In this document: one piece after another, positions 1 through 64,000 of the stretch | Position numbering within the stretch: position 1 is the first letter of the stretch | Layout: each line of letters opens with the position of its first letter | Assembly: GCF_019048525.1 (NCBI RefSeq) | Contig: NZ_CP077369.1 | Span: forward strand, 62,001 to 126,000 | DNA: 64,000 bases | Direction: 5' to 3' | Source of the DNA: Acinetobacter lwoffii | Lineage (GTDB): Bacteria > Pseudomonadota > Gammaproteobacteria > Pseudomonadales > Moraxellaceae | Position numbers and translations under genes: made by a program | The notes under the pieces: model-generated | What the model was told of the DNA's origin: nothing | Database searches by the model: none | What the model saw: the letters and a program-made list of their open reading frames with translations, nothing else

Positions 1-1268
1 GCAAGTACCAGCGCAATGGACGCAGTCACAATACCGCCCGGTGCCTGATAAGGACGTACCAGATTCGGCCGGGACAATTTCAGTTTGATATAAGACATCA
101 TCATCAAAACATAGGAAATGGTGGCACCAAAGACCGCCATCAGAATCAGCAGATCACCTTCACCTGAAAGGGACAGCAGGAAGCCAATAATCCCCGGAAT
201 AATGATGGCCAAATAAGGTGCATGATTGCTGTTGGTTAAGGACAATTTTTTCGGTAAATAACCGGCACGTGAGAGCGCAAAAATTTGACGGGAATAGGCA
301 TAGATAATCGAGAAGAAACTGGCAATCAGACCAGCGAGACCGACAAAATTCACGAAACTTGCCATCCAGGTATTGGCACCATAGACCGCCACCAAGGCAT
401 CCACCAGCGGTGCACCGGAATTTTTCAGCGTATCTGCACCTGCTGCGCCAGGACCGAGTAACAAAATACTTAGCGCAAAGAATGCCAGAATCAGCATGGA
501 ACCAATCAGGCCACGCGGCAAGGATTTAGCTGGCTCTTTGGCCTCCTCTGCTGCCAGCGGGACACCTTCAACTGCCAGAAAAAACCAGATCGCATAAGGC
601 ACTGCTGCCTAGATGCCCAGATAGCCCAATGGCAGGAAACTGCTTGCACCCGCCGCTTCCGTACTGACCGCAATATCAAACAGGTTTGCACTATTAAAAT
701 GAGGCAACATGCCAAAGATAAACACCATCAAGGCAACCGCAGCAATTGCGGTAATCACAAACATGATCTTGAGTGCTTCACCTGCACCTTTCAGATGCAA
801 GCCCATAAAAACCAGATAGCTCACCAGATAAATGATCCAGCCGCCAATACCAAACAAGGCTTCGCAATAGGCACCAATGAAACAGGCAATTGCTGCCGGA
901 GCAATGGCATATTCAATCAGGATGGCACTCCCGGTCAGATAGCCGCCAAAGGGACCAAAAGCAGTACGAGCAAAACTGTAACCCCCACCTGCAGTCGGCA
1001 GCATGGTCGACATTTCGGACATGGCCAGACACATACACAGATACATGAATGCCACCACAATGGTCGCAATAAACATGCCTCCCCACCCCCCCTGTGCCAA
1101 ACCAAAATTCCAGCCAGCGAAGTCACCGGAAATCACATACGCGACCCCCAGACCGACGAGAAGCAGCCAACCTACGGCGCCTTTCTTGAGCTGGCGCAAG
1201 GCAAAATAATCTTCTTGTACTGCTGTTTCAGTCACACTGGTATCAATCACACTTTTTGACTCTGACAT
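1..1268 (-). pseudogene. eat: Ethanolamine/amino-acid permease (APC family), interrupted by an amber codon; 3' end outside the window
   Basis: An inner-membrane APC-superfamily transporter resembling ethanolamine permeases (Eat). The start at 1268 is preceded by a GAGG-type ribosome site. The first 219 codons encode a soluble N-terminus and several membrane helices, with the family's glycine-rich stretch LPTAGGGYSFAR. Codon 220 is TAG (609-611), and the same frame then stays open to position 1, continuing with typical permease sequence (AAVPYAIWFFLAVEGVPLAAEE). Family members have a tryptophan at this place, so a TGG to TAG change is the simplest explanation. As read, the protein stops after roughly half of its helices and should not transport. 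A sequencing error or recent mutation are both possible. Family assignment is from recalled similarity; the substrate is inferred. Confidence 0.8.
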
Positions 1269-1417
1269 AGCAACCTCGTTGTTTTTATCGTTGTTCCGTG
1301 AAGATATGCATAAGCCATACCGGTTCCGCAGGCTTTAGTGAAGACAGTTGAGACGCTGCCTTTCAGCGATGAAATGCGTTATAATTATCCACCTTCTCAT
1401 TTATACACCCGAGTTAT

Positions 1418-1840
1418 ATGGCGTATCGTCAACAAAGTGTATCGCTTGATCTTGATACTGACGTCACACATCAATGTACGCTGCACTACAGCCGTGATCA
1501 GCATCTGATTGGAATTATTGAATTTAGCAAGCCAAGCTTCCTGCTTCGCTGGCAGGATCTGGAATATTTCCGTCGTCGTACCGAAGAATTTTCCGTGATG
1601 CCTTTTCCGGACTGTGTGAATGCGATGATTATCGATATTCGAGATGTGACAGCATGGCTGGATAATGAAGTGCCGATTATTCCATGGCGTTTACTGGAAG
1701 AAGACTGTCCAGTGCGCCTGGTGGTGCCTGCAGACCGTATTGAGCACTATGCCGGATTTTTTGAACCGACCTGGCTCAGTCCCGATGTCGAAACCGCCAT
1801 TCAGGAAATCCGTGAATCAATGGATATGTTTGTGCATTAA
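1418..1840 (+). CDS. Conserved hypothetical protein, 140 aa
   Basis: A soluble, acidic 140-residue protein with no signal peptide or membrane segment. I do not recognise a named domain. It is rich in tryptophan and aromatic residues (LLRWQDLEYFRRR, VTAWLDNEVPIIPWRLLEED) and reads like a compact alpha/beta fold. A TATAAT-like -10 lies at 1380-1385, giving the gene its own promoter region after the divergent permease. A strong hairpin terminator follows at 1917-1949. Codon use matches the chromosomal neighbours, so it is probably a genuine lineage gene rather than an acquisition. Function unknown. Confidence 0.7.
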   Translation: MAYRQQSVSLDLDTDVTHQCTLHYSRDQHLIGIIEFSKPSFLLRWQDLEYFRRRTEEFSVMPFPDCVNAMIIDIRDVTAWLDNEVPIIPWRLLEEDCPVRLVVPADRIEHYAGFFEPTWLSPDVETAIQEIRESMDMFVH

Positions 1841-1916
1841 GCTTGAATCGAAAAAACCTCCGCAATGGGCAATGCTGTTTACTTAAGCATTTGAATCATT
1901 TTGGAATTCATTAGAG

Positions 1917-1949
1917 AATCCGATGTCAGGTTTGGCATCGGATTTTTTT
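1917..1949 (+). terminator. Rho-independent terminator
   Basis: A 9-bp stem (AATCCGATG at 1917 pairing with CATCGGATT at 1936-1944) is followed by a run of T. It ends the small gene at 1418-1840 and overlaps an upstream in-frame ATG (1923) of the transposase remnant, which makes that ATG an unlikely start. Confidence 0.8.
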
Positions 1950-2345
1950 ATGGTATTTCAGCAGGATATTTTAGATCTTAACAATCTGTTTAAGCTCTCG
2001 AATCTGAGTACTTTTATTCACAATATCCCCGTTGAGTGGGTCAAGTCCACACTCAGGTTGAGCAGTCCCGCGACTATTCGCAGGCGGTGCTTGCCTGCGG
2101 ATCAGGTACTTTGGCTGGTTCTTGGAATGGCGATTTTCCGTGATGTCCTCATCCATGAAGCAGCAAGAAGACTCAATATTTGCACTCAGTGGTTAGCCTC
2201 TTATGACTTGCTGACGCGCATTAGTCTAACCAATACACGTAAACATCTTGGTGCAGATTCTGTGGAGTGGCTATTTCACCAGACCGATCAGCACTGGGGA
2301 CAAGAGCATTATCCGGCTGGGCTGTCGGAACTTAGACAGGGATAG
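1950..2345 (+). pseudogene. IS4-family transposase, N-terminal remnant
   Basis: About 131 codons from ATG 1950 resemble the N-terminal domain of IS4-family transposases (the region before the DDE core), with phrases such as PADQVLWLVLGMAIFRD and the HEAARRLN segment. Full-length family members are about 400-450 residues, so the DDE catalytic domain is missing and the frame stops at 2343-2345. I see no paired terminal inverted repeats or the rest of the gene in 2346-2486. It is best read as the decayed end of an old insertion; it cannot encode an active transposase. Confidence 0.65.
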
Positions 2346-2486
2346 GTAGTTTGTTTTAGAGAGGCCTACAAGGCTTCGGAGAGTCAAAATGTTAAAAAAC
2401 CGTTATCCCTTAGATCACAATGCCGCTCCTGTTAAAGGAACCGCATTGCCTTCAAGCAGGGGGTTTTGCTCATAAATCCTTCAACC

Positions 2487-3248
2487 TTACCAGTAATTCT
2501 CGACCGCAATATTTCCTTCACCACGACGGTTCATGGTCAGGCCACGAGCTTTTAAGGCTTCTTTGGTATCATCGACCATATCCGGGTTACCACAAAGCAT
2601 GACATGCGTCGTTTCCGGATTAAACGCGATACCTGCTGCCTTTTCCAGCTCACCATTGGCAATCAAAATCGGTAAACGGTCGTGTAAAGGTGCATCGGGT
2701 TCACGGGTAATAATCGGGATAAATTTAAAACCAGTATGTCCTTCGCCAAAGGTTTCAGCGATTTCCTGAATCCGGTCTACATAAGCGAGTTCTGCCCGGG
2801 TGCGTACACTATAAACCAGATTAATTTTTTCGTATTTGCTCCAGGTTTCAAAGTCTTGCAACATGCAAATAAACGGTGCCAGCCCCGTACCGGTACCCAG
2901 TAACCATAGATCTTTAGGCAAAGGCAATTGATAACGTGCCAGAGTCAGATAACCATAAGGAATTTTTTCCAGATGCAGCTCATCCCCGACTTTGAGGTGC
3001 TGTAAATTGGAGGTAAATTTACCTTCTGGAACGACAATCGAGAAAAACTCCAGAGTTTCATCAAAAGGAGAGGACACTACCGAATAGGCACGAACCACCA
3101 GTTCATCCCCCACTTGCAAACCAATACGCGCAAACTGCCCTGCGGTAAACTTAAAATGTGCCGGGCGTGTCATCGTAAAACTAAATAATGTATTGGTCCA
3201 ACGGTGTACAGATAAAACTTTTTCTCGGGTAAATTTTTCAATTGACAT
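2487..3248 (-). CDS. fpr: Ferredoxin/flavodoxin--NADP(+) reductase
   Basis: A soluble FAD enzyme that moves electrons between NADPH and ferredoxin or flavodoxin. The 253-residue product has the FAD-binding motif RAYSVVSSP near residue 70, the NADP pyrophosphate motif GTGTGLAPF near 115, the CGNPDMV segment near 217, and the aromatic C-terminus ENYW typical of bacterial Fpr, where the final aromatic stacks on the flavin. I chose the ATG at 3248 (MSIEKF) rather than the upstream one at 3296, because family proteins start here. The gene is divergent from a LysR-type regulator 85 bp away, the same arrangement as fpr-finR in Pseudomonas, which suggests redox-stress induction. Confidence 0.92.
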   Translation of the reverse strand: MSIEKFTREKVLSVHRWTNTLFSFTMTRPAHFKFTAGQFARIGLQVGDELVVRAYSVVSSPFDETLEFFSIVVPEGKFTSNLQHLKVGDELHLEKIPYGYLTLARYQLPLPKDLWLLGTGTGLAPFICMLQDFETWSKYEKINLVYSVRTRAELAYVDRIQEIAETFGEGHTGFKFIPIITREPDAPLHDRLPILIANGELEKAAGIAFNPETTHVMLCGNPDMVDDTKEALKARGLTMNRRGEGNIAVENYW

Positions 3249-3333
3249 GATTTCAACGTGGCATGAAAGACTGTGCTCATGGTAGCATGGCAACATAATT
3301 TATTAATATTTTTTAAATGTTAAGGCTCTACTC

Positions 3334-4212
3334 ATGCGCATGACTTTACGCCAATTGGCTGTTTTTGTAGCAGTGGCACAAGAGGGTACCGTAACGAAGG
3401 CTAGCGATGCCGTCAAGCTTACACAAAGTGCGGCTAGTATGGCTTTAGCAGATCTGGAAGATGGTCTGGGTGCTCCACTATTTGACCGTCTAGGCAAACG
3501 TTTACAGCTGAATGACCTGGGGCGCTTTCTTCTCCCTCAAGCCCTGGAAATTTTAGGTCGTTGTGAATCTTTTGAACAAGTCGCTAAAGGTGAGCTTCAA
3601 AGTATCGATTTACGTTTAGGTGCAACCCTGACGATTTCAGATTACCTGATTCCTGACCTAATGGCCGATTTCTTGAAAATCAAGCCGCAAGCACATTTAC
3701 AGCTTCAAGTCGGTAATACCCGTCAAATGATTGAAGCGGTGAATCAGTTCCAGCTGGATCTTGCCTTAATTGAAGGTTCATGTCATTTGCCACAGCTCCA
3801 ATGTATCCATTGGCGTGATGATGAGCTGGCTGTGTGCTGTGCGCCAGACCACCCTCTTGCGCAATTGAACCGTGAACTAACCGCTGAAGATTTCAAATCT
3901 GTAGAATGGATTTTGCGTGAAGAAGGTTCAGGTACCCGTGAGGTGTTTGACAATGCCATCTTGAAAGATGTACCAGATGCCAATATCCGTCTAACACTCG
4001 GTCATAATGAAGCGATTTTAAAAATTGTAGCGGGCGGAATTGGTATGTCCTGCATTTCTAAACTTGCGATTGAGCCTTTACGTGAAAAAGGTCAACTGGT
4101 AATTCTGGATACACCATTCTGGTCGCTGACTCGTCCGCTGTTCATGCTGGTACATCGCCAGAAATATCAGGGTCCAGGTCTGAGAGCCTTTATGAATTTT
4201 TGTGAAAGCTAA
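3334..4212 (+). CDS. LysR-family transcriptional regulator, FinR-like
   Basis: A 292-residue LysR-type activator with an N-terminal winged helix-turn-helix (residues 3-62, TKASDAVKLTQSAASMALADLE) and a periplasmic-binding-like effector domain (about 90-292). It is divergent from fpr with a shared 85-bp promoter region. In Pseudomonas, FinR is the LysR regulator encoded next to fpr and needed for its induction by superoxide. By position and family this is the likely counterpart, though orthology is inferred. A hairpin terminator at 4221-4243 follows, shared with the convergent cold-shock-domain gene. Confidence 0.8.
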   Translation: MRMTLRQLAVFVAVAQEGTVTKASDAVKLTQSAASMALADLEDGLGAPLFDRLGKRLQLNDLGRFLLPQALEILGRCESFEQVAKGELQSIDLRLGATLTISDYLIPDLMADFLKIKPQAHLQLQVGNTRQMIEAVNQFQLDLALIEGSCHLPQLQCIHWRDDELAVCCAPDHPLAQLNRELTAEDFKSVEWILREEGSGTREVFDNAILKDVPDANIRLTLGHNEAILKIVAGGIGMSCISKLAIEPLREKGQLVILDTPFWSLTRPLFMLVHRQKYQGPGLRAFMNFCES

Positions 4213-4220
4213 AATATTAG

Positions 4221-4243
4221 AAGCACCTTCAGGTGCTTTTTTT
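4221..4243. terminator. Bidirectional terminator between convergent genes
   Basis: The stem AAGCACCT/AGGTGCTT with a TC loop and a T tract on the plus strand lies 9 bp after the LysR gene and 9 bp after the end of the convergent cold-shock-domain gene. Confidence 0.85.
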
Positions 4244-4251
4244 AGGATTCA

Positions 4252-4974
4252 TCAAAACTGACTTTCACATGGTATCCCATCGCCGTCACCATCCATTTTA
4301 GTATTTGGACAGTTACGAATGAAAAATAATGCTTCCTCATAAGAACCCATCTGACTACAGTGTTCTCGACCATCGCATTTAAATTGAGATACAGATGGCG
4401 AAGTCGTTTCTGAAGTTTTCGAATTAACTGGGTTACTTTGGCTTCTTAACTCAGCACCACGATTTTCCAGGTTCTTCCTGCCCTGCTCAGATAATCCTTG
4501 CATAGGTAGATCACCTTGCGCTGCTCGCTGTTCAGCGACAATTCGTTGCTGCTCTACCATCAGTCCTTCCAGCTTTTGCTGTTTTTGAACTTGGTAGCTT
4601 TGGTATTTGTTATAAACAAGAACAGCAAGAATCACCATAATCACCAGTCCTGATATTGTGATTATTTTTGATGTAGTTGATGATTTTTTCTTTTCATAAC
4701 GTAGAGAAGCTCTGGTTTCACTATCTCCATGTAGATCATTGTTTTGTGTAACAGGAACTTCTTGCTTAATATCCAAGCGAATAATATGGTTTGCCTTAAA
4801 CTTTCCATTATCTTCCACAATCAAAAACTTTAATTTTTCCCCCATTTTTGGCGGAATATTTTTATTGGGAAAGTCTTTGACATGGAAAAATAAATCTTTG
4901 GATTGCCCTTCGATCTGAATAAAACCAAAACCACGATCTTCGTTATAAGTTTTGATTTTCCCCTCTTGAAACAT
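4252..4974 (-). CDS. Membrane-anchored cold-shock-domain protein with C-terminal excalibur domain
   Basis: A 240-residue protein with three parts. Residues 1-70 form a cold-shock domain (GKIKTYNEDRGFGFIQIEG, DLFFHVKDFP), including the RNP1-like GFGFI and RNP2-like LFFHV aromatic motifs. Residues 103-123 are a single hydrophobic helix (ISGLVIMVILAVLVYNKY). Residues 198-240 form an excalibur-type calcium-binding domain with conserved cysteines and the DGDGDGIPCE loop. The cold-shock domain should be cytoplasmic and the excalibur domain periplasmic. This combination recurs in Acinetobacter and relatives, but its role is unknown. It is the first of three adjacent cold-shock-domain genes on this strand, each apparently transcribed separately. 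Confidence 0.8.
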   Translation of the reverse strand: MFQEGKIKTYNEDRGFGFIQIEGQSKDLFFHVKDFPNKNIPPKMGEKLKFLIVEDNGKFKANHIIRLDIKQEVPVTQNNDLHGDSETRASLRYEKKKSSTTSKIITISGLVIMVILAVLVYNKYQSYQVQKQQKLEGLMVEQQRIVAEQRAAQGDLPMQGLSEQGRKNLENRGAELRSQSNPVNSKTSETTSPSVSQFKCDGREHCSQMGSYEEALFFIRNCPNTKMDGDGDGIPCESQF

Positions 4975-5136
4975 AATTCGCTCTTATCTTTAATATTTTT
5001 TATGATTGTAATCAAAAAGAGACTGAAAATCTTTTGTAAAATTCTCTAAAGTAGAAACATAAAAACTAGAAGTGCATCTTATGGCGGAAGAATAGATCCC
5101 TAGTTAAAAGTAAAAAAATAAAATTTCTGTTTTTAT

Positions 5137-5496
5137 TTATACTTCGCCAAAAATCATAAAACCAACAGCTGATGCCAATGCCAGCCATAGGGTCGGACTA
5201 AAGAAAAGTGAATTACGTACAGGAACACCGACTGTGGGTGCCAAGGATTGCAAGGCGACGACTTCTGGCACAAATTCATCCTGCACTTTAATATCCAGAC
5301 GTACCATGTTGTCTAATTTCATGCTGCCTTGTTGGGGAATGATTCTAAATTTAAGCCGCTCTCCAATTTGTGGTTCAATTTCAGGCGAAGGTAAATCCTG
5401 TAACTCGAAACTTAAATCTTGAGCTTCTCCTATCAACTCCAAAGTACCCATACCACGTTCGGAATCGTAAGTTTTAATTTTTCCATCCCTAAACAT
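5137..5496 (-). CDS. Degenerate cold-shock-domain protein with C-terminal membrane helix
   Basis: About 119 residues from the ATG at 5496, chosen because MFRDGKIKTY aligns with the start of the paralogue at 4974 and a GAGA-type site lies upstream; an ATG at 5520 is the alternative. Residues 1-65 keep the cold-shock framework (GKIKTYDSERGMG), but the RNA-binding aromatics are lost: GFGF has become GMGT and FFHV has become LSFEL. A hydrophobic helix near the end (FFSPTLWLALASAVGFMIFG) probably anchors it in the inner membrane. It looks like a diverged copy of its neighbour that no longer binds nucleic acid in the usual way. Function unknown. Confidence 0.65.
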   Translation of the reverse strand: MFRDGKIKTYDSERGMGTLELIGEAQDLSFELQDLPSPEIEPQIGERLKFRIIPQQGSMKLDNMVRLDIKVQDEFVPEVVALQSLAPTVGVPVRNSLFFSPTLWLALASAVGFMIFGEV

Positions 5497-5624
5497 GACA
5501 CTTTTCTCTATAGACTTCATTTAATTTATATTCTAAGCCCAAGGAAATGTTCAGCATTGTTGCTGTTCGGTGGATTTTTTATGTGTTATCTGTCTCTTTA
5601 AATATGTAAGCGGTGGTGCTATAA

Positions 5625-5650
5625 AAAAAGAGGCTCGAAAGCCTCTTTTT
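5625..5650 (-). terminator. Rho-independent terminator after the small cold-shock gene
   Basis: A perfect 10-bp stem (AAAAAGAGGC/GCCTCTTTTT) with a 6-nt loop. It lies just downstream of the gene ending at 5689 and upstream of the next one. Confidence 0.85.
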
Positions 5651-5688
5651 AAATGTGATTAAAAAAGATTAAGTATGAGAATAATCCA

Positions 5689-5982
5689 TTAACCACGGAA
5701 GTTATTTAACAATGCCGATGTAATTGATTTATTGTGTGTTGCCACTTTGGTTTTTTTAGCTTTCTTTGAGTTGTCTTCGACACGTTCAATCTTAATCGCT
5801 TTGTACTTATCGCCATTTTCAACAACATTAAATTTTACGCGTTCATTACGTTTTGGCTCGCCTTCTGCCGCAGGGAAGTCTGAAATATGGAAGAATACAT
5901 CTCCCTCAGCGCAGCCAATAAAACCGAAACCTTTGGCAGGGTCATACTGTTTGATTTTGCCCTGATACAATTCATCTTTCAT
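5689..5982 (-). CDS. Cold-shock-domain protein
   Basis: A 97-residue soluble protein with a canonical cold-shock domain in residues 5-70: GKIKQYDPAKGFGFIG carries the RNP1 motif and DVFFHISDFP the RNP2 motif. A basic tail (DNSKKAKKTKVATHNK) is likely to add RNA affinity. It probably acts as an RNA chaperone. It is flanked by its own terminators (5625-5650 and the upp terminator at 6023-6051), so it is monocistronic. Of the three cold-shock-domain genes here it is the only one with all nucleic-acid-binding aromatics and no membrane helix. Confidence 0.85.
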   Translation of the reverse strand: MKDELYQGKIKQYDPAKGFGFIGCAEGDVFFHISDFPAAEGEPKRNERVKFNVVENGDKYKAIKIERVEDNSKKAKKTKVATHNKSITSALLNNFRG

Positions 5983-6022
5983 GCTATTGTCCTATCCTGA
6001 AAATGCCCTGTCTACATTATAT

Positions 6023-6051
6023 AAAAAAGAGGCTGTAGTAGCCCCTTTTTT
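6023..6051 (-). terminator. Terminator of upp
   Basis: The stem AAAAAAGAGGCT/AGCCCCTTTTTT (one mismatch) lies 16 bp after the upp stop codon, with U-tract potential on both strands. Confidence 0.8.
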
Positions 6052-6066
6052 CATCATATTCAAAAA

Positions 6067-6702
6067 TTAGTCTTTTTGAACTGAACCAAAGATTTTATCG
6101 CCAGCATCGCCAAGACCTGGAACGATATAACCATTTTCATTTAAGCCATTATCGATAGAAGCAGTAAAAATCACCACATCCGGATGCGTAGCTTCTACAC
6201 GCTTAATGCCTTCTGGTGCAGCAACCAGAACCATCACACGAATATCTTTACAGCCGCTGGCTTTCAGTACATCAATGGCAGCCACTAAAGAAGAACCAGT
6301 CGCCAACATTGGATCAATGATCATCGCGATACGGTTTTGTACGTCTGGAACCAGTTTTTTATAATAGGTACGTGCTTCCAGAGTTTCTTCATCACGCTCT
6401 AAACCAAGTACTGATACTTTTGCACTTGGAATCAGGTTCAAGAAACCGTCGAGCATACCAATACCGGCACGTAGAATTGGCACAACCGTGATTTTTTTAC
6501 CCGCAATACGGTCAACTGTAACAGCACCATTCCAGCCATCAATGTCATGTTCAACCATTGGCAGGTCTTTAGTTGCTTCATAAGTTAGAAGCATGGTCAC
6601 TTCTTGAGCTAACTCACGGAAATTCTTGGTACTGATATCTGCACGACGGAGTAAACCAAGCTTATGTCGAATGAGTGGATGACGGATTTCATGGATTGCC
6701 AC
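6067..6702 (-). CDS. upp: Uracil phosphoribosyltransferase
   Basis: Converts uracil and PRPP to UMP in pyrimidine salvage. The 211-residue cytosolic protein has the expected length. It contains the PRPP-binding loop [13 protein letters not shown] near residues 127-139 and the C-terminal uracil-binding segment ending [15 protein letters not shown]. The gene is monocistronic, with a terminator at each side. It is not linked here to a uracil permease gene, unlike in some bacteria. Confidence 0.97.
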
Positions 6703-6770
6703 GGGAGAACACCTAAAAGGTTAAAGATAAATTTCCGCTATTATAAAGGCTTTTATTGATTTGTATAAAT

Positions 6771-6800
6771 AAAAAAGCCCCCAATCATGGAGGCTTTTTT
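6771..6800 (-). terminator. Terminator of the nuo operon
   Basis: The hairpin AAAAAAGCC...GGCTTTTTT lies 26 bp beyond the nuoN stop codon and ends the long minus-strand complex I operon. Confidence 0.85.
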
Positions 6801-6825
6801 GTAATAACGTCAATCTTTGCAGATA

Positions 6826-8370
6826 TTAGTTAAAACCACTTTGAACCAAAGTGAAAATGAACTGTTGCAATTCAGGTGACATGGCAAAGAATGCATATTT
6901 AGACACTGCAATCACCGGATCTGGGTAGACACCGATCACAAGTACCGCAAGCGCAGCAAGAAGTACCATGATACCACCGACTTTTTGACCCCAATGATTC
7001 ACCGCATCTAGACGTGGTGTTTCAGGTGGTGTCATGTAAAGCACAACCATCACACGTAGGTAGTAGTACAAACCGATACCAGAACCCAAGATAACCATCG
7101 CAGTCAGGAACCAGGCTTCGCCTGCAACCGCAGTTTTAATTACCAGGAACTTACCGATAAAGCCGGCAGTTAAAGGAATACCTGCAAGAGACAGCATCAT
7201 TACGGTTAATACAGCAGTTAATACTGGACGGCGCCAGAACAAACCACGGTATTCAGCCAGACTACCCGCTTCATCCGTATTGTTATACGGACTAGACATT
7301 AGCGTAACAACACCGAACGCACCGATCGTCGTTAATACATAGGTAATCACATAAACGTTTACACTTTCAAAAGTTGCAAAACCTTGAACTTGTAAGAAAT
7401 CCGTATTACGTGAACTTACGATGGCAACCAGCAAATAACCAAAGTGTGCAATTGAAGAGTATGCCAAGATACGTTTCAAGTTCACCTGGCGAACCGCCAG
7501 CAAGTTACCAGCAAGGATAGACAGAACCGCAATAATCGAAATGATTGTTACAAAGCTGTCTGCCAGAATTAAACCTGAAGACAACGCATAACGCACAAAC
7601 AGACCAATCATGGCTACTTTCGCAACAGTCGCAAGGAAAGTCGCGATTGGCGCTGGTGCACCAGCGTATACGTCTGGTGTCCATTTATGGAATGGTGCAA
7701 GCGATAATTTAAATGCGACCGCAAATACAATTAATGCCAGACCAATCACGACAGCCGGTTGACTGAATACAGTAAACAGTTTGCCTGGTTCCGCAACGAA
7801 ACTTAAAGTACCTGTATATGCATAAATATATGCCATACCCATGAGCAGCATTGCAGATGCAGTTGCTGAAAGCACCAGATATTTCACACCCGCTTCAAGC
7901 GATTGAGAACGTTGATGTGTATATGCCAACAAGCCGTATACAGGAATCGACATCAACTCAAGGCTGATAAAGAATGATGCATAGTGTGAGCTAGCTACCA
8001 TTAGCATGGCACCCGCAACGGATGTCAGGATCAGGATATACAGCTCTTCACGGTTATCTTTATAGGTTTCGATATACGCGTGAGATAGCGTTGCACATGC
8101 AAGTGCAGCAACCAGGATCACAAACTGGTACAGCATCGTAAATGGATCTACGATGAACAGATTCATCACGTTGGCAGGTGCAAATACGCCCGCCAACAAA
8201 ACGAAAATGATATAGAACGCAGCAAGGTTTAAACCAATCACCGTTGTGGTAGCCACTAGGTTATGGTTACGCTTGATTGCGGTCAGCAACATCACGACGA
8301 TCGCAGTTAACGACACGACCATCACAGGCGCTAGAGGCATAAGCTCAGAAAAAGACATTGTGAAGTTCAT
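6826..8370 (-). CDS. nuoN: NADH-quinone oxidoreductase subunit N
   Basis: An antiporter-like membrane subunit of respiratory complex I, working in proton translocation. The 514-residue protein has about 14 hydrophobic helices and the Mrp-type core, including the conserved KLSLAPFHKWTPDVYAGAP segment around residues 222-240 with its lysine and the discontinuous-helix proline. It is the last gene of the operon, 3 bp after nuoM and followed by a terminator. The length and the start MNFTMSFSELMPLAP fit the family. Confidence 0.96.
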   Translation of the reverse strand: MNFTMSFSELMPLAPVMVVSLTAIVVMLLTAIKRNHNLVATTTVIGLNLAAFYIIFVLLAGVFAPANVMNLFIVDPFTMLYQFVILVAALACATLSHAYIETYKDNREELYILILTSVAGAMLMVASSHYASFFISLELMSIPVYGLLAYTHQRSQSLEAGVKYLVLSATASAMLLMGMAYIYAYTGTLSFVAEPGKLFTVFSQPAVVIGLALIVFAVAFKLSLAPFHKWTPDVYAGAPAPIATFLATVAKVAMIGLFVRYALSSGLILADSFVTIISIIAVLSILAGNLLAVRQVNLKRILAYSSIAHFGYLLVAIVSSRNTDFLQVQGFATFESVNVYVITYVLTTIGAFGVVTLMSSPYNNTDEAGSLAEYRGLFWRRPVLTAVLTVMMLSLAGIPLTAGFIGKFLVIKTAVAGEAWFLTAMVILGSGIGLYYYLRVMVVLYMTPPETPRLDAVNHWGQKVGGIMVLLAALAVLVIGVYPDPVIAVSKYAFFAMSPELQQFIFTLVQSGFN

Positions 8371-8373
8371 GGC

Positions 8374-9987
8374 TTATTGGATCTCCACATTTTCAAGTTG
8401 AGTCGTTACTTGATCAGCAACTTCAACCACTTCTTGAACTGGAATGTAGCTATTCGCTAACCACGCCATGCTTGAGTTAGAAACGTCAAGGAAGCTTTGT
8501 GGATATAGACCAAGCCAAAGTAGACCAAACGCACAGATCAACAATAATGCGATTTCACGTGCATTTAGATCTTTTAATGGATTTGTATAGTGCTGCTGTT
8601 GTGCTTCATTTGGTACACCAAACAGGGCTTTGTGAATCAGGATCAAACCGTACAAACCCGCAAATACCAAGCTGATTGCCGCAAGAATGGTAAACGCCGG
8701 GAATTTCGCATAAGCACCCATCAGGATCAGGAACTCACCAATGAAGTTACCTAGACCTGGAATACCAACCAACGCCGCAACGAAGAACATCAGGAAGAAT
8801 GCAAGATACGGGAATTGACCACGCATACCACCCATCAAACGCATATCACGCGTATGCACACGCTCATATACCTGACCACACATAATGAACAGTGCAGCAG
8901 ATGAAATACCATGTGCCAACATCATGATCATCAGACCTTGGAAGGTCAGGATGTTACCTGCGTAGATCGCAAGTAAAACGAAGCCCATGTGTGAAATAGA
9001 GGTATAAGCCAACAGGCGTTTCATGTCGGTTTGCTGGAAAGCACACCAAGCACCGTAGAAAATACCGATTAAACCAAGAATGATTGCGAAGTCTGCAAAC
9101 TGTGCAGACGCTGCCGGGAAGAACGGAATCACGAAACGTAATAAACCGTACGCCGCAGTCTTAATCAAGATACCTGCAAGATCGACAGAACCCGCTGTTG
9201 GTGCTTGCGCATGCGCATCTGGTAACCAGCCGTGTAATGGGAAAACTGGAAGTTTTACCGCAAAACCGATGAATAAACAGATCATGAATGCATAAGCCAC
9301 CGCTGGCGCCTGAGCGTCAAGCGTATTCGCCACACCTAATAGATAGTTGTAGTCGAAACGGATTTCGCCAGTCATGGTATAGCCCACAGTCACCAGACCA
9401 AGGATACCAATCAGCATCACCAAACCGGCAACCTGCGTGTAAATGAAGAACTTGTTAGCTGCATAAACACGTGACTTGCCCTCTGCCCCTTTATGACCCC
9501 AAAGGGCAATCAGGAAGTAGATCGGCACCAGCATCATCTCCCAGAAGAAGAAGAACAGGAATAAGTCAATCGCCAGAAACACACCGATGACACCACCTAA
9601 AGACCATAAAAGGTTCAAGTGGAAGAAACCAACGTTCTTTTGAATCTCGCCCCATGAACAGCCTACTGCCAATACACCCAGGAGTGCAGTCAAGCCAACC
9701 ATAAGAAGTGATAAACCATCCACTGCTAAGTGAATGTTAATGCCCAGGGTTTGAATCCAAGGCAATTTGAATTCGGCAGCCCACGAAGGTGTAGCACCGC
9801 CTAATTCATAGTTGTAAGTACCAGTCTGCCAAAGGACTATGGTCAAGACCAAGGTCACCAGCATACCGATCAGCGCGATATAACGCGGCAAGTGTTGGTC
9901 GAGTTTATCGACCAACCAGCATATGAAACCTGCAATGAACGGAATGAGGATCAGAGCCGGCAAAATAATATTGTTTGGAGCTTCCAT
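8374..9987 (-). CDS. nuoM: NADH-quinone oxidoreductase subunit M
   Basis: The second antiporter-like proton-pumping subunit of complex I, 537 residues with about 14 membrane helices. The FFFFFWEMMLVPIYFLIALWG segment near residue 140 carries the conserved membrane glutamate, and the AVKLPVFPLHGWLPDAHAQAP block near 240 is diagnostic for NuoM. It starts 1 bp from the nuoL stop codon, so the two are translationally linked. It belongs to the nuoA-N transcription unit. Confidence 0.97.
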   Translation of the reverse strand: MEAPNNIILPALILIPFIAGFICWLVDKLDQHLPRYIALIGMLVTLVLTIVLWQTGTYNYELGGATPSWAAEFKLPWIQTLGINIHLAVDGLSLLMVGLTALLGVLAVGCSWGEIQKNVGFFHLNLLWSLGGVIGVFLAIDLFLFFFFWEMMLVPIYFLIALWGHKGAEGKSRVYAANKFFIYTQVAGLVMLIGILGLVTVGYTMTGEIRFDYNYLLGVANTLDAQAPAVAYAFMICLFIGFAVKLPVFPLHGWLPDAHAQAPTAGSVDLAGILIKTAAYGLLRFVIPFFPAASAQFADFAIILGLIGIFYGAWCAFQQTDMKRLLAYTSISHMGFVLLAIYAGNILTFQGLMIMMLAHGISSAALFIMCGQVYERVHTRDMRLMGGMRGQFPYLAFFLMFFVAALVGIPGLGNFIGEFLILMGAYAKFPAFTILAAISLVFAGLYGLILIHKALFGVPNEAQQQHYTNPLKDLNAREIALLLICAFGLLWLGLYPQSFLDVSNSSMAWLANSYIPVQEVVEVADQVTTQLENVEIQ

Positions 9988-9988
9988 T

Positions 9989-11884
9989 TTATTTCCCCAC
10001 GACCTGAATCACGATCAAGATCATCAGTAGGACAACGACACCGAGCCCCATACTAGATGCATATTCACGCAGTGAACCGGTTTGACGTGAACTTGTAAAG
10101 CTGTGACCACCTTTAACAAGTGCAGGAAGTACCAGCCATAGGCCATCAATTGGATCACGACCAAAGATCTTCGCGAACATTAAATATGGCTTCACGAAAA
10201 TGAGGTCATACAGCGTATCGAAACCTAATGCGTTACGGCAGATGTTGACCAGGCCAGCACCTACAGAAGTGGCTGCAAAACGTTTGACTGCATTGTAAGC
10301 AAAAGCGAACAGCACGACACCGACTGCAAGACCTGTTAAAGCAACAGCGATTGCGATGTATTCAGCACCATGTGCACCTGCTTCAAGCGCTTCAGGAATA
10401 ATGAAGGCTGGAATTTGGGCTGCATCCAGAATGCTCATTACCGGTGCTTTCAGGACGATCGCCAGACCTGTTGAAAGTACAGCAAGAATTGCCAGTGGCG
10501 CCCAGTAAGTTGCACCTTGGATTTCATGATAAGGTGTGTTTTCTTTGCCAAAGAATACAACCCAAATTAAACGGAATGTATAAATAGAGGTTAAGAATGC
10601 ACCTGCAACACCGACCCAGTACAGTGTGTTATATACTGGCAAACCAGCAATATGACTTTGCGTCCAGACTGCAGCAAGAATCGCATCTTTTGAGAAGAAA
10701 CCAATCGTCAGGAATGGAATCGCTGCCAATGCACCGCCACCAATCGCGAAACATGCAAACAGGAATTTGTTCTTGTAGAACAGACCGCCCATCTTGAAGA
10801 TGTTTTGTTCGTGATGGTAAGCCAGAATCACCGCACCAGACGACAAGAACAATAATGCCTTGAAGAATGCGTGAGTCAGCATATGGAACAGACCTGCCTG
10901 GTATGCTTCAGCACCTACCGCCATAAACATATAACCGAGCTGACTCATGGTTGAGTATGCCAGAATACGTTTGATGTCGGTTTGAACCAGTGCAGCAAAA
11001 CCAGCCACAAGCAAGGTCACCGCACCTGTGATCGAAATAAATACCATCACTTCTGGTGCAAGTTCAAAGACTGCGAATAGACGGCAGCACAGGTAAACAC
11101 CCGCTGTTACCATCGTTGCAGCATGGATCAATGCAGAAACAGGTGTTGGACCTGCCATCGCATCGGCTAACCATGTTTGTAACGGGATCTGTGCAGATTT
11201 ACCCGCCGCACCCAAGAACAATAACAATGCTGTCCAGATAGTCAAAGATGAACTTTGGGTCATTACAGTCGCTGCATTTTCAACGATGTACTGAATGTTC
11301 AAGGTACCGAATTGCTGGAAGATCAGGAACATGGCAATCAGCAAGAATACGTCACCGATACGGGTCACGGTAAATGCCTTGATTGCCGCCAGACCGTTTG
11401 CAGGGTTCTGGTAGTAATAACCGATCAGCAGGTATGAACACAGACCTACGCCTTCCCAGCCCAGGAACAATAAGGCCAGGTTATCGCCCAATACCAGCAA
11501 CAACATGCTCGCAACGAACAGGTTGAAGTAAGAGAAGAAACGTGCGAAGTCTTCTTCACCGCGCATGTACCATGATGCAAAGATGTGAATCAAGAAACCC
11601 ACACCTGTCACCATGCCCAGCATCAATAAAGACAAGCCATCCAGCTGTAAGCTGATGCCCGGAGCAAAACCGCCAACACTGAACCAGGTCCAAAGATGTT
11701 GCACAACTGCAGTTGAACCATTATTCACAAAGTCCATCCCTGCAATCAGTGCGAACAGTGCAGATAAACCGACTGCACCGACACCAATAATGGCTGCAAC
11801 AGATTCCGGGAGCTTGTTGCGCCCCGCCGCTAACAGGACAAAACCAATGAGCGGAAATAAAATTGTTAGATATAAATAACTCAT
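9989..11884 (-). CDS. nuoL: NADH-quinone oxidoreductase subunit L
   Basis: The distal antiporter-like subunit of complex I, 631 residues. It has the NuoL/ND5 core ([19 protein letters not shown] near residue 140; [31 protein letters not shown] near 230) and a C-terminal extension that in the family forms the lateral helix reaching along NuoM and NuoN. Its ATG overlaps the nuoK stop codon (11881-11884). Confidence 0.97.
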
Positions 11885-12189
11885 CCGCGCATCTCACTAG
11901 CAGCATCCACATCCAGGTGATGGAAGCGATGATAGAACTGAAGGACGATCGCAAGACCAATACAAGCCTCTGCCGCAGCAAGCGTCAGGATCAGGATAAA
12001 CATGATCTGACCATCTGGCTGTGCCCATGCACTGCCCGCCAGGACGAACGCTAAAGCAGCAGCGTTCATCATGATTTCAAGGCTCATTAAAATAAATAGT
12101 AGGTTGCGTCGCACCATTACACCGTAAAAACCCAGTGCAAAGAGAATAGATGCAACGATCAAACCATGCTCTAAAGGGATGTTGCCCAT
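11881..12189 (-). CDS. nuoK: NADH-quinone oxidoreductase subunit K
   Basis: A small complex I membrane subunit of 102 residues with three hydrophobic helices. The conserved membrane glutamates lie in [14 protein letters not shown] and [12 protein letters not shown]; the family uses these in the proton path. It overlaps nuoJ by one base and nuoL by four, which indicates coupled translation. Confidence 0.96.
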
Positions 12190-12710
12190 TATTCTTTTTC
12201 CTCTTCTGCATCTGGTTCACGTTTACCCAAATGGAATGCAGCTACCAAGGCAGCAAGCAATAACATCGCGGCAACTTCAACCAACAACAAGTATTGCGTA
12301 AAGAGTGCTTGACCCACTGCTTTCGGGCCCACCATTTCTGTACCCATTACCAGTGAAGCTTGTGTGTAATCAGAGTTTAATACCCATACCAGCACCAAAC
12401 CGATCAGGAAGCTCATCAACGCCGGATAAGCCCAAGCCGATGAAGTCAACCATTTTCGTTCTTGTTCAACGGTCTGCTCACCTAGGTTCAGCATCATTAC
12501 CACGAACACGAACAACACCATGATCGCGCCCGCATAAACGATCACTTCCAGCGCACCAGCGAATGGCGCACCGACGATCAGGAACATGCCTGCGACTGCA
12601 AGCAATGACACGATCAGGCTTAATAAAGCATGTACCGGATTCGCGTTAGTGACCACGCGAACCGTAGAGACAATGGCCACGAGGGCCATTAAATAAAATG
12701 GCCACATCAT
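12189..12710 (-). CDS. nuoJ: NADH-quinone oxidoreductase subunit J
   Basis: A complex I membrane subunit of 173 residues with five predicted helices. The conserved [22 protein letters not shown] segment (about residues 52-73) carries the family's TM3 with the pi-bulge glycine region. The C-terminus is charged ([11 protein letters not shown]). Its start overlaps the nuoI stop codon by four bases. Confidence 0.95.
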
Positions 12711-13249
12711 GGTAATAGACTCCGTACATCAACAGGTGCACTTTCACGCTGTGCTTGACCTTTGTCCTTGCCTGCAACTGCCATACCGGTTACACGGTAG
12801 AAGTTATAGTCAGGATATTTACCAGGACCAGAAATCAGCAGGTGTTCTTTTTCATAGACCAAGTCCTGACGAACATATTCGCCAAGCTCGAAGTCCGGGG
12901 TCATCTGAATCGCAGTGGTTGGACACGCTTCTTCACACATACCGCAGAAAATACAACGCGAGAAGTTGATACGGAAAAATTCCGGATACCAGCGACCATC
13001 TTCACGTTCTGCTTTTTGTAGTGAAATACAGCCTACCGGACAGGCAACCGCACACAGGTTACATGCCACACAGCGTTCTTCGCCATCAGGGTCGCGCGTC
13101 AATACGATACGACCACGGAAGCGTGGTGGCACGATTTCTTCGGCCGGCACTTCCGGATATAAAATGGTGTCACGTTTACGTGTTGCGTGGCTGAACACCA
13201 TCCACAACGAACGAACGATTGACCCGAATCCAGCTAGAAATTTAAACAT
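12707..13249 (-). CDS. nuoI: NADH-quinone oxidoreductase subunit I
   Basis: A peripheral-arm ferredoxin-like subunit of complex I that holds clusters N6a and N6b. The 180-residue protein has two classical 4Fe-4S motifs, [12 protein letters not shown] and [12 protein letters not shown], separated by about 40 residues. An amphipathic N-terminus would contact the membrane arm. It is 18 bp downstream of nuoH and overlaps nuoJ. Confidence 0.97.
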
Positions 13250-13267
13250 TTTGTTCTCCCTGCTGTC

Positions 13268-14284
13268 TTAGGCCTGATTCATCAGAATCACAGCACCAGT
13301 TACCAAAAGGTTAACCAACGCCAATGGCAAGCAAATTTTCCAACCAAAGTTCATCACCTGGTCATAACGTGGACGCATTAATGAACCACGCGCCAGTACA
13401 AACATCATTACAAAGAATGCTGTTTTGATAATGAACCAGAATGCTGCTGGAAGGAACGGAATATCAAGGTTGAATGGCGCAAGCCAGCCACCGAAGAATA
13501 ACGTCACGATCAATGCAGAGATCAGTACCACGTTGACGTATTCCGCAACGAAGAACATCCCCCACTTCATACCGCCGTATTCAACATGGTAACCTTCTGC
13601 CAGTTCCTGTTCTGCTTCTGGTTGGTCAAATGGATGACGATGCGTTACCGCAACACCCGCAACCACGAAGATCAAGAAACCCAGGAACTGGGGAATTACA
13701 AACCAAACATCTTTTTGCGCTTCAACGATTTCACGCATGTTGAATGAGCCGGCAATTGCCACCACACCCATCAACGAGATACCCAAGAACACTTCATAAG
13801 AAATGGTCTGAGCCGCAGAACGTAAACCGCCCAGTAAGGCATATTTGTTGTTTGATGACCAGCCACCGAACAGGACTGCATAAACTGCAATACCCGCCAT
13901 TGCCATAAAGAACAACAGGCCGATGTTCATGTCTGCTACACCTAAATAAGGTGATACAGGAATAACCATGAACGACAGCACCGCAGTTGCCATCGCAACT
14001 GCTGGCGCCATACGGAACGTCAATTTGTCAGCAAACTTAGGTGTCCAGTCTTCCTTGAACATGATTTTCAGCATGTCGGCAACAATCTGGAACATACCGC
14101 CCGGACCAACACGGTTCGGACCATAACGGTCTTGCCACAAGCCGAGTAAACGACGTTCAATAAAAGACATCAACGCAGCGATCAGTACTACAACCAGCAA
14201 GATCACAATCGCTTGAATGACTGAATAGGCAATTGGCCAGTTTTCAGCCCACAACGGCGTTTGACGGATTAATTCTTGTTCCAT
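13268..14284 (-). CDS. nuoH: NADH-quinone oxidoreductase subunit H
   Basis: A membrane subunit at the junction of the two arms of complex I, forming part of the quinone chamber. It has 338 residues and about eight helices. Conserved loops include [21 protein letters not shown] near residue 45 and the acidic cytoplasmic loop [21 protein letters not shown] near 215, both hallmarks of NuoH/ND1. It starts 3 bp after nuoG. Confidence 0.97.
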
Positions 14285-14287
14285 GAA

Positions 14288-16966
14288 TTACACTCCTACC
14301 GCGACTGAAACAGGCTCTGCAAGAGATACCGTCGGTGCCAGACCGATTGGGTAGCCAATATAACCTGTCGGTAAATATTCAATCACTTGAACTGGAAGAA
14401 CGATTGACGTCTCACCTGCTTTCACCGTGATTGTCTGACCATCTTGAACATTCAGGCGCGCTGCATCCTGCTCACCCACTGCAAATACCGCCTCAGGAAT
14501 ACGTGTTTCCATCGCTGGTGTTTTTACCGTGAATTCACCTGAACCAAAGATATGGTGCATCGGTACTAAACGGAAGCTTTCAGCATTGACCAAGACAGGT
14601 GCCGGTGCCACGAAGGTACGTGCTGGACGTTTTGCCAAACGGTCGAATAAACGAACGCCTGAATCACCACCTTTCAATGAACCCCCTACAGTTTCCTGGA
14701 ACTTGTTCCAGGCTTGTGGCGAGTTCCAGCCAGCAGACCATGCAAATGGAACCAGTGGAGATGGAGTTTCATTGCCCACATAACCTTCCATAGAGAACGT
14801 TAATGCAGAGTCTTGATCTGTAGGCTGTTTTGGCTCATGGACAGACAATGGCGCACGCATCGAAGTACGACCTGAGTAACGACGTGGTTCACGTGCTACT
14901 TTCAAGCCATGAACACGGAAGCCCGCATCAGGTGCAACATCCAGAATGCCTTCAAGCGCAGGGACATTTTTCGCCACTGACTCGATTACGTCATCCAGTA
15001 AAGTCCAAGAAATCGCTTTGCCTTTTACGCCCGTTTCCAAAGCGTGTAACCAGCGCCAAGATTCCTTGATCGCCAATTCAGGATTGTAGTAGCTTGGGTC
15101 ATACACCTGGTAGAAACGTTGTGCACGGCCTTCTTGCGATACAACCGTACCATCACCTTCCGCAAACGAAGCGGCAGAAAGCACGATATCGGCTTTTTTC
15201 ACTGTTTCAGTTTCAGAGTGATCCAGTACGATCACATCTTTACCTGCAAGTGCAGCATCGACCTGTGCAGCAGGAAGACGACGGTAAAGGTCGTTTTCAA
15301 CCACAATTACAGTATCGTAATCTTGTGCAAATGCTTGCTCTAGGCTTTGACCACCAAAGATTGCTATACCCATCGAGTTCACTTCAGGAACCGTCAAAGT
15401 CAGACCTGCATTACCCAGATTCTGTGCAACTTGTGCAGCAGCTTCCATAATGGCAGGATCTTGCAAGCTTGTACCCGAGATAATCAGTGGTTTCTTCGCA
15501 GCTTTTAAAGTGTCCGCAATGGTTTGTGCAAATGCTTTGGCATCGTCATCTAAACCAAGAATCGTTTCACCAGCAACTGCTGCAGCAACCGCAAAACCTA
15601 AACGCGCGATGTCGTTTGGAGAAGCAACCACTTCGCCTTCAGCAACATCAGACAAACGGGTTTGTGTTGCAGCCAGGATGTAAATCGCAGATTTTGCATC
15701 TTGGGCAATACGTTGTACCGGCTCAGCTAACCATTCTTGCGTACGGCGCTCTGCCGCCATCTCTTTGCCTTTATTTTTCGCAGCCTGGCGAACAGATAAA
15801 GCCATACGTGGCGCAGTTTGTGTGAGGTCTTCACCCAAAATTAACACAGCATCGTAGCTTTCAATTTCACGCATGTTCGGGTTGTAAACACCCTCGGTTT
15901 GCATGATAGAAGCTGCCAACTCAACCAGATTCTGTTCTTTTTGAGATAGACCTGTTGAGAAGTTCTCTTGACCCACCAACTCACGAAGTGCGAAGTTCGA
16001 CTCAAGTGATGCACGCGATGAACCAATACCCAATACTTTTTTGCCCTGGATATTTGCAATGACCGTGTCTAGTGCTGCATCCACTGAAACAGTTTCAACA
16101 GTTGCACCTTGACGGAATTGTGGTTGACGCGGACGGTCTTCACGGTTCACATAACCTGTACCGAAACGGCCTTTGTCGCATAAGAAGTACTGGTTGACTT
16201 CACCGTTATAACGGTTTTCTACGCGGCGAAGTTCGCCATAACGTTCACCCGGAGAGATATTACAACCTGAAGAACAGCCTTGGCATACGCTTGGCGCATA
16301 CTGCATGTCCCATTTACGGTTGTAGCGAGCCGAATGAGTTTTGTCGGTGAATACACCTGTTGGACATACTTCAGTCAGGTTACCCGAGAATTCAGACTCT
16401 AAAGTGCCTGATTCCGGACGACCGAAGTATACACGTGATGCGTTGGCATACACGCCGAAGTCCGTACCACCTGCGTAGTCTTTGTAATAACGCACACAAC
16501 GGTAACACGCGATACAACGGTTCATTTCGTGGGAAATGAATGAGCCAAGCTCCTGGTTGTAATGGGTACGTTTGGTGAAACGGTAGCGACGACGGTCATG
16601 CTGCGTCATTACAGTCATATCTTGTAAATGACAGTGACCACCTTCTTCACAGACTGGACAGTCGTGCGGGTGGTTGGTCATCAAGAATTCAACAATCGAA
16701 GCACGGAAATCTTTGGCTTCTTTGTCTTCAATCGAGATGTAGGTATTGTCAGATGCAGGCGTCATACATGACATGACCAAACGGCCACGCGTATCTTCTG
16801 GATTCGCGTACTGGGTCACGGCACATTGACGGCAAGAGCCGACAGAACCTAAGGATGGATGCCAACAAAAGTATGGGATATCAATGCCAAGACTCAAACA
16901 TGCTTGTAGCAAGTTTTCCGAGCCGTTGACTTCATACGATTTGCCATCGACATGAATTGTAGCCAT
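14288..16966 (-). CDS. nuoG: NADH-quinone oxidoreductase subunit G
   Basis: The largest peripheral subunit of complex I, 892 residues, carrying a chain of iron-sulfur clusters. The N-terminal 2Fe-2S ligands are Cys34, Cys45, Cys48 and Cys67. The next cluster uses His99 with Cys103, Cys106 and Cys112. Further 4Fe-4S ligands are in [11 protein letters not shown] and in CQGCSSGC, the latter matching the extra N7-type cluster of some bacteria. The rest is a molybdopterin-oxidoreductase-like domain without catalytic use. It sits between nuoF (11 bp) and nuoH. Confidence 0.97.
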
Positions 16967-16977
16967 AGTCGAATTCC

Positions 16978-18309
16978 TTAAGCTTGTTCTACGTTGCTGG
17001 TTTGAGCGGCGGCATTCACAACCTTCGCTTCAAATTCGCCACGGAAATATTTGAGTGCGCCCATAAGCGGCTCCATTGCACCCGGTGCGTGGGCACAGAA
17101 AGTTTTACCAATCCAAAGCTTACGAGTCAGTTCTTGTAAGTGATCGATATCTTCTTTCTTACCTGTGCCATCTTCCAGTGCTTTCAGCGCTTTCACAGCC
17201 CAAGGTAAGCCATCACGGCAAGGCGTACAGAAACCACATGATTCGCGTGCAAAGAATTCTTCGAGGTTACGTGTCGCTGAAACCATACATTGGGTTTCAT
17301 CTACCACCATCAATAAGCAAGTTCCTAAACGCGAACCTGCTTTCATGATGCTTTCCGCATCCATAGGAAGATCAATATGCTCGGCAGCCAGGAAGTCAGT
17401 CGATGCACCACCCGGTAACCATGCTTTCAGTTTTAAGCCGTCACGCATACCACCAGCATGGTCTTCAATCACTTCACGTGCTGTCGTACCAAATGGAAGC
17501 TCCCATAGACCCGGGAATTTCACTTTACCTGATGCACCATAAATCTTGGTGCCTGGATCTTTCGACTTACCCGCAGACAAGTTGATATACCATTCAGGAC
17601 CACGCAGCATGATGGCTGGTAAGTTGTTGTAGGTCTCTACGTTGTTGACAATCGTAGGACGACCCCAAGCACCTGCAACTTGCGGGAATGGCGGTTTAGT
17701 ACGCGGGTTGGCACGGCGACCTTCTAGCGAGTTAATCAATGCAGTTTCTTCACCGCAGATATAACGACCCGCACCAGTATGCACGTGTAACTCGAAGTTC
17801 CAGCCTGTACCAAGGATATTATCCCCTAAGTAACCTTTGGCACGAACTTGCTCAAGTGCTTCATTTAAGTACTGAGCAGCTTCGATGTACTCGCCACGGA
17901 TAAAGATATAACCATGTGTTGCTTCAAGCGTATAACCCGCAATCAGCATCCCTTCGATCAATTGATGCGGAAGATCTTCCATCAACAAACGGTCTTTAAA
18001 GGTACCTGGTTCCATCTCATCGGCATTACAAATCAGGTAACGTGGACCTGAGTTGTCGTTTGGCGCCATGAGTGACCATTTGATGCCTGCCGGGAAGCCT
18101 GCACCACCACGACCTTTAACAGTCGCTGCCTTAACCACTTCCAATACATCTTTAGGCGACATGGTCAGTGCTTTTTTAAAGCCTGCATAACCTTCCAGCG
18201 CTTCGTAATCATCTGCATTACGTACGTTGGCTTGTTTGCTTAAACGCCATGTTAATGGATGCGTTTCCGGGTTACCGTCGCCATAAATTGGTTTTGGTTC
18301 AGTATTCAT
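16978..18309 (-). CDS. nuoF: NADH-quinone oxidoreductase subunit F
   Basis: The NADH- and FMN-binding subunit of complex I, 443 residues. The glycine-rich [15 protein letters not shown] near residue 65 binds NADH/FMN, and [12 protein letters not shown] near 355 supplies three cysteines of cluster N3. It overlaps nuoE by four bases at its start. The dehydrogenase module (E, F, G) is contiguous, as expected. Confidence 0.97.
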
Positions 18310-18815
18310 ACATACTTCTCCAACAGCTGTTTCACCGAAGTCACTTCAACCAGACCGTGCGTGTCTTCATCAATCATTAAGGTTGGACCTTTGTCACAGT
18401 TGCCCAGACAGCAAATTGGCAGCAAAGTGAAACGACCATCTGCAGTCGTTTGACCAAACTGAATGCCTAATTCGCGCTGGAATGCTTCTGCCAAAGTTTC
18501 CGCACCCATCAAGAAACACGCAATCGAATCACATAACAGAATTACGTGACGACCGACCGGCTGACGGTAAATACGGTTATAGAACGTTGCCACACCTTCA
18601 AGGTCTGCAACGCTCATGCTCAGCATTTGTGCGATGGCATTCATTTGCGCATCATCTACCCAGCCATTACGGCGTTGTACACACTTCAGCGCATCTAGAC
18701 ACGCTGCACGTGGGTATGGGTAGTGCCCCATGTGATGTTCGATATCGTGAATTTCGTCCGCAGTCAAAATCCCTTCAACATTCACACGTGGCTTTTTATC
18801 AGTCAAAATCATCAT
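18306..18815 (-). CDS. nuoE: NADH-quinone oxidoreductase subunit E
   Basis: The thioredoxin-like 2Fe-2S subunit (cluster N1a) of complex I, 169 residues. Two ligands lie in CDSIAC near residue 95, and two in the CLGNCDKGP loop near 135. It starts 14 bp after nuoCD and its stop overlaps nuoF. It forms the NADH dehydrogenase module with NuoF and NuoG. Confidence 0.96.
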
Positions 18816-18829
18816 AATGCGATTACCCC

Positions 18830-20617
18830 TTAGCGATCCACGTCAGCCATTACGACGTCAATGGTCGCTAAATAAATGATTAAGTCAGACATAAGGCTGC
18901 CGTTAATCACAGAAGGCATTTGCTGTAAATGCGTGAAGGTTGGTGTACGGATACGGGTACGGTAACTCATGGTTGACTTGTCTGAAGTCAAGTAGTAGTT
19001 CGACGCGCCTTTCACCACTTCCGCCATCACAGATGCTTCACCCGCCGGCATTACAGGACCCCAAGATACGCTCAGGAAGTGCGTAATCAAGGTTTCAATA
19101 TCTTGTAATGTCTTGTCTTTTGGTGGTGGAACAGCCAGTGGATGGTCTGCTTTGTACGCACCAGACGGCATATTATCTAAACATTGTTTGATAATTTTCA
19201 GTGATTCTTCGATTTCACGGTAGTGAACGATGACACGTGCATAGGCATCGCCTTCGTACTCAACCGGCACTTCGAAGTCATAATTTTCATAACCGCTATA
19301 TGGGCGGTATTTACGTACGTCAAAGTCGATACCTGTAGCGCGTAGACCTGTACCTGTTACACCCCAAGCCAATGCAGATTTTGCATCGTATTGCGCAACA
19401 TTACGGGTACGACCCACAAATACTGAGTTTTTCAGCGCTGCAGTATGATATTCCTTCAAACGTTTCGGCATCCAGTCCAAAATTTCACGGATCAGGTGCT
19501 GCCAGTTGTTTGGAAGGTCATGTGCGGTACCACCGATACGGAACCATGCCGGATGCATACGATAACCGGTGATCGCTTCAATCGCGTCATAGATTTTCTG
19601 ACGGTCAGCAAACATGTAGAAGACTGGCGTCATACCGCCGGCATCTTGAATTGCAGTACCGATAAACAGCAAGTGGTTATTGATACGGAACAGTTCAGAC
19701 ATCATCACGCGGATACATTGCGCACGGTCAGGTACAGTAATACCGGCCATTTGCTCTACGCCAAGCACGTAAGGCATGTTTTGCGCACAACCACCGAGGT
19801 AGTCAACACGGTCTGTATACGGAATGAATGAATGCCAGGTTTGACGTTCAGCCATCTTTTCCACACCACGGTGGTGATAACCGATATCAGGTACACAGTC
19901 TTTCACTTCTTCACCGTCCAGCTGCAAGATCACACGGAACGCACCGTGCGCAGATGGATGGTTCGGACCCAAGTTCAGGAACATGAAGTCTTCATCGGCA
20001 TTGCCGCGCTTCATACCCCAATCTTCAGGGACGAAGCGAAGATGTTCCTGTTCGTAGTCCTGTTTGGCTTTATCTTGCAAATACGGCGTATATTCAGTCG
20101 CACGTGCAGAATATTCTTTACGTAGCGGATGACCTTCCCAATAGGTTGGCAACAAGATACGACGGAGCATTGGATGCCCTTCGAAATTGATCCCGAACAT
20201 ATCGTAAGCTTCACGTTCGTACCAGTTGGCATTTGGCCAAATATTGGTTGCCGTCGGAAGATTCAAATCGCTTTCTGCTAAGGCAACTTTAATACGAATG
20301 TCAGTATTACGCTCGAGCGACAACAAGTGATAGAACACGGTGAAGTCAGACGCAGGTAAACCGTCGCGGTGCGTACGCAGACGCTCATCTACCGCTGACA
20401 AGTCGAACAACATCACGTAAGGACGTGACACTGTACGCAAGAACATTAAAACTTCTTGTACACGTGCGCGCTCAACCCAGACTGTCGGGAAATCCTCGAA
20501 AGTCGTTTGCACAAAGAAGTTCTCACCAAATTTGGTTTTGAGTTCTTCAATGATGGCAAATGCTGGGCGTGAATCAACAGGCGTTGATTCTGGCATAGCA
20601 ATGTCAGTTTCAGCCAT
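18830..20617 (-). CDS. nuoCD: NADH-quinone oxidoreductase fused subunit C/D
   Basis: A 595-residue fusion of the 30-kDa (NuoC, about residues 1-180) and 49-kDa (NuoD, about 200-595) subunits of complex I, as in E. coli and other gammaproteobacteria. The C half contains [18 protein letters not shown]. The D half contains [12 protein letters not shown] and [14 protein letters not shown], which line the quinone site next to NuoB. The start at 20617 ([10 protein letters not shown]) is 91 bp after nuoB, the largest gap in the operon. Confidence 0.97.
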
Positions 20618-20708
20618 TGGCTTGGCTTCCTATTTAATACAAATTCAGTCAATCTAAACGATAATTACACCCATAGCGGGTGCACAACAAAACAACCTGT
20701 CGTTTAAA

Positions 20709-21389
20709 TTATTTAATTTCATCCATTGAGCGCAGATTTTTCACAGCAACACGCTGGTCTTTCTTACGGTCACGTTCCGGCATCATCTTTGGCTTATACA
20801 CTGGCTTAAGATCATCACCGATCACCGCAGAAAGCGGACGACGCTCTAGTTGAATCTGGTCTTGCAACAGCATCAATGCCTGAATCAAAGCTTCAGGACG
20901 TGGTGGGCAACCTGGAATATACACATCGACCGGGATGATTTTATCCACACCTTGTACGACTGAATAAATATCGTACATACCACCTGAGTTGGCACATGCA
21001 CCCATTGAAATGACCCATTTTGGTTCAAGCATCTGTTCGTACAGACGCTGAATTACTGGCGCCATTTTTACGAAGCAAGTACCCGCTACAATCATTAAGT
21101 CCGCCTGACGCGGTGAAGCACGGATAACCTCGGCACCAAAACGTGACAAGTCATGCACGCCGGTCAAGGTCGTTGCATATTCTACGTAGCAGCAAGATGT
21201 ACCAAAGTTAAATGGCCAAACTGAGTTTTTACGACCCCAGTTGACTGCTGTATGTACCACATCCTCTAAGCGAGTCATGAATACATTTTTATTCACTTCT
21301 TCTTCTAGCAACGGATCTTCTACAACAATACGTTCCTGAAGTGGATATTGGTCAGCATTCGGATTCGCACGGGTTAATGTATATTTCAT
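20709..21389 (-). CDS. nuoB: NADH-quinone oxidoreductase subunit B
   Basis: A complex I subunit that carries the terminal cluster N2 next to the quinone site. It has 226 residues with the tandem cysteines of [11 protein letters not shown] (near residue 64), GTCFVKMAP and [20 protein letters not shown]. All four cluster ligands are present. It lies 6 bp after nuoA. Confidence 0.97.
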
Positions 21390-21395
21390 CCCGTC

Positions 21396-21941
21396 TTACT
21401 CCTTATCAGATAATTGAGTTTGTGACTTTTTCACAAAACCAGATGATTGAGCCGGGATTTGACCCGTTGGATCCATCACCAATTCTTCAATCGAGTTGAA
21501 GCGCGTAATTTCTGCAAGATCCATATTTGGCGAACCAATCTTAGCTTTAATTCCTGCTGCCTTACGTCTGTCTGAAGGTGCCCAATTGAGTGCGCCTGTC
21601 GATAATTCGTAAATCAAACCAACAAGTAAAACTATGATAAAGATAGCTGCAGTTGCAAAACCAATCCAACCTACCTCACGAACAGAAACTGCCCATGCAT
21701 ATAGATAAAGTGCTTCTAAATCAAACACCACAAAGAAAATTGCAACTAAATAGAACTTTGCAGACAAGCGGATACGAGCTCCACCTGCGCTAACTACACC
21801 TGACTCAAACTGCTCCTGCTTGGCACGGCCCCATGATTTACCCCCGAGGAGTAATGGGACAGTCAGCATAAAGACGCATAAAAATGTAACGCCGATCACG
21901 AAGGCAATAATTGCCCATTCGTATGGAGTAATAGCACTCAT
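21396..21941 (-). CDS. nuoA: NADH-quinone oxidoreductase subunit A
   Basis: The first gene of the complex I operon, encoding a 181-residue membrane subunit with three helices. The conserved acidic loop lies in QEQFESGVVSAGGARIRLSAKFYLVAIFFVVFDLEALYLY. I chose the ATG at 21941 (MSAITPYEW) because it has an AGGAGT site 12 bases upstream and matches family starts; an upstream in-frame ATG at 22013 would add 24 residues unlike the family. The C-terminal tail after the third helix is long (about 60 residues), as in Acinetobacter. Confidence 0.95.
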   Translation of the reverse strand: MSAITPYEWAIIAFVIGVTFLCVFMLTVPLLLGGKSWGRAKQEQFESGVVSAGGARIRLSAKFYLVAIFFVVFDLEALYLYAWAVSVREVGWIGFATAAIFIIVLLVGLIYELSTGALNWAPSDRRKAAGIKAKIGSPNMDLAEITRFNSIEELVMDPTGQIPAQSSGFVKKSQTQLSDKE

Positions 21942-22513
21942 GCGGGGATAACTCCTGGCAGGCCTATTTGTTAACAAAGAATGTATGTATTGGCCTTCAA
22001 ATACACCAAACACAAAATTAATCCCGCCAATTGTACCTGATTTTGGATTTCACTTGCTAGTTTATAAGCCTTAGTCTTTGGGATGATTTTTTAGACATTT
22101 CAGCATTTAATTTGACTTTAATCATTCAGAATTCGTTTTAATCGTTTTCCCAAATTAAATTTTAATTATCTATTAATTTTTCTATAAATAGCGCTGCCAG
22201 AAAATAGGCTGATCGATGAGCTGCTTTTCTCGCCCACCCATTTAGATATAGTCTTTTTCACTATTGAATCCAAGTTAAATCGGATAAAAACTTATTTTAA
22301 CAACTATTTTTTCTTTCAAACCAATTGATTTAACTTGATATTTAATGTGATTTTTTATATTTAACGGTTGCTTTACCCCCTGCAGCTACTTGGTAATCTT
22401 GGATTGGCAATTGTGTCTTTTTGCAACATGCTCAACGGACTGATTCAGAATATGTTATTTCTATTTCTAAACCACATCATGACATTAATAAAGTAACAAT
22501 AAGGAGTCCTTGC
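21942..22513. other. Intergenic region with the nuo promoter
   Basis: About 570 bases without a convincing gene between the divergent nuoA and the gene at 22514. It is strongly AT-rich (22080-22370), as expected for promoter DNA. The complex I operon must start here, but I cannot single out one -35/-10 pair with confidence. No RNA gene or repeat was recognised. Confidence 0.5.
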
Positions 22514-22870
22514 ATGTCTCTACGCTTTTCCCATCGACCTAATTATTTTTTATTTGCTCAATTACTGGTTCGCCATATAGAAAATTACATCCAGAAAAAT
22601 CCCAACATAAGCCAGGCAGCTTTTGACTTACGTGACATCCATGCACTTTTTCAAGAGGACCATGCTTCTTCCAGCATCAATCTGGATGGCATTATGAATA
22701 TCGCTGACGAATATAAAGTCGAAACATTATCAGGCGACCAAAAACTGATTCAGCGTTATAACGTCGATGCGAAAAATACCAAACTGGTGATCGACTTTAA
22801 CTCTGAAGCGCTACAAAGCTTAAAAGAGGGTAAATCACTCATTGAACCTGATGCGACCATTCAGGAATAA
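22514..22870 (+). CDS. Conserved hypothetical protein, 118 aa
   Basis: I chose the ATG at 22514 (MSLRFSHRPN), since AAGGAG lies at 22501-22506 with good spacing; an upstream ATG at 22421 would add 31 residues of poor quality. The product is small, soluble and without cysteines, and I recognise no domain. It is convergent with bfmS and ends in a strong terminator (22885-22912). Its position beside bfmRS does not by itself imply a regulatory link. Confidence 0.7.
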   Translation: MSLRFSHRPNYFLFAQLLVRHIENYIQKNPNISQAAFDLRDIHALFQEDHASSSINLDGIMNIADEYKVETLSGDQKLIQRYNVDAKNTKLVIDFNSEALQSLKEGKSLIEPDATIQE

Positions 22871-22884
22871 AAATCGCTCCTAAT

Positions 22885-22912
22885 AAAAAACGATGCCGAT
22901 GCATCGTTTTTT
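22885..22912. terminator. Bidirectional terminator
   Basis: The perfect stem CGATGC/GCATCG with a four-base loop is flanked by A6 and T6. It separates the hypothetical gene from the convergent bfmS. Confidence 0.9.
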
Positions 22913-22936
22913 ATGACTAAAATCATTTATACAATA

Positions 22937-24607
22937 TCAAGCTAAATGATCACTCGCTTCCTCAGGCTTTTTTTCTAGCATCTTGCGCTTACTCTTCTTG
23001 ACATAACGCTGTGCCGGCCAGGTCATGGTAAAACGCGCGCCACCCAGCGTCGGACTTTGATCCACCTGAATCGTACCACCAAACCAGTACGCAATCCGGC
23101 TGACAATCGACAAACCTAAACCATAACCACCCGAAGCACGGGTACGGCTATCATCCAGTCGGGCAAAGGCTTCAAAAATGCGGGCACGATCTATTTCCGG
23201 AATCCCCGGCCCGTCATCTTCAACGCAAACATAGGCTTGACCATCCTGATCCAGACCGCCGCTAATCAAGATTTTATTATCGCAATAACGTACAGCATTG
23301 CCGACCAGATTCTGAATTACACGATGCAGGTAGCGACGCTCTGCCTCAACCACCACATCAGGCATTGAATGTAGCTCAATGATTTTCTGGGTTTTTAATG
23401 CTTCAGTTTCCAGAGCTACCTGATTCAGCACTTCAAACAGATTGACCTTTTCAAACTCGATCGAAGGCATGCCCTGTTCTAGCTTGGCATAGGTCATGAT
23501 CTCGTCAATCAGGGTATTCAGCGCCTCAATATCTTTATCAATCTGTTCGACCTGTTGCAGACGATAATCGTAATCATCTTCATCTACCATCATTTCCACA
23601 CCAAAACGAATCCGCGCCACTGGTGTACGAAGTTCATGCGACACCGCACGCATCAATTCACGTTGGGCTTCAATCAGGCGCTGAATATGATCAGACATAT
23701 TGTTAAAGCTAGAGGCCAGCGTTGCCATTTCGTCACTTCCTTCTACAGGAAGACGCAATGACATATTACCGGTTTTCATTTTGTTTAAGGCATAGCTGAC
23801 TTCACGCAACTTGCGCTGCATTGGCACCAGCAAACCATACACCCCCAGACTCAGCACAAACAGGCTCAATAAGGTAATACCAGTCGCTAACTGGAATGGC
23901 ATCCAGTTAAACAATGGCACCGGTCCCATCACCAAGACTTGTGAGGTCGAACCTGGAATTGGCGAAATAATTGAAATGGTGATGCCACGGATTGAGGCAC
24001 TATCCCGATACAGGATAATACTGTGATCAAGACGCAAGCGCCCGATCTGCTCGGAATCTAAAGGTAGATTCTGGACGTTTTCGATGGAAACCGGATAAGA
24101 AAAATAATCCTGAATACGAGCCAGGTATTCTTTTTCCTGACCTGGATAGAAGACCAGATAATCCAGGATAAAGACTGGTAAGGCCTTCATCTGGCGCTCA
24201 GTAATGCTGTCGGCCTTAATATAAAGGTAATGACCCGGGTCATCGCGCAGCCCCACCACAATATAGGCAATACCCGATTCGGCGTCCCAACGCACCACAG
24301 CCTTACGTTCGGCAATACGGCGTCCTTCAGCACGGGTAATGTCGACCTTGCTGGCTTCTACATAGTGAATGGGCAATTCCAGCAAATCGGAGGCATCAGA
24401 AACCCAATCCATTTTTTGCTGGAGATTTGGCTGGCGTGCAACCCCTTCACTGATGATATATGCCATACCATCAGTCAGGGATTCGCGATATTCTTGCGCA
24501 CGCTGATAGTTGATAATCTGTACCAACAGATAGCCGAACACCGCCACCAAGACGACAAGGATGACGAGTCCTGCGTATATACGCAAAAATATACTGTGTT
24601 TAAACAC
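22937..24607 (-). CDS. bfmS: Sensor histidine kinase BfmS
   Basis: An inner-membrane sensor of the BfmRS system, which in Acinetobacter controls envelope stress, biofilm, capsule and pili. The 556-residue protein has TM helices at about 10-30 and 243-262 around a periplasmic sensing domain, a HAMP region (263-315), a HisKA domain with phospho-acceptor His324 (AVSHELRTP), and a HATPase domain with N box (NLVGNAVRYCDN), G1 (EDDGPGIPE) and G2 (GGYGLGLSIV). It is encoded 42 bp downstream of bfmR on the same strand. Lengths and order match BfmRS of A. baumannii. Confidence 0.93.
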   Translation of the reverse strand: MFKHSIFLRIYAGLVILVVLVAVFGYLLVQIINYQRAQEYRESLTDGMAYIISEGVARQPNLQQKMDWVSDASDLLELPIHYVEASKVDITRAEGRRIAERKAVVRWDAESGIAYIVVGLRDDPGHYLYIKADSITERQMKALPVFILDYLVFYPGQEKEYLARIQDYFSYPVSIENVQNLPLDSEQIGRLRLDHSIILYRDSASIRGITISIISPIPGSTSQVLVMGPVPLFNWMPFQLATGITLLSLFVLSLGVYGLLVPMQRKLREVSYALNKMKTGNMSLRLPVEGSDEMATLASSFNNMSDHIQRLIEAQRELMRAVSHELRTPVARIRFGVEMMVDEDDYDYRLQQVEQIDKDIEALNTLIDEIMTYAKLEQGMPSIEFEKVNLFEVLNQVALETEALKTQKIIELHSMPDVVVEAERRYLHRVIQNLVGNAVRYCDNKILISGGLDQDGQAYVCVEDDGPGIPEIDRARIFEAFARLDDSRTRASGGYGLGLSIVSRIAYWFGGTIQVDQSPTLGGARFTMTWPAQRYVKKSKRKMLEKKPEEASDHLA

Positions 24608-24649
24608 CTATAATTTATCCTGCTTGTTCAAGCAACAAACCACATTTGC

Positions 24650-25366
24650 TTAAAGACCATTGGTCTCTTTAACAAAAAGATAACCCTTACTACGTACTGT
24701 TTTAATACGCTTCGGATTTTCTGGATCGTCACCGATTTTTGGACGGATACGAGAAATACGCACATCAATTGAACGGTCTTGGCCGTCATATTCAATGCCG
24801 CGTAGACGCTCAAAGATATCTTCACGTGACAGGATGCGGCCCGCATTTGAAGCCAGCAGCCACAACAGGTCATATTCTGCACTGGTAAAGTCAACCAGCT
24901 CACCATTTAAGGTCACTGAACGACCACCATTGTCGATCACCAGGTCATCAAATTCGATGCGCTGAGCCACTTCATCTTCAGGCACTTTGTCAGTACGGCG
25001 TAATAAAGCACGAATACGAGCCAATAGGACACGTGGCTGAACCGGTTTAGCGACATAGTCGTCCGCACCCATTTCCAGACCTAAGACCTGATCCATATCT
25101 TCAGTACGTGCAGTCAGCATTAAAATCGGTTGATGATAATGTGGACGAACTTCACGACAGATGGTCAAACCATCAGCACCTGGCAACATGACATCTAGAA
25201 CCACCATGTCTGGTTGCTCAGCAATAATACGACGAATAGCACGGTTGCCATCCGGCTCTACCCCAACCTCAAGTCCGTTACGAATGAGGTATTCTTGCGT
25301 TAAACGAGCAAGACGCTCGTCATCTTCAACAATTAAAATTTTGGGTAACTTTTCTTCTTGGCTCAT
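24650..25366 (-). CDS. bfmR: Response regulator BfmR
   Basis: An OmpR-family DNA-binding response regulator partnered with BfmS. The 238-residue protein has a receiver domain with acidic pocket E14-D16, phosphorylation site Asp58 (VVLDVMLPG), Thr/Lys switch residues (MLTART, YVAKP), and a C-terminal winged helix ending with the KTVRSKGYLF wing. Transcription starts in the 566-bp region shared with the divergent nrdA. A perfect palindrome at 25457-25471, 91 bp upstream, is a candidate operator. Confidence 0.95.
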   Translation of the reverse strand: MSQEEKLPKILIVEDDERLARLTQEYLIRNGLEVGVEPDGNRAIRRIIAEQPDMVVLDVMLPGADGLTICREVRPHYHQPILMLTARTEDMDQVLGLEMGADDYVAKPVQPRVLLARIRALLRRTDKVPEDEVAQRIEFDDLVIDNGGRSVTLNGELVDFTSAEYDLLWLLASNAGRILSREDIFERLRGIEYDGQDRSIDVRISRIRPKIGDDPENPKRIKTVRSKGYLFVKETNGL

Positions 25367-25456
25367 GTATTGCCCCTTATTTGGTGGATCTACGCTATAG
25401 GCGTATCCTTTTGAAATCCAATAGATACGTTTTTAATATGCTTGCAATATACACAC

Positions 25457-25471
25457 GTTTACATTGTAAAC
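25457..25471. promoter_or_regulatory. Perfect 15-bp palindrome upstream of bfmR
   Basis: GTTTACATTGTAAAC is a perfect palindrome around a single central base, 91 bp before the bfmR start and 460 bp before nrdA. BfmR is known to bind its own promoter, so this could be that site, but the assignment is inference; another regulator is equally possible. Confidence 0.5.
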
Positions 25472-25632
25472 AAGATAGCGTTCACCAAACTGATACATCA
25501 AAATAGCATTTTGTAATATTTTATCGGGCACTTTTTGGACAATTATGCTTGAAACAGTGGCTTAGATCTGATTTTCGATTTACACAACTCTCACATGGAC
25601 AAAATATGACTGCTTGATTCAGCAGTTTTTAG

Positions 25633-25641
25633 TTATCCACA
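25633..25641 (+). promoter_or_regulatory. Consensus DnaA box upstream of nrdA
   Basis: TTATCCACA matches the DnaA-box consensus exactly. It is about 290 bp upstream of nrdA. DnaA boxes in the nrdAB promoter of E. coli couple dNTP supply to replication initiation; the same role is plausible here. A single perfect 9-mer can occur by chance, but its position is suggestive. Confidence 0.55.
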
Positions 25642-25799
25642 GTGTTATCTATAAGCAGTTTCTTTGGACTTTGTTATGCTATGCCTTGCCTGATAAGGCT
25701 TATACAAAAATCAATAAAAATAGCGATATTTTTGCAATGATTAAAGCACAACTTAAGAAAAATATTTAGCTAAATGTCAATATTGATCTACCCTAAATT

Positions 25800-25848
25800 T
25801 TCCCGTATCTTGTGTTCAATTAATTTTAAAACCACTAGGTCTTGTGTT
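25800..25848 (+). promoter_or_regulatory. Probable pair of NrdR boxes
   Basis: Two copies of TCTTGTGTT start at 25808 and 25840, exactly 32 bp (three helical turns) apart. The second, CCACTAGGTCTTGTGT, resembles the palindromic NrdR-box consensus. NrdR boxes are typically paired at about this distance upstream of ribonucleotide reductase genes. They lie about 85-130 bp before nrdA, where repression would be effective. The nrdR gene is not in the window. Confidence 0.6.
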
Positions 25849-25932
25849 TATTCCTCAAATACTGTGGCATAGAATTTGCCCAGTTCAAACGGTCCATAAA
25901 CATAAAAATAGATGACAATGGAGCTATGCTAA

Positions 25933-28770
25933 ATGAGCGTAATCACTTCAACTCCTGGTCAACTTCAGGTGATTAAACGCACCGGTGATGTTGCCGCTTT
26001 TGATGCAGAAAAAATTTCTGTCGCAATTGGTAAAGCGTTTTTGGCGGTTGAAGGCCAACAAAGCGCTGACTCGAGCCGGATCCATGATCGTATCGAGCAA
26101 CTGACGGAAATGGTATTAAATACCTTTAAACGTCGTTTACCTTCTGGCGGAACGATTCATATTGAAGAAATTCAAGACCAAGTTGAACTTGCGCTAATGC
26201 GTACGGGCGAACAGAAAGTTGCACGCTCTTATGTCATTTACCGTGAACAACGTTCTGAAGCACGTAAACAGTTAGGTGCTCATCATCACCCCACCCTGCA
26301 AATTACTGATGCTGAAGGCAAACTTAAGCCACTGGATTTAAGTGCTTTAACTGCGCATGTTACTAAAGCAGCAGAAGGCCTTGAAGGCATTGATGTACAA
26401 GCGATTGTCGATGAGACTGTGAAAAACTTGTACAACGGCGTAAAAGAGTCTGACATCTCGACCACGATGATGATGGCGACCCGTACCCGTATCGAGCAAG
26501 AACCTAACTATACGTATGTGACTGCACGTTTGTTACGTGATGACCTGGTTGCAACTGGTTTGAAATTCCTGGGTCTGTCTACAGAGACCAATGAAGGCGA
26601 TGCACTTGAGACTTTCCTGAAGAAAGGGATCGAGCTTGAGCTGCTTTCTCCAGAATTGCTGAACTTTGACCTTGCGAAATTGGCAGCGGCGATTCAACCA
26701 GAACGCTCGAACCAGTTTACCTACTTAGGTCTGCAAACCTTATTTGACCGTTACTTCATTCATTCAGATGGCGTACGTTTCGAATTACCGCAATTGTTCT
26801 TTATGCGTGTTTCTATGGGCTTGTCGCTCAATGAAGAAAACCGTGAAGACCGCGCGATTGAGTTCTATAACTTATTGTCTAGCTTCGACTACATGGCATC
26901 GACGCCTACCCTGTTTAACTCAGGTACGCTACGTCCACAGTTGTCTAGCTGCTACTTAACAACCATTGATGATGACCTGTATGACATTTATGGCGCGATG
27001 CGTGATAACGCAATGCTGTCTAAATGGGCAGGCGGTTTGGGTAATGACTGGACGCCAGTCCGTGCCTTGAACTCATACATCAAAGGGACTAACGGTAAAT
27101 CTCAAGGTGTAGTTCCGTTCTTGAAAGTAGCGAACGATACGGCTGTTGCGGTTAACCAAGGTGGTAAGCGTAAAGGTGCAGTTTGTGCATACTTAGAAAC
27201 CTGGCACCTAGACATCGAAGAATTCTTGGAACTGCGTAAGAACACCGGTGATGACCGTCGTCGTACCCACGACATGAACACTGCGAACTGGGTTCCTGAC
27301 CTGTTCATGCAACGTGTATTCGAAGATGCGGAATGGACACTGTTCACCCCTTCTGAAACGCCTGATCTGCATGATTTGACTGGTGCTGAATTCGCTGAGC
27401 GTTATGCACATTACGAAGCGATTGCCAAAGAAACAAACATGTTGCACAAAAAAATCCGTGCAAAAGATTTGTGGCGCAAAATGCTGTCTATGCTGTTTGA
27501 AACAGGTCACCCGTGGATCACATTCAAAGATGTATGTAACCTGCGTTCACCACAACAACACGTTGGTGTAGTTCACTCTTCTAACTTATGTACAGAAATT
27601 ACTTTGAACACCAGCAAAGAAGAAATCGCAGTTTGTAACCTGGGTTCAATCAACCTGGTACAACACGTTCAAGGCGGTGTACTAGATCGCGAAAAGCTTG
27701 CTCGCACAGTAAAAACTGCCGTTCGTATGCTCGACAACGTGATTGACATCAACTACTACGCTGTTCCGCAAGCGCGTAACTCGAACCTGAAACACCGTCC
27801 AGTCGGTATGGGTATCATGGGCTTCCAGGATGCACTGTATGAGATGAACCTTGCTTATGGTTCTGATGCTGCGGTTGAGTTTGCTGATGAATCGATGGAA
27901 GTGATTTCGTACTACGCGATTTCAACATCTAGCGATTTGGCTGTTGAACGTGGTACATACGAAACATTCAAAGGTTCATTGTGGGATCAAGGTATCCTAC
28001 CAATCGACTCGCTTGATCTGGTTGCGAAAACTCGTCCAGAACGCATGTTCGAAGTCGACCGCACTCAACGTCTGGACTGGGATACTTTACGTGCCAAAGT
28101 TCAAAAAGACGGTATGCGTAACTCGAACGTGATGGCGATTGCACCAACAGCTACGATTTCGAACATCTGTGGCGTGTCTCAATCCATTGAGCCAACCTTC
28201 CAGAACTTGTATGTGAAATCAAACCTGTCTGGTGAATTCACAGTGATCAATCCGTACCTGGTACGTGCGTTGAAAGAACGTGGTCTTTGGGATGCTGTGA
28301 TGGTCAATGACCTGAAACACTTCGAAGGTTCTGTTCAGAAGATTTCCCGTATTCCTGAAGAGCTTAAAGCCATCTTCGCGACTGCGTTTGAAGTTGAAAC
28401 TCGCTGGATCGTGGATGCTGCTTCACGTCGTCAAAAATGGATCGACCAAGCGCAGTCTCTTAACCTTTACATCGCTGGTGCAAACGGCAAAAAACTGGAC
28501 ATCACTTACAAGATGGCCTGGTTACGTGGTCTTAAGACGACTTATTACCTTCGTGCATTGGGTGCGACTTCTGCTGAGAAATCAACCATTAACACTGGCG
28601 CATTGAACGCAGTTAAACCTGCAACTGTTGCGGCGCCTGTTGTAGCAGCAGCTCCTGTCGTTGAAGCGCAAAAACCTGAAGCTCCTGCAGAGGAAGAAGG
28701 TTTTGCTCAAGCGGCGCCAGTGCCAATGGCATGTTCGATTGACAACCCTGATTGTGAAGCTTGTCAATAA
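25933..28770 (+). CDS. nrdA: Class Ia ribonucleoside-diphosphate reductase, alpha subunit
   Basis: The large subunit that reduces ribonucleotides to deoxyribonucleotides, with NrdB as radical donor. At 945 residues it is longer than E. coli NrdA (761). The extra length includes a complete ATP-cone (about residues 12-108) followed by a second, cone-like domain (about 115-205), as in Pseudomonas NrdA, for allosteric ATP/dATP control. Active-site parts are visible: SSCYL (thiol pair), NLCTEI (Asn, thiyl Cys and Glu), and a C-terminal cysteine tail (CSIDNPDCEACQ) for reduction by thioredoxin, reached by an Ala/Pro-rich flexible linker. nrdB lies 1 kb downstream rather than adjacent. Confidence 0.97.
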   Translation: MSVITSTPGQLQVIKRTGDVAAFDAEKISVAIGKAFLAVEGQQSADSSRIHDRIEQLTEMVLNTFKRRLPSGGTIHIEEIQDQVELALMRTGEQKVARSYVIYREQRSEARKQLGAHHHPTLQITDAEGKLKPLDLSALTAHVTKAAEGLEGIDVQAIVDETVKNLYNGVKESDISTTMMMATRTRIEQEPNYTYVTARLLRDDLVATGLKFLGLSTETNEGDALETFLKKGIELELLSPELLNFDLAKLAAAIQPERSNQFTYLGLQTLFDRYFIHSDGVRFELPQLFFMRVSMGLSLNEENREDRAIEFYNLLSSFDYMASTPTLFNSGTLRPQLSSCYLTTIDDDLYDIYGAMRDNAMLSKWAGGLGNDWTPVRALNSYIKGTNGKSQGVVPFLKVANDTAVAVNQGGKRKGAVCAYLETWHLDIEEFLELRKNTGDDRRRTHDMNTANWVPDLFMQRVFEDAEWTLFTPSETPDLHDLTGAEFAERYAHYEAIAKETNMLHKKIRAKDLWRKMLSMLFETGHPWITFKDVCNLRSPQQHVGVVHSSNLCTEITLNTSKEEIAVCNLGSINLVQHVQGGVLDREKLARTVKTAVRMLDNVIDINYYAVPQARNSNLKHRPVGMGIMGFQDALYEMNLAYGSDAAVEFADESMEVISYYAISTSSDLAVERGTYETFKGSLWDQGILPIDSLDLVAKTRPERMFEVDRTQRLDWDTLRAKVQKDGMRNSNVMAIAPTATISNICGVSQSIEPTFQNLYVKSNLSGEFTVINPYLVRALKERGLWDAVMVNDLKHFEGSVQKISRIPEELKAIFATAFEVETRWIVDAASRRQKWIDQAQSLNLYIAGANGKKLDITYKMAWLRGLKTTYYLRALGATSAEKSTINTGALNAVKPATVAAPVVAAAPVVEAQKPEAPAEEEGFAQAAPVPMACSIDNPDCEACQ

Positions 28771-28791
28771 GCTTCGCTTGACCTCCCCTAA

Positions 28792-28861
28792 CCCCTCCTA
28801 AAAGGAGGGGAATCACAGCTCAGTCATCTGACATGTGAAAGTCCCTCTTTTTAAAAGAGGG
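28792..28861. repeat. Two REP-like hairpins between nrdA and the small gene
   Basis: CCCCTCCT/AGGAGGGG (28792-28810) and CCCTCTTTT/AAAAGAGGG (28843-28861) form two strong, similar hairpins within context CCCTAACCCCTCC and GATTTAGGGAGATT. Such palindromic CCCTCC units recur between Acinetobacter genes. They probably also attenuate or stabilise the nrdA transcript. Confidence 0.6.
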
Positions 28862-28899
28862 ATTTAGGGAGATTAAAATAACAAACAAAGGAAACCTCA

Positions 28900-29028
28900 A
28901 TGCCCCATATGACTCACAACTACATGTTAGGACTTGCGGCATTGCTGATTTCCTTTGGCATTACCTTTTATTTACCAATTGCTTATTTCTGGCTCAAAGT
29001 TTGCCAGCAGCGTAAACAAAATAAGTAG
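28900..29028 (+). CDS. Small single-helix membrane protein, 42 aa
   Basis: A 42-residue frame starting MPHMTHNYML with a clear ribosome site (AAAGGAAA) 8-13 bases upstream. Residues 9-33 form one hydrophobic helix (LGLAALLISFGITFYLPIAYFW as two parts), followed by a basic tail (CQQRKQNK). This is the pattern of a small inner-membrane protein with a cytoplasmic C-terminus. It lies between the REP-like hairpins and a further inverted repeat (29127-29155), in the gap between nrdA and nrdB. No function is known to me; conservation would decide whether it is real. Confidence 0.55.
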   Translation: MPHMTHNYMLGLAALLISFGITFYLPIAYFWLKVCQQRKQNK

Positions 29029-29254
29029 TTTTCTTTAGACGAATTACTTCTTTTGATTATGTCAGCAGATTAGCTGATTGCCGAAAATGAAAAAAGGGAA
29101 CACCGCGTCAACGATGCTCCCCTTTTCCCTAAAGATCATTAGGCTGTCTTTAGGGCGATAACTTTTTTACCAAAAAGCTAGGGAATATTCTGAACTAGTT
29201 TAAAGCAATCGTCAAATTAGCCTTTGTTGAAAGCTCAAATTTAGGAGTATTCTC

Positions 29255-29491
29255 ATGAGCAAATCAAATGACCGTATGGTATATCAACGTGGAAATGAAT
29301 GGGTAAATAAAGCAAATGGTAATTCTACCGCTTCATCCATTCACTCAACACAACGTGATGCAATAAACTCAGCTAGAACTATGTTAAAAAACTCTGGCGG
29401 AGGAGAATTGACAATCAAAGGTACTAATCAATTGATTCGTCAAAAAGACACAATTTCCCCAGGAAATGATCCAAGAAACATAAAAGGCTAA
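29255..29491 (+). CDS. DUF2188-like small protein
   Basis: A 78-residue soluble protein preceded by a good ribosome site (TTAGGAGT at 29241-29248). The arrangement fits DUF2188: a beta-hairpin VYQRGNEWVNKANG, then a helix beginning with TQRDAINSARTMLKN and a terminal strand ELTIKGTNQLIRQKDTI, with the family's repeated AxxxAR helix. The function of DUF2188 is unknown. It is monocistronic, with a terminator at 29506-29540, and is not obviously connected to ribonucleotide reduction. Confidence 0.75.
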   Translation: MSKSNDRMVYQRGNEWVNKANGNSTASSIHSTQRDAINSARTMLKNSGGGELTIKGTNQLIRQKDTISPGNDPRNIKG

Positions 29492-29505
29492 TTTATCTCT
29501 TAAAA

Positions 29506-29540
29506 AACAACCTCGATTTAATCGGGGTTGTTCTGTTTTT
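29506..29540 (+). terminator. Rho-independent terminator
   Basis: The stem AACAACC..GGTTGTT extended by CGAT/ATCG pairs, then CTGTTTTT, lies 14 bp after the DUF2188-like gene. Confidence 0.8.
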
Positions 29541-29808
29541 AAAAAACTATAACCGATTGATTTTATTATTTTTTTCAACGGAAAAACCAATAAAGAAATT
29601 CTACTTAAAAAACAAAAGAATAGAAGAACCATAGTCGTTTTTTCATCAAAAAAAATCTTATTACCTATTAAATTTTCGCGATCAAAACTACAATACATTC
29701 CAAATTTATTAAAAACTAAATCGCCTCGCTTAACAAATGTTCGTTGTTTCTTTAAACACCAGATAGTCCAATGTACATAAGTGAAGCGTATAATTTGAGA
29801 GAATTGAT
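29541..29808. other. nrdB upstream region
   Basis: About 270 AT-rich bases with no convincing gene. The nrdB promoter must be here because a terminator precedes it, but no single site could be fixed. Confidence 0.5.
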
Positions 29809-31092
29809 ATGTCTATCCTAAGTTGGGACGATTTCGAAGATGATTCGCAAAAACCGGCTGCACCTGAACAGCAGCCTGCGCCCGTCGAGCCGCAAAAAGC
29901 GACTAATTCACAGATGGTATCTGATGCAGGCAACGCATCGCCGGATGTGGCAGCTGCACAACCCCTTAGAGCCACTCAAAACCGAGGATCAAATCCAACC
30001 GATTCGCTGGCAAGAGCATCTGCTTCCCTAGAGCAACTTGATGTTGCTCCAGGTCTGGAAGAGCTTGAAATGGGTGCGCAACGTGTACAAGTTGATGACA
30101 AGGCAATGATCAACTGTCGTGCTGACTTGAACCAGCTTGTACCGTTCAAATACGAATGGGCTTGGCAGAAGTATCTGGACGGATGTGCAAACCACTGGAT
30201 GCCGCAAGAAGTCAACATGAACCACGACATCGCGCTGTGGAAGTCTGAAAATGGCTTGACTGAAGATGAACGTACCATCGTGATGCGTTCACTTGGTTTC
30301 TTCTCGACTGCCGATTCACTGGTTGCAAACAACCTGGTACTGGCGATTTACCGTCATATTACCAACCCTGAATGCCGTCAGTACATCTTGCGTCAAGCGT
30401 TTGAAGAAGCAATTCATACGCACGCTTACCAATACTGTATCGAGTCGCTAGGTATGGATGAAGGCGAAGTCTTCAACATGTACCGTGAAGTACCGTCAGT
30501 GGCACGTAAGGCAGCGTGGGGCCTGAAATATACTCAATCTTTAAGTGATCCTACTTTCAAAACTGGTACCCCTGAAAACGACCAAATCCTGCTTCGCAAC
30601 CTGATCGCGTTCTATTGTGTACTTGAAGGTATCTTCTTCTACTGTGGTTTCAGCCAGATTCTGTCTATGGGCCGTCGTAACAAGATGAATGGTGTTGCTG
30701 AGCAGTTCCAGTACATCCTGCGTGATGAGTCAATGCACCTGAACTTCGGTATCGATATGATCAACCAGATCAAGATCGAAAATCCGGGGCTATGGACGAC
30801 TGAATTCCAGGAAGAAATCATCCAGATGATTCTTGAAGGTACGATGCTGGAAATCGAATACGCACGTGACACCATGCCACGCGGTGTACTCGGCATGAAT
30901 GCTGGCATGATGGAAGAATACCTGAAGTTCATTGCTAACCGTCGTCTGGCGCAGTTAGGCTTGCCTGAACAGTTCGCTGGTGTGAACAACCCGTTCCAGT
31001 GGATGTCAGAAATGATGGACTTGCGTAAAGAGAAGAATTTCTTCGAGACACGCGTAACGGATTACCAAACTGGTGGTGCGTTAAGCTGGTAA
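29809..31092 (+). CDS. nrdB: Class Ia ribonucleoside-diphosphate reductase, beta subunit
   Basis: The diiron-tyrosyl radical subunit partnered with NrdA. It has 427 residues, with an N-terminal Pro/Ala/Gln-rich extension (about residues 10-90) before the ferritin-like core, as in other Acinetobacter NrdB proteins. The [11 protein letters not shown] stretch supplies a metal-ligand Glu and His and the radical tyrosine at the spacing of E. coli E115-H118-Y122. [10 protein letters not shown] supplies the second Glu and His. The C-terminus ([11 protein letters not shown]) is the tail that binds NrdA. The mobile element starts 21 bp after its stop codon. Confidence 0.97.
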
Positions 31093-31113
31093 GGTTTTTT
31101 ACCGTCCGCTGAA

Positions 31114-31153
31114 TGACAGATAATGTGAGATTTTTGACACATATTTCGAGATT
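31114..31153 (+). repeat. Left-end transposase-binding repeats
   Basis: Two related 19-mers start at 31114 (TGACAGATAATGTGAGATT) and 31135 (TGACACATATTTCGAGATT), 21 bp apart. The first is the exact inverse of 58917-58935, and the second resembles the right-end copies at 58805 and 58837. Tandem sites of about 20 bp are typical of TnsB-type ends. Confidence 0.65.
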
Positions 31154-31183
31154 GTTACAAATTTATTTAACAACTCACTAAAT

Positions 31184-31216
31184 AAAAAAATAGAGCCTAA
31201 TGGCTCTATTTTTTTT
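31184..31216 (+). terminator. Rho-independent terminator near the left end
   Basis: The stem AAAAAAATAGAGCC with GGCTCTATTTTTTTT around a four-base loop. It lies inside the element and would stop nrdB read-through into the cargo. Confidence 0.85.
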
Positions 31217-31354
31217 AAATTATGTTCTTAATCTAATTACTTGCTCTTGATTACATACATTAATCTGGTAAATCTATTTCTCATAAATATGGAAATATCA
31301 AAATAAGTAAACTAACAAATATTTTAATTTAAATTCATTGAAATATTTTTAATG

Positions 31355-31386
31355 TACCCAATTTATATTTAAGATTAAATTGGGTA
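31355..31386 (+). promoter_or_regulatory. 11-bp inverted repeat directly before the CD-NTase start
   Basis: TACCCAATTTA and TAAATTGGGTA form a perfect 11-bp stem around a 10-base loop, followed by TTTTTC and the ATG at 31393. It covers the place where a ribosome site would be, and no clear one is seen. It could be an operator, an attenuator-like terminator or a translation-blocking hairpin. Confidence 0.6.
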
Positions 31387-31392
31387 TTTTTC

Positions 31393-32493
31393 ATGGCTAA
31401 AATTAATTTTGATGATAGATTAAAAAGATTAGAGAAAAGGAGAAAAGCTAAAGATCTTAGTTATAACCTATTCGATAGCATAGGAACTGGAGTCACTTCT
31501 TATTCTGAATTTACTTCACTTCAGAATAAACGTGAACTTTGGGAAAATATTTCAACTAAACCATCTATACGCTATTCAATTGGAGCTATGCAAGCAGTGG
31601 ACCAAAGGTATACTGAAATTGGTATTGAAACTGCAAAAAGAATTGAAAACCAACTTAAAACTCGACTGACAAACCATGGATTAGCTACAGAATATAAATT
31701 GCAAGGTTCTGTACCTTTAGATATCCATATTAAGGGAGTCAGTGATGTTGATCTATTAGTTATACATAAAAATCACTATCGCTCAGAAGACTGTACAACT
31801 TTATTAAGAAATGAAGATATAAAAATTCTACAACAATTAAGAAATTCTAGTTTTCATGAGCTAAAGCAAGCATATCCCGCTGTTAAAATTGATAATACTG
31901 GTGGAAAATGCATAAGCCTTACAGGAGGGTCATTACCAAGAGATGTAGATGTAGTCCCATCTCATTGGGTCGAAACGAATGAATATAAGAACAAAGGGTC
32001 TGAATATTTAAGAGGAATAAACGTTTTAGATAAAAAGATCCCTACAACATTTCTAAATTTACCATTTTCCCATATTTATTGGATTAAATTAATTTGCCAG
32101 TATTTAACAGAAGGTTCATTAAGAAAATCCATTCGGCTATGTAAAACTATCAAAGCTGATTTAATTGACGAAGGCTCAAAGATTACACTAAGCAGCTATG
32201 ACCTAGCGTCTGTTATGTACCATGCTAATAGGGATAATTTAAAAAATAGCAAAAATCATTCTCTTGGGATTGTTTTAGAAACCCAAAGGTTTTTGGATTA
32301 TTTATATCACAATCCAAATTATGCAAAATCTTTAGACACTCCTGATGGGACTAGAAAAATTTTTGATTCCGCTGACAAATTAACTTCTCTCACCACACTG
32401 AGTATTGCATTAGATAATTTAGTAAGTGATTTATGTCAGGATTTGGGCTTTTCATCTAAAGAATCACTAAATTTTTTTCCATTATCAATTTAA
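31393..32493 (+). CDS. CBASS-type CD-NTase (cyclic oligonucleotide synthase)
   Basis: A 366-residue nucleotidyltransferase of the cGAS/DncV-like family, which on phage infection makes a cyclic nucleotide messenger. The catalytic pattern is visible: Gly105-Ser106 (LQGSVPLDI), the metal-binding pair Asp118 and Asp120 (VSDVDLLVI) and a third carboxylate at Asp184/Asp186 (PRDVDVVPS), followed by a helical C-terminal domain. The convergent neighbour is a Cap15-type effector, overlapping its last 9 bp, which strongly supports a CBASS role. No Cap2/Cap3 (ubiquitin-like) or Cap7/Cap6 accessory genes are present, so this would be a minimal type I system. The product nucleotide cannot be told from sequence. 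Confidence 0.82.
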   Translation: MAKINFDDRLKRLEKRRKAKDLSYNLFDSIGTGVTSYSEFTSLQNKRELWENISTKPSIRYSIGAMQAVDQRYTEIGIETAKRIENQLKTRLTNHGLATEYKLQGSVPLDIHIKGVSDVDLLVIHKNHYRSEDCTTLLRNEDIKILQQLRNSSFHELKQAYPAVKIDNTGGKCISLTGGSLPRDVDVVPSHWVETNEYKNKGSEYLRGINVLDKKIPTTFLNLPFSHIYWIKLICQYLTEGSLRKSIRLCKTIKADLIDEGSKITLSSYDLASVMYHANRDNLKNSKNHSLGIVLETQRFLDYLYHNPNYAKSLDTPDGTRKIFDSADKLTSLTTLSIALDNLVSDLCQDLGFSSKESLNFFPLSI

Positions 32494-33123
32494 TTTCTTC
32501 CATTCCATTGAGCCAAAAGTTCTTCTACCACTTACATTATAGTATTTGGCGGAAGCACTTTTTGAGTTCTTGTTGAGTTGAAGTTCTACAAAACCTAAAT
32601 GGGTTCGTAGTTCTTTATGATCTAAGTCTTTAGGCTCATTTTTATAACTATATAAAACCTTATATGAATCAATTTCATCATAAATAATGGCTGCTGAAAT
32701 ACTCTCAGAAGTAGAGTATTTAGTTTCCATTCTAATTCTTAGCTTATCCCAAGTTTGAATTATAGTTACTTTACCTTGCCATTCTGAGTTGTTTGATTTC
32801 ACTAACTCATTATCAAGTTCTTGATAGGATGTTTTACCAATACACTCCCATTCACCAGAAATATCAGGGTATTTTAAAAAATGAAATAACAAGTTCCATT
32901 TCCACACCCATTTATCAAATAAAAAGTAACAAGCTAAAAATAATATACCCGTACTTAAACTTGAAATTACAATGTTTTCTAATGGGGAGAGTTCACCATT
33001 AAATTTTAAAAAAATATAGATTACTACCCAAGAAATACCCATGGCTACAACATATATATATCTGCCAGCATGTGACCGATTAAAAGCATTTTGAACGCAA
33101 TATTCATGTCCATTGGTAGCCAT
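32485..33123 (-). CDS. Cap15-like CBASS effector: two TM helices plus beta-barrel domain
   Basis: A 212-residue membrane protein. Hydrophobic helices are at about 22-40 and 49-70. Residues 85-212 are a beta-rich domain with the family pattern YPDISGEWECIG, then a W-x-G-x-V-T-I-I-Q-T-W segment, HLGFVELQL and a final GSMEWKK strand. This is the architecture of the SMODS-associated 2TM beta-strand-rich effector (Cap15), where the barrel binds the cyclic nucleotide and the protein oligomerises to disrupt the inner membrane. It faces the CD-NTase tail to tail with a 9-bp overlap, whereas CBASS genes usually share one operon. It therefore has its own promoter upstream of 33123. Confidence 0.75.
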   Translation of the reverse strand: MATNGHEYCVQNAFNRSHAGRYIYVVAMGISWVVIYIFLKFNGELSPLENIVISSLSTGILFLACYFLFDKWVWKWNLLFHFLKYPDISGEWECIGKTSYQELDNELVKSNNSEWQGKVTIIQTWDKLRIRMETKYSTSESISAAIIYDEIDSYKVLYSYKNEPKDLDHKELRTHLGFVELQLNKNSKSASAKYYNVSGRRTFGSMEWKKLN

Positions 33124-33241
33124 TAATTACCTCTATTAAGTAGCCATTTTTAATAACTATATAGTTAAATTACAAAAAAAGATGTTTCAAATTTGACTGT
33201 TAAAAATTTAACTTTATATCTCTTATTAAATTTTAAACATT
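33124..33241. other. AT-rich promoter region of the Cap15-like gene
   Basis: A very AT-rich gap between the effector start and the next gene fragment. It must contain the effector's promoter; no distinct boxes could be assigned. Confidence 0.4.
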
Positions 33242-33404
33242 TTACAATGGTACAACTAAATTTTGCTTCATCCACTTAAACCCATTCAACACTTCATTTT
33301 TACCAAACCCTTTCTTCTCTTCCGACCAAGCATAAAAATCTTTTAAAAGTAGTTCTTCAGTAATAGATTGCTTGTTCTCAAGCAAACGCAGCCAACATGC
33401 AAAG
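33242..33404 (-). pseudogene. C-terminal gene fragment cut by an IS3-family element
   Basis: An open frame of about 54 codons runs on the minus strand from the insertion-sequence border to TAA at 33242-33244, with plausible protein sequence (LLLKDFYAWSEEKKGFG, ending KQNLVVPL). I do not recognise the family, and it is not the missing end of the HAD gene on the other side of the IS. It looks like the tail of an unrelated gene whose front was removed when the element rearranged. Confidence 0.5.
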
Positions 33405-33443
33405 TGAACCGTACCGGGTTTGTCGGAGACTTTTTTATTTAAG

Positions 33444-34346
33444 TTAGGCCACCTGACCTAACGGGTTAATCTTATCATAGTACATTGCTTCAAACTCAAA
33501 AGGCGATACATAACCCAGTGCACTGTGTACACGCTTTTTATTGAACCAATCTACCCAGTTTAGTGTCGCAAGTTGTACATCTGCTAAACCTTGCCAATCT
33601 GCTTTTAAATATTCAATCACCTCTGTTTTGTATAAGCCATTCACCGTTTCAGCCAGAGCATTATCGTATGAATCACCAGTTGTACCGACTGATGCTCGTA
33701 AATTTGCTGCTTCTAAACGATTGGTATAGCGAATAGAAAGATATTGAACACCTCTATCGGAATGATGAATCACATTCTTTGGCATGCCTCGATCGTGCAA
33801 GGCTTGCTCTAATGCATCGAGCACCATATCTGTATTCATCCGTGTCGATACTTTCCATCCAACAATTGCTCGTGAGAACACATCAATAATAAAGGCGGTA
33901 TAGACCCAGCCTGAATGAGTTTGAATATACGTAAAGTCACTCACCCACAGTTGGTCAGGATGATCAGCATTAAAATTACGTTTCACTAAATCATCTGCTC
34001 TTTTTTGATCATCTTGGCTACGGGTGGTTTGTTTATTCTTACCACGCCAAACACCTTGTATACCTAGCTTCTGCATCAATCGAGCAACTGTACAACGTGC
34101 AATAATATAGCCTTCACGTTTCAATTGTTGCCAGACCTTACGCACACCATATCGACCTGAACTTTCTTTCCAAATTCGTTTAATTTGTTCAGCATGATGC
34201 TCATCATGTAGATCTCGTTTCGCTCGATGTTCTGGATTGTCCGCGAGATCTAAAGTTCGGTAATAGGTTGAAGCTGCGATCGGTAAAATCCTACAAATCG
34301 CATCAACACCATATCGATCTTTATTGTTATGGATGAAATCCACCAT
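33444..34346 (-). CDS. IS3-family transposase OrfB
   Basis: A 300-residue DDE integrase-type transposase subunit. It has an HTH_21-like region (HAEQIKRIWKESSGRYGVRKVW) and an rve core with DDE residues in WVSDFTYI, HHSDRGVQY and the ETVNGLYKTE helix. Its frame continues upstream of the ATG through RPGGARPPTQI into orfA, so the active protein is probably an OrfAB fusion made by -1 frameshifting at the T6 run of the coding strand. Confidence 0.9.
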   Translation of the reverse strand: MVDFIHNNKDRYGVDAICRILPIAASTYYRTLDLADNPEHRAKRDLHDEHHAEQIKRIWKESSGRYGVRKVWQQLKREGYIIARCTVARLMQKLGIQGVWRGKNKQTTRSQDDQKRADDLVKRNFNADHPDQLWVSDFTYIQTHSGWVYTAFIIDVFSRAIVGWKVSTRMNTDMVLDALEQALHDRGMPKNVIHHSDRGVQYLSIRYTNRLEAANLRASVGTTGDSYDNALAETVNGLYKTEVIEYLKADWQGLADVQLATLNWVDWFNKKRVHSALGYVSPFEFEAMYYDKINPLGQVA

Positions 34347-34663
34347 TATTTGTGTGGGCGGTCGAGCTCCGCCTGGGCGAAAAAAGCGGCTGCTTTACGT
34401 AGAATTTCATTGGCACGCTTTAATTCTTTAATTTCACGTTCCATTTGCTTCATTTTTTCTTGATCAGATATCTGTTGTACTTTAATAGGATTTTGCTGAT
34501 CTAAATGCTTTTGATGCCAGGCACGAAGTGTTTCAGGAGTATAACCAATCTTAGGCGCAATTGCTGTGATTGCAGCCCAAGTAGAAGGATAATCTTTTTC
34601 AGATTCAATTAGTAATTGAACCGCTTTTTCTCTGATTTCAGGGGTATATTTTAATTTTGTCAT
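34346..34663 (-). CDS. IS3-family transposase OrfA
   Basis: A 105-residue helix-turn-helix protein (residues 6-60, TPETLRAWHQKH as recognition region) with a C-terminal leucine-zipper-like coiled coil (MKQMEREIKELKRANEILRKAAAFF in parts). The coding sequence passes through GCTTTTTTC, the likely frameshift signal, before stopping at the orfB start. It belongs to the 1309-bp element. Confidence 0.88.
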   Translation of the reverse strand: MTKLKYTPEIREKAVQLLIESEKDYPSTWAAITAIAPKIGYTPETLRAWHQKHLDQQNPIKVQQISDQEKMKQMEREIKELKRANEILRKAAAFFAQAELDRPHK

Positions 34664-34713
34664 CGGGGTAGTCTCTCAGAATATTGACTCTCCGACAAAC
34701 CCGGTACGGTTCA

Positions 34714-35110
34714 CATTTGCATTAATCAAATACTCTTCAGCGATCGCTCTGCGACTTGATGTTGCAACAGCCATTCTAAGTCCAGACTTTCTCAGTCGTT
34801 CTAGCACTTGTACCAATCCTTTTTTAATCGGTACCCCCTGATTTCGTACAAACTCAAGCTCTAATTCGTCTGCACGTTTACGAATTGTCTGATAAGGAAC
34901 TTCTGTTCCATAAATTTTTTGTGCGAGTTGTTCTGCTGTTTTTGCACTTAATCCTAGACATTGCATCAAATAATCATCAGAGAATTCCTGTCCAATGAGT
35001 TCTTGAGAGGCTTGTTTTAATGTTTGAAAGCGTAATCGCTCAGTATCAAACATTGTGCCATCCATATCAAAGATCGCCCCATGGACAGGATAATCATGAA
35101 AAATCAGCAT
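34714..35110 (-). pseudogene. HAD-family phosphatase, truncated by the IS3 element
   Basis: The first 132 codons encode a beta-phosphoglucomutase-like HAD hydrolase. Motif I is intact (AIFDMDGTMFDTE, nucleophile Asp and acid Asp), the cap domain follows, and motif II is present (MAVATSSRR). The sequence then enters the IS at 34713, so motifs III and IV (Lys and the acidic metal ligands) are missing, about 90 residues of the usual 220. The remaining 3' part is not found on the other side of the element. The protein should be inactive. Confidence 0.8.
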
Positions 35111-35476
35111 TATTACTCCTTGATTGTTATCACGATCTTTAGCATACCGAATAAAATTTGTGATAATCCAAGTTGTAAATAAATGAAATAAAAATGATTA
35201 AATTTTAACCATACATTTAAAATATTTATCGAATACCTATAATAGTATTGGTCAAAAAATTTGCATTATGAAAGGTATTGTGATTGACATTTTTTATAAA
35301 TAGGTTTTATGTTTTTTGTCTTAGGAAGTCCCCTTGGATAGAAAATGTGAATAAACTGCAGAATGAATATCCATACGCCTAGATCAAACGTCCAACTAAA
35401 AATAATCATCTAAGAATTGATTACGAGACTGCAATCATAAAAATTTAATATTCTCTGTCTTTCAAGCATATTTGAT
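35111..35476. other. Intergenic region between the HAD fragment and actD
   Basis: About 366 AT-rich bases. It separates the tail of the siderophore operon (actD stop 35477) from the HAD gene start and must include the promoter of the latter. No gene, repeat or clear Fur box was seen, and no obvious terminator hairpin follows actD. Confidence 0.4.
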
Positions 35477-36703
35477 TTAGGAGTTAACCTTATTGCTTAT
35501 CATCGTATTCTGATTTGAATAGGATATGATCAACAAGTAGACCGCCACTGTGACCATCAATATTAAGAGTAAATAAAAAGGTAAGTGAATGCCGAACTGA
35601 TATAGAAAAGTGCTCAGTAAAGGCGCCACAATGAGACCAATCGCTTGAGTAGCTGTACAAATACTTGCCATTTTGACTTGAGCAGCTTGCGTAACAGATT
35701 GAGCCGCCCCTGTGGTAAATGCAGGCAAAAGGCTTGCCACTCCGACCCCATAAAATAAATAACTTATTTGAAACATCCAAATATGGATTGCACTTAAAGA
35801 TAGGATGAGTCCAATAACCATGCTAAACGTACCCACCAATACCAAAGCTTTCAGTTTTAAATGAAGTACTTTTACAATCAGGATCTGAGTAATCACTAAG
35901 CTAAAACCAACAATGAGCATACATTGGGAAAAATAAATCGCACTTTGTTGTGAGCTTAAATGAAAATGGTCTTGAATATAAAAACCTGCCGTCATATTGA
36001 GCGTCACGATAGCCATATAGGTAGTAAATCCTAAAATAAGCCAAGGAATAGCTGGTTTTAATGAAAATGAATGCTCTATTTTTACAGGCTGTTTTTGATC
36101 CAATATTGTGTTTTGTTTACCCTCATCATGTTTAAAATACATTGTGATAATCAAACTAAAAATCACCAATAAAATAACTGCAATCCACATTGGCAATAAA
36201 ATTCCACCGAACAATAACACTGAAGTTAGAAATGGGCCGACGATCATACCTAAACTATTCATCGCACCATACATTGCCATTTTTTGACTGCGTTGTTGTT
36301 CCTCTGTGACATGTTGCATGACATAACTTTGTAGACCTATTTGTGGCATAGCCATAAAACCACCAGTACTTGCTCGACTAATCACCAACAAAGCAAAAAC
36401 TATCATTACGGGTAATGTTTGTTGTATTCCCCAATAAAGAATCGCTGTAAATATAGCCCAAGTAATGGTCATGCCCCAGAAACCATAATTCATTAATTGA
36501 TAAGGAGTCTGTATTTTTTCCCCTCTGGCAATCAGAATAGATGCAATCGCCATACAAATTGCACCCGCTGAAACAATTACTCCGCCCTGTACTTCTGTTA
36601 AGCCAAGCTCACGAATTAATGGGGCAAGTAAAGGTAAAATCATTGAAAAACAAGTACCGTTGGCTAGAGTTGCCCAAGCCAATAATTTAAAATTTTGTTG
36701 CAT
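35477..36703 (-). CDS. actD: MFS transporter of the acinetoferrin cluster
   Basis: A 408-residue major facilitator protein with about 12 hydrophobic segments in two six-helix halves and the central charged loop (KHDEGKQNTILDQKQ). It is last in the eight-gene acbABCD-actBCAD order described for A. haemolyticus, where ActC and ActD are the predicted inner-membrane carriers, one probably exporting acinetoferrin. A hairpin at 36724-36748 separates it from actA, so its expression may be lower than that of the upstream genes. Symbol assigned by position and family. Confidence 0.75.
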   Translation of the reverse strand: MQQNFKLLAWATLANGTCFSMILPLLAPLIRELGLTEVQGGVIVSAGAICMAIASILIARGEKIQTPYQLMNYGFWGMTITWAIFTAILYWGIQQTLPVMIVFALLVISRASTGGFMAMPQIGLQSYVMQHVTEEQQRSQKMAMYGAMNSLGMIVGPFLTSVLLFGGILLPMWIAVILLVIFSLIITMYFKHDEGKQNTILDQKQPVKIEHSFSLKPAIPWLILGFTTYMAIVTLNMTAGFYIQDHFHLSSQQSAIYFSQCMLIVGFSLVITQILIVKVLHLKLKALVLVGTFSMVIGLILSLSAIHIWMFQISYLFYGVGVASLLPAFTTGAAQSVTQAAQVKMASICTATQAIGLIVAPLLSTFLYQFGIHLPFYLLLILMVTVAVYLLIISYSNQNTMISNKVNS

Positions 36704-36723
36704 AGGTAGTATTCATCAAAAGA

Positions 36724-36748
36724 AAAGGCATCTTAATCAGATGCCTTT
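36724..36748 (-). terminator. Hairpin between actA and actD
   Basis: AAAGGCATCT and AGATGCCTTT form a perfect 10-bp stem with a five-base loop. On the coding strand it is followed only by TCTTTT, so it may be a leaky terminator or a processing/stability hairpin within the operon. Confidence 0.6.
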
Positions 36749-36757
36749 ATGATTGGA

Positions 36758-39154
36758 TTAGTATTTAAGTGTATAGCTTAGACCGTATGTACGACCTTGA
36801 GCTGGTAAGCTAGACATAGCACCGTATACAGATTGTGCAACTTGACTAAATACTGTCTTGTATTCAGTATTCCAAACGTTATATACACCAAAACCTAATG
36901 TACCTGAACCGGCTTTAGCATTGGCAATTACATCCATGACAGCATAACCTTTAATTTCACTTGGTAGTTTCAGATCTTTACGATTTTTTTCATCGATTGC
37001 TTTGTAAGCACGCATATCTTCACGTGCTTTATCAGTCCCACCCACAGCTAAAGCCTGAACTCTAAGACCGAAACCATCATTAAATTGCCAATCCGAATAT
37101 ATCATTCCCTTTAATGGAGCAATCCGTGTGCCATCTAATTCTTGCCATTTTCCGTCAGAGTTTTTAAATTGCCCTCTTGTATATGCAATCGTTCCCCCTA
37201 ATGACATACTATCAGTTAGTGGGTAATTAACATTTGCTTCAGCACCATAAATACGTTCATCCGTATCAACAATGTCTATGTTATAAGCAGGAGCACTATT
37301 AAAACGTACGACTTTATCTGAAGTATTATAAAAAGCAGTTACACTTGTATTTAGACCACTATCACCTTGTAAACGCCAACCTAATTCATAGTTATTGACC
37401 TTGATCGGATCAATATTATTACTATTCACAGCAAAATTAGCTGGTACATCTCGAAGCATACGCTGTACATCGGGAATACTAAAACCCTGTGAGAAATTTG
37501 CAAAAACTTGTTGAGTATCGTTCAAATGATATACGGTACCTAAGTTAAATAATGTCGCATTATGTTTAACTTTACCACCTACTAAAGTTTTAGCATCATA
37601 AGGATAATTTAGATCATTTGTTAAAATATCAGCAGGAATAGACTCACGATATGGCGTTGAATCAGAAACTTTACTATCTATCCTTTCATGGCGAATACCA
37701 GCTTGGACATTTAAACGCTCTGATATTTCATAATTACCTTGTAAAAATACACCTAATTTTTTAATTTCTGTGTCTGGTCCAAATTGATATGTTTTATCAG
37801 GCTCAAAATTCAGACCATTACTTGCATAAAACTGATCAAAATTAAATCGACGAGCAGAAGCTTTATCATTTTCATTTTCATAATCTAAACCATAAGTTAA
37901 ACCCAACTTACGATTCGAAATTTCAAAATCTTTTTGTAATGCTGTACGTAAACCCCATACATCAATTTCTGATTCCGACTGTAAAACAGCATATCCTAAA
38001 CGGACAGCTTTCAAAAAATCAGGTGAACGTGGATCAGCATAATTTGGATAAAGTTGTGCTAGTCCAAAATTTAAAGTTCCATGCCCCAGAGGAGAGACAG
38101 TTGGAAACCAACGTCCTTTTTCATTACGATAAAAAGCTTCAGCATTCAACTTCTGTCCCAATATATCTTGGTTTTCATATTGCGTATTAATTACATAACG
38201 CTTTGTTCTAGGTTGAGTGTCTAATTGTAAACCTTTTACAGACTTTAAACTTGGTGAAACTGCTGTTGGAAATAACAGGTTCGCAACATTATAACCAGAA
38301 AGATGACCATAGTCCGCACCATATTCACTATCCTGCTCATCATTATAGTATTGCGCACCAACACTTAGTTTTTGTTTGTCTGCAAACTGCCAGCTCAAAC
38401 GACCACTCACATCAACCGTTTCTGTATCTTGGCGATCCGTTTGTGCAATTTCTGGTCCAATGCGATTACCATGACTGTCTTGGATTTCACCACGTTTGGT
38501 ATAGCTTGCTCCTAAAAAACCACTCCAATCACCTTGATTAAATGATGCAGACTGAAACGCTTCATAAGCTAAAGCATCACTTTTAAAATTATCACCAGAA
38601 GTCACACCGAGTTTGGTTTCAAAGTTTACACCATCACCCGAACCTCTTTTGGTGATAATGTTGATAATCCCCCCAGTAGCACCAGCACCATAGATACTGC
38701 TTGCACCAGATACAACTTCAACTCGTTCAATCATGTCTGGGCTAATACTATTTAGCTGACGTGAACTATCACGTGATCCTGTTTGAGGAACACCATCAAT
38801 CATATATTGCACAGTACGACCACGCATGGTCATACCATAGTTACTGGTCGTACCTGAACTTGGAGTTAAAGATGGAACTAACAAACCTAAAATATCGGCG
38901 GTACTTTTCCCAGCAGCAGCTTGTTTGGCAATATCTTCTTGGCTAATACTGTAAACAGTCCCTGCAATTTCAGCGATACTTTGTGCTGAACGAGTTGCTG
39001 TTACAACAATTGGCGCAAGTTGTGTTGGTTTTTGGACTTCTGCTGCAACATTATTTTGAATCGTGGTATCGATCTCAGTTGTTTGAGCATAAAGCTGGGC
39101 ACTTACTGCCAAGCTTAGAAGTGTTAGTGTTGTCGAAAGTGTATGAACTTTCAT
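36758..39154 (-). CDS. actA: TonB-dependent receptor for ferric acinetoferrin
   Basis: A 798-residue outer-membrane receptor. A signal peptide (about residues 1-23, LTLLSLAVSAQLYAQ) is followed by a TonB-box-like PIVVTATR near 48, a plug domain (about 60-180, with GASSIYGAGATGGIINIITKRG) and a 22-strand barrel ending in an aromatic residue pattern (YGLSYTLKY). Gene order places it as ActA of the acinetoferrin system, the receptor for the ferric siderophore. It is 9 bp downstream of actC, inside the Fur-controlled operon. Confidence 0.85.
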   Translation of the reverse strand: MKVHTLSTTLTLLSLAVSAQLYAQTTEIDTTIQNNVAAEVQKPTQLAPIVVTATRSAQSIAEIAGTVYSISQEDIAKQAAAGKSTADILGLLVPSLTPSSGTTSNYGMTMRGRTVQYMIDGVPQTGSRDSSRQLNSISPDMIERVEVVSGASSIYGAGATGGIINIITKRGSGDGVNFETKLGVTSGDNFKSDALAYEAFQSASFNQGDWSGFLGASYTKRGEIQDSHGNRIGPEIAQTDRQDTETVDVSGRLSWQFADKQKLSVGAQYYNDEQDSEYGADYGHLSGYNVANLLFPTAVSPSLKSVKGLQLDTQPRTKRYVINTQYENQDILGQKLNAEAFYRNEKGRWFPTVSPLGHGTLNFGLAQLYPNYADPRSPDFLKAVRLGYAVLQSESEIDVWGLRTALQKDFEISNRKLGLTYGLDYENENDKASARRFNFDQFYASNGLNFEPDKTYQFGPDTEIKKLGVFLQGNYEISERLNVQAGIRHERIDSKVSDSTPYRESIPADILTNDLNYPYDAKTLVGGKVKHNATLFNLGTVYHLNDTQQVFANFSQGFSIPDVQRMLRDVPANFAVNSNNIDPIKVNNYELGWRLQGDSGLNTSVTAFYNTSDKVVRFNSAPAYNIDIVDTDERIYGAEANVNYPLTDSMSLGGTIAYTRGQFKNSDGKWQELDGTRIAPLKGMIYSDWQFNDGFGLRVQALAVGGTDKAREDMRAYKAIDEKNRKDLKLPSEIKGYAVMDVIANAKAGSGTLGFGVYNVWNTEYKTVFSQVAQSVYGAMSSLPAQGRTYGLSYTLKY

Positions 39155-39163
39155 AATTAGCCC

Positions 39164-40399
39164 CTAGATAAGTTGTTTCGATTGTTTTGCTTTAGAAATC
39201 AAAACTTGACTGAGTAAAACGCTTAAAATGGATGCAGCGGCGAGAATTAAATAAAAATTTCCATAGCCAAACGCTTTAGCTAAGAAACCTGACATCGCAC
39301 CACCAATGAAATAAACCAATAATTCAAAACAGACCAAAATCGTAAAATCCGTTCCTGCTTGATCTTTAGAGCTGGTCTGCATGAAATGTGCATATAACGC
39401 CGTCATCGCGATATAACGAATTGCAAGAATGACAACTACAAATACACCAAGTAATCTGTGCCATTGATCAAACCAACTGAGTAGAACAGCTGCACCCAAC
39501 AAGGCATAAATCAAAGTACGTGCCCAGCCTGCCCAGATCAGTAATTGTGTTGCGGCTATTTTTTTTAATAAAAATGCAGCTGAAACAGCGGCTAATAATC
39601 CAATACCCGCACCGATCACAGACATCAACACTCCAATCTCTGCCAAAGACCACTTTTGATCAATTAGCATCGGATTCAGCATTGCCATTGCAGGTGCTTC
39701 AACGAAGCGATAACACACGATCAAAGCTAAAGCCCATAACATTTCTGGACGTTTAAATGCACGGATCAAACTTGGCGGCTGTTTTGAGATTTTCTCTGTA
39801 CTTGATTTTTCTTTAATTTGGAAAATAGCCAACATGGTCAGTGCCGTCATAGCGGCTAAGGAAATCAATGCAGTTTGCCAGCCATAAAGCTGGTAAAGCC
39901 ATAAAGTTGCTGCTCCACCCACCATACTACCGAGCGCAACGCCGATGCTTTGTGCCATGCTTCCTAAGCGATATTCAGACTCTGAAAAGGTTTCGACGGT
40001 ATAGCCATCAATGGCAATATCTTGAGTTGCTGCAAAAGTTGAAATCCATAAACCAACAATGACAAATACACCGAGGCCATAATCAAACTGTGTTAATGCC
40101 AAAGCAACAACACCTAGCACCAGTGCAATTTGTGTAAATAGCAACCAAGTCTTACGCTTTCCTAGTTTTTTTAAGTAGAAACGATCAATTAAAGGCGCCC
40201 AAAAGAATTTGAATGCCCAAGGAATATAAAGTAGCGACAACATGCCAATCCATCGTAAATCTACACCTTGATGGCGCAGAATCGCAGGTAATGCGACGTT
40301 ATAAAAATATAGTGGTAAGGCATGCGCGAGATATAAAACCACCACGACACTCAGGCTCAAGGCTGAGACTTTCTGAATATTTAATGAATTTTGATTCAT
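39164..40399 (-). CDS. actC: MFS transporter, AmpG-like, of the acinetoferrin cluster
   Basis: About 411 residues from the ATG at 40399, which overlaps the actB stop codon; an upstream ATG (40420) is in frame but inside actB. It has around 12 membrane helices and resembles AmpG/permease-type MFS proteins (TQDIAIDGYTVETF near residue 135, YRLGSMAQSIGVALGSMVGG). AmpG-like carriers in siderophore operons usually import the siderophore or its ferric form through the inner membrane. Position matches ActC of A. haemolyticus. The direction of transport is inferred. Confidence 0.78.
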   Translation of the reverse strand: MNQNSLNIQKVSALSLSVVVVLYLAHALPLYFYNVALPAILRHQGVDLRWIGMLSLLYIPWAFKFFWAPLIDRFYLKKLGKRKTWLLFTQIALVLGVVALALTQFDYGLGVFVIVGLWISTFAATQDIAIDGYTVETFSESEYRLGSMAQSIGVALGSMVGGAATLWLYQLYGWQTALISLAAMTALTMLAIFQIKEKSSTEKISKQPPSLIRAFKRPEMLWALALIVCYRFVEAPAMAMLNPMLIDQKWSLAEIGVLMSVIGAGIGLLAAVSAAFLLKKIAATQLLIWAGWARTLIYALLGAAVLLSWFDQWHRLLGVFVVVILAIRYIAMTALYAHFMQTSSKDQAGTDFTILVCFELLVYFIGGAMSGFLAKAFGYGNFYLILAAASILSVLLSQVLISKAKQSKQLI

Positions 40400-40767
40400 A
40401 AATACCTCTGCAAAGCCCATTGTGTGGCTTCAGCTTTATCTACGCTCACAAAATATGGAACATGCCAAGCTTTGTGCAGAGCTGGTGTATCCAATCGAAT
40501 ACGATCTTCTTCATCTTGAGCAATACGAGCAAAACCCAAGCAATATTGGTAAAAATCTTGTTTATATTGCTTATACCATTTGCCTTGGATTGCTCTATAT
40601 TCTTCAGGAAATTCAGTATTTACATCGGTTTGCATGATCAACACGAAATTTTGCTTATGTTCGAAATAGTGCTGAATCCGTGCTAACCATTGTTCAAATT
40701 CTGCAACAGAGACATTCGCCGCAAAGCGCATGTCTAAAATATGCATTTCATTGATATATAAGCTCAT
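40396..40767 (-). CDS. actB: Small protein of the acinetoferrin cluster
   Basis: A 123-residue soluble protein with start and stop overlapping its neighbours by four bases on each side, so it is clearly a member of the operon. It has no signal peptide or membrane helix and is rich in aromatic residues (YRAIQGKWYKQYKQDFYQYCLGF). Its family is not known to me beyond its place as the fifth gene (ActB) in the acinetoferrin operon. Its role is unknown. Confidence 0.7.
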   Translation of the reverse strand: MSLYINEMHILDMRFAANVSVAEFEQWLARIQHYFEHKQNFVLIMQTDVNTEFPEEYRAIQGKWYKQYKQDFYQYCLGFARIAQDEEDRIRLDTPALHKAWHVPYFVSVDKAEATQWALQRYL

Positions 40768-41402
40768 GTAACACTCAGGAGTTTGGCTGGCCGATCTGCT
40801 AGCTGTTGTTGTGATGTTTGGTAATATTCCCCAAACTTGTGATAAAAAGTTTCTCTAAAGCAGTAATACAACATTGCAGTTTTTTCAGGCATCGGTATTA
40901 AACGTTGACTTTCATAGCAAAGCTCTGCCACCACAGCTGCATAAGGTTTAACGGTATGATCTGGCTCACCCACAATTTTTTTCGCTTTAGAGTGCTCAAA
41001 AATATAGAAGCTGAGTAAACGAATAGTTGGGCGTAAAAAACCTTTACCAAACACTGATTTGTCACCAAATAGCAAATGCCAACCGAGATCATTGTCATCA
41101 CCATCGTAATAACGGCCTAAACGATCTCGTTTACCCTCATAAATTTCGGTATAGCCCACATCTTTGCCATCAATTCCGACGATCAATAAACGGTGATGGT
41201 CATCTGCAAGCATTTTGTCGAAGTAAACTTGTAACTCCAGTTCCGATTTATTTAGCTGCCACTGTGGAATCACATGTGGTTCATGCATCCATTTGTGCAA
41301 TAAAGGAATATCCTGCGGATATTTCACTTGTCGTAAGTAGTACTGTGTACCATCTTCAAAGTATTCAAAATAATCTGGTAATTGCTGAGAGATTGTTTTC
41401 AT
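40764..41402 (-). CDS. acbD: GNAT-family acyltransferase of siderophore biosynthesis
   Basis: A 212-residue GNAT enzyme resembling IucB/RhbD, which acylate hydroxylated diamines before their attachment to citrate. Visible signs are the HKWMHEPHVIPQWQ entry motif, a central LGWHLLFGDKSVFGKGFLRPTIRLL acyl-CoA-binding region and AKKIVGEPDHTVKPY, all typical of the IucB branch. In acinetoferrin the donor would be a medium-chain (octenoyl) group on N-hydroxy-1,3-diaminopropane; this is inferred from the known product of the orthologous cluster. Confidence 0.82.
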   Translation of the reverse strand: MKTISQQLPDYFEYFEDGTQYYLRQVKYPQDIPLLHKWMHEPHVIPQWQLNKSELELQVYFDKMLADDHHRLLIVGIDGKDVGYTEIYEGKRDRLGRYYDGDDNDLGWHLLFGDKSVFGKGFLRPTIRLLSFYIFEHSKAKKIVGEPDHTVKPYAAVVAELCYESQRLIPMPEKTAMLYYCFRETFYHKFGEYYQTSQQQLADRPAKLLSVT

Positions 41403-41429
41403 ATCGAACCTATAAAATGACGAATAAAA

Positions 41430-43247
41430 TTAGCCCACTTTCGCTTGGCGAGGTTGTTGTGCCCATGTTTTCAATGTTTCTGGGCTAACTGGATTTGCAA
41501 TGGGATCAAGAAAGACAGGAACAGGACGCTCTGCTTCATCGTTATAACTTGTGGTAAATAAACGCACACGGTTTAGGCAAATTTTGGTGTAGTTAGGACG
41601 TAACATGGCAAATTTGTCAGCGCGCTCAGCCAGTTCTGGGTGTTTTTGGTTAAATTCAACAATCGTGTTGGAAATGGTCTGCCAGAAATCAAGCTCAGAA
41701 TATTCAGGATAGTCTTGCAAGAACACATTACAGATATAGCGGTAATGCACCATGAACAGACCTGTGAAAATAAAATGGCTTAGATCAGTCGCTTCATGAC
41801 GGAGTAATAAATCTGCTTCAGATGGTAACTGAGCTAACTCAGGAAAATCCTCATCCACTAAATTGATGTCATCAATGAAATCTTTTAATACCATGGCTTT
41901 CGGCACACCATTTTCATGTACCAACATTGTGTTCTCACCGTGTGGTGAAAATGCTAAACCATAACGATATAAGCAAAGTAATAATGGACTCATGCTTACT
42001 TGAGCAAATTGTGCTAACCAATCCAAAGGACTTAAACCTGATGCTTGGATCAACACGCTCAGGATCGATTGACCTGAAATATCACGGTGTAACAATGCTG
42101 CTTGAGATAACACTTGATGAGATGGATCAACATAACGATCAACACTTTCACGCCATAAACAACCGAACAGCTCTTTAAATTGATACGGTGCACCGTCAAT
42201 GCGGTCAAAACACGGCTGATGGATAGTTAAAGTCGCAACTTCACCTAAGAAAATCACACCTGTATTTTGTAAGTCTTGATCTTGTTGATGAATTCTTTTT
42301 AACCATGCGGTCACTGCTGGAGCTGCTAGATTACGCTTTGAGGGTAATCCACGATAAACAGCGGTATTAAAAATACTGACAGGCAACTTAATGTAATGGC
42401 GTTGTAGGTTTGACGTATTGCATAATGTGCGGATTGATTGCATCGGCACATAGCTATCTTGGCTGATATTTAACTCAATAATTTTCTGATCCACAATCTC
42501 ATTGGCATAAGTCGGGACAAGCCATTGATGCCATTGCCAAGCATGTACGGGAATCAAAAAGTAATTTTGTGGATCTAGGTTTTTTTCTTGGAGAATATTG
42601 ATGAACTGCTGTAGTTCATTGGCATCAAATTCATGTTGATATAAACCGCAGGCACTCCAATCTTCAGTACTTCGATACTCTGCTAAATCACGATGTACGG
42701 CTAACCACAACACTTTAACTTCAGGTGAAAGCTCTGGTGCAGCGCTTAAATAATCATCATAACCAAAACCCATACGCCCTTTACTCATGATGAGCCAAGG
42801 ATGACCACGTAGCATGCCTTCAACTTTGTAATGTGGCTCTGTCAAAACCGCTATACTTGGCAAACGTGTTTCATTGAACAAATGTGCTTCTGCCAGCCAA
42901 GTATTATTCATTTCTTTGATCAAATACGCTTTGGTAAATGGCTTAACATTAGAACTGTCAGACATTGCGACAATAAACTCATGTAAGTTCCAAGCAGGTT
43001 GATCATTTTCCTGACTATGAGTCACATCACGTACCGAAGCTTCCTGAATATTCCAGTGTCCGAGTAGATATTGATTTCCTTGAAACTCATACTGACGATT
43101 GCCTAAATCTAAACGATAACGCCCTGCTGACAATGCTTTAACTTCAATAATTTCTTCGTATAGAAACTCTGCAATCGCCATTTCAATAAGACGTTGTCCT
43201 GCGGCACGCCATTGCTGCTGATTAATTTTTAAAGTTGCAAAGTTCAT
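41430..43247 (-). CDS. acbC: NIS siderophore synthetase, IucA/IucC family
   Basis: A 605-residue NRPS-independent siderophore synthetase that adenylates a citrate carboxylate and condenses it with an amine. Conserved patches include GHPWLIMSKGRMGFGYDDYLSAAPE near residue 150, IPVHAWQWHQW near 235, SIRTLCN near 283 and the C-terminal EAHGQN-like FSPHGENTMLV near 440 with its catalytic histidine region. It overlaps acbB by four bases. With AcbA it would attach the two hydroxamate arms to citrate. Confidence 0.9.
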   Translation of the reverse strand: MNFATLKINQQQWRAAGQRLIEMAIAEFLYEEIIEVKALSAGRYRLDLGNRQYEFQGNQYLLGHWNIQEASVRDVTHSQENDQPAWNLHEFIVAMSDSSNVKPFTKAYLIKEMNNTWLAEAHLFNETRLPSIAVLTEPHYKVEGMLRGHPWLIMSKGRMGFGYDDYLSAAPELSPEVKVLWLAVHRDLAEYRSTEDWSACGLYQHEFDANELQQFINILQEKNLDPQNYFLIPVHAWQWHQWLVPTYANEIVDQKIIELNISQDSYVPMQSIRTLCNTSNLQRHYIKLPVSIFNTAVYRGLPSKRNLAAPAVTAWLKRIHQQDQDLQNTGVIFLGEVATLTIHQPCFDRIDGAPYQFKELFGCLWRESVDRYVDPSHQVLSQAALLHRDISGQSILSVLIQASGLSPLDWLAQFAQVSMSPLLLCLYRYGLAFSPHGENTMLVHENGVPKAMVLKDFIDDINLVDEDFPELAQLPSEADLLLRHEATDLSHFIFTGLFMVHYRYICNVFLQDYPEYSELDFWQTISNTIVEFNQKHPELAERADKFAMLRPNYTKICLNRVRLFTTSYNDEAERPVPVFLDPIANPVSPETLKTWAQQPRQAKVG

Positions 43248-44734
43248 ATCAGTTTCTCATATGTTGAATGTACAGAAGCAGTTTGTGTACGTGTGTTTGC
43301 ACCACGACGATTAGGATGCGCCGTCATCACGTTCTGTTCTGTTTTCTTGAAAATTGAATGGTTTTTATTGGGAGAATTTTCGCAAAGGCACTCGTTTGAT
43401 TGTGCTTTGTCATCTGCCATACAAATTTTTGGATTTTGAGAGAGATTAAAGTGTTGGAATGTCTGCGCTTGATTGCCTAATTCATAAAGAGGCTCAGCAA
43501 GCAATTGATTAATGATCTTTGCTGCACGATAAGCACCAAGACCTAAATCAGGTGTGCCGACACCATGACTATGCATTTCCTGATTTTGAACAAAAATATG
43601 ACCATTCAGCCGATGTACAACACGATAGTCGTCTGTAATCTGCCAACGCTGTTTATGATCAAACTCGATGTATGGCTTGAGCAACTGCATAAAACCAAAA
43701 TCAGGCGTGAAATAACCCGTCGCGGCTACAAGAAAATCACAGTCGAGATGAAAAGACTGAGCTGTAGCACGATGCTGGAAATGCAGTCGGATTTTTTGTG
43801 TATCCAATGCTTCTGCATCTTTCAAATCACATTGACTATGTAAATGTGTCTGTAAGCTTTGACCTGCAATACTGCGGTGATAAAGTCTTTGATAAATTTC
43901 CCGAATGGTTTTTGCACTAATTCCCTTGTATAACAAGGCTTGTTGCTTTAACTGCTGTTCCTTTTGCTGCGCAGTCAAATCATAAAAATGCTGTGCATAA
44001 TCTGGACTAAAATGTTCCAAACCTAATGGCGCATACTCCATCGGGAAGAAACCTTGAGAACGAGTAAACCAATGCAAATCAAACTGATGATTAACAGTAT
44101 CTTGCTGTTCATCAAATAAGTCGATAAACACTTCAGCTGCAGATTGTCCAGAACCAAGTACGACCACATCGCCATGTAAATCTGTATCGGCATGCGTCAT
44201 ATACTGTGCTGAATGCAGACATTGTTGTGGACGGACTTTCTGAATCTTTGCCAAACATTCAGGCAAATATGGCACATTACCACTTCCAATCACTAAATGA
44301 CGGCATAAATAACTTTGCTGAACACCGTTTGATTCAACGACTACTTTAAAACCTATCGTTTGAGGTTCAATCTTTAGAACCTGCGACTGGTATTCGATAC
44401 AATCAAGTTGTTCTGCAACCCATTGGCAATAGTGGTTGTATTCACAACGTGGAATATGTGGCTGCTCTAAAAAGTAAAACTTATACAAACGTTGCTGATG
44501 ACGCAGATAATTCAAAAAACTAAATGGACTGGTTGGATCAACCATCGAGACTAAATCTGCCATAAATGGCACTTGTAATACCGTATTAGGTAGTTGCATA
44601 CCTGCATGCCAATCAAATTGCGCCTTTTGCTCAAAAAATACGTAATCGAGTGAGCTTTTGTTTTGTAGCAAACTAGCAAGACTTAAATTAAAAGGTCCTA
44701 GACCAATTCCAATAAAATCAAGCATAACTGACAT
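43244..44734 (-). CDS. acbB: Lysine/ornithine-type N-monooxygenase for hydroxamate formation
   Basis: A 496-residue FAD- and NADPH-dependent N-hydroxylase of the IucD/PvdA family. It has an N-terminal FAD motif with a proline in place of a glycine (GIGLGPFNLSLASLL), a PFMADLVSMVDPTSPFSFLNYL signature, an NADPH motif VVLGSGQSAAEVF near residue 190 and the ATGY segment near 360. In acinetoferrin synthesis the substrate would be 1,3-diaminopropane. The C-terminal 60 residues are low-complexity and unlike the family. The gene overlaps acbA by 17 bp and acbC by 4 bp. Confidence 0.88.
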   Translation of the reverse strand: MSVMLDFIGIGLGPFNLSLASLLQNKSSLDYVFFEQKAQFDWHAGMQLPNTVLQVPFMADLVSMVDPTSPFSFLNYLRHQQRLYKFYFLEQPHIPRCEYNHYCQWVAEQLDCIEYQSQVLKIEPQTIGFKVVVESNGVQQSYLCRHLVIGSGNVPYLPECLAKIQKVRPQQCLHSAQYMTHADTDLHGDVVVLGSGQSAAEVFIDLFDEQQDTVNHQFDLHWFTRSQGFFPMEYAPLGLEHFSPDYAQHFYDLTAQQKEQQLKQQALLYKGISAKTIREIYQRLYHRSIAGQSLQTHLHSQCDLKDAEALDTQKIRLHFQHRATAQSFHLDCDFLVAATGYFTPDFGFMQLLKPYIEFDHKQRWQITDDYRVVHRLNGHIFVQNQEMHSHGVGTPDLGLGAYRAAKIINQLLAEPLYELGNQAQTFQHFNLSQNPKICMADDKAQSNECLCENSPNKNHSIFKKTEQNVMTAHPNRRGANTRTQTASVHSTYEKLI

Positions 44735-46502
44735 CCTTCTGTGAAATACGCAGTGGATTTGGCAGTTGCACGTAAACAGATTGATTTTCTACAGGTGCGA
44801 TCAACTCGTCTAATTCATGCAAACGTGTCAGCAAGTTGCCTTTATAAGGCAGCGTTGAATTGAACAGTAGTCCTTGTATTAAGGTACTCTCAGGATATTG
44901 CTGTAATTGCTCTTCTAAAAATCCAGTTAGATGCGCTAACAATTCATCTTCAGTGATATAGCCTGTTGCACCGATGGCATTAATAATCCCGAACAAAGTA
45001 TTGCCAAAGAAATAATAACTAAAACGTTCATCAACAAAAGCTTTCGGACCTACCGCAAAGGCTTTTTCTTTCAGTTCAGGAAGTGCTTGCAGAATTTCAG
45101 TGGCAAATTCTTCAATATAATAAAAACCTTGGTTATCACGTAACCATAAAGTTTTAGGAAAATGGTTTTCGAGTTCTAATAATACATTTTGTTGATGTGA
45201 CTCAAATGCCATACCATAACGATGGTATAGATACATCAAAGGCTGCAAACTGACTTCGAGGAACCGATTAAACCAATCTGAAGCAATCTCTGAAACTTCA
45301 GCATCAGGATGGGCTTTCGCAATTTTTGCAAATAAGGCATTAAAACGATTTAAAGGCTTGATCGGATGATCTTGGCACAAAGATGCGATACAAGTGACTT
45401 GTTGTTGTGGATGGAATGGTTGATCTCGGAAAATACAAATACTTTCATTGATCACTTCATCATCGATTTTTAAAGCGATCCAAGCTGGATCATTGACTGC
45501 TTTTAGACTTGGACACTGTTTAAGAATATTTTGCCCAAACTCACTATGCCACAGACGATGTGTCAATTCACCACGATGACATTCTTTGGCCAAATTCACT
45601 CGAATAGAATTGGTAATCATCACTGAAAGTGACGGCTTCATCATCCAAGGTGCATTGAAGCTCGCTAATGTGCGTATGGAAGTGGTTGGAGAGAATTGCC
45701 AACCACGCAAGCCCAAATCAATCAGTTGCCCTGTTTGCTTTAATCGTTCAAACCAAGCTTTGCCCTGTAAATAACGCGCTTGCCATGGATGTAAAGGAAG
45801 TAACTTATATTCCGCATGTGTCTTTAATAAATTGAGATCACTTTCAGATAAATACCACTGTAACGCAGTTTTTAATTGCGCTGAAATAGGTTCATCAGTC
45901 GCACTACCTTCTGCAATATAATCTTGGTGCACTAGCCAATAATGAAGTTGAGTCTTACCTTTATTTTCAGGAGAAAAGTTTAACCAATCTTCATGAACAA
46001 AGCCTGTCCTACTTTTTGGCGCGGGATGCATACTATGCCCTAAAATCAAAGCTTGCTCTGTTTCAATAAAGCTTTGCCCTGCTTTTACTAAATCATCAAA
46101 TTCATATTCACGATTTTGTAAAAACTGTTGTAGCGCATCTCGACTTTGAATCCATTTTTCAACTAATGAAGCAGCATCTAGATGAACAGCGGCTTCTTGA
46201 ACAAGTTCTTCTAGCAACAACCCAACAATTGCTACAGGACTAAATACCTTAATTTTTTCATCGATGATAATTTGCGGAAGATCTGCTAAGCGATGTCGCC
46301 CCACACAGCTCACATAAGATAAAGGGAAAAAGCAACGTGCTTGAATAGAGGTAATCGGTATTGATAACAGCGTCAAACCTTGGCTAAACGTCTGTAGTTG
46401 AAGAGATTGCTGACTTTTATGAAGCAAGTGACCTTTGCCAGTTTCTTGCGTATATGCATTGACGAAATGTTGTAACGCCAACCGATTAGCAAGTGAATGC
46501 AT
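44718..46502 (-). CDS. acbA: NIS siderophore synthetase, IucA/IucC family (first gene of the operon)
   Basis: About 594 residues from ATG 46502 (MHSLANRLALQHF), which has AGAGGA 11-16 bases upstream; an in-frame ATG at 46577 would add 25 residues not expected in the family. IucA/IucC motifs are present: GHSMHPAPKSRTGF (ATP/substrate), LLPLHPWQARYLQG, TTSIRTLAS and FESHQQNVLLEL. The gene opens the acbABCD-actBCAD operon under a Fur box (46603-46621). AcbA should perform one of the two citrate-amine condensations. Confidence 0.9.
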   Translation of the reverse strand: MHSLANRLALQHFVNAYTQETGKGHLLHKSQQSLQLQTFSQGLTLLSIPITSIQARCFFPLSYVSCVGRHRLADLPQIIIDEKIKVFSPVAIVGLLLEELVQEAAVHLDAASLVEKWIQSRDALQQFLQNREYEFDDLVKAGQSFIETEQALILGHSMHPAPKSRTGFVHEDWLNFSPENKGKTQLHYWLVHQDYIAEGSATDEPISAQLKTALQWYLSESDLNLLKTHAEYKLLPLHPWQARYLQGKAWFERLKQTGQLIDLGLRGWQFSPTTSIRTLASFNAPWMMKPSLSVMITNSIRVNLAKECHRGELTHRLWHSEFGQNILKQCPSLKAVNDPAWIALKIDDEVINESICIFRDQPFHPQQQVTCIASLCQDHPIKPLNRFNALFAKIAKAHPDAEVSEIASDWFNRFLEVSLQPLMYLYHRYGMAFESHQQNVLLELENHFPKTLWLRDNQGFYYIEEFATEILQALPELKEKAFAVGPKAFVDERFSYYFFGNTLFGIINAIGATGYITEDELLAHLTGFLEEQLQQYPESTLIQGLLFNSTLPYKGNLLTRLHELDELIAPVENQSVYVQLPNPLRISQKDVSYA

Positions 46503-46602
46503 CTGTCGATATCCTCTTTCAAAAGAGTTAATTTGTTTTTCGAAATGTTTTAGGCCTGAAACACATCTTAAGTACAAGGGAGTTTGTAGTTAAGATAGAA
46601 CT

Positions 46603-46632
46603 AATGATAATTATTATCATTTACTATTTCAA
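46603..46632 (-). promoter_or_regulatory. Fur-controlled promoter of the acinetoferrin operon
   Basis: A near-perfect Fur box, AATGATAATTATTATCATT (46603-46621), palindromic around its central base. On the minus strand a -35 TTGAAA (46632-46627) and a -10 TATCAT (46609-46604) stand 17 bp apart, so bound Fur would cover the -10 and part of the spacer. The start codon of acbA is about 100 bp downstream. Confidence 0.88.
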
Positions 46633-46718
46633 TTCCATAAAAGAACCTAGAAAAACAACACTAAATCATTGAATTTATTTTGTTTAACAAGGAATATTGC
46701 TCAGTAAAGATACAAAAA

Positions 46719-46737
46719 GATAATAATAATTCTCATT
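46719..46737. promoter_or_regulatory. Second Fur-box-like site
   Basis: GATAATAATAATTCTCATT matches the Fur consensus well in inverse form (AATGAGAAT-type half site). It is about 100 bp beyond the first box, between the operon promoter and the ISPpu12-like element, and no gene now reads from it to the right. Confidence 0.6.
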
Positions 46738-46823
46738 AAATAAAATGATCAGCTTGTAGCCATCAATAGTTTTTATAGATGTATAAAATTTTTAAATAGT
46801 CTCAAATGTAATATTTCCCCACA

Positions 46824-48198
46824 TCAAAAATCTAATATGTCAAAAAATGGGGTATACGGATTTAATGGTTGATGGGGCACCTTCACCCCATCAATCTGAT
46901 ACCACCCTGAGATGGTTGATAGATCGACTCCGTAGTTGAGTTCCTCTGCGAAGTCCGGCAGTCCGTAACCGATGGTTTTCTTGTAGAAAGGAGAGACCTT
47001 CGCAGTCGGTGCCTTCTTCTTGTGCTTCGTGGTGTAGAGCATTCGTGCCCGCATCACCTCGAAGGAGTAACCGCGCCCTTCACGGTTCTTGTCCTTGGCC
47101 AGTCGGTTGATGGACTCCGTGTAAGCGTTGGTGACGGGCATGTCCGTCTCGAAGTAGGTCATGGTCTCTTCGCGCCAGTTTCCCACTGCCCTGACCAGAT
47201 CGCTCCAGACTTCCTTTTGGCCCTTCGGGATGGTGGCTATCCACTCGTCCAGGGCGGCTTCTGCCTGGAGCCGTGTGGTGGCGTCCCAGATGCCGTAGAA
47301 GCGCTCCTTGTGCTCGTAGGCGGCCAGCAGTTGCGGGAACGCGCCTGTCCAGGTCTCCATGATGAGGCGCTCCCGGTCTGAGACTTCGTGAGCGCGTTTC
47401 AGCAGGATTTTCCGGTCTCCCTTGAGAGTCCGGCTCTGGGACGGTTTCAGCTCCTTTCTGAGGTCCTTGCGCACTCTCTCTAGGGCATCGTTGGCCATGC
47501 GCACCACATGGAACTTATCGACCACGATACGGGCCTGGGGCAGCACAGCCTTGACCGCTGCCCGGTAGGGGGTTCCACATGTCCATGCTGACGATCTCGA
47601 CCTTCTGCCGGTCTTTCAGCTTCATCAGGTAGTTGGTCACCACGTCCTGGCGGCGGGTGGCCAGCAGGTCGAGCAGGGTTCGCTCCTCAATGTTGGTCAG
47701 AATGCAGCGGTAGCGCTTGTTCAGGTATAGCTCGTCAATGCCCAGGATGCGGGGCGTCTCGAAGCGGTGCCAGCGCCCCAGCAACTCGGCGCGGGCGTTG
47801 AAGATGTCGCGCACCGTCTTCTCGTCCAGGCCGGTCTGTGCCGCCACAAAGGTGTAGGGGTGGTTGAAGGATTCCTTCTCCACGTACTCATGCAGCCGCA
47901 GTGTCATACGGAATCCGTCCACCATCTCCGGTAGCTGGGGCCTGAATGTTGTCTTGCAGGCCCGGCAGGTGTATCGGCGGCGGACCACCCAGAGAGTGAC
48001 CCGCTTGCCGTGGATGGGCAGATCACGATAGGGAACGTCACGCTTGCCGAACCGTACGAACTCACCCTGCACGCCGCATTCCTCGCAGGCGATGGGATTG
48101 GGCACGTCCACCTGGAAGTGCATTTCGTCGTCGGTTGATTTGCAGCCCAGTACTTGGTATTGCGGCAGGTGAAGGATGTTGTCGGGAAGTTCGGTCAT
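46824..48198 (-). pseudogene. tnpA: ISL3-family transposase, frameshifted
   Basis: The N-terminal part (starts 48198) carries the zinc-finger ISL3 domain (CEECGVQGEF, CRACKTTF) and the first catalytic Asp (GIDELYLN), and SMDMWNP holds the second. The frame is lost at a run of five G on the plus strand (47568-47572): removing one base restores MDMWNPYRAAVKAVLPQARIVVDKFH and joins the C-terminal half, which contains the final TNAYTESINRLAK glutamate. The last codons run through the inverted repeat, and the stop (46824) lies in flanking DNA. A homopolymer sequencing error is possible. Confidence 0.85.
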
Positions 48199-48219
48199 GG
48201 TGTTGTATAGGCGTAGGTG

Positions 48220-48732
48220 TCAGTCAGATCCATCCGACTCAGCATTGGTGTTTGCTTTTTTACCCAACAAGCTGCTGGAAACTAAAAGTAAGGCACCGAG
48301 GACAATTGCAATATCAGCCAGGTTGAAGGCCGGCCAATGCCAGTCTCGCCAATAGAAATCAAAGGAATCCACAACATAGCCGCGAAAGACCCGGTCAATC
48401 AGGTTGCCCATGGCGCCACCGAGGATAAGACTGTAAGCGATGGCTTCTCCTTTATGACGATTTTCAAGGATCAGCTTGATCAGAAAAATCGAGACCACTA
48501 CCGCGATTCCGATAAAAAAGTAGCGCTGCCAGCCTCCACCATTCGCAAAAAGACTGAATGCGGCACCGGTATTCCATACGTGTACCCAGTTAAAGAATGA
48601 GGTCACTGAAATAGACTCGCCATATGCCATTGATTGTTGCACCAGCCATTTTACGGCCTGATCAGACGCTGCCAGCAGGCCCGATATGGACAACAGAGCG
48701 TACGGTGACAGATGTTTGCCAAAAATGGACAT
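48220..48732 (-). CDS. lspA: Signal peptidase II (passenger copy)
   Basis: A 170-residue inner-membrane aspartyl protease that removes signal peptides from prolipoproteins. Four hydrophobic helices are visible, with catalytic Asp113 (GGAMGNLIDRV) and Asp140 (FNLADIAIVLG), plus the conserved NTGAAFS motif. It is part of the ISPpu12-like element, so it is an accessory copy beside the chromosomal lspA. It is 3 bp from the efflux gene and would be co-transcribed. Confidence 0.93.
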   Translation of the reverse strand: MSIFGKHLSPYALLSISGLLAASDQAVKWLVQQSMAYGESISVTSFFNWVHVWNTGAAFSLFANGGGWQRYFFIGIAVVVSIFLIKLILENRHKGEAIAYSLILGGAMGNLIDRVFRGYVVDSFDFYWRDWHWPAFNLADIAIVLGALLLVSSSLLGKKANTNAESDGSD

Positions 48733-48735
48733 TGC

Positions 48736-49632
48736 TTAATCCTTGAGCGCCAGAATGCGTCTAGCACCGTTAAGTACAATTACCCCCGCGATGGTGCCGA
48801 TAATCAGATCCGGATAATTGGACCCGGTCCACGCGACCAGAGCGCCGGCGGTGATGACCCCCAGGTTGATCACCACGTCGTTGGCCGAGAATATCCAGCT
48901 TGCCTTCATGTGCGCCCCGCCCTCCCGATGTTTGGATATGAGCAGCAGACAACTGGTATTGGCAATCAATGCGACGAATGCGATAGCCATCATCACCAGC
49001 GATTCAGGCTCACTACCGAATACAAAGCGTCTCACCACCTCTATGAGTACGCCCACAGCCAAGATCAGTTGCAGTACACCAGCAAGATGCGCGGCACGTA
49101 CCTGCATTTTCACGCTATGTCCAACCGCATAAAGGGCAAGCCCGTACACCGCCGCATCGGCAAAATTGTCCAGGGATTCTCCAATCAGGCCGGTGGACCG
49201 GGCGATCAGACCGGCAGTCATTTCCACCACGAACAGAAGTGCATTGATGCCGAGCAACCAGCGCAGGGTCCCGGATTCTTGCTTAGCAGAAGCTGCCGAA
49301 AACTCGGCGGCCTTGATGGTCTCCGGATTTGCAGCGACGGTTTCCTGAAGCGAGGCGCCTAGCCCCAAGGTCTTCAGTTTCGAGGTGACGGGCTCGACCT
49401 CACCGTCATGCACGACCTTCAACCGGCGGTTCGACAAGTCGAAGGACAGTGCCCGAATCCCCTCAACGCCGTTCAGGGCCAGGCGAATCATGCGCTCTTC
49501 TGATGGACAGTCCATCTTCGGCACGGCATAAACACTGACCCATTCCCCCGACGCATCGGAGGAGGCCTGCATATCGGTATCCGCCGCAGGCCTTGCATGG
49601 TCGCCACAGGGGCCTCCGCAGTTTTTACTCAT
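48736..49632 (-). CDS. Cation diffusion facilitator-like efflux protein with N-terminal HMA-like domain
   Basis: A 298-residue protein. Residues 30-95 form a heavy-metal-associated-like ferredoxin fold with Met40-Asp41-Cys42 (MDCPSEERMI) and only a single cysteine of the usual pair. Residues 123-298 are a CDF-type transporter with six hydrophobic helices and the GESLDNFADAAVY and SANDVVINLGV Asp-containing metal sites. The N-terminal MSKNCGGPCGDH is another possible metal ligand. It is the second passenger gene of ISPpu12-type elements, probably for export of heavy metals such as lead, cadmium or zinc. A MerR-type operator lies in its promoter. Confidence 0.85.
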   Translation of the reverse strand: MSKNCGGPCGDHARPAADTDMQASSDASGEWVSVYAVPKMDCPSEERMIRLALNGVEGIRALSFDLSNRRLKVVHDGEVEPVTSKLKTLGLGASLQETVAANPETIKAAEFSAASAKQESGTLRWLLGINALLFVVEMTAGLIARSTGLIGESLDNFADAAVYGLALYAVGHSVKMQVRAAHLAGVLQLILAVGVLIEVVRRFVFGSEPESLVMMAIAFVALIANTSCLLLISKHREGGAHMKASWIFSANDVVINLGVITAGALVAWTGSNYPDLIIGTIAGVIVLNGARRILALKD

Positions 49633-49672
49633 GATATGACTCCACTTGAATGTGATCGGGTTTTCATTTAAA

Positions 49673-49692
49673 ACTATATAGTAGCTATAATG
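49673..49692. promoter_or_regulatory. MerR-type operator/promoter between the efflux gene and merR
   Basis: ACTATATAGTAGCTATAATG resembles the dyads used by PbrR/CadR-type MerR regulators, in the divergent gap between the efflux gene (start 49632) and merR (start 49728). The AT-rich spacing to a TTTAAA -35-like box is long, as expected for MerR-controlled promoters. Confidence 0.6.
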
Positions 49693-49727
49693 TCAATAGC
49701 GTAGAGAATCCGTTGCGGAGGAACCCG

Positions 49728-50135
49728 ATGCGTATTGGTCAGTTGGCATAGTCAGTAGGGGTAGATACACAGACGATCCGCTTCTACGAACGGCAGGGCT
49801 TGTTGCCGCCGCCTGGTCGGCAGGAGAACGGTTACCGTGTCTATACCGAGAAACACGTTGAGCGGCTGGCCTTTATTCGTCGCTGCCGCATCCTGGATCT
49901 GTCACTGGCAGAAATTCACGAACTAAAGCGCTATCAGGACGACCCTCATCAGTCCTGTACCGCTGTCAATGCCTTGCTCGATGATCACATCTCTCATGTG
50001 CGCTCGCAGATAACCGCTCTACAGGCGCTTGAGAAACAACTCGTTTCACTAAGAGCGCGTTGCAACGATGACCGGGAAGTTAAGGCGTGTGGGGTTCTTG
50101 CTGGGATTAGCGAGGGAAGCATGCATCAGCAGTAG
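49728..50135 (+). pseudogene. MerR-family regulator with a nonsense codon at position 8
   Basis: The frame from ATG 49728 (GGAGGA upstream at 49716-49721) encodes MRIGQLA, then TAG at 49749-49751, then SVGVDTQTIRFYERQGLLPPP and the rest of a normal MerR protein of about 135 residues. The relatives have a lysine or similar residue at codon 8. The stop falls within the winged-helix DNA-binding domain, and no good restart precedes the recognition helix. C-terminal cysteines (C119 region, KACGV) fit a heavy-metal sensor of the PbrR/CadR type. As read it is inactive, which could leave the efflux genes unregulated. Confidence 0.8.
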
Positions 50136-50315
50136 GTTGGAGTGCCAACCAGATAATCCGATGAGATGCCGGTTTGCCTCACTCTCATGCAAAGGTAAGA
50201 TCAACCATTTAATCCGCTTACCCAATTATTTTTATAATTAAATGGGTGACGGTAACCCTCCCAAAGGATATGAATAACACTATTAACCCAATTTAATCGA
50301 TTTAAGGTTTTAGAT

Positions 50316-50570
50316 ATGACAATTGAAAACCCAGAGAACGAACGTGAAATAGCTAAAGCTGCCGCTCTTGTGCTTCAGAACCGCTTTATTGAAGTTACAC
50401 GTACTAGAACAGTACTCTATGTAAAGAATGATATCTTATGGAGTAAAGCTCCCAATAGCGAACCTGTATTGGTCAAAAAGTTATCCGAACGCAATCCAGA
50501 TCTTGCGAAAAGGTTTGCTGGCCGAGGGACTTACAAAATTAAAAAACGTGATAATGATTTTATTACCTAA
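50316..50570 (+). CDS. Hypothetical protein, 84 aa
   Basis: A small, basic, soluble protein (MTIENPENER start, C-terminal RFAGRGTYKIKKRD). A ribosome site is weak (AAGG at 50302). I recognise no domain; the sequence has the feel of a small beta-rich protein common to Acinetobacter mobile regions. It lies between the right end of the ISPpu12-like element and the divergent-regulator region of the transposition module. Confidence 0.55.
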   Translation: MTIENPENEREIAKAAALVLQNRFIEVTRTRTVLYVKNDILWSKAPNSEPVLVKKLSERNPDLAKRFAGRGTYKIKKRDNDFIT

Positions 50571-50659
50571 TAGTAGTCTATCTTTGAACGCATACTATCC
50601 ATCTTCAAGATAGATAATTATAAAAATAATAGTAAATCAAGAAATAGCTAGAAGCCTCA

Positions 50660-50872
50660 TTAGTCTTTAGGCAGCAAATCATGTGGTGCAACTTTAAGTA
50701 TTTGTGCAATCTCATAGAGCTTTAGTACCGTGATATTTACTTCTCCTCGCTCAATACGTCCCACATAACTACGATCGATATTGCAAAGTAATGCTAATTT
50801 TTCTTGAGTAATTTTCTGCTCAATTCGACAATTCCGAATAGCATGTCCAATTTTCTGTGCTAAATCGTTCAT
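50660..50872 (-). CDS. XRE-family HTH regulator
   Basis: A 70-residue protein that is almost entirely a Cro/C1-type helix-turn-helix domain (IGHAIRNCRIEQKITQEKLALLCNIDRSYVGRIERG in order). Single-domain proteins of this sort usually repress their own promoter and a divergent operon. A perfect 10-bp inverted repeat at 50874-50900 immediately precedes the start codon, and the divergent gene at 51041 and the tns genes lie beyond. It may control transposition, or be a remnant restriction-modification type C protein; no such genes are seen. Confidence 0.85.
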   Translation of the reverse strand: MNDLAQKIGHAIRNCRIEQKITQEKLALLCNIDRSYVGRIERGEVNITVLKLYEIAQILKVAPHDLLPKD

Positions 50873-50873
50873 A

Positions 50874-50900
50874 AGTTCTATTCCTATAAAGAATAGAACT
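50874..50900. promoter_or_regulatory. Candidate operator of the XRE regulator
   Basis: AGTTCTATTC and GAATAGAACT form a perfect 10-bp inverted repeat with a 7-bp spacer, starting one base from the XRE start codon. Its position over the translation start and promoter fits self-repression. Confidence 0.65.
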
Positions 50901-50927
50901 ATTCATTTTTGAGGACTAAGTATCCAC

Positions 50928-51014
50928 GGCTTATAATCCTCATAAGCATTAGATTTTAAAATTTTATATTTAAAAATAAAACCTTAAATAAGACAGAAAA
51001 ACGGATTATAATCC
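50928..51014. promoter_or_regulatory. Two related palindromes containing -10-like TATAAT
   Basis: GGCTTATAATCC at 50928-50939 and the perfect palindrome GGATTATAATCC at 51003-51014 are 75 bp apart. Both include TTATAAT, a good -10 element, so they may be operators overlapping two promoters for the gene at 51041. Confidence 0.5.
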
Positions 51015-51040
51015 CCTTTATTTTTACGTATTACCTTTAA

Positions 51041-51523
51041 ATGATTGAAATTAAGCACCCTCTAAAAGAGCAGTTTCTTGTAGTTATTGAGAATGGCATT
51101 TTCTTATTCTTGTTCAAACCTAAAGATCTTTGGATACGCTTTGAAGGTGCTCCTGATTCACTAAAATGGCAAACATATTCTTTAATTAAACAATTATTGA
51201 AATTTGGCTACTTAAGAAAAGAATATGACGATGAAGGAAATCAATTTTATTCAGAAACTGATAAATTAACTGATTTTAGAATTACTCACTGTAAAGAAAA
51301 AGCAGTTAAAGTATTAACTAAAAAATTAAGTTTACTTAAACAAGAGCAGCTAGAAAAAACCTTGGAAATTCAAGAAACTAATGAACTATCCAAACAATTA
51401 CCAGAAATTAATTATTGCTTTAAAAATTATATAAGAGATAGAAGCAAAAAAATATCAAGATTAGAAAATCATAAAAATATTATTTCCAAAATCATTAATG
51501 ATATCGATTCATTTATTTACTAA
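51041..51523 (+). CDS. Hypothetical protein of the transposition module, 160 aa
   Basis: A 160-residue, AT-rich gene. Residues 30-75 could form a winged helix (WQTYSLIKQLLKFGYLRKEYDDEGNQFY). Residues 88-160 are charged and heptad-like, probably a coiled coil (KLSLLKQEQLEKTLEIQETNELSKQL). No catalytic motif is seen. It is followed by a small DNA-binding gene and tnsA on the same strand, and accessory DNA-binding proteins in this position occur in other Tn7-like elements; its role is unknown. Confidence 0.6.
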   Translation: MIEIKHPLKEQFLVVIENGIFLFLFKPKDLWIRFEGAPDSLKWQTYSLIKQLLKFGYLRKEYDDEGNQFYSETDKLTDFRITHCKEKAVKVLTKKLSLLKQEQLEKTLEIQETNELSKQLPEINYCFKNYIRDRSKKISRLENHKNIISKIINDIDSFIY

Positions 51524-51651
51524 ATTAATATAATATTTTATTAATGTTTTATTAATTAATAATAAATAAATTAATCCATTATAATAAAACCTTGCAAAAC
51601 TAGAAAAAACCTATATTTTTAGATTAAGTTCTAATTATTTTTACTACTATC

Positions 51652-51843
51652 ATGAAAACAAATCAGCAAATTAAAGATGATTTTGAGCAAGCGGGAATCA
51701 GTATTTCCGACTGGAGCTTAAAACATAATTTTTCTAGGGATTTAGTTTACAGAATTCTAAATACAAATCGCATACCAAAGCGTGGTGAAAGTAAAAGAAT
51801 TGCAATCGCTTTGGGATTAATTTCGAAGGAGAGAGAAAAATGA
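51652..51843 (+). CDS. Small DNA-binding protein, BcepMu gp16-like
   Basis: A 63-residue helix-turn-helix protein. The pattern DDFEQAGISISDWSLKHNFSRDLVYRILN with following RGESKRIAIALGL closely follows a family known from Mu-like phage (BcepMu gp16) and related mobile elements. It probably regulates promoters of the transposition genes. It is followed by three hairpins (51858-51980) before tnsA. Confidence 0.75.
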   Translation: MKTNQQIKDDFEQAGISISDWSLKHNFSRDLVYRILNTNRIPKRGESKRIAIALGLISKEREK

Positions 51844-51857
51844 CTTAAGAAAAAATA

Positions 51858-51980
51858 AAGCGGATTCATAGAATCCGCTCTACCCGTTTGCAATCAAGAG
51901 AAAGCTAACTAGTCGTGTTTTTAGTATCTCTTGATTGCAATGTTCCGTCAAGTCTTGAGCAATAAAATCAAATTGCTCAA
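51858..51980 (+). promoter_or_regulatory. Cluster of three perfect inverted repeats in the tnsA leader
   Basis: First, GCGGATTC/GAATCCGC (about 51860-51878), a compact hairpin that may end transcription from the upstream gene but lacks a T tract. Second, TTGCAATCAAGAGA (51888-51901) pairing with TCTCTTGATTGCAA (51927-51940), 14 bp with a 25-base loop. Third, TTGAGCAAT (51955-51963) with ATTGCTCAA (51972-51980). They lie 36 bp before the tnsA start and could form a regulatory leader, a small RNA, or protein-binding sites. Confidence 0.65.
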
Positions 51981-52015
51981 AGCTTTATCTCATCCTAAAA
52001 AATGTCAGAACTACT

Positions 52016-52687
52016 ATGCAATCAAGTTATCTAGAGCAAAAAACTAAACAACTTAATCAAAATTTACTAAGAAAATTTGAAGAAGCTTTTCAAAAACAGA
52101 CTCATGTATCATCAAAATTCATTGGTGAACGTAGAGTAAAATCACGTATAGGTAGTCGTGTATCACTCTTTCCAAGTGTTAAAAATCAAGGGTTAATATG
52201 CCTCGAAAGTAATTTAGAACTAGCCCATGCAATAGCTTTGGAGCGCAATGAAGATGTACTTCAATACAGAACACAAGCAGTTCAGATCTTTATTAATGAT
52301 CGACACTTTATTATTCCCGACTTCATTATAAAAACACTGAATGGATATGAAGTTCATGAAATTAAACCTAATTTAAATACACTTTCAGAAAAAAACATTG
52401 CAAGATTTAATTTAGCAGAAAGTATTTTAAATAGTTACTCGATTAAATTTAGAACTTTTGATCGTAATAATCTTATTTCAAAACAAGACTGTCTTTTATT
52501 AAGTATCAGCTATCAAAGAGCAAATTATAAAAAAATAAATAAAATTGATTTAGAAAAAGCAGACACCCTCATTAGAAATAGAAACTTCAAAAATAAAATG
52601 GATTTATATAAATTACTGAATGCTAATAATTTAGATTTAATGATTGCTGATTATTTTATTTTTTATAAAAAAGCTTTAGGAGTTTAA
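52016..52687 (+). CDS. tnsA: TnsA-type endonuclease
   Basis: A 223-residue restriction-like endonuclease that in Tn7 cuts the 5' ends of the element, giving cut-and-paste transposition. Catalytic residues follow the TnsA pattern: Glu64 (LESNLELAHA), Asp102 (FIIPDFII) and Glu115-x-Lys117 (VHEIKPN), all in the N-terminal domain, with a small C-terminal winged helix expected after about residue 160 for TnsC contact. It ends 2 bp before tnsB. The presence of tnsA separates this element from Tn5053-type relatives that lack it. Confidence 0.82.
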   Translation: MQSSYLEQKTKQLNQNLLRKFEEAFQKQTHVSSKFIGERRVKSRIGSRVSLFPSVKNQGLICLESNLELAHAIALERNEDVLQYRTQAVQIFINDRHFIIPDFIIKTLNGYEVHEIKPNLNTLSEKNIARFNLAESILNSYSIKFRTFDRNNLISKQDCLLLSISYQRANYKKINKIDLEKADTLIRNRNFKNKMDLYKLLNANNLDLMIADYFIFYKKALGV

Positions 52688-52689
52688 TT

Positions 52690-54576
52690 ATGAAAAATAA
52701 TTTTCAATTAAAAATTGGTGATCGATTTAAATATCGTGATGAACTTTATGAAATATGCTATATAGAAAATGAAACTATCCGCTACTCTAACTCCACTAGT
52801 GGAAATATGTACTTTCTTAATGAATATGATTTAATTAATAAAATCTTAAATGGAGATATAAAGTTAACTAATTTAAGCATTCCACAATTTCACAAAAATA
52901 AAGCTCTGACAATTGAGGAAATTTTCAAGTATCTTAACTACGTTTTTTCAAACAAAATTCCATGTTCGACCAAGTATTTGAAAATTGCAATTATAAATAT
53001 AACCAAAGAAAATCCTAATCTTAGAAAAATATCTGCAAGCACTTTGGCACGGTACATAAAGATATATCGAGATAACTCAGATTCATTTCATGGTTTTTAT
53101 CAAGGAGCTGGTGGAAACAGAAGTTTAAGATTCCCGATTGAAATTGAGGAAATTATTAATGAAGTTATTTCTGATTTCATTAAAGAAAGAGAAAATTTTA
53201 GTCCAAGTGATGCTCATGTAATTATTAAAGATCGAATATTATCACTTAACCTAAATGCTACAATACCGTCTGAACGAACTATAGCTCGGCGTTTTGAGAG
53301 ACTTGATCCCTATATTGTATTTAAGAATAAAAATGGAGCAAAAGAAGCAAGTAAAAAATTTAAAGCATCAGGTCAGAGCTTAGTATCGCCTGGTTTACTC
53401 GCAATAGTTCAAATGGATACCCATGAGATTGATTGCATCATATTAGATAAAAATGGGAATGTACTTGGTAGACCAGAACTTTGCATTGCGATAGATATCT
53501 ATACAAGAGCTATAGTAGGTTGGCACTTATGTATGCTACCTCCCTCAGCAACAAAAACATTACTTACACTTAAAAATATGTTGATGAGACCTCATCTCGA
53601 CAAAACAGGAGGACTTCCAACAGTAATAATCCCAGACAATGGTTGCGAGTTTAATAATAATGCTTTAGCTAATTTTTGTAATAATTTTAATATTACTAAG
53701 TCAGAATCACAGCCATACTCTCCCAATAATAAAGCTCATATTGAAAGTTTTTTTAGATCATTAAATATGAGCATTATTCATAAACTTAAGGGTACTACAT
53801 ACTCATCACCAGTCCATAGAGGAGATTATGACTCTGTAGGAAATGCCTGTTATACACTAGATATATTAAGAGATTTAGTGAATGAATGGATTGAGAACAT
53901 ATATCATAAACGAATTCATTCAAGGACAAATCAAAGACCAGAAAAAATGTGGCAAGAAGCGTCTAAAATATTTCCTGTTTTAACCATTCCTGAATTAGAA
54001 ATTGAAAGAAAATGTCGGACTGTGTTCCGATATAGAATCAACAAAGGACAAATAAACTTAAAAGGTCTAAGATATAAATCTCAGGCTCTCGCCACATTAA
54101 ATTATCATTTCAAAGATAAAGTCACGATTTATGTTAATCCACTAGATTTAAGCTCTATTTATATACAAGACCCATTTGATAAAGATAATCTGATTCAAGC
54201 AGATTCAATATATCCTGAGGCTACTAAAGATTTAACTTTAGCTGAATGGTTAGAAGCTAAGGAAATATTGCGAGAGAAGTATAAATGTAACCCTGATGAG
54301 ATTAAAAATGAAGAAATTTTATATCTTGCTCGTTTAAATTTTCTAGAAAAAATACAAAAGCTTAATCGAAGAAATAAACGTTTTAGACAGGTTAAGAATG
54401 ATCTGCCCTCAATGATTACGAGCTTTGAAAGACACTTAAATTTAGTAACATTAAGTGAGAAAGATAAAGCTATCAAAACACAGTGCAACTCAAAAACAAC
54501 CCCTTCCCTTACATTTGACAATTTACCTCCAGATTTAACTGATTTTTTCTATGAGGAGGTAAATTTTGATGAATAG
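52690..54576 (+). CDS. tnsB: TnsB/TniA-type DDE transposase
   Basis: A 628-residue transposase of the retroviral-integrase type that binds the end repeats and joins the 3' ends to target DNA. HTH domains occupy the first 200 residues. The catalytic core has Asp243 (IVQMDTHEID), Asp316 (VIIPDNGCEF) and Glu352 (KAHIESFFRSL). A C-terminal beta-barrel (about 440-500, Mu-transpos-C type) and tail follow. It overlaps the start of tnsC. The gene is very AT-rich and appears intact. Confidence 0.92.
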   Translation: MKNNFQLKIGDRFKYRDELYEICYIENETIRYSNSTSGNMYFLNEYDLINKILNGDIKLTNLSIPQFHKNKALTIEEIFKYLNYVFSNKIPCSTKYLKIAIINITKENPNLRKISASTLARYIKIYRDNSDSFHGFYQGAGGNRSLRFPIEIEEIINEVISDFIKERENFSPSDAHVIIKDRILSLNLNATIPSERTIARRFERLDPYIVFKNKNGAKEASKKFKASGQSLVSPGLLAIVQMDTHEIDCIILDKNGNVLGRPELCIAIDIYTRAIVGWHLCMLPPSATKTLLTLKNMLMRPHLDKTGGLPTVIIPDNGCEFNNNALANFCNNFNITKSESQPYSPNNKAHIESFFRSLNMSIIHKLKGTTYSSPVHRGDYDSVGNACYTLDILRDLVNEWIENIYHKRIHSRTNQRPEKMWQEASKIFPVLTIPELEIERKCRTVFRYRINKGQINLKGLRYKSQALATLNYHFKDKVTIYVNPLDLSSIYIQDPFDKDNLIQADSIYPEATKDLTLAEWLEAKEILREKYKCNPDEIKNEEILYLARLNFLEKIQKLNRRNKRFRQVKNDLPSMITSFERHLNLVTLSEKDKAIKTQCNSKTTPSLTFDNLPPDLTDFFYEEVNFDE

Positions 54577-55055
54577 TAATAAAAACATTGAAACTCTCTC
54601 TAAGTTACGGAACTTCATTTGTCATCATTCAGACTTCTCAAAAGCTTTAACGTCTATTGATGAGTGCATGCAAATGAGTTACATGGAAAATCGACCTATT
54701 GGCTCCTTGTTACTTGGTGCAGGGGGTGTAGGTAAATCTACTATATGTAAGCTTATTAAAAGCAGACATAAGCCTTATAAATGTATAGAGGATAACTTTG
54801 AGAAGTTAATAGTACCGGCTTTTTACTTTCCTGTTCCTTCACCAATCACTATTAAGAGCCTAGCCATTCGAATGCTTGAAGAGCTAGGATGTACAGATCA
54901 TAGAGGTACAAGTGAGCAATTAAACTATCGATTACGCATTCTCTTAAAAGAATGTAAGACACAACTTATCATGCTGGATGAATTTTGATGTGGTTCTAGG
55001 ATTTTAGACCACGCCTATAAGTGATAATCTACTCCCCAATAAGCATGGGAAATGC

Positions 55056-55379
55056 TTGTTTTTGGAGTCAACCATGACACGAAGAAAACGTCGTAATCAT
55101 TCAGCAGAGTTTAAAGTTAAAGTTGCTCTCGCAGCAATTAAAGGCGACCACACACTCGCTGAACTTTCTACTCAATTCGATTTACATCAAAACCAAATCA
55201 TCGATTGGAAAAATCAACTGCTTGAGCAATCAGTCAATATTTTTTCACGACCAACAGCACAACAAGAACCAGAGATTGACCTCAAAGCTCTACATGCCAA
55301 GATAGGACATCAGGCATTGCAAATTGATTTTTTAGAAGGTGCGCTCAGAAAAATAGGGCAGCTGAGCGGCAAAAAATGA
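55056..55379 (+). CDS. IS3-family transposase OrfA
   Basis: About 100-107 residues (likely ATG at 55074, MTRRKRRNHSAEFKVKVALAA) with a helix-turn-helix of the HTH_Tnp_1 type (DHTLAELSTQFDLHQNQIIDWKNQ) and a short coiled coil. An A-rich slippery stretch at the end (GGCAAAAAATGA) overlaps the orfB start, the usual frameshift point. Confidence 0.88.
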   Translation: MFLESTMTRRKRRNHSAEFKVKVALAAIKGDHTLAELSTQFDLHQNQIIDWKNQLLEQSVNIFSRPTAQQEPEIDLKALHAKIGHQALQIDFLEGALRKIGQLSGKK

Positions 55380-56203
55380 TCGATAAGACCCATCAACTTT
55401 CGGTACGACAACAATCGCAATTGATTCAAATCAATCGCAGTACGTTGTATTACAAGCCCAAAGAGATTTCATCAACTGATTTGAGTTTGATGCGTCTAAT
55501 CGATGAAATTCATCTCGACTACCCATTTATGGGCAGTCGAATGATACGAGATATGCTACAGCGTCAAGGACATCAAATAGGTCGGCGTAAAGTCCGACGT
55601 TTAATGCGCTTGATGGGAATACATGCCTTGTATCCAAAACCCAATACCAGTAAGCCTAATCTTGCACACCGTATTTTCCCATATCTGTTGAAAAACATGG
55701 TCATCGATCACTCTAATCAAGTCTGGTGTACAGATATCACGTACATTCCTATGGCTAAAGGCTTTGTCTATCTGTGTGCAATTATAGATTGGCATAGTCG
55801 TAAAGTACTGGCTCATCGAGTATCGATCAGTATGGAAACAGACTTTTGCATAGATGCGTTGCAAGAAGCAATTGTGAAATATGGTTGTCCAGAGGTGTTT
55901 AATACAGACCAAGGCAGTCAATTCACAAGCGAGGCATTTTTGAATGAGTTAAAATTGCGAAATATCCGTATCAGTATGGATGGGAAAGGACGATGGATGG
56001 ATAATGTGATGATTGAGCGTTTATGGCGCAGCGTGAAGCATGAGGAAGTCTATTTGAAGGCTTACGATACGGTTAAACAAGCGAAACAATCAATTGCTGA
56101 ATATTTGGATTTTTATAACATGATACGTCCTCATTCAAGTTTGAATAAGGCAACACCGGATGAATTTTATGATCAACATTTACTAAAAGTAATGGCAGCA
56201 TAA
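55376..56203 (+). CDS. IS3-family transposase OrfB
   Basis: A 275-residue DDE transposase subunit with an HTH_21 region (YPFMGSRMIRDMLQRQGHQIGRRKVRRLMR) and an rve core: Asp in WCTDITYIPM, Asp in FNTDQGSQFTS and Glu in MIERLWRSVKHEE. The C-terminal IRPHSSLNKATPDEFY is typical. It is probably made as an OrfAB fusion by frameshifting. Confidence 0.92.
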   Translation: MIDKTHQLSVRQQSQLIQINRSTLYYKPKEISSTDLSLMRLIDEIHLDYPFMGSRMIRDMLQRQGHQIGRRKVRRLMRLMGIHALYPKPNTSKPNLAHRIFPYLLKNMVIDHSNQVWCTDITYIPMAKGFVYLCAIIDWHSRKVLAHRVSISMETDFCIDALQEAIVKYGCPEVFNTDQGSQFTSEAFLNELKLRNIRISMDGKGRWMDNVMIERLWRSVKHEEVYLKAYDTVKQAKQSIAEYLDFYNMIRPHSSLNKATPDEFYDQHLLKVMAA

Positions 56204-56802
56204 TTTAAATATTTAGAGCGGATTTATCACTTATAAAACTGAATTGAGTGGTCTAATTAACGGAACCACATTATTTCATCATATTTATAGCTCGAGTGCC
56301 CAAAAGAATAAAACATCTGAAAATGTAGCCAACTGGATTAAAACATTAGCTGATGAAACTAAAATATCTATATGTTTGGTCGGGTTACCTACTATTCAAG
56401 ATAATCTTTTTATTGACAGTCAACTAGCACGCAGATTTTCTTGTGTCTTACAACTCAATCCTTTGACCTTAAATAAATATGATCAATCTGGGACACTTAT
56501 GCCCTTTTTGAAACAGACCTCTCTATACATAGCAAAGAACTTCAATCTTAGCTTTGATCCCGAAATTTTCTCAAAAGATTTATCTAAGCGCATATTTTTA
56601 GCCACTAGTGGCTTCCAAGCCTATGTCATGCAGCTGATACATCAAAGCTGTCTGAATGCACTAAGCGATAATCGTACGGTTGTTTCAATGAATGACTTTC
56701 ATACAGCTTATGCATTAAAAAGTATCTTATATAAACCCATGACTAACAAAGATCTTTTTTTACTTAATCCCTCTCAAATTACTGAAATCTTAATTTAATA
56801 TC

Positions 56803-58812
56803 ATGAAAAAATTATCTCTTTCTCATACTCCAATCCCATTTTCTGATGAATTTTTAGCAAGCTTTCTCCTTAGAGCTTCATATATAAATGGCTATGAATT
56901 TCCTGAACAAATGCTAAACAGCGCAGGTATTTCCATATATAAAAAATCTTACGAGGCATTATTTACCAATGAAGATAAGTTTAAGGAAGTTATTGAACAG
57001 TTGGGACTTTCAGATGACTTACTAGATCTGGTAATAAAAAAGACCCCTCCAACATTTCAAAATTTCTTCTGGACAAAAACTCAAGTAATTCATCGTAAAT
57101 TACTTAATATTGGCCTCCATAAATTTTGCTCATCCTGTTTAGAAGATAAGGGTTATTGGAAGAAAAATTGGTTATTAACCCCCTTAACAGTTTGTCTAGA
57201 TCACCATATTGATTTGATAGAAAAATGCCCTGAATGCGATAATCCATTAGAGACTAGCCGAAAATCATTATTTGAATGTTCAACTTGTACTTTTAATTTA
57301 CGTAAGAGCCAAAAGCAGCAATCTACACTAGAAGATATCCAGATTAATACATGGTTCTTAGATAGCTTTCAAGGGACTGATAAAACTTTTAATGAAAATT
57401 TTTTTGATATCTGGATAGCTTTATGCGAGTACTTTTCTAACTTAGAAATATTTAAAAACCGATCTTATATTTTAAATTTATCCCATGAATATTTTCATAA
57501 TGAGGATAAATTTATTTCTAGCCTTATAAATGAAATCAAAAGCAACCTAGATTATGCTCATCCAAGAATTCAACTTCTTCCCTTTTTAGAAAATAAATCT
57601 AGATTTAAACCTATTCTCGATGAAATCCTAAGTTATTTTAGAGATTATAACTCTCCTTCCTCAAAATGTATTCAACGGAAATTTAATAAGAGAGAAGCTA
57701 CTCATATACTTGGGGTTAGTTTTGCAGCATTTCATAAAAGACTGAAGGCGGGAGTTTTATATCACGATAAACTCAATGTAAGTGATAGAACTAATTTTCT
57801 TGCTTCTATACTTGAGGAATGGCTAATCAATGAAAAGAAAAATATCAATGGCACCTATACATATCATCGTCCACCACCACAAGCCGATGAATCTAATGAT
57901 TATTTTTCTATTCCAGAAATTATGGAAATACTAAATATTAACAATCATAATGCACGTTTATTTCTTAAAATACCAGATATTCCAGCCACAAAAAAATATG
58001 TCCATCGTTATACACAGTCTTGTCTTTCCAAAAAATTTGTTAATGATTTTCATAAAAAATATATTTTTCTAAGTCCACTTGCTGACTACTTGGACGTTTC
58101 GCATCTCACACTGAGAGCCAAGCTTTCAAGTTTAAAAATTGAACCTATATATATAAACAAACTTTATCCGGCATATTATGCAAGAAAAGATATTCAGCAT
58201 TTAGATAAGTCAATGATTGAAAATATAGTTACTTATAAAAATAATTCAGGGCGTAAAAAAGTTGGAACTGTAGATAAGAGTAAATGTGATGCTTATGTAA
58301 GCCTAAATGAAGCATCTCAACTTCTAGGTATTTCCTCATTACAAACAGCTCAACTTATTCAACATAAATGGCTTAAAGTAGAAAATTTAGAGATACGCCC
58401 GTATCGTATCCCAAGAAGAAGTATCGACAAATTAATTCAACAAAAGAATGACCCTACGTATGTTGATATAGAGGTGGTACTCAATGGATTAGATTGCTCA
58501 TATGACCAACTTGAAAAAAATTGGATTATGACAGGTCATTTAAAACTTCGACATATTGGATATTGGCGGTCCTTCTCCAAAACTGAGTTTGATAAAGCCA
58601 TGAAGATTCACCAAGAGTATTTTACAGCTTCAGAGGCTAATGACTATTTAGGTATGCATCGCACGCATATGACTAATCTAGTAACTCAGGGATTAATTAA
58701 GCCTAAATTTCATGGCAATAAATTTTATTCGGTCAGACTATTCTTACGGGAGGACGTTGATAAATTACTCGAAGCCGGTTATGGCTATAAAAGTAATCAA
58801 AAAAAATCTTAA
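56803..58812 (+). CDS. tniQ: TniQ/TnsD-family target-selection protein
   Basis: A 669-residue protein with the TniQ N-terminal domain and its zinc ribbon pairs: Cys109/Cys112, Cys131/His134, Cys142/Cys145 and Cys159/Cys162. The rest includes several predicted helix-turn-helix segments (for instance NKREATHILGVSFAAFHKRLK near 296, LNEASQLLGISSLQTAQLIQ near 504, and TASEANDYLGMHRTHMTNLV near 608), which makes it similar in plan to TnsD, the site-specific DNA-binding targeting factor of Tn7. The target is presumably a chromosomal attachment site, possibly the end of nrdB. Its last codons overlap the first right-end repeat. Confidence 0.82.
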   Translation: MKKLSLSHTPIPFSDEFLASFLLRASYINGYEFPEQMLNSAGISIYKKSYEALFTNEDKFKEVIEQLGLSDDLLDLVIKKTPPTFQNFFWTKTQVIHRKLLNIGLHKFCSSCLEDKGYWKKNWLLTPLTVCLDHHIDLIEKCPECDNPLETSRKSLFECSTCTFNLRKSQKQQSTLEDIQINTWFLDSFQGTDKTFNENFFDIWIALCEYFSNLEIFKNRSYILNLSHEYFHNEDKFISSLINEIKSNLDYAHPRIQLLPFLENKSRFKPILDEILSYFRDYNSPSSKCIQRKFNKREATHILGVSFAAFHKRLKAGVLYHDKLNVSDRTNFLASILEEWLINEKKNINGTYTYHRPPPQADESNDYFSIPEIMEILNINNHNARLFLKIPDIPATKKYVHRYTQSCLSKKFVNDFHKKYIFLSPLADYLDVSHLTLRAKLSSLKIEPIYINKLYPAYYARKDIQHLDKSMIENIVTYKNNSGRKKVGTVDKSKCDAYVSLNEASQLLGISSLQTAQLIQHKWLKVENLEIRPYRIPRRSIDKLIQQKNDPTYVDIEVVLNGLDCSYDQLEKNWIMTGHLKLRHIGYWRSFSKTEFDKAMKIHQEYFTASEANDYLGMHRTHMTNLVTQGLIKPKFHGNKFYSVRLFLREDVDKLLEAGYGYKSNQKKS

Positions 58813-58935
58813 CTTATGTGTCAGAGATTCTCAGAAAATCTTAACTTATGTGTCAAAACCTCGTTAAGATTGAATGTCAAAAAAACTAATAAATAATTGA
58901 TTTATTTAGTTAAATAAATCTCACATTATCTGTCA
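58805..58935 (-). repeat. Right-end transposase-binding repeats
   Basis: Direct repeats of AATCTTAACTTATGTGTCA at 58805-58823 and 58837-58855 (identical, 32 bp apart), a partial copy ending TGTCA at 58878, and AATCTCACATTATCTGTCA at 58917-58935, which is the exact inverse of the left-end sequence at 31114. The first copy includes the tniQ stop codon. Confidence 0.7.
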
Positions 58936-58951
58936 TTTAACGCCGTCACGC

Positions 58952-58988
58952 GACACATAAGTTGTCATTTATGACTTATAGTTTGTCA
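58952..58988. repeat. Additional repeat copies outside the presumed right end
   Basis: GACACATAAGTT (58952-58963) is the exact inverse of the core of the internal repeat (AACTTATGTGTC), followed by GTCA, and then TGACTTATAGTTTGTCA (58972-58988) as a diverged copy in the other direction. They may be the true outermost end, or the end of another, related element. Confidence 0.5.
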
Positions 58989-58989
58989 T

Positions 58990-59021
58990 AAAAAAACCGC
59001 CAATACTGGCGGTTTTTTTAC
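58990..59021 (-). terminator. Terminator of the TonB-dependent receptor gene
   Basis: AAAAAAACCGCC and GGCGGTTTTTTT form a strong symmetrical hairpin about 13 bp after the stop codon of the receptor gene. It is efficient in both directions and may once also have served nrdB before the mobile element arrived. Confidence 0.88.
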
Positions 59022-59033
59022 ATCACATAACAA

Positions 59034-61163
59034 TTAAAACTCTTTTGTTACACTCAGACCAGCGCTCCAGTTCCGCCCTTCTGCCGGCTCAAAGAAACGG
59101 CTATTGCTTTCATTGACAATCACTGAACCTGAATAGTCTTTATCAAAAAGATTATCGACACGTGCAAAAGTTTTGACAGACCAGTCTTTCATATTCCATT
59201 TATAGCCAACATTGGCACCAGCAACAGTATAGCTGGGTGCATATTCAGTATTGGTATCATTGACATAAATTCGATCTGAATAACGTACATCCAAACCTGC
59301 ACTCAAACCATTTTCAGGTTTCCAGCCCAGACTTAAAAATGCCTGATTTTTGGCAATACCGGGAATATAGTTTCCTGATTCAACTCTCGACACTGCAATA
59401 TTGCCATTCTGATTTAAAATTTCAGGAATATCAGCATCAAAAGTTGCATCTATATAGCTATAGCTGGCTTGAGCAGTGAGATCACGCCATAAACTTTTAT
59501 TCCAGGAGAGTTCAATACCTTCTCTTAAAGTTTGATCTGCATTACGGAAAGTAGAGCGACCATTGTCATTACCTGCAGAAACAATGTCATCCTGAGTCGT
59601 CGTATGGAAAACTGCAACAGTAAAATCACCTAATGTATTGGCAGATTTCAATCCCATCTCATAGGTTTCACTTTCTGCTGCTTTTAAACTGAAGCTGCGG
59701 TTTTCTGCAGTATTTGCAGGATAGGACATTTCGGTAAAGGTCGGCGTTTCAAAGCCTTGTGCATAACTGACATAAGTCATCAGCTCAGGTAAAATCTGCC
59801 AGCTTAAAGCCATGGAGGGCAATAATTTCTGATAATCGGTTTTACCTGAATTATTGCCATTCGCCAGAAACTTGTCTTTAGACTTGAAATGCACATTGCT
59901 ATAGCGCAGGCCGGCATCCAAGGTCCAATCGGGAGCAAAGTGATAAGAAGCTTGCAAATACGGATCTAAATTCCACAGGGTATTATCTTCATCTCGACGT
60001 AGTTCACCTTTAACCCCCAAGCGATCACCTAAAAAGTTTTGATAGCCTTTACGGTCTTCAGTCATGGCATCAAAAGCGAGACCAGCAATCAGTTGGATAT
60101 CTGGCAGAATATCTTTACCCGTCCAGCGTAAATCTGTCCCATAAAAATTACGGTCAAAATCAATCACGCCACCCGCATGATTAACTCCACCTTGTGCTGT
60201 ACGAGGAATCGACTGATATTGCGTGACTGCGCGCTGTCCCCAGTAGGCCATACCATACAGTTCATGCTGATCATTGATCGGTTTATTCCAGGTCAAACCT
60301 GTTTGCAGCTGCTCAATTTCTTTACGTGCATTATAAAGAAGGACGTTGGTCGCTACCTGTCGGGGATTGGCCTTCCACTGGTCTCGGGTTAAACCACCCG
60401 GATCATCCGCTGCAATTTTGACATAGTTATTCATCCAGTTGATTTTAGAACCATCTTCCAGATCCCAGGTCAGCTTGGCATTATTCAGAACTTTATGTGC
60501 ACTGCTGTGATCACGGTAACCATTGGTATCAAAATAAGAGGAGCTGATGATATAGCTTGGCTCTGAAGCATTCTCTGAACCGCCTTGCAAAACCAGCTTG
60601 GTCTGCCCTTTGTTCTGACTCCCTGCAGAATGCCCCAGTTCAATTGAGTCAGCGCCTTGCCCTTCCGTTGTGGTGGTTAAAATCGTTCCCCCCGAAGAGT
60701 TGCCATACAACGAGGAAAACGCACCACCCAAAACCTCAATATGATCCAGACTGTTCAAATCAATATTCGAGGTTTGCCCCTGCCCATCCGGCATCGTTGC
60801 AGGGATTCCATCCACATATAAACGCACACCACGCACACCAAAACTGGAGCGAGCGCCAAAGCCTCGCATCGAAATTTGCAGGTCCTGGGCATAGTTTTCA
60901 CGATTATTTAACTGTAATCCTGGAACGCCTTTTAATGTTTCCGACAGGTTCACATTCATGCTGTTATCTTGTTCTTGATTCAGATAATACACTGATGCCG
61001 GTGTGGTCAATCGCTCCCGATCGGTACGGGTCGCTTGAATGATAATCGTGTCTAACCTTTGGACTTCTTGTGTGTCATTTTCTGCATAAATATTCTGACC
61101 TGCGCAAGCAATCAGGCAGGACAAGGTCGATTTCACAAATGGAAATTTCGGGCTTTGATACAT
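59034..61163 (-). CDS. pqqU: TonB-dependent receptor, PqqU (YncD)-like
   Basis: A 709-residue outer-membrane receptor with a signal peptide (about 1-27, ends IYAEN), a TonB-box-like TIIIQATR, a plug with NYAQDLQISMRGFGARSSFGVRG and RLYVDGIPATMPDGQGQTSN, and a barrel ending in SAGLSVTKEF. Long stretches match E. coli YncD/PqqU as I remember it (for example DDPGGLTRDQWKANP and VDNLFDKDYSGSVIVNESNSR). PqqU takes up the cofactor pyrroloquinoline quinone. The adjacent gcd encodes a PQQ enzyme, which strengthens the call. It has its own 391-bp upstream region. Confidence 0.82.
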   Translation of the reverse strand: MYQSPKFPFVKSTLSCLIACAGQNIYAENDTQEVQRLDTIIIQATRTDRERLTTPASVYYLNQEQDNSMNVNLSETLKGVPGLQLNNRENYAQDLQISMRGFGARSSFGVRGVRLYVDGIPATMPDGQGQTSNIDLNSLDHIEVLGGAFSSLYGNSSGGTILTTTTEGQGADSIELGHSAGSQNKGQTKLVLQGGSENASEPSYIISSSYFDTNGYRDHSSAHKVLNNAKLTWDLEDGSKINWMNNYVKIAADDPGGLTRDQWKANPRQVATNVLLYNARKEIEQLQTGLTWNKPINDQHELYGMAYWGQRAVTQYQSIPRTAQGGVNHAGGVIDFDRNFYGTDLRWTGKDILPDIQLIAGLAFDAMTEDRKGYQNFLGDRLGVKGELRRDEDNTLWNLDPYLQASYHFAPDWTLDAGLRYSNVHFKSKDKFLANGNNSGKTDYQKLLPSMALSWQILPELMTYVSYAQGFETPTFTEMSYPANTAENRSFSLKAAESETYEMGLKSANTLGDFTVAVFHTTTQDDIVSAGNDNGRSTFRNADQTLREGIELSWNKSLWRDLTAQASYSYIDATFDADIPEILNQNGNIAVSRVESGNYIPGIAKNQAFLSLGWKPENGLSAGLDVRYSDRIYVNDTNTEYAPSYTVAGANVGYKWNMKDWSVKTFARVDNLFDKDYSGSVIVNESNSRFFEPAEGRNWSAGLSVTKEF

Positions 61164-61554
61164 AAATAACAGGCCTTATTTGAAAGTGGTTTAATGCGGC
61201 AAATACCTTATCAAGATGGCGTACATCTCATGATTCAATTCATTTTGTTTTAAGCATCGATATCCAATAAATGCGCTGATTCGATGACATATAGTTCGTT
61301 CAATGGATAGAAAGACTTTGAGCTTAAAATTCTGTGTTCGGTAAATTCAGACTTGATTAATCCTTTATCTGAATTGCGCTTAAAATCAGCCAGATACAAA
61401 GCATATTATTTTAATGCGATCTGAATGAAATTGAGCTTTCAGCAACAAATCAACATCATTTCTCTGTGTCCTTAAAACTGGATGTAGGCATTCAACAATA
61501 CATAATAAAAAAGCCTGACGAATCAGGCTCCTTCATACTGATTTAAAAATTTAA
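61164..61554. other. Intergenic region upstream of pqqU, with the gcd terminator
   Basis: Contains the hairpin GCCTGA/TCAGGC (61513-61528) beside A6 (61507-61512), a terminator for the minus-strand gcd. The remaining 300 bp should hold the pqqU promoter. I saw no gene and no convincing Fur box, in contrast to typical iron-uptake receptors. Confidence 0.6.
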
Positions 61555-63957
61555 CTATTTATTGTCTGGCAAGGCATAAGCCACCAGAGAGTCGCCCATT
61601 TTAGTCCCAAAGGAACCATGACCACCCGCCATAATGACCACATACTGCTTGCCATTCGCTTCATAAGTCATTGGTGTAGCCTGACCACCCGCAGGTAGAC
61701 GCCCTTTCCACAATTCATCACCGTTGTTCACGTTAATGGCACGGATATAGTTATCTTGAGTTCCGCCCACAAACATCACGTTGCCCGCAGTTGAAATAGG
61801 TCCACCCAGCATCGGCACACCCATTTTGAATGGCGGCAATGGAATGCCTGGCATACTGTCACGAATGGTACCGATACGGCGTTTCCAGGCCACTTCATGA
61901 GTATTTAAGTCCACACCTGCAACAAAGCCCCATGATGGCTGTTTACACGGCAGCCCAAACGGAGACAGGAACGCACTGATTTCAACGCCATAAGGCACGC
62001 CATACATCGGTTGAACGCCGGCTTCTGTGCCTGCACCTTTAGCCGTCTTAGGACGGTTCGGATCTTGAGGAATCAGTTTTGATACAAATGGCAGGCCAAT
62101 CGGGTTGGTCAGTGCAATTTGACGGTCCGGATTCACCGACATACCGCCCCATTCAAACACACCCAGGTTACCCGGGAAGACCAGCGTCCCATTTTCAGAA
62201 GGTGGGGTATAAATGCCATCGTAATTCAATTTGTGGAACGCAACACGGCAGACCAACTGGTCGAACATGGTCGCACCCCACATCTGTTTATCGGTCAATT
62301 TCTCTTGTGGCGCCAGATTAAAATCAGAGAACGGTTGAGTTTTAGAATAGAACTCGCCTTTGGTTTGAGGTCCACGCTTCACAGATTGCGGTACCGGTTT
62401 CTCGGTAATCGGTACAATGGCTTTACCATTACGACGATCCAGCACAAAAGCATTCCCGGTTTTGGTCAAGACATAAATAGCCGGAATCATATTCCCGTTT
62501 TTATCTTTGATCTCGGTCAATGTCGGCTGTGAAGGTACGTCCATATCCCACAAATCGTGATGGGTAGTCTGGAAGTTCCATACCAGTTTGCCGGTCGTCG
62601 CATTCAAGGCCAGCATCGAGTTGGCATAACGCTCGTCCAGCTCAGTCCGGTGACCACCATAAATATCCGGTGTACCGACACCCGTTGGTACGTAGACGAT
62701 ATCCAGCTCTGCATCATAGGCCAAAGGTGCCCATGCATTAGGTGAATTATGTACAAATTTTTGACCCGGTGCAGGAATCAAATTCGGATCTTCAGCGCCT
62801 GTGTCAAATACCCAAAGCAGTTCACCGGTATTCACGTCATAACCACGGATCACACCCGATGGTTCTTCAGTTGAATAGTTGTCGGTAGTTGAACCCGCAA
62901 TAATAATGGTGGTGCCGGTTACTACAGGCGGTGAGGTTGGAATATAACCGCCCGGATATGGGAATGGCATATCTTTTTGCAGATCGACTTCGCCATTTTT
63001 ACCAAAGTCAGAGCAGACTTTACCGGTGGTCGCATTGACCGCAACCAGACGCCCATCATTGACCGGTAAAATCACTTTTTGTGGACATTCAGCCGATGTG
63101 GTTTTCTTCGCAGCGAGACTGCTTTCAAAACCTACCGTATTGTTGACATCATAATAAGATACACCACGGCAGGTTAAATGCTGATAGGTATGATCAGCTT
63201 TTAATTTCGGATCATAGGTCCATTTCGCCTTACCAGTTGCCGGATCAAGCGCAGTCAATTTCTGGTGAGTGGTACAGATGTACATGTTGTCACCCACCTT
63301 GATTGGGGTAACCTGATTGGTGGTTTCACCCGAGTCATTTTCAGTCTTGAATTCGCCCGTGTGATATTCCCAAGCCACCTGCAAATCTTTGACATTTTCA
63401 GTATTAATCTGCTTTAAGGGTGAATAACGCAAACCGGACTGGGTACGGCCATAAGCCGGCCAGTCTTCATCTGCCACACCGGGAATTGGCTGGTGGGTTG
63501 CAGGCTGCTGGGATTTTAATTCACCGCGAATTTCTTGCGGGTCATTAAATACAGCATAAATCATGACAGCGATGGTAATAGCCAGTGAACCACCCAGGGC
63601 AATTTTCGCACCTTTACTTTGATCAAAACCGCGTGTTACTGCCGGAATCAGCAGGGCCAGACCAAACAACCCTAAAATATCTAAACGCGGCGCGAGTGCA
63701 AAGAAATCTGAACCGACTTCCCACAGCCCCCACACCACTGTCGCCAAAACGAATACGGCATAAACCAGAAGTGCAGCACTTTTTCGTTTATACAAGAGAA
63801 CTGCGGTCGCAATAAAGAGAATACCTGCAATGATGTAGTACCAAGACCCACCCAGCACTGCAAGATAAATCCCTCCAATCAGCAGTCCTATACCGAAAAC
63901 AGCGGCAATGACCGCTAAAATCGTTTTCAGTACCGAACCTGATGATGAAGTATTCAT
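61555..63957 (-). CDS. gcd: Membrane-bound PQQ-dependent glucose dehydrogenase
   Basis: Oxidises glucose (and other aldoses) to gluconolactone in the periplasm and gives electrons to ubiquinone. About 800 residues from ATG 63957; an in-frame GTG at 63966 is the alternative start, but AGGTG precedes the ATG at the right distance. Five membrane helices fill the first 140 residues. The rest is an eight-bladed PQQ propeller, with recognisable tracts DEDWPAYGRTQSGLRYSPL, ALDPATGKAKWTYDP, and the C-terminal GLPAGGQATPMTYEANGKQYVVIMAGGHGSFGTKMGDS region in pieces. Length equals the 801-residue membrane enzyme of A. calcoaceticus. No pqq biosynthesis genes are in the window. Confidence 0.95.
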   Translation of the reverse strand: MNTSSSGSVLKTILAVIAAVFGIGLLIGGIYLAVLGGSWYYIIAGILFIATAVLLYKRKSAALLVYAVFVLATVVWGLWEVGSDFFALAPRLDILGLFGLALLIPAVTRGFDQSKGAKIALGGSLAITIAVMIYAVFNDPQEIRGELKSQQPATHQPIPGVADEDWPAYGRTQSGLRYSPLKQINTENVKDLQVAWEYHTGEFKTENDSGETTNQVTPIKVGDNMYICTTHQKLTALDPATGKAKWTYDPKLKADHTYQHLTCRGVSYYDVNNTVGFESSLAAKKTTSAECPQKVILPVNDGRLVAVNATTGKVCSDFGKNGEVDLQKDMPFPYPGGYIPTSPPVVTGTTIIIAGSTTDNYSTEEPSGVIRGYDVNTGELLWVFDTGAEDPNLIPAPGQKFVHNSPNAWAPLAYDAELDIVYVPTGVGTPDIYGGHRTELDERYANSMLALNATTGKLVWNFQTTHHDLWDMDVPSQPTLTEIKDKNGNMIPAIYVLTKTGNAFVLDRRNGKAIVPITEKPVPQSVKRGPQTKGEFYSKTQPFSDFNLAPQEKLTDKQMWGATMFDQLVCRVAFHKLNYDGIYTPPSENGTLVFPGNLGVFEWGGMSVNPDRQIALTNPIGLPFVSKLIPQDPNRPKTAKGAGTEAGVQPMYGVPYGVEISAFLSPFGLPCKQPSWGFVAGVDLNTHEVAWKRRIGTIRDSMPGIPLPPFKMGVPMLGGPISTAGNVMFVGGTQDNYIRAINVNNGDELWKGRLPAGGQATPMTYEANGKQYVVIMAGGHGSFGTKMGDSLVAYALPDNK

Positions 63958-64000
63958 ATTGAACACCTATAAAAGTTTTTTTGAAAGTCCATGCACATGA

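What the first reader, a model, noticed from the sequence alone, without database searches (positions are those of the whole stretch)
31393..33123. Two-gene CBASS-like defence pair in convergent (tail-to-tail) arrangement
The plus-strand gene has the CD-NTase signature (Gly105-Ser106, Asp118/Asp120, Asp184/186). The minus-strand gene has the two-TM plus beta-barrel plan of Cap15. CBASS genes are normally co-directional in one operon; here the stop codons overlap by 9 bp and each gene has its own promoter. Convergent transcription could let the two mRNAs interfere, giving a built-in limit on a toxic effector. The system sits inside a Tn7-like element, so it may be spread as cargo.
Basis: partly seen in the sequence, partly recalled or inferred. 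Interest (0 to 1): 0.78.

Follow-up and report, generated by a model that had tools for sequence, protein, structure and literature searches.

The report
Tail-to-tail CBASS pair on a transposon
This looks like a two-gene bacterial anti-phage alarm (a signal-making enzyme and a membrane-breaking effector) whose genes face each other with overlapping ends, an unusual layout that has stayed the same in related bacteria while, in a few of them, a different signal-making partner took the same place.

Summary
Window 31393-32493 (+) encodes a clade-E-type CD-NTase with its catalytic residues; 32485-33123 (-) encodes a Cap15 two-TM beta-barrel effector; the stops overlap by 9 bp. It is a two-gene, type I-like CBASS. 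The layout is the unusual part. Where both genes were found together, 40 of 40 non-Acinetobacter plasmid records and 4 of 4 viral contigs are co-directional, effector first; 8 of 8 Acinetobacter plasmid records, and all 8 Moraxellaceae genomes where Cap15 sits beside this cyclase, are convergent. On the effector tree the convergent rows form one clade (100/100) with one change of orientation. In that clade two effectors face, also tail-to-tail (gaps 1 and 4 bp), a DACNG-DACNH-diadenylate-cyclase-like protein instead of a CD-NTase: partner changed, layout kept. New variant of a known kind. What the layout does is inference; decoupling of the two genes, easing partner exchange, is my preferred functional reading, a neutral inversion about as likely.

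The parts
31393..32493 (+). CD-NTase (CBASS oligonucleotide cyclase, clade-E type), 366 aa; G105-S106, D118, D120, D186
   Evidence: PADLOC PDLC00772 4.1e-130; PDB profile hits 6wt9 4.7e-48, 6wt8 3.6e-31, EfCdnE and four more; invariant residues in 7 homologs
32485..33123 (-). Cap15 effector (two TM helices plus cyclic-dinucleotide receptor beta-barrel), 212 aa
   Evidence: Pfam PF18153 2.6e-41 and PF23471 2.9e-11; PADLOC 2TM effector PDLC00686 2.6e-69; PDB 7n34 1.8e-26
32485..32493 (.). Tail-to-tail overlap of the two stop codons (9 bp); homologous convergent junctions range from a 33-bp overlap to a 4-bp gap
   Evidence: Sequence; junction table; ORF-based baseline of convergent junctions
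31107..31133 (+). Left terminal inverted repeat of a Tn7-like element, 25 of 27 identical to the right end
   Evidence: 2 matches with up to 3 mismatches, 0.00 expected in 100 shuffles
31102..31106 (.). 5-bp target site duplication CCGTC, left copy
   Evidence: site without the element in L081 and L077
58916..58942 (-). Right terminal inverted repeat of the Tn7-like element
58943..58947 (.). 5-bp target site duplication CCGTC, right copy
52016..58812 (+). Transposition genes of the element: TnsA-like, TnsB-like (rve, Mu-transpos_C), TniB in two pieces on either side of an IS3-type element (55056-56203), TniQ
   Evidence: Pfam
29809..31092 (+). nrdB, the chromosomal gene beside which the element sits (not part of the system)
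   Evidence: Pfam PF00268 1.3e-92

Best explanation
A two-gene, type I-like CBASS. Shown from sequence: a clade-E-type CD-NTase with its catalytic residues and a Cap15-type two-TM beta-barrel effector, adjacent, tail-to-tail, as cargo at the left end of a Tn7-like transposon. Inferred from the families: on phage infection the cyclase makes a cyclic dinucleotide, this binds the Cap15 barrel, Cap15 multimerises in the inner membrane and breaks it, and the cell dies before the phage is released. Best reading of the trees: the convergent layout arose once, most simply from an effector-first co-directional operon, in the Moraxellaceae lineage, and both genes then descended together. Inferred with less confidence (about 0.35): the layout gives each gene its own transcription, frees the pair from the tight stop-start coupling of the operon form, and makes the effector usable with another synthase; in two genomes a DAC-type protein occupies the cyclase's place in the same tail-to-tail position.
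For: Family and PDB-sequence matches. Catalytic residues invariant in seven homologs. Orientation: 8 of 8 Acinetobacter plasmid records with both genes convergent, 40 of 40 others co-directional; 4 of 4 viral contigs with both genes co-directional; one E. coli locus opened, co-directional with an 8-bp overlap. Effector tree of 24 rows: convergent clade 100/100, one orientation change, two partner changes. Cyclase tree: convergent cyclases one clade, 100/98, with the same branching of window, G008 and G615 types as the effectors. DAC-paired convergent effectors L039 and L040 lie in the convergent clade. Intact Cap15 beside a frame-broken cyclase (G119) and Cap15 with no recognised synthase beside it (G665, Psychrobacter plasmid) suggest that the effector is tolerated without its signal, as expected if the signal activates it. 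Cap15 and its activation by cyclic dinucleotide: PMC10686824 and PMC12657230, passages seen.
Against: No phage challenge, product assay, expression data or structure model exists here. The signal molecule is unknown. That the DAC-paired effectors are nested among the cyclase-paired ones has support 93/86, and the alternative (cyclase-paired rows as one clade) is not rejected (p-AU 0.0998). Co-occurrence is not strict (G258). The G119 frame break is in a draft contig and could be a sequencing error. A third layout exists in the wider Cap15 family: a shorter CD-NTase ahead of the effector on the same strand (G159, G698, G485, G527). The decoupling idea rests on one orientation change and one exchange inside the clade.
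Confidence: 0.82

Rival explanations
1. The convergent layout is a regulatory device: overlapping 3' ends of the two mRNAs, or colliding polymerases, limit effector expression until infection.
For: Stops overlap by 9-33 bp in all four distinct cyclase-paired convergent types. Among 23 distinct convergent junctions (ORFs of 150 aa or more, loci of 8 kb or more), the 7 in which a Cap15-family gene faces a synthase or CBASS gene lie at -33 to +4 bp, the other 16 at +21 to +1934 bp, including 4 Cap15-family genes facing other neighbours at +59 to +1725. No terminator-like site was reported in 31090-33450 (0 found, shuffle mean 0.9) and only two weak inverted repeats lie near the junction, so read-through into the opposite gene is plausible.
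Against: Synonymous identity in the last 30 codons exceeds that of the gene body in only 4 of 12 comparisons. Overlap length and sequence vary, and the DAC-paired cases do not overlap. The co-directional relatives are equally tight, so tightness alone needs no antisense function.
Confidence: 0.15
2. The layout has no function: a single neutral inversion was fixed in a mobile ancestor and spread by plasmids and transposons.
For: One orientation change on the tree; the pair is identical at DNA level in G008, G039, G097, G022 and CP101888, which shows recent spread.
Against: The layout survived large divergence (convergent-clade effectors 44-67% identical to the window's), the stops stayed close, and a different synthase took up the same position.
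Confidence: 0.4
3. Panoptes-like logic: the synthase works constitutively and its product holds the effector off; loss of the signal triggers killing.
For: Some Moraxellaceae relatives of the effector sit behind mCpol-like genes; one of these lies beside a nearly identical transposon end (L045). PMC12657218 and PMC12657230 (passages) report inhibitory logic in this effector family.
Against: The window effector groups with CD-NTase-paired Cap15 and away from the mCpol-paired ones on starred branches. Intact Cap15 persists beside a frame-broken cyclase (G119, draft contig) and with no recognised synthase beside it (G665, pA11BP3), which would be harmful under inhibitory logic unless another signal is present.
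Confidence: 0.05

Closest known systems
Type I-B CBASS of Staphylococcus schleiferi (CdnE03 + Cap15; PMC10686824, passages seen)
   Same: Two genes, clade-E CD-NTase plus Cap15 effector
   Different: Described there as a two-gene operon; here the genes converge with overlapping stops. The cluster within clade E was not assigned here.
Co-directional Cap15-CdnE pairs on plasmids (L036-L038, L067-L075)
   Same: Same cyclase and effector families (about 30-46% identity), same two-gene content
   Different: Effector first, same strand, mostly with a stop-start overlap or a gap of a few bases
Panoptes (mCpol OptS + 2TM-beta OptE; PMC12657218 and PMC12657230, passages seen)
   Same: Effector of the same family
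   Different: mCpol synthase ahead of the effector on the same strand, inhibitory signalling, separate effector branch
DS-2 (phospholipase + cGAS + DAC; PMC13092281, passages seen)
   Same: A DAC protein joined to a CBASS-type set; the G073, Citrobacter and Gluconobacter loci here resemble it
   Different: DS-2 keeps a CD-NTase; in G081 and G693 a DAC-like protein faces Cap15 and no CD-NTase of the window's family or of PDLC00794 was found in the (draft) genome
Tn7-family transposons of Acinetobacter such as Tn6171 (PMC8190619, passages seen)
   Same: TnsA/TnsB/TnsC-like/TnsD-TniQ genes, terminal inverted repeats, 5-bp duplication, siderophore cargo
   Different: The element here lies beside nrdB, not glmS, and starts CGCTGAATGACAG, not TGT

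Membership tests
Type I CBASS | CD-NTase with GS motif and catalytic Asp residues | tested here: met
Type I CBASS | Adjacent cell-killing effector with a cyclic-nucleotide receptor domain | tested here: met
   PF18153 and PF23471, PDLC00686
Type I CBASS | No Cap2/Cap3, HORMA/TRIP13 or type IV accessory genes beside it (definition recalled) | tested here: met
   Neighbours are nrdB on one side and an IS3-type transposase and a HAD/MtlD-like fragment on the other
Type I CBASS | Usual, not defining: co-directional operon | tested here: not met
   Opposite strands, 9-bp overlap
Type I CBASS | Signal synthesis and anti-phage protection | not testable with these tools
   Needs bench work
Cap15 (2TM-beta) effectors | Two N-terminal TM helices plus beta-barrel receptor | tested here: met
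   By sequence; 7n34 matches residues 74-207. Both structure prediction jobs failed, so the fold was not modelled.
Cap15 (2TM-beta) effectors | Ligand-driven multimerisation and membrane disruption | not testable with these tools
   Stated for Cap15 in PMC12657230 (passages)
Panoptes | mCpol synthase partner | tested here: not met
   Partner is a CD-NTase
Tn7-like transposon (carrier) | TnsA, TnsB, TnsC/TniB and TniQ genes | tested here: met
   TniB is in two pieces around an IS3-type insertion
Tn7-like transposon (carrier) | Terminal inverted repeats and 5-bp target duplication | tested here: met
Tn7-like transposon (carrier) | Ends 5'-TGT...ACA-3' as in Tn6171 | tested here: not met
   Ends read CGC... 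and ...ACG; Tn6171 text

The most novel reading that the evidence does not exclude
The tail-to-tail Cap15 gene is a plug-in receptor cassette: once flipped away from its cyclase it became independent, and its synthase has been exchanged across the stop-to-stop junction. The convergent DAC-Cap15 pairs (G081, G693) would then be two-gene defence systems driven by a diadenylate cyclase with no CD-NTase, distinct from CBASS, Panoptes and DS-2.
Probability: 0.4. Interest if true: 0.72.

Novelty: new variant of a known kind. Interest (0 to 1): 0.55.

Why it matters
CBASS modules are usually described as operons. A conserved convergent form that keeps its layout while changing its synthase shows that gene order is not a fixed part of the system, gives a natural test of whether effector and cyclase need coupled expression, and points to a DAC-Cap15 pairing whose signal should be directly testable (c-di-AMP). 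On print: a search for 'convergently transcribed' with CBASS and one for 'opposite orientation', 'effector gene' and CBASS returned no paper; 'convergent' with CBASS and CD-NTase returned nine, of which I looked up the word in two, both unrelated uses, and did not open the other seven; 'DACNG' returned none. The library holds open-licence papers only, so this is weak evidence of absence.

Tried and rejected
Phage records: tblastn of the cyclase found no match. Viral contigs: the effector query and the effector alignment A1 gave no relative; the cyclase alignment A2 gave 7. Class-level samples: cyclase model in 2 of 369 genomes (own and G258), effector model in 3 of 369 (own, G485, G527); little added. 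Genome contigs: 1 relative, the G119 organism, Acinetobacter sp. CFCC 10889. My first reading that the Tn7-like genes 20 kb away belonged to a separate element was dropped once sites without the element and the matching ends were found. Junction as a conserved RNA element: no support. Nucleotide specificity from the (R/Q)xW motif (PMC10442399, passages) was considered; I did not align the motif's position, so no product is claimed. A phmmer of the G073 DAC protein against PDB found nothing, and Pfam's DAC model did not match the G081 protein; its DAC identity rests on full-length alignment with the G073 protein, which does match DAC (1.5e-8), and on shared DGT and RGxRYNS motifs (reading these as the DGA and RHR motifs of diadenylate cyclases is recalled).

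Full report
What is there. The plus-strand protein (366 aa) matches PADLOC's CBASS cyclase models (best PDLC00772, 4.1e-130). A profile of seven homologs matches seven PDB sequences: 6wt9, 6wt8 (STING-associated CdnE), EfCdnE, 6e0m and 6e0k (sharing entries with 6E0N and 6E0L, which PMC10442399 calls EmCdnE and RmCdnE), 7x4f (cyclic dipyrimidine nucleotide synthase) and ClCdnE. That all seven are clade E is partly recalled (6wt9, 7x4f). G105, S106, D118, D120 and D186 are invariant in the seven homologs; D184 is not. The minus-strand protein (212 aa) carries the Cap15 receptor and Cap15 TM domains and matches the solved Cap15 barrel over residues 74-207. The stops overlap by 9 bp.

Is the layout special? 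On plasmids, 52 records hold the cyclase. The effector is in 71 records, of which together list 66. On that basis 48 of the 52 have the effector within 5 kb: 8 of 8 Acinetobacter records are convergent and 40 of 40 others co-directional with the effector first (in 2 of the 40 the genes are 1.4-1.5 kb apart); 3 had no effector row listed (one of them the ninth Acinetobacter record, a cyclase fragment) and in 1 the genes are far apart. The records are not independent: six of the eight Acinetobacter plasmids show the same identity values, one (NZ_CP125670) has the length of the G022 contig, and the others include 14 Klebsiella and 8 Bradyrhizobium records. In the genus search 6 of 175 genomes have the cyclase and all six are convergent with Cap15. 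Of seven viral contigs with the cyclase, four also hold the effector, all co-directional and effector first; in the other three the contig ends at the cyclase. In E. coli 3 of 5426 genomes match over 62 bases; the one opened is co-directional. Outside this cyclase type, a shorter CD-NTase stands ahead of a Cap15-family gene on the same strand in G159, G698, G485 and G527.

Cap15-family genes of the family Moraxellaceae. PF18153 is found in 22 of 348 genomes. By neighbour: 8 convergent with a CdnE of the window's type (G000, G119, G008, G022, G039, G097, G615, G694); 2 convergent with a DACNG-DACNH-DAC-like protein (G081, G693); 1 co-directional behind a CD-NTase and a DAC protein (G073); 4 behind an mCpol-like gene (G068, G015, G041, G669; the label rests on one weak PADLOC match, 4.3e-5 in G068, and similarity of the others to it); 2 behind a short CD-NTase (G159, G698); 1 facing the JAB gene of a DncV-type CBASS operon (G132); 4 with no partner recognised (G665, G683, G627, G543). 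DACNH occurs in 3 of 348 genomes, each time beside Cap15.

Trees. With 36 effectors, the mCpol-paired ones separate from the window's group on starred branches. With the 24 nearer rows, the 11 convergent or lone rows of this group form one clade at 100/100; orientation changes once and partner type twice on the tree, lone rows not counted. The two DAC-paired convergent effectors join the A. baumannii 19.6-kb plasmid effector at 93/86. Forcing the cyclase-paired rows together is not rejected (p-AU 0.0998), so what is firm is that the DAC pairs belong to the convergent clade, not that they are nested inside it. Forcing all three DAC-paired effectors together is rejected (p-AU 1.5e-7), so the pairing of DAC with Cap15 arose more than once. 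The cyclase tree shows the convergent cyclases as one clade (100/98) among co-directional ones, with the same order of window, G008 and G615 types; that tree has several long branches and should be read with care elsewhere. The direction of change (co-directional to convergent) is the simplest reading, since the convergent clade lies within the co-directional rows, but the roots are midpoints.

The junction. Overlaps are 9 bp (window, G119), 12 bp (G008 type), 12 bp (G615 type) and 33 bp (A. baumannii plasmid), with gaps of 4 and 1 bp for DAC. Among 23 distinct convergent junctions in the loci of 8 kb or more, counting ORFs of at least 150 aa only, the 7 in which a Cap15-family gene faces a synthase or CBASS gene lie at -33 to +4 bp; the other 16 lie at +21 to +1934 bp. 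This is a rough baseline from loci chosen around these genes. Synonymous identity in the last 30 codons is above that of the gene body in 4 of 12 comparisons and below in 8 (12-21 codons each). The terminator scan found none (shuffle mean 0.9) and the two promoter-like sites are inside the cyclase gene; the scan's rules miss the evident GAGCC/GGCTC hairpin with a T run behind nrdB (31184-31215), so it is not a strong negative. A separate look at 32360-32620 gave only two weak inverted repeats. An 11-nt perfect inverted repeat lies just before the cyclase start (31355-31386); by eye it is not shared by the more distant loci.

The carrier. In relative G173 (L081) the stretch after nrdB continues at once, and in G052 (L077) after about 0.4 kb, with the sequence that in the window starts near 59.0 kb, ahead of and in the TonB receptor gene. 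The stretch in between is bounded in the window by 27-bp inverted repeats (25 of 27 identical) at 31107-31133 and 58916-58942, with CCGTC on both outer sides, 27,836 bp in all. A 3-mismatch search of the window finds only these two places, with none expected. The right part carries TnsA-, TnsB-, TniB- (split) and TniQ-type genes. The same left end, with no mismatch, precedes the same CBASS at nrdB in G119. With 1-4 mismatches it follows nrdB in G043, G080 and G158; the frame next to it in G043 has weak GmrSD restriction-domain matches (below Pfam's cut-offs) and that of G158 none. In G068 a 2-mismatch copy of the end lies about 150 bp from an mCpol-Cap15 pair (L045). The G008-type CBASS lies near a TniQ gene, with one 471-aa frame in between. 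So this end of the element looks like a cargo slot that takes defence genes, in line with the cargo survey PMC8649781 (passages).

Mechanism and limits. Signal-activated membrane disruption by Cap15 is stated for relatives in PMC10686824 and PMC12657230 (passages). Here it is inference from homology. Intact Cap15 beside a frame-broken cyclase (G119, a draft contig, so an assembly error is possible) and without a recognised partner (G665; the Psychrobacter plasmid record of L035) speaks against an effector that must be held off by its own synthase. G665 has no cyclase of this family in its genome, and the plasmid is absent from the cyclase and DAC hit lists; other signal sources were not all searched. 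Why the genes converge is open: decoupling that permits partner exchange (about 0.35), a neutral accident (about 0.4) and antisense control (about 0.15) are my estimates.

Relation to print. Joining a DAC protein to CBASS is known: DS-2 has a phospholipase, a cGAS and a DAC whose catalytic residues are needed, and 15 of 30 DAC homologs lay with a CBASS (PMC13092281, passages). The Citrobacter and Gluconobacter loci and G073 fit that description, with patatin or Cap15 as effector. The convergent DAC-Cap15 pairs without a detected CD-NTase (two cyclase queries, draft genomes) do not appear in the passages I saw. The 2015 survey of such systems by Burroughs and colleagues (recalled) is not held, nor is the 2023 DAC survey cited by PMC13092281, so an earlier mention is possible.

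Noticed in passing
window 31102-58947: A Tn7-like element of 27.8 kb beside nrdB with 27-bp inverted ends and a CCGTC duplication; related left ends with other cargo follow nrdB in three other Acinetobacter genomes (G043, G080, G158).
   Followed up: yes
window 35477-46577: Cargo of the same element includes what looks like a hydroxamate-type siderophore set: two IucA/IucC synthetases, a lysine/ornithine monooxygenase, an acetyltransferase, two MFS transporters and a TonB receptor.
   Followed up: partly
window 54566-56798: The TniB gene of the element is in two pieces on either side of an IS3-type insertion, so this copy may no longer move by itself.
   Followed up: partly
window 34676-35110: 144-aa HAD/MtlD-like reading frame that matches only positions 1-132 of a 683-position bifunctional mannitol-1-phosphate dehydrogenase/phosphatase model, next to an IS3-type element: probably a fragment.
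   Followed up: no
window 46824-48198: An ISL3-type transposase gene split into two overlapping frames, followed by signal peptidase II and cation-efflux genes.
   Followed up: no
window 58952-58990: Just outside the right duplication lie GACACATAAGTTGTCATT-like repeats, also seen after nrdB in some other species; they look like leftover ends of other elements at the same site.
   Followed up: partly
L039 5368-7116 and L040 3248-4993: DACNG-DACNH-DAC-like proteins facing Cap15 tail-to-tail; in L039 (G081) the gene on the other side of Cap15 is a defence-type reverse transcriptase (UG5-nitrilase).
   Followed up: partly
L053 4406-5579: In G132 the JAB gene of a DncV-type CBASS operon and a distant Cap15-family effector also overlap tail-to-tail, by 8 bp.
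   Followed up: no
L045 about 5538-5561: An mCpol-like gene with a Cap15-family gene lies beside a nearly identical Tn7-like end in another Acinetobacter.
   Followed up: partly
window 31355-31386: 11-nt perfect inverted repeat followed by TTTTT directly before the cyclase start codon; possible regulatory hairpin or operator.
   Followed up: no
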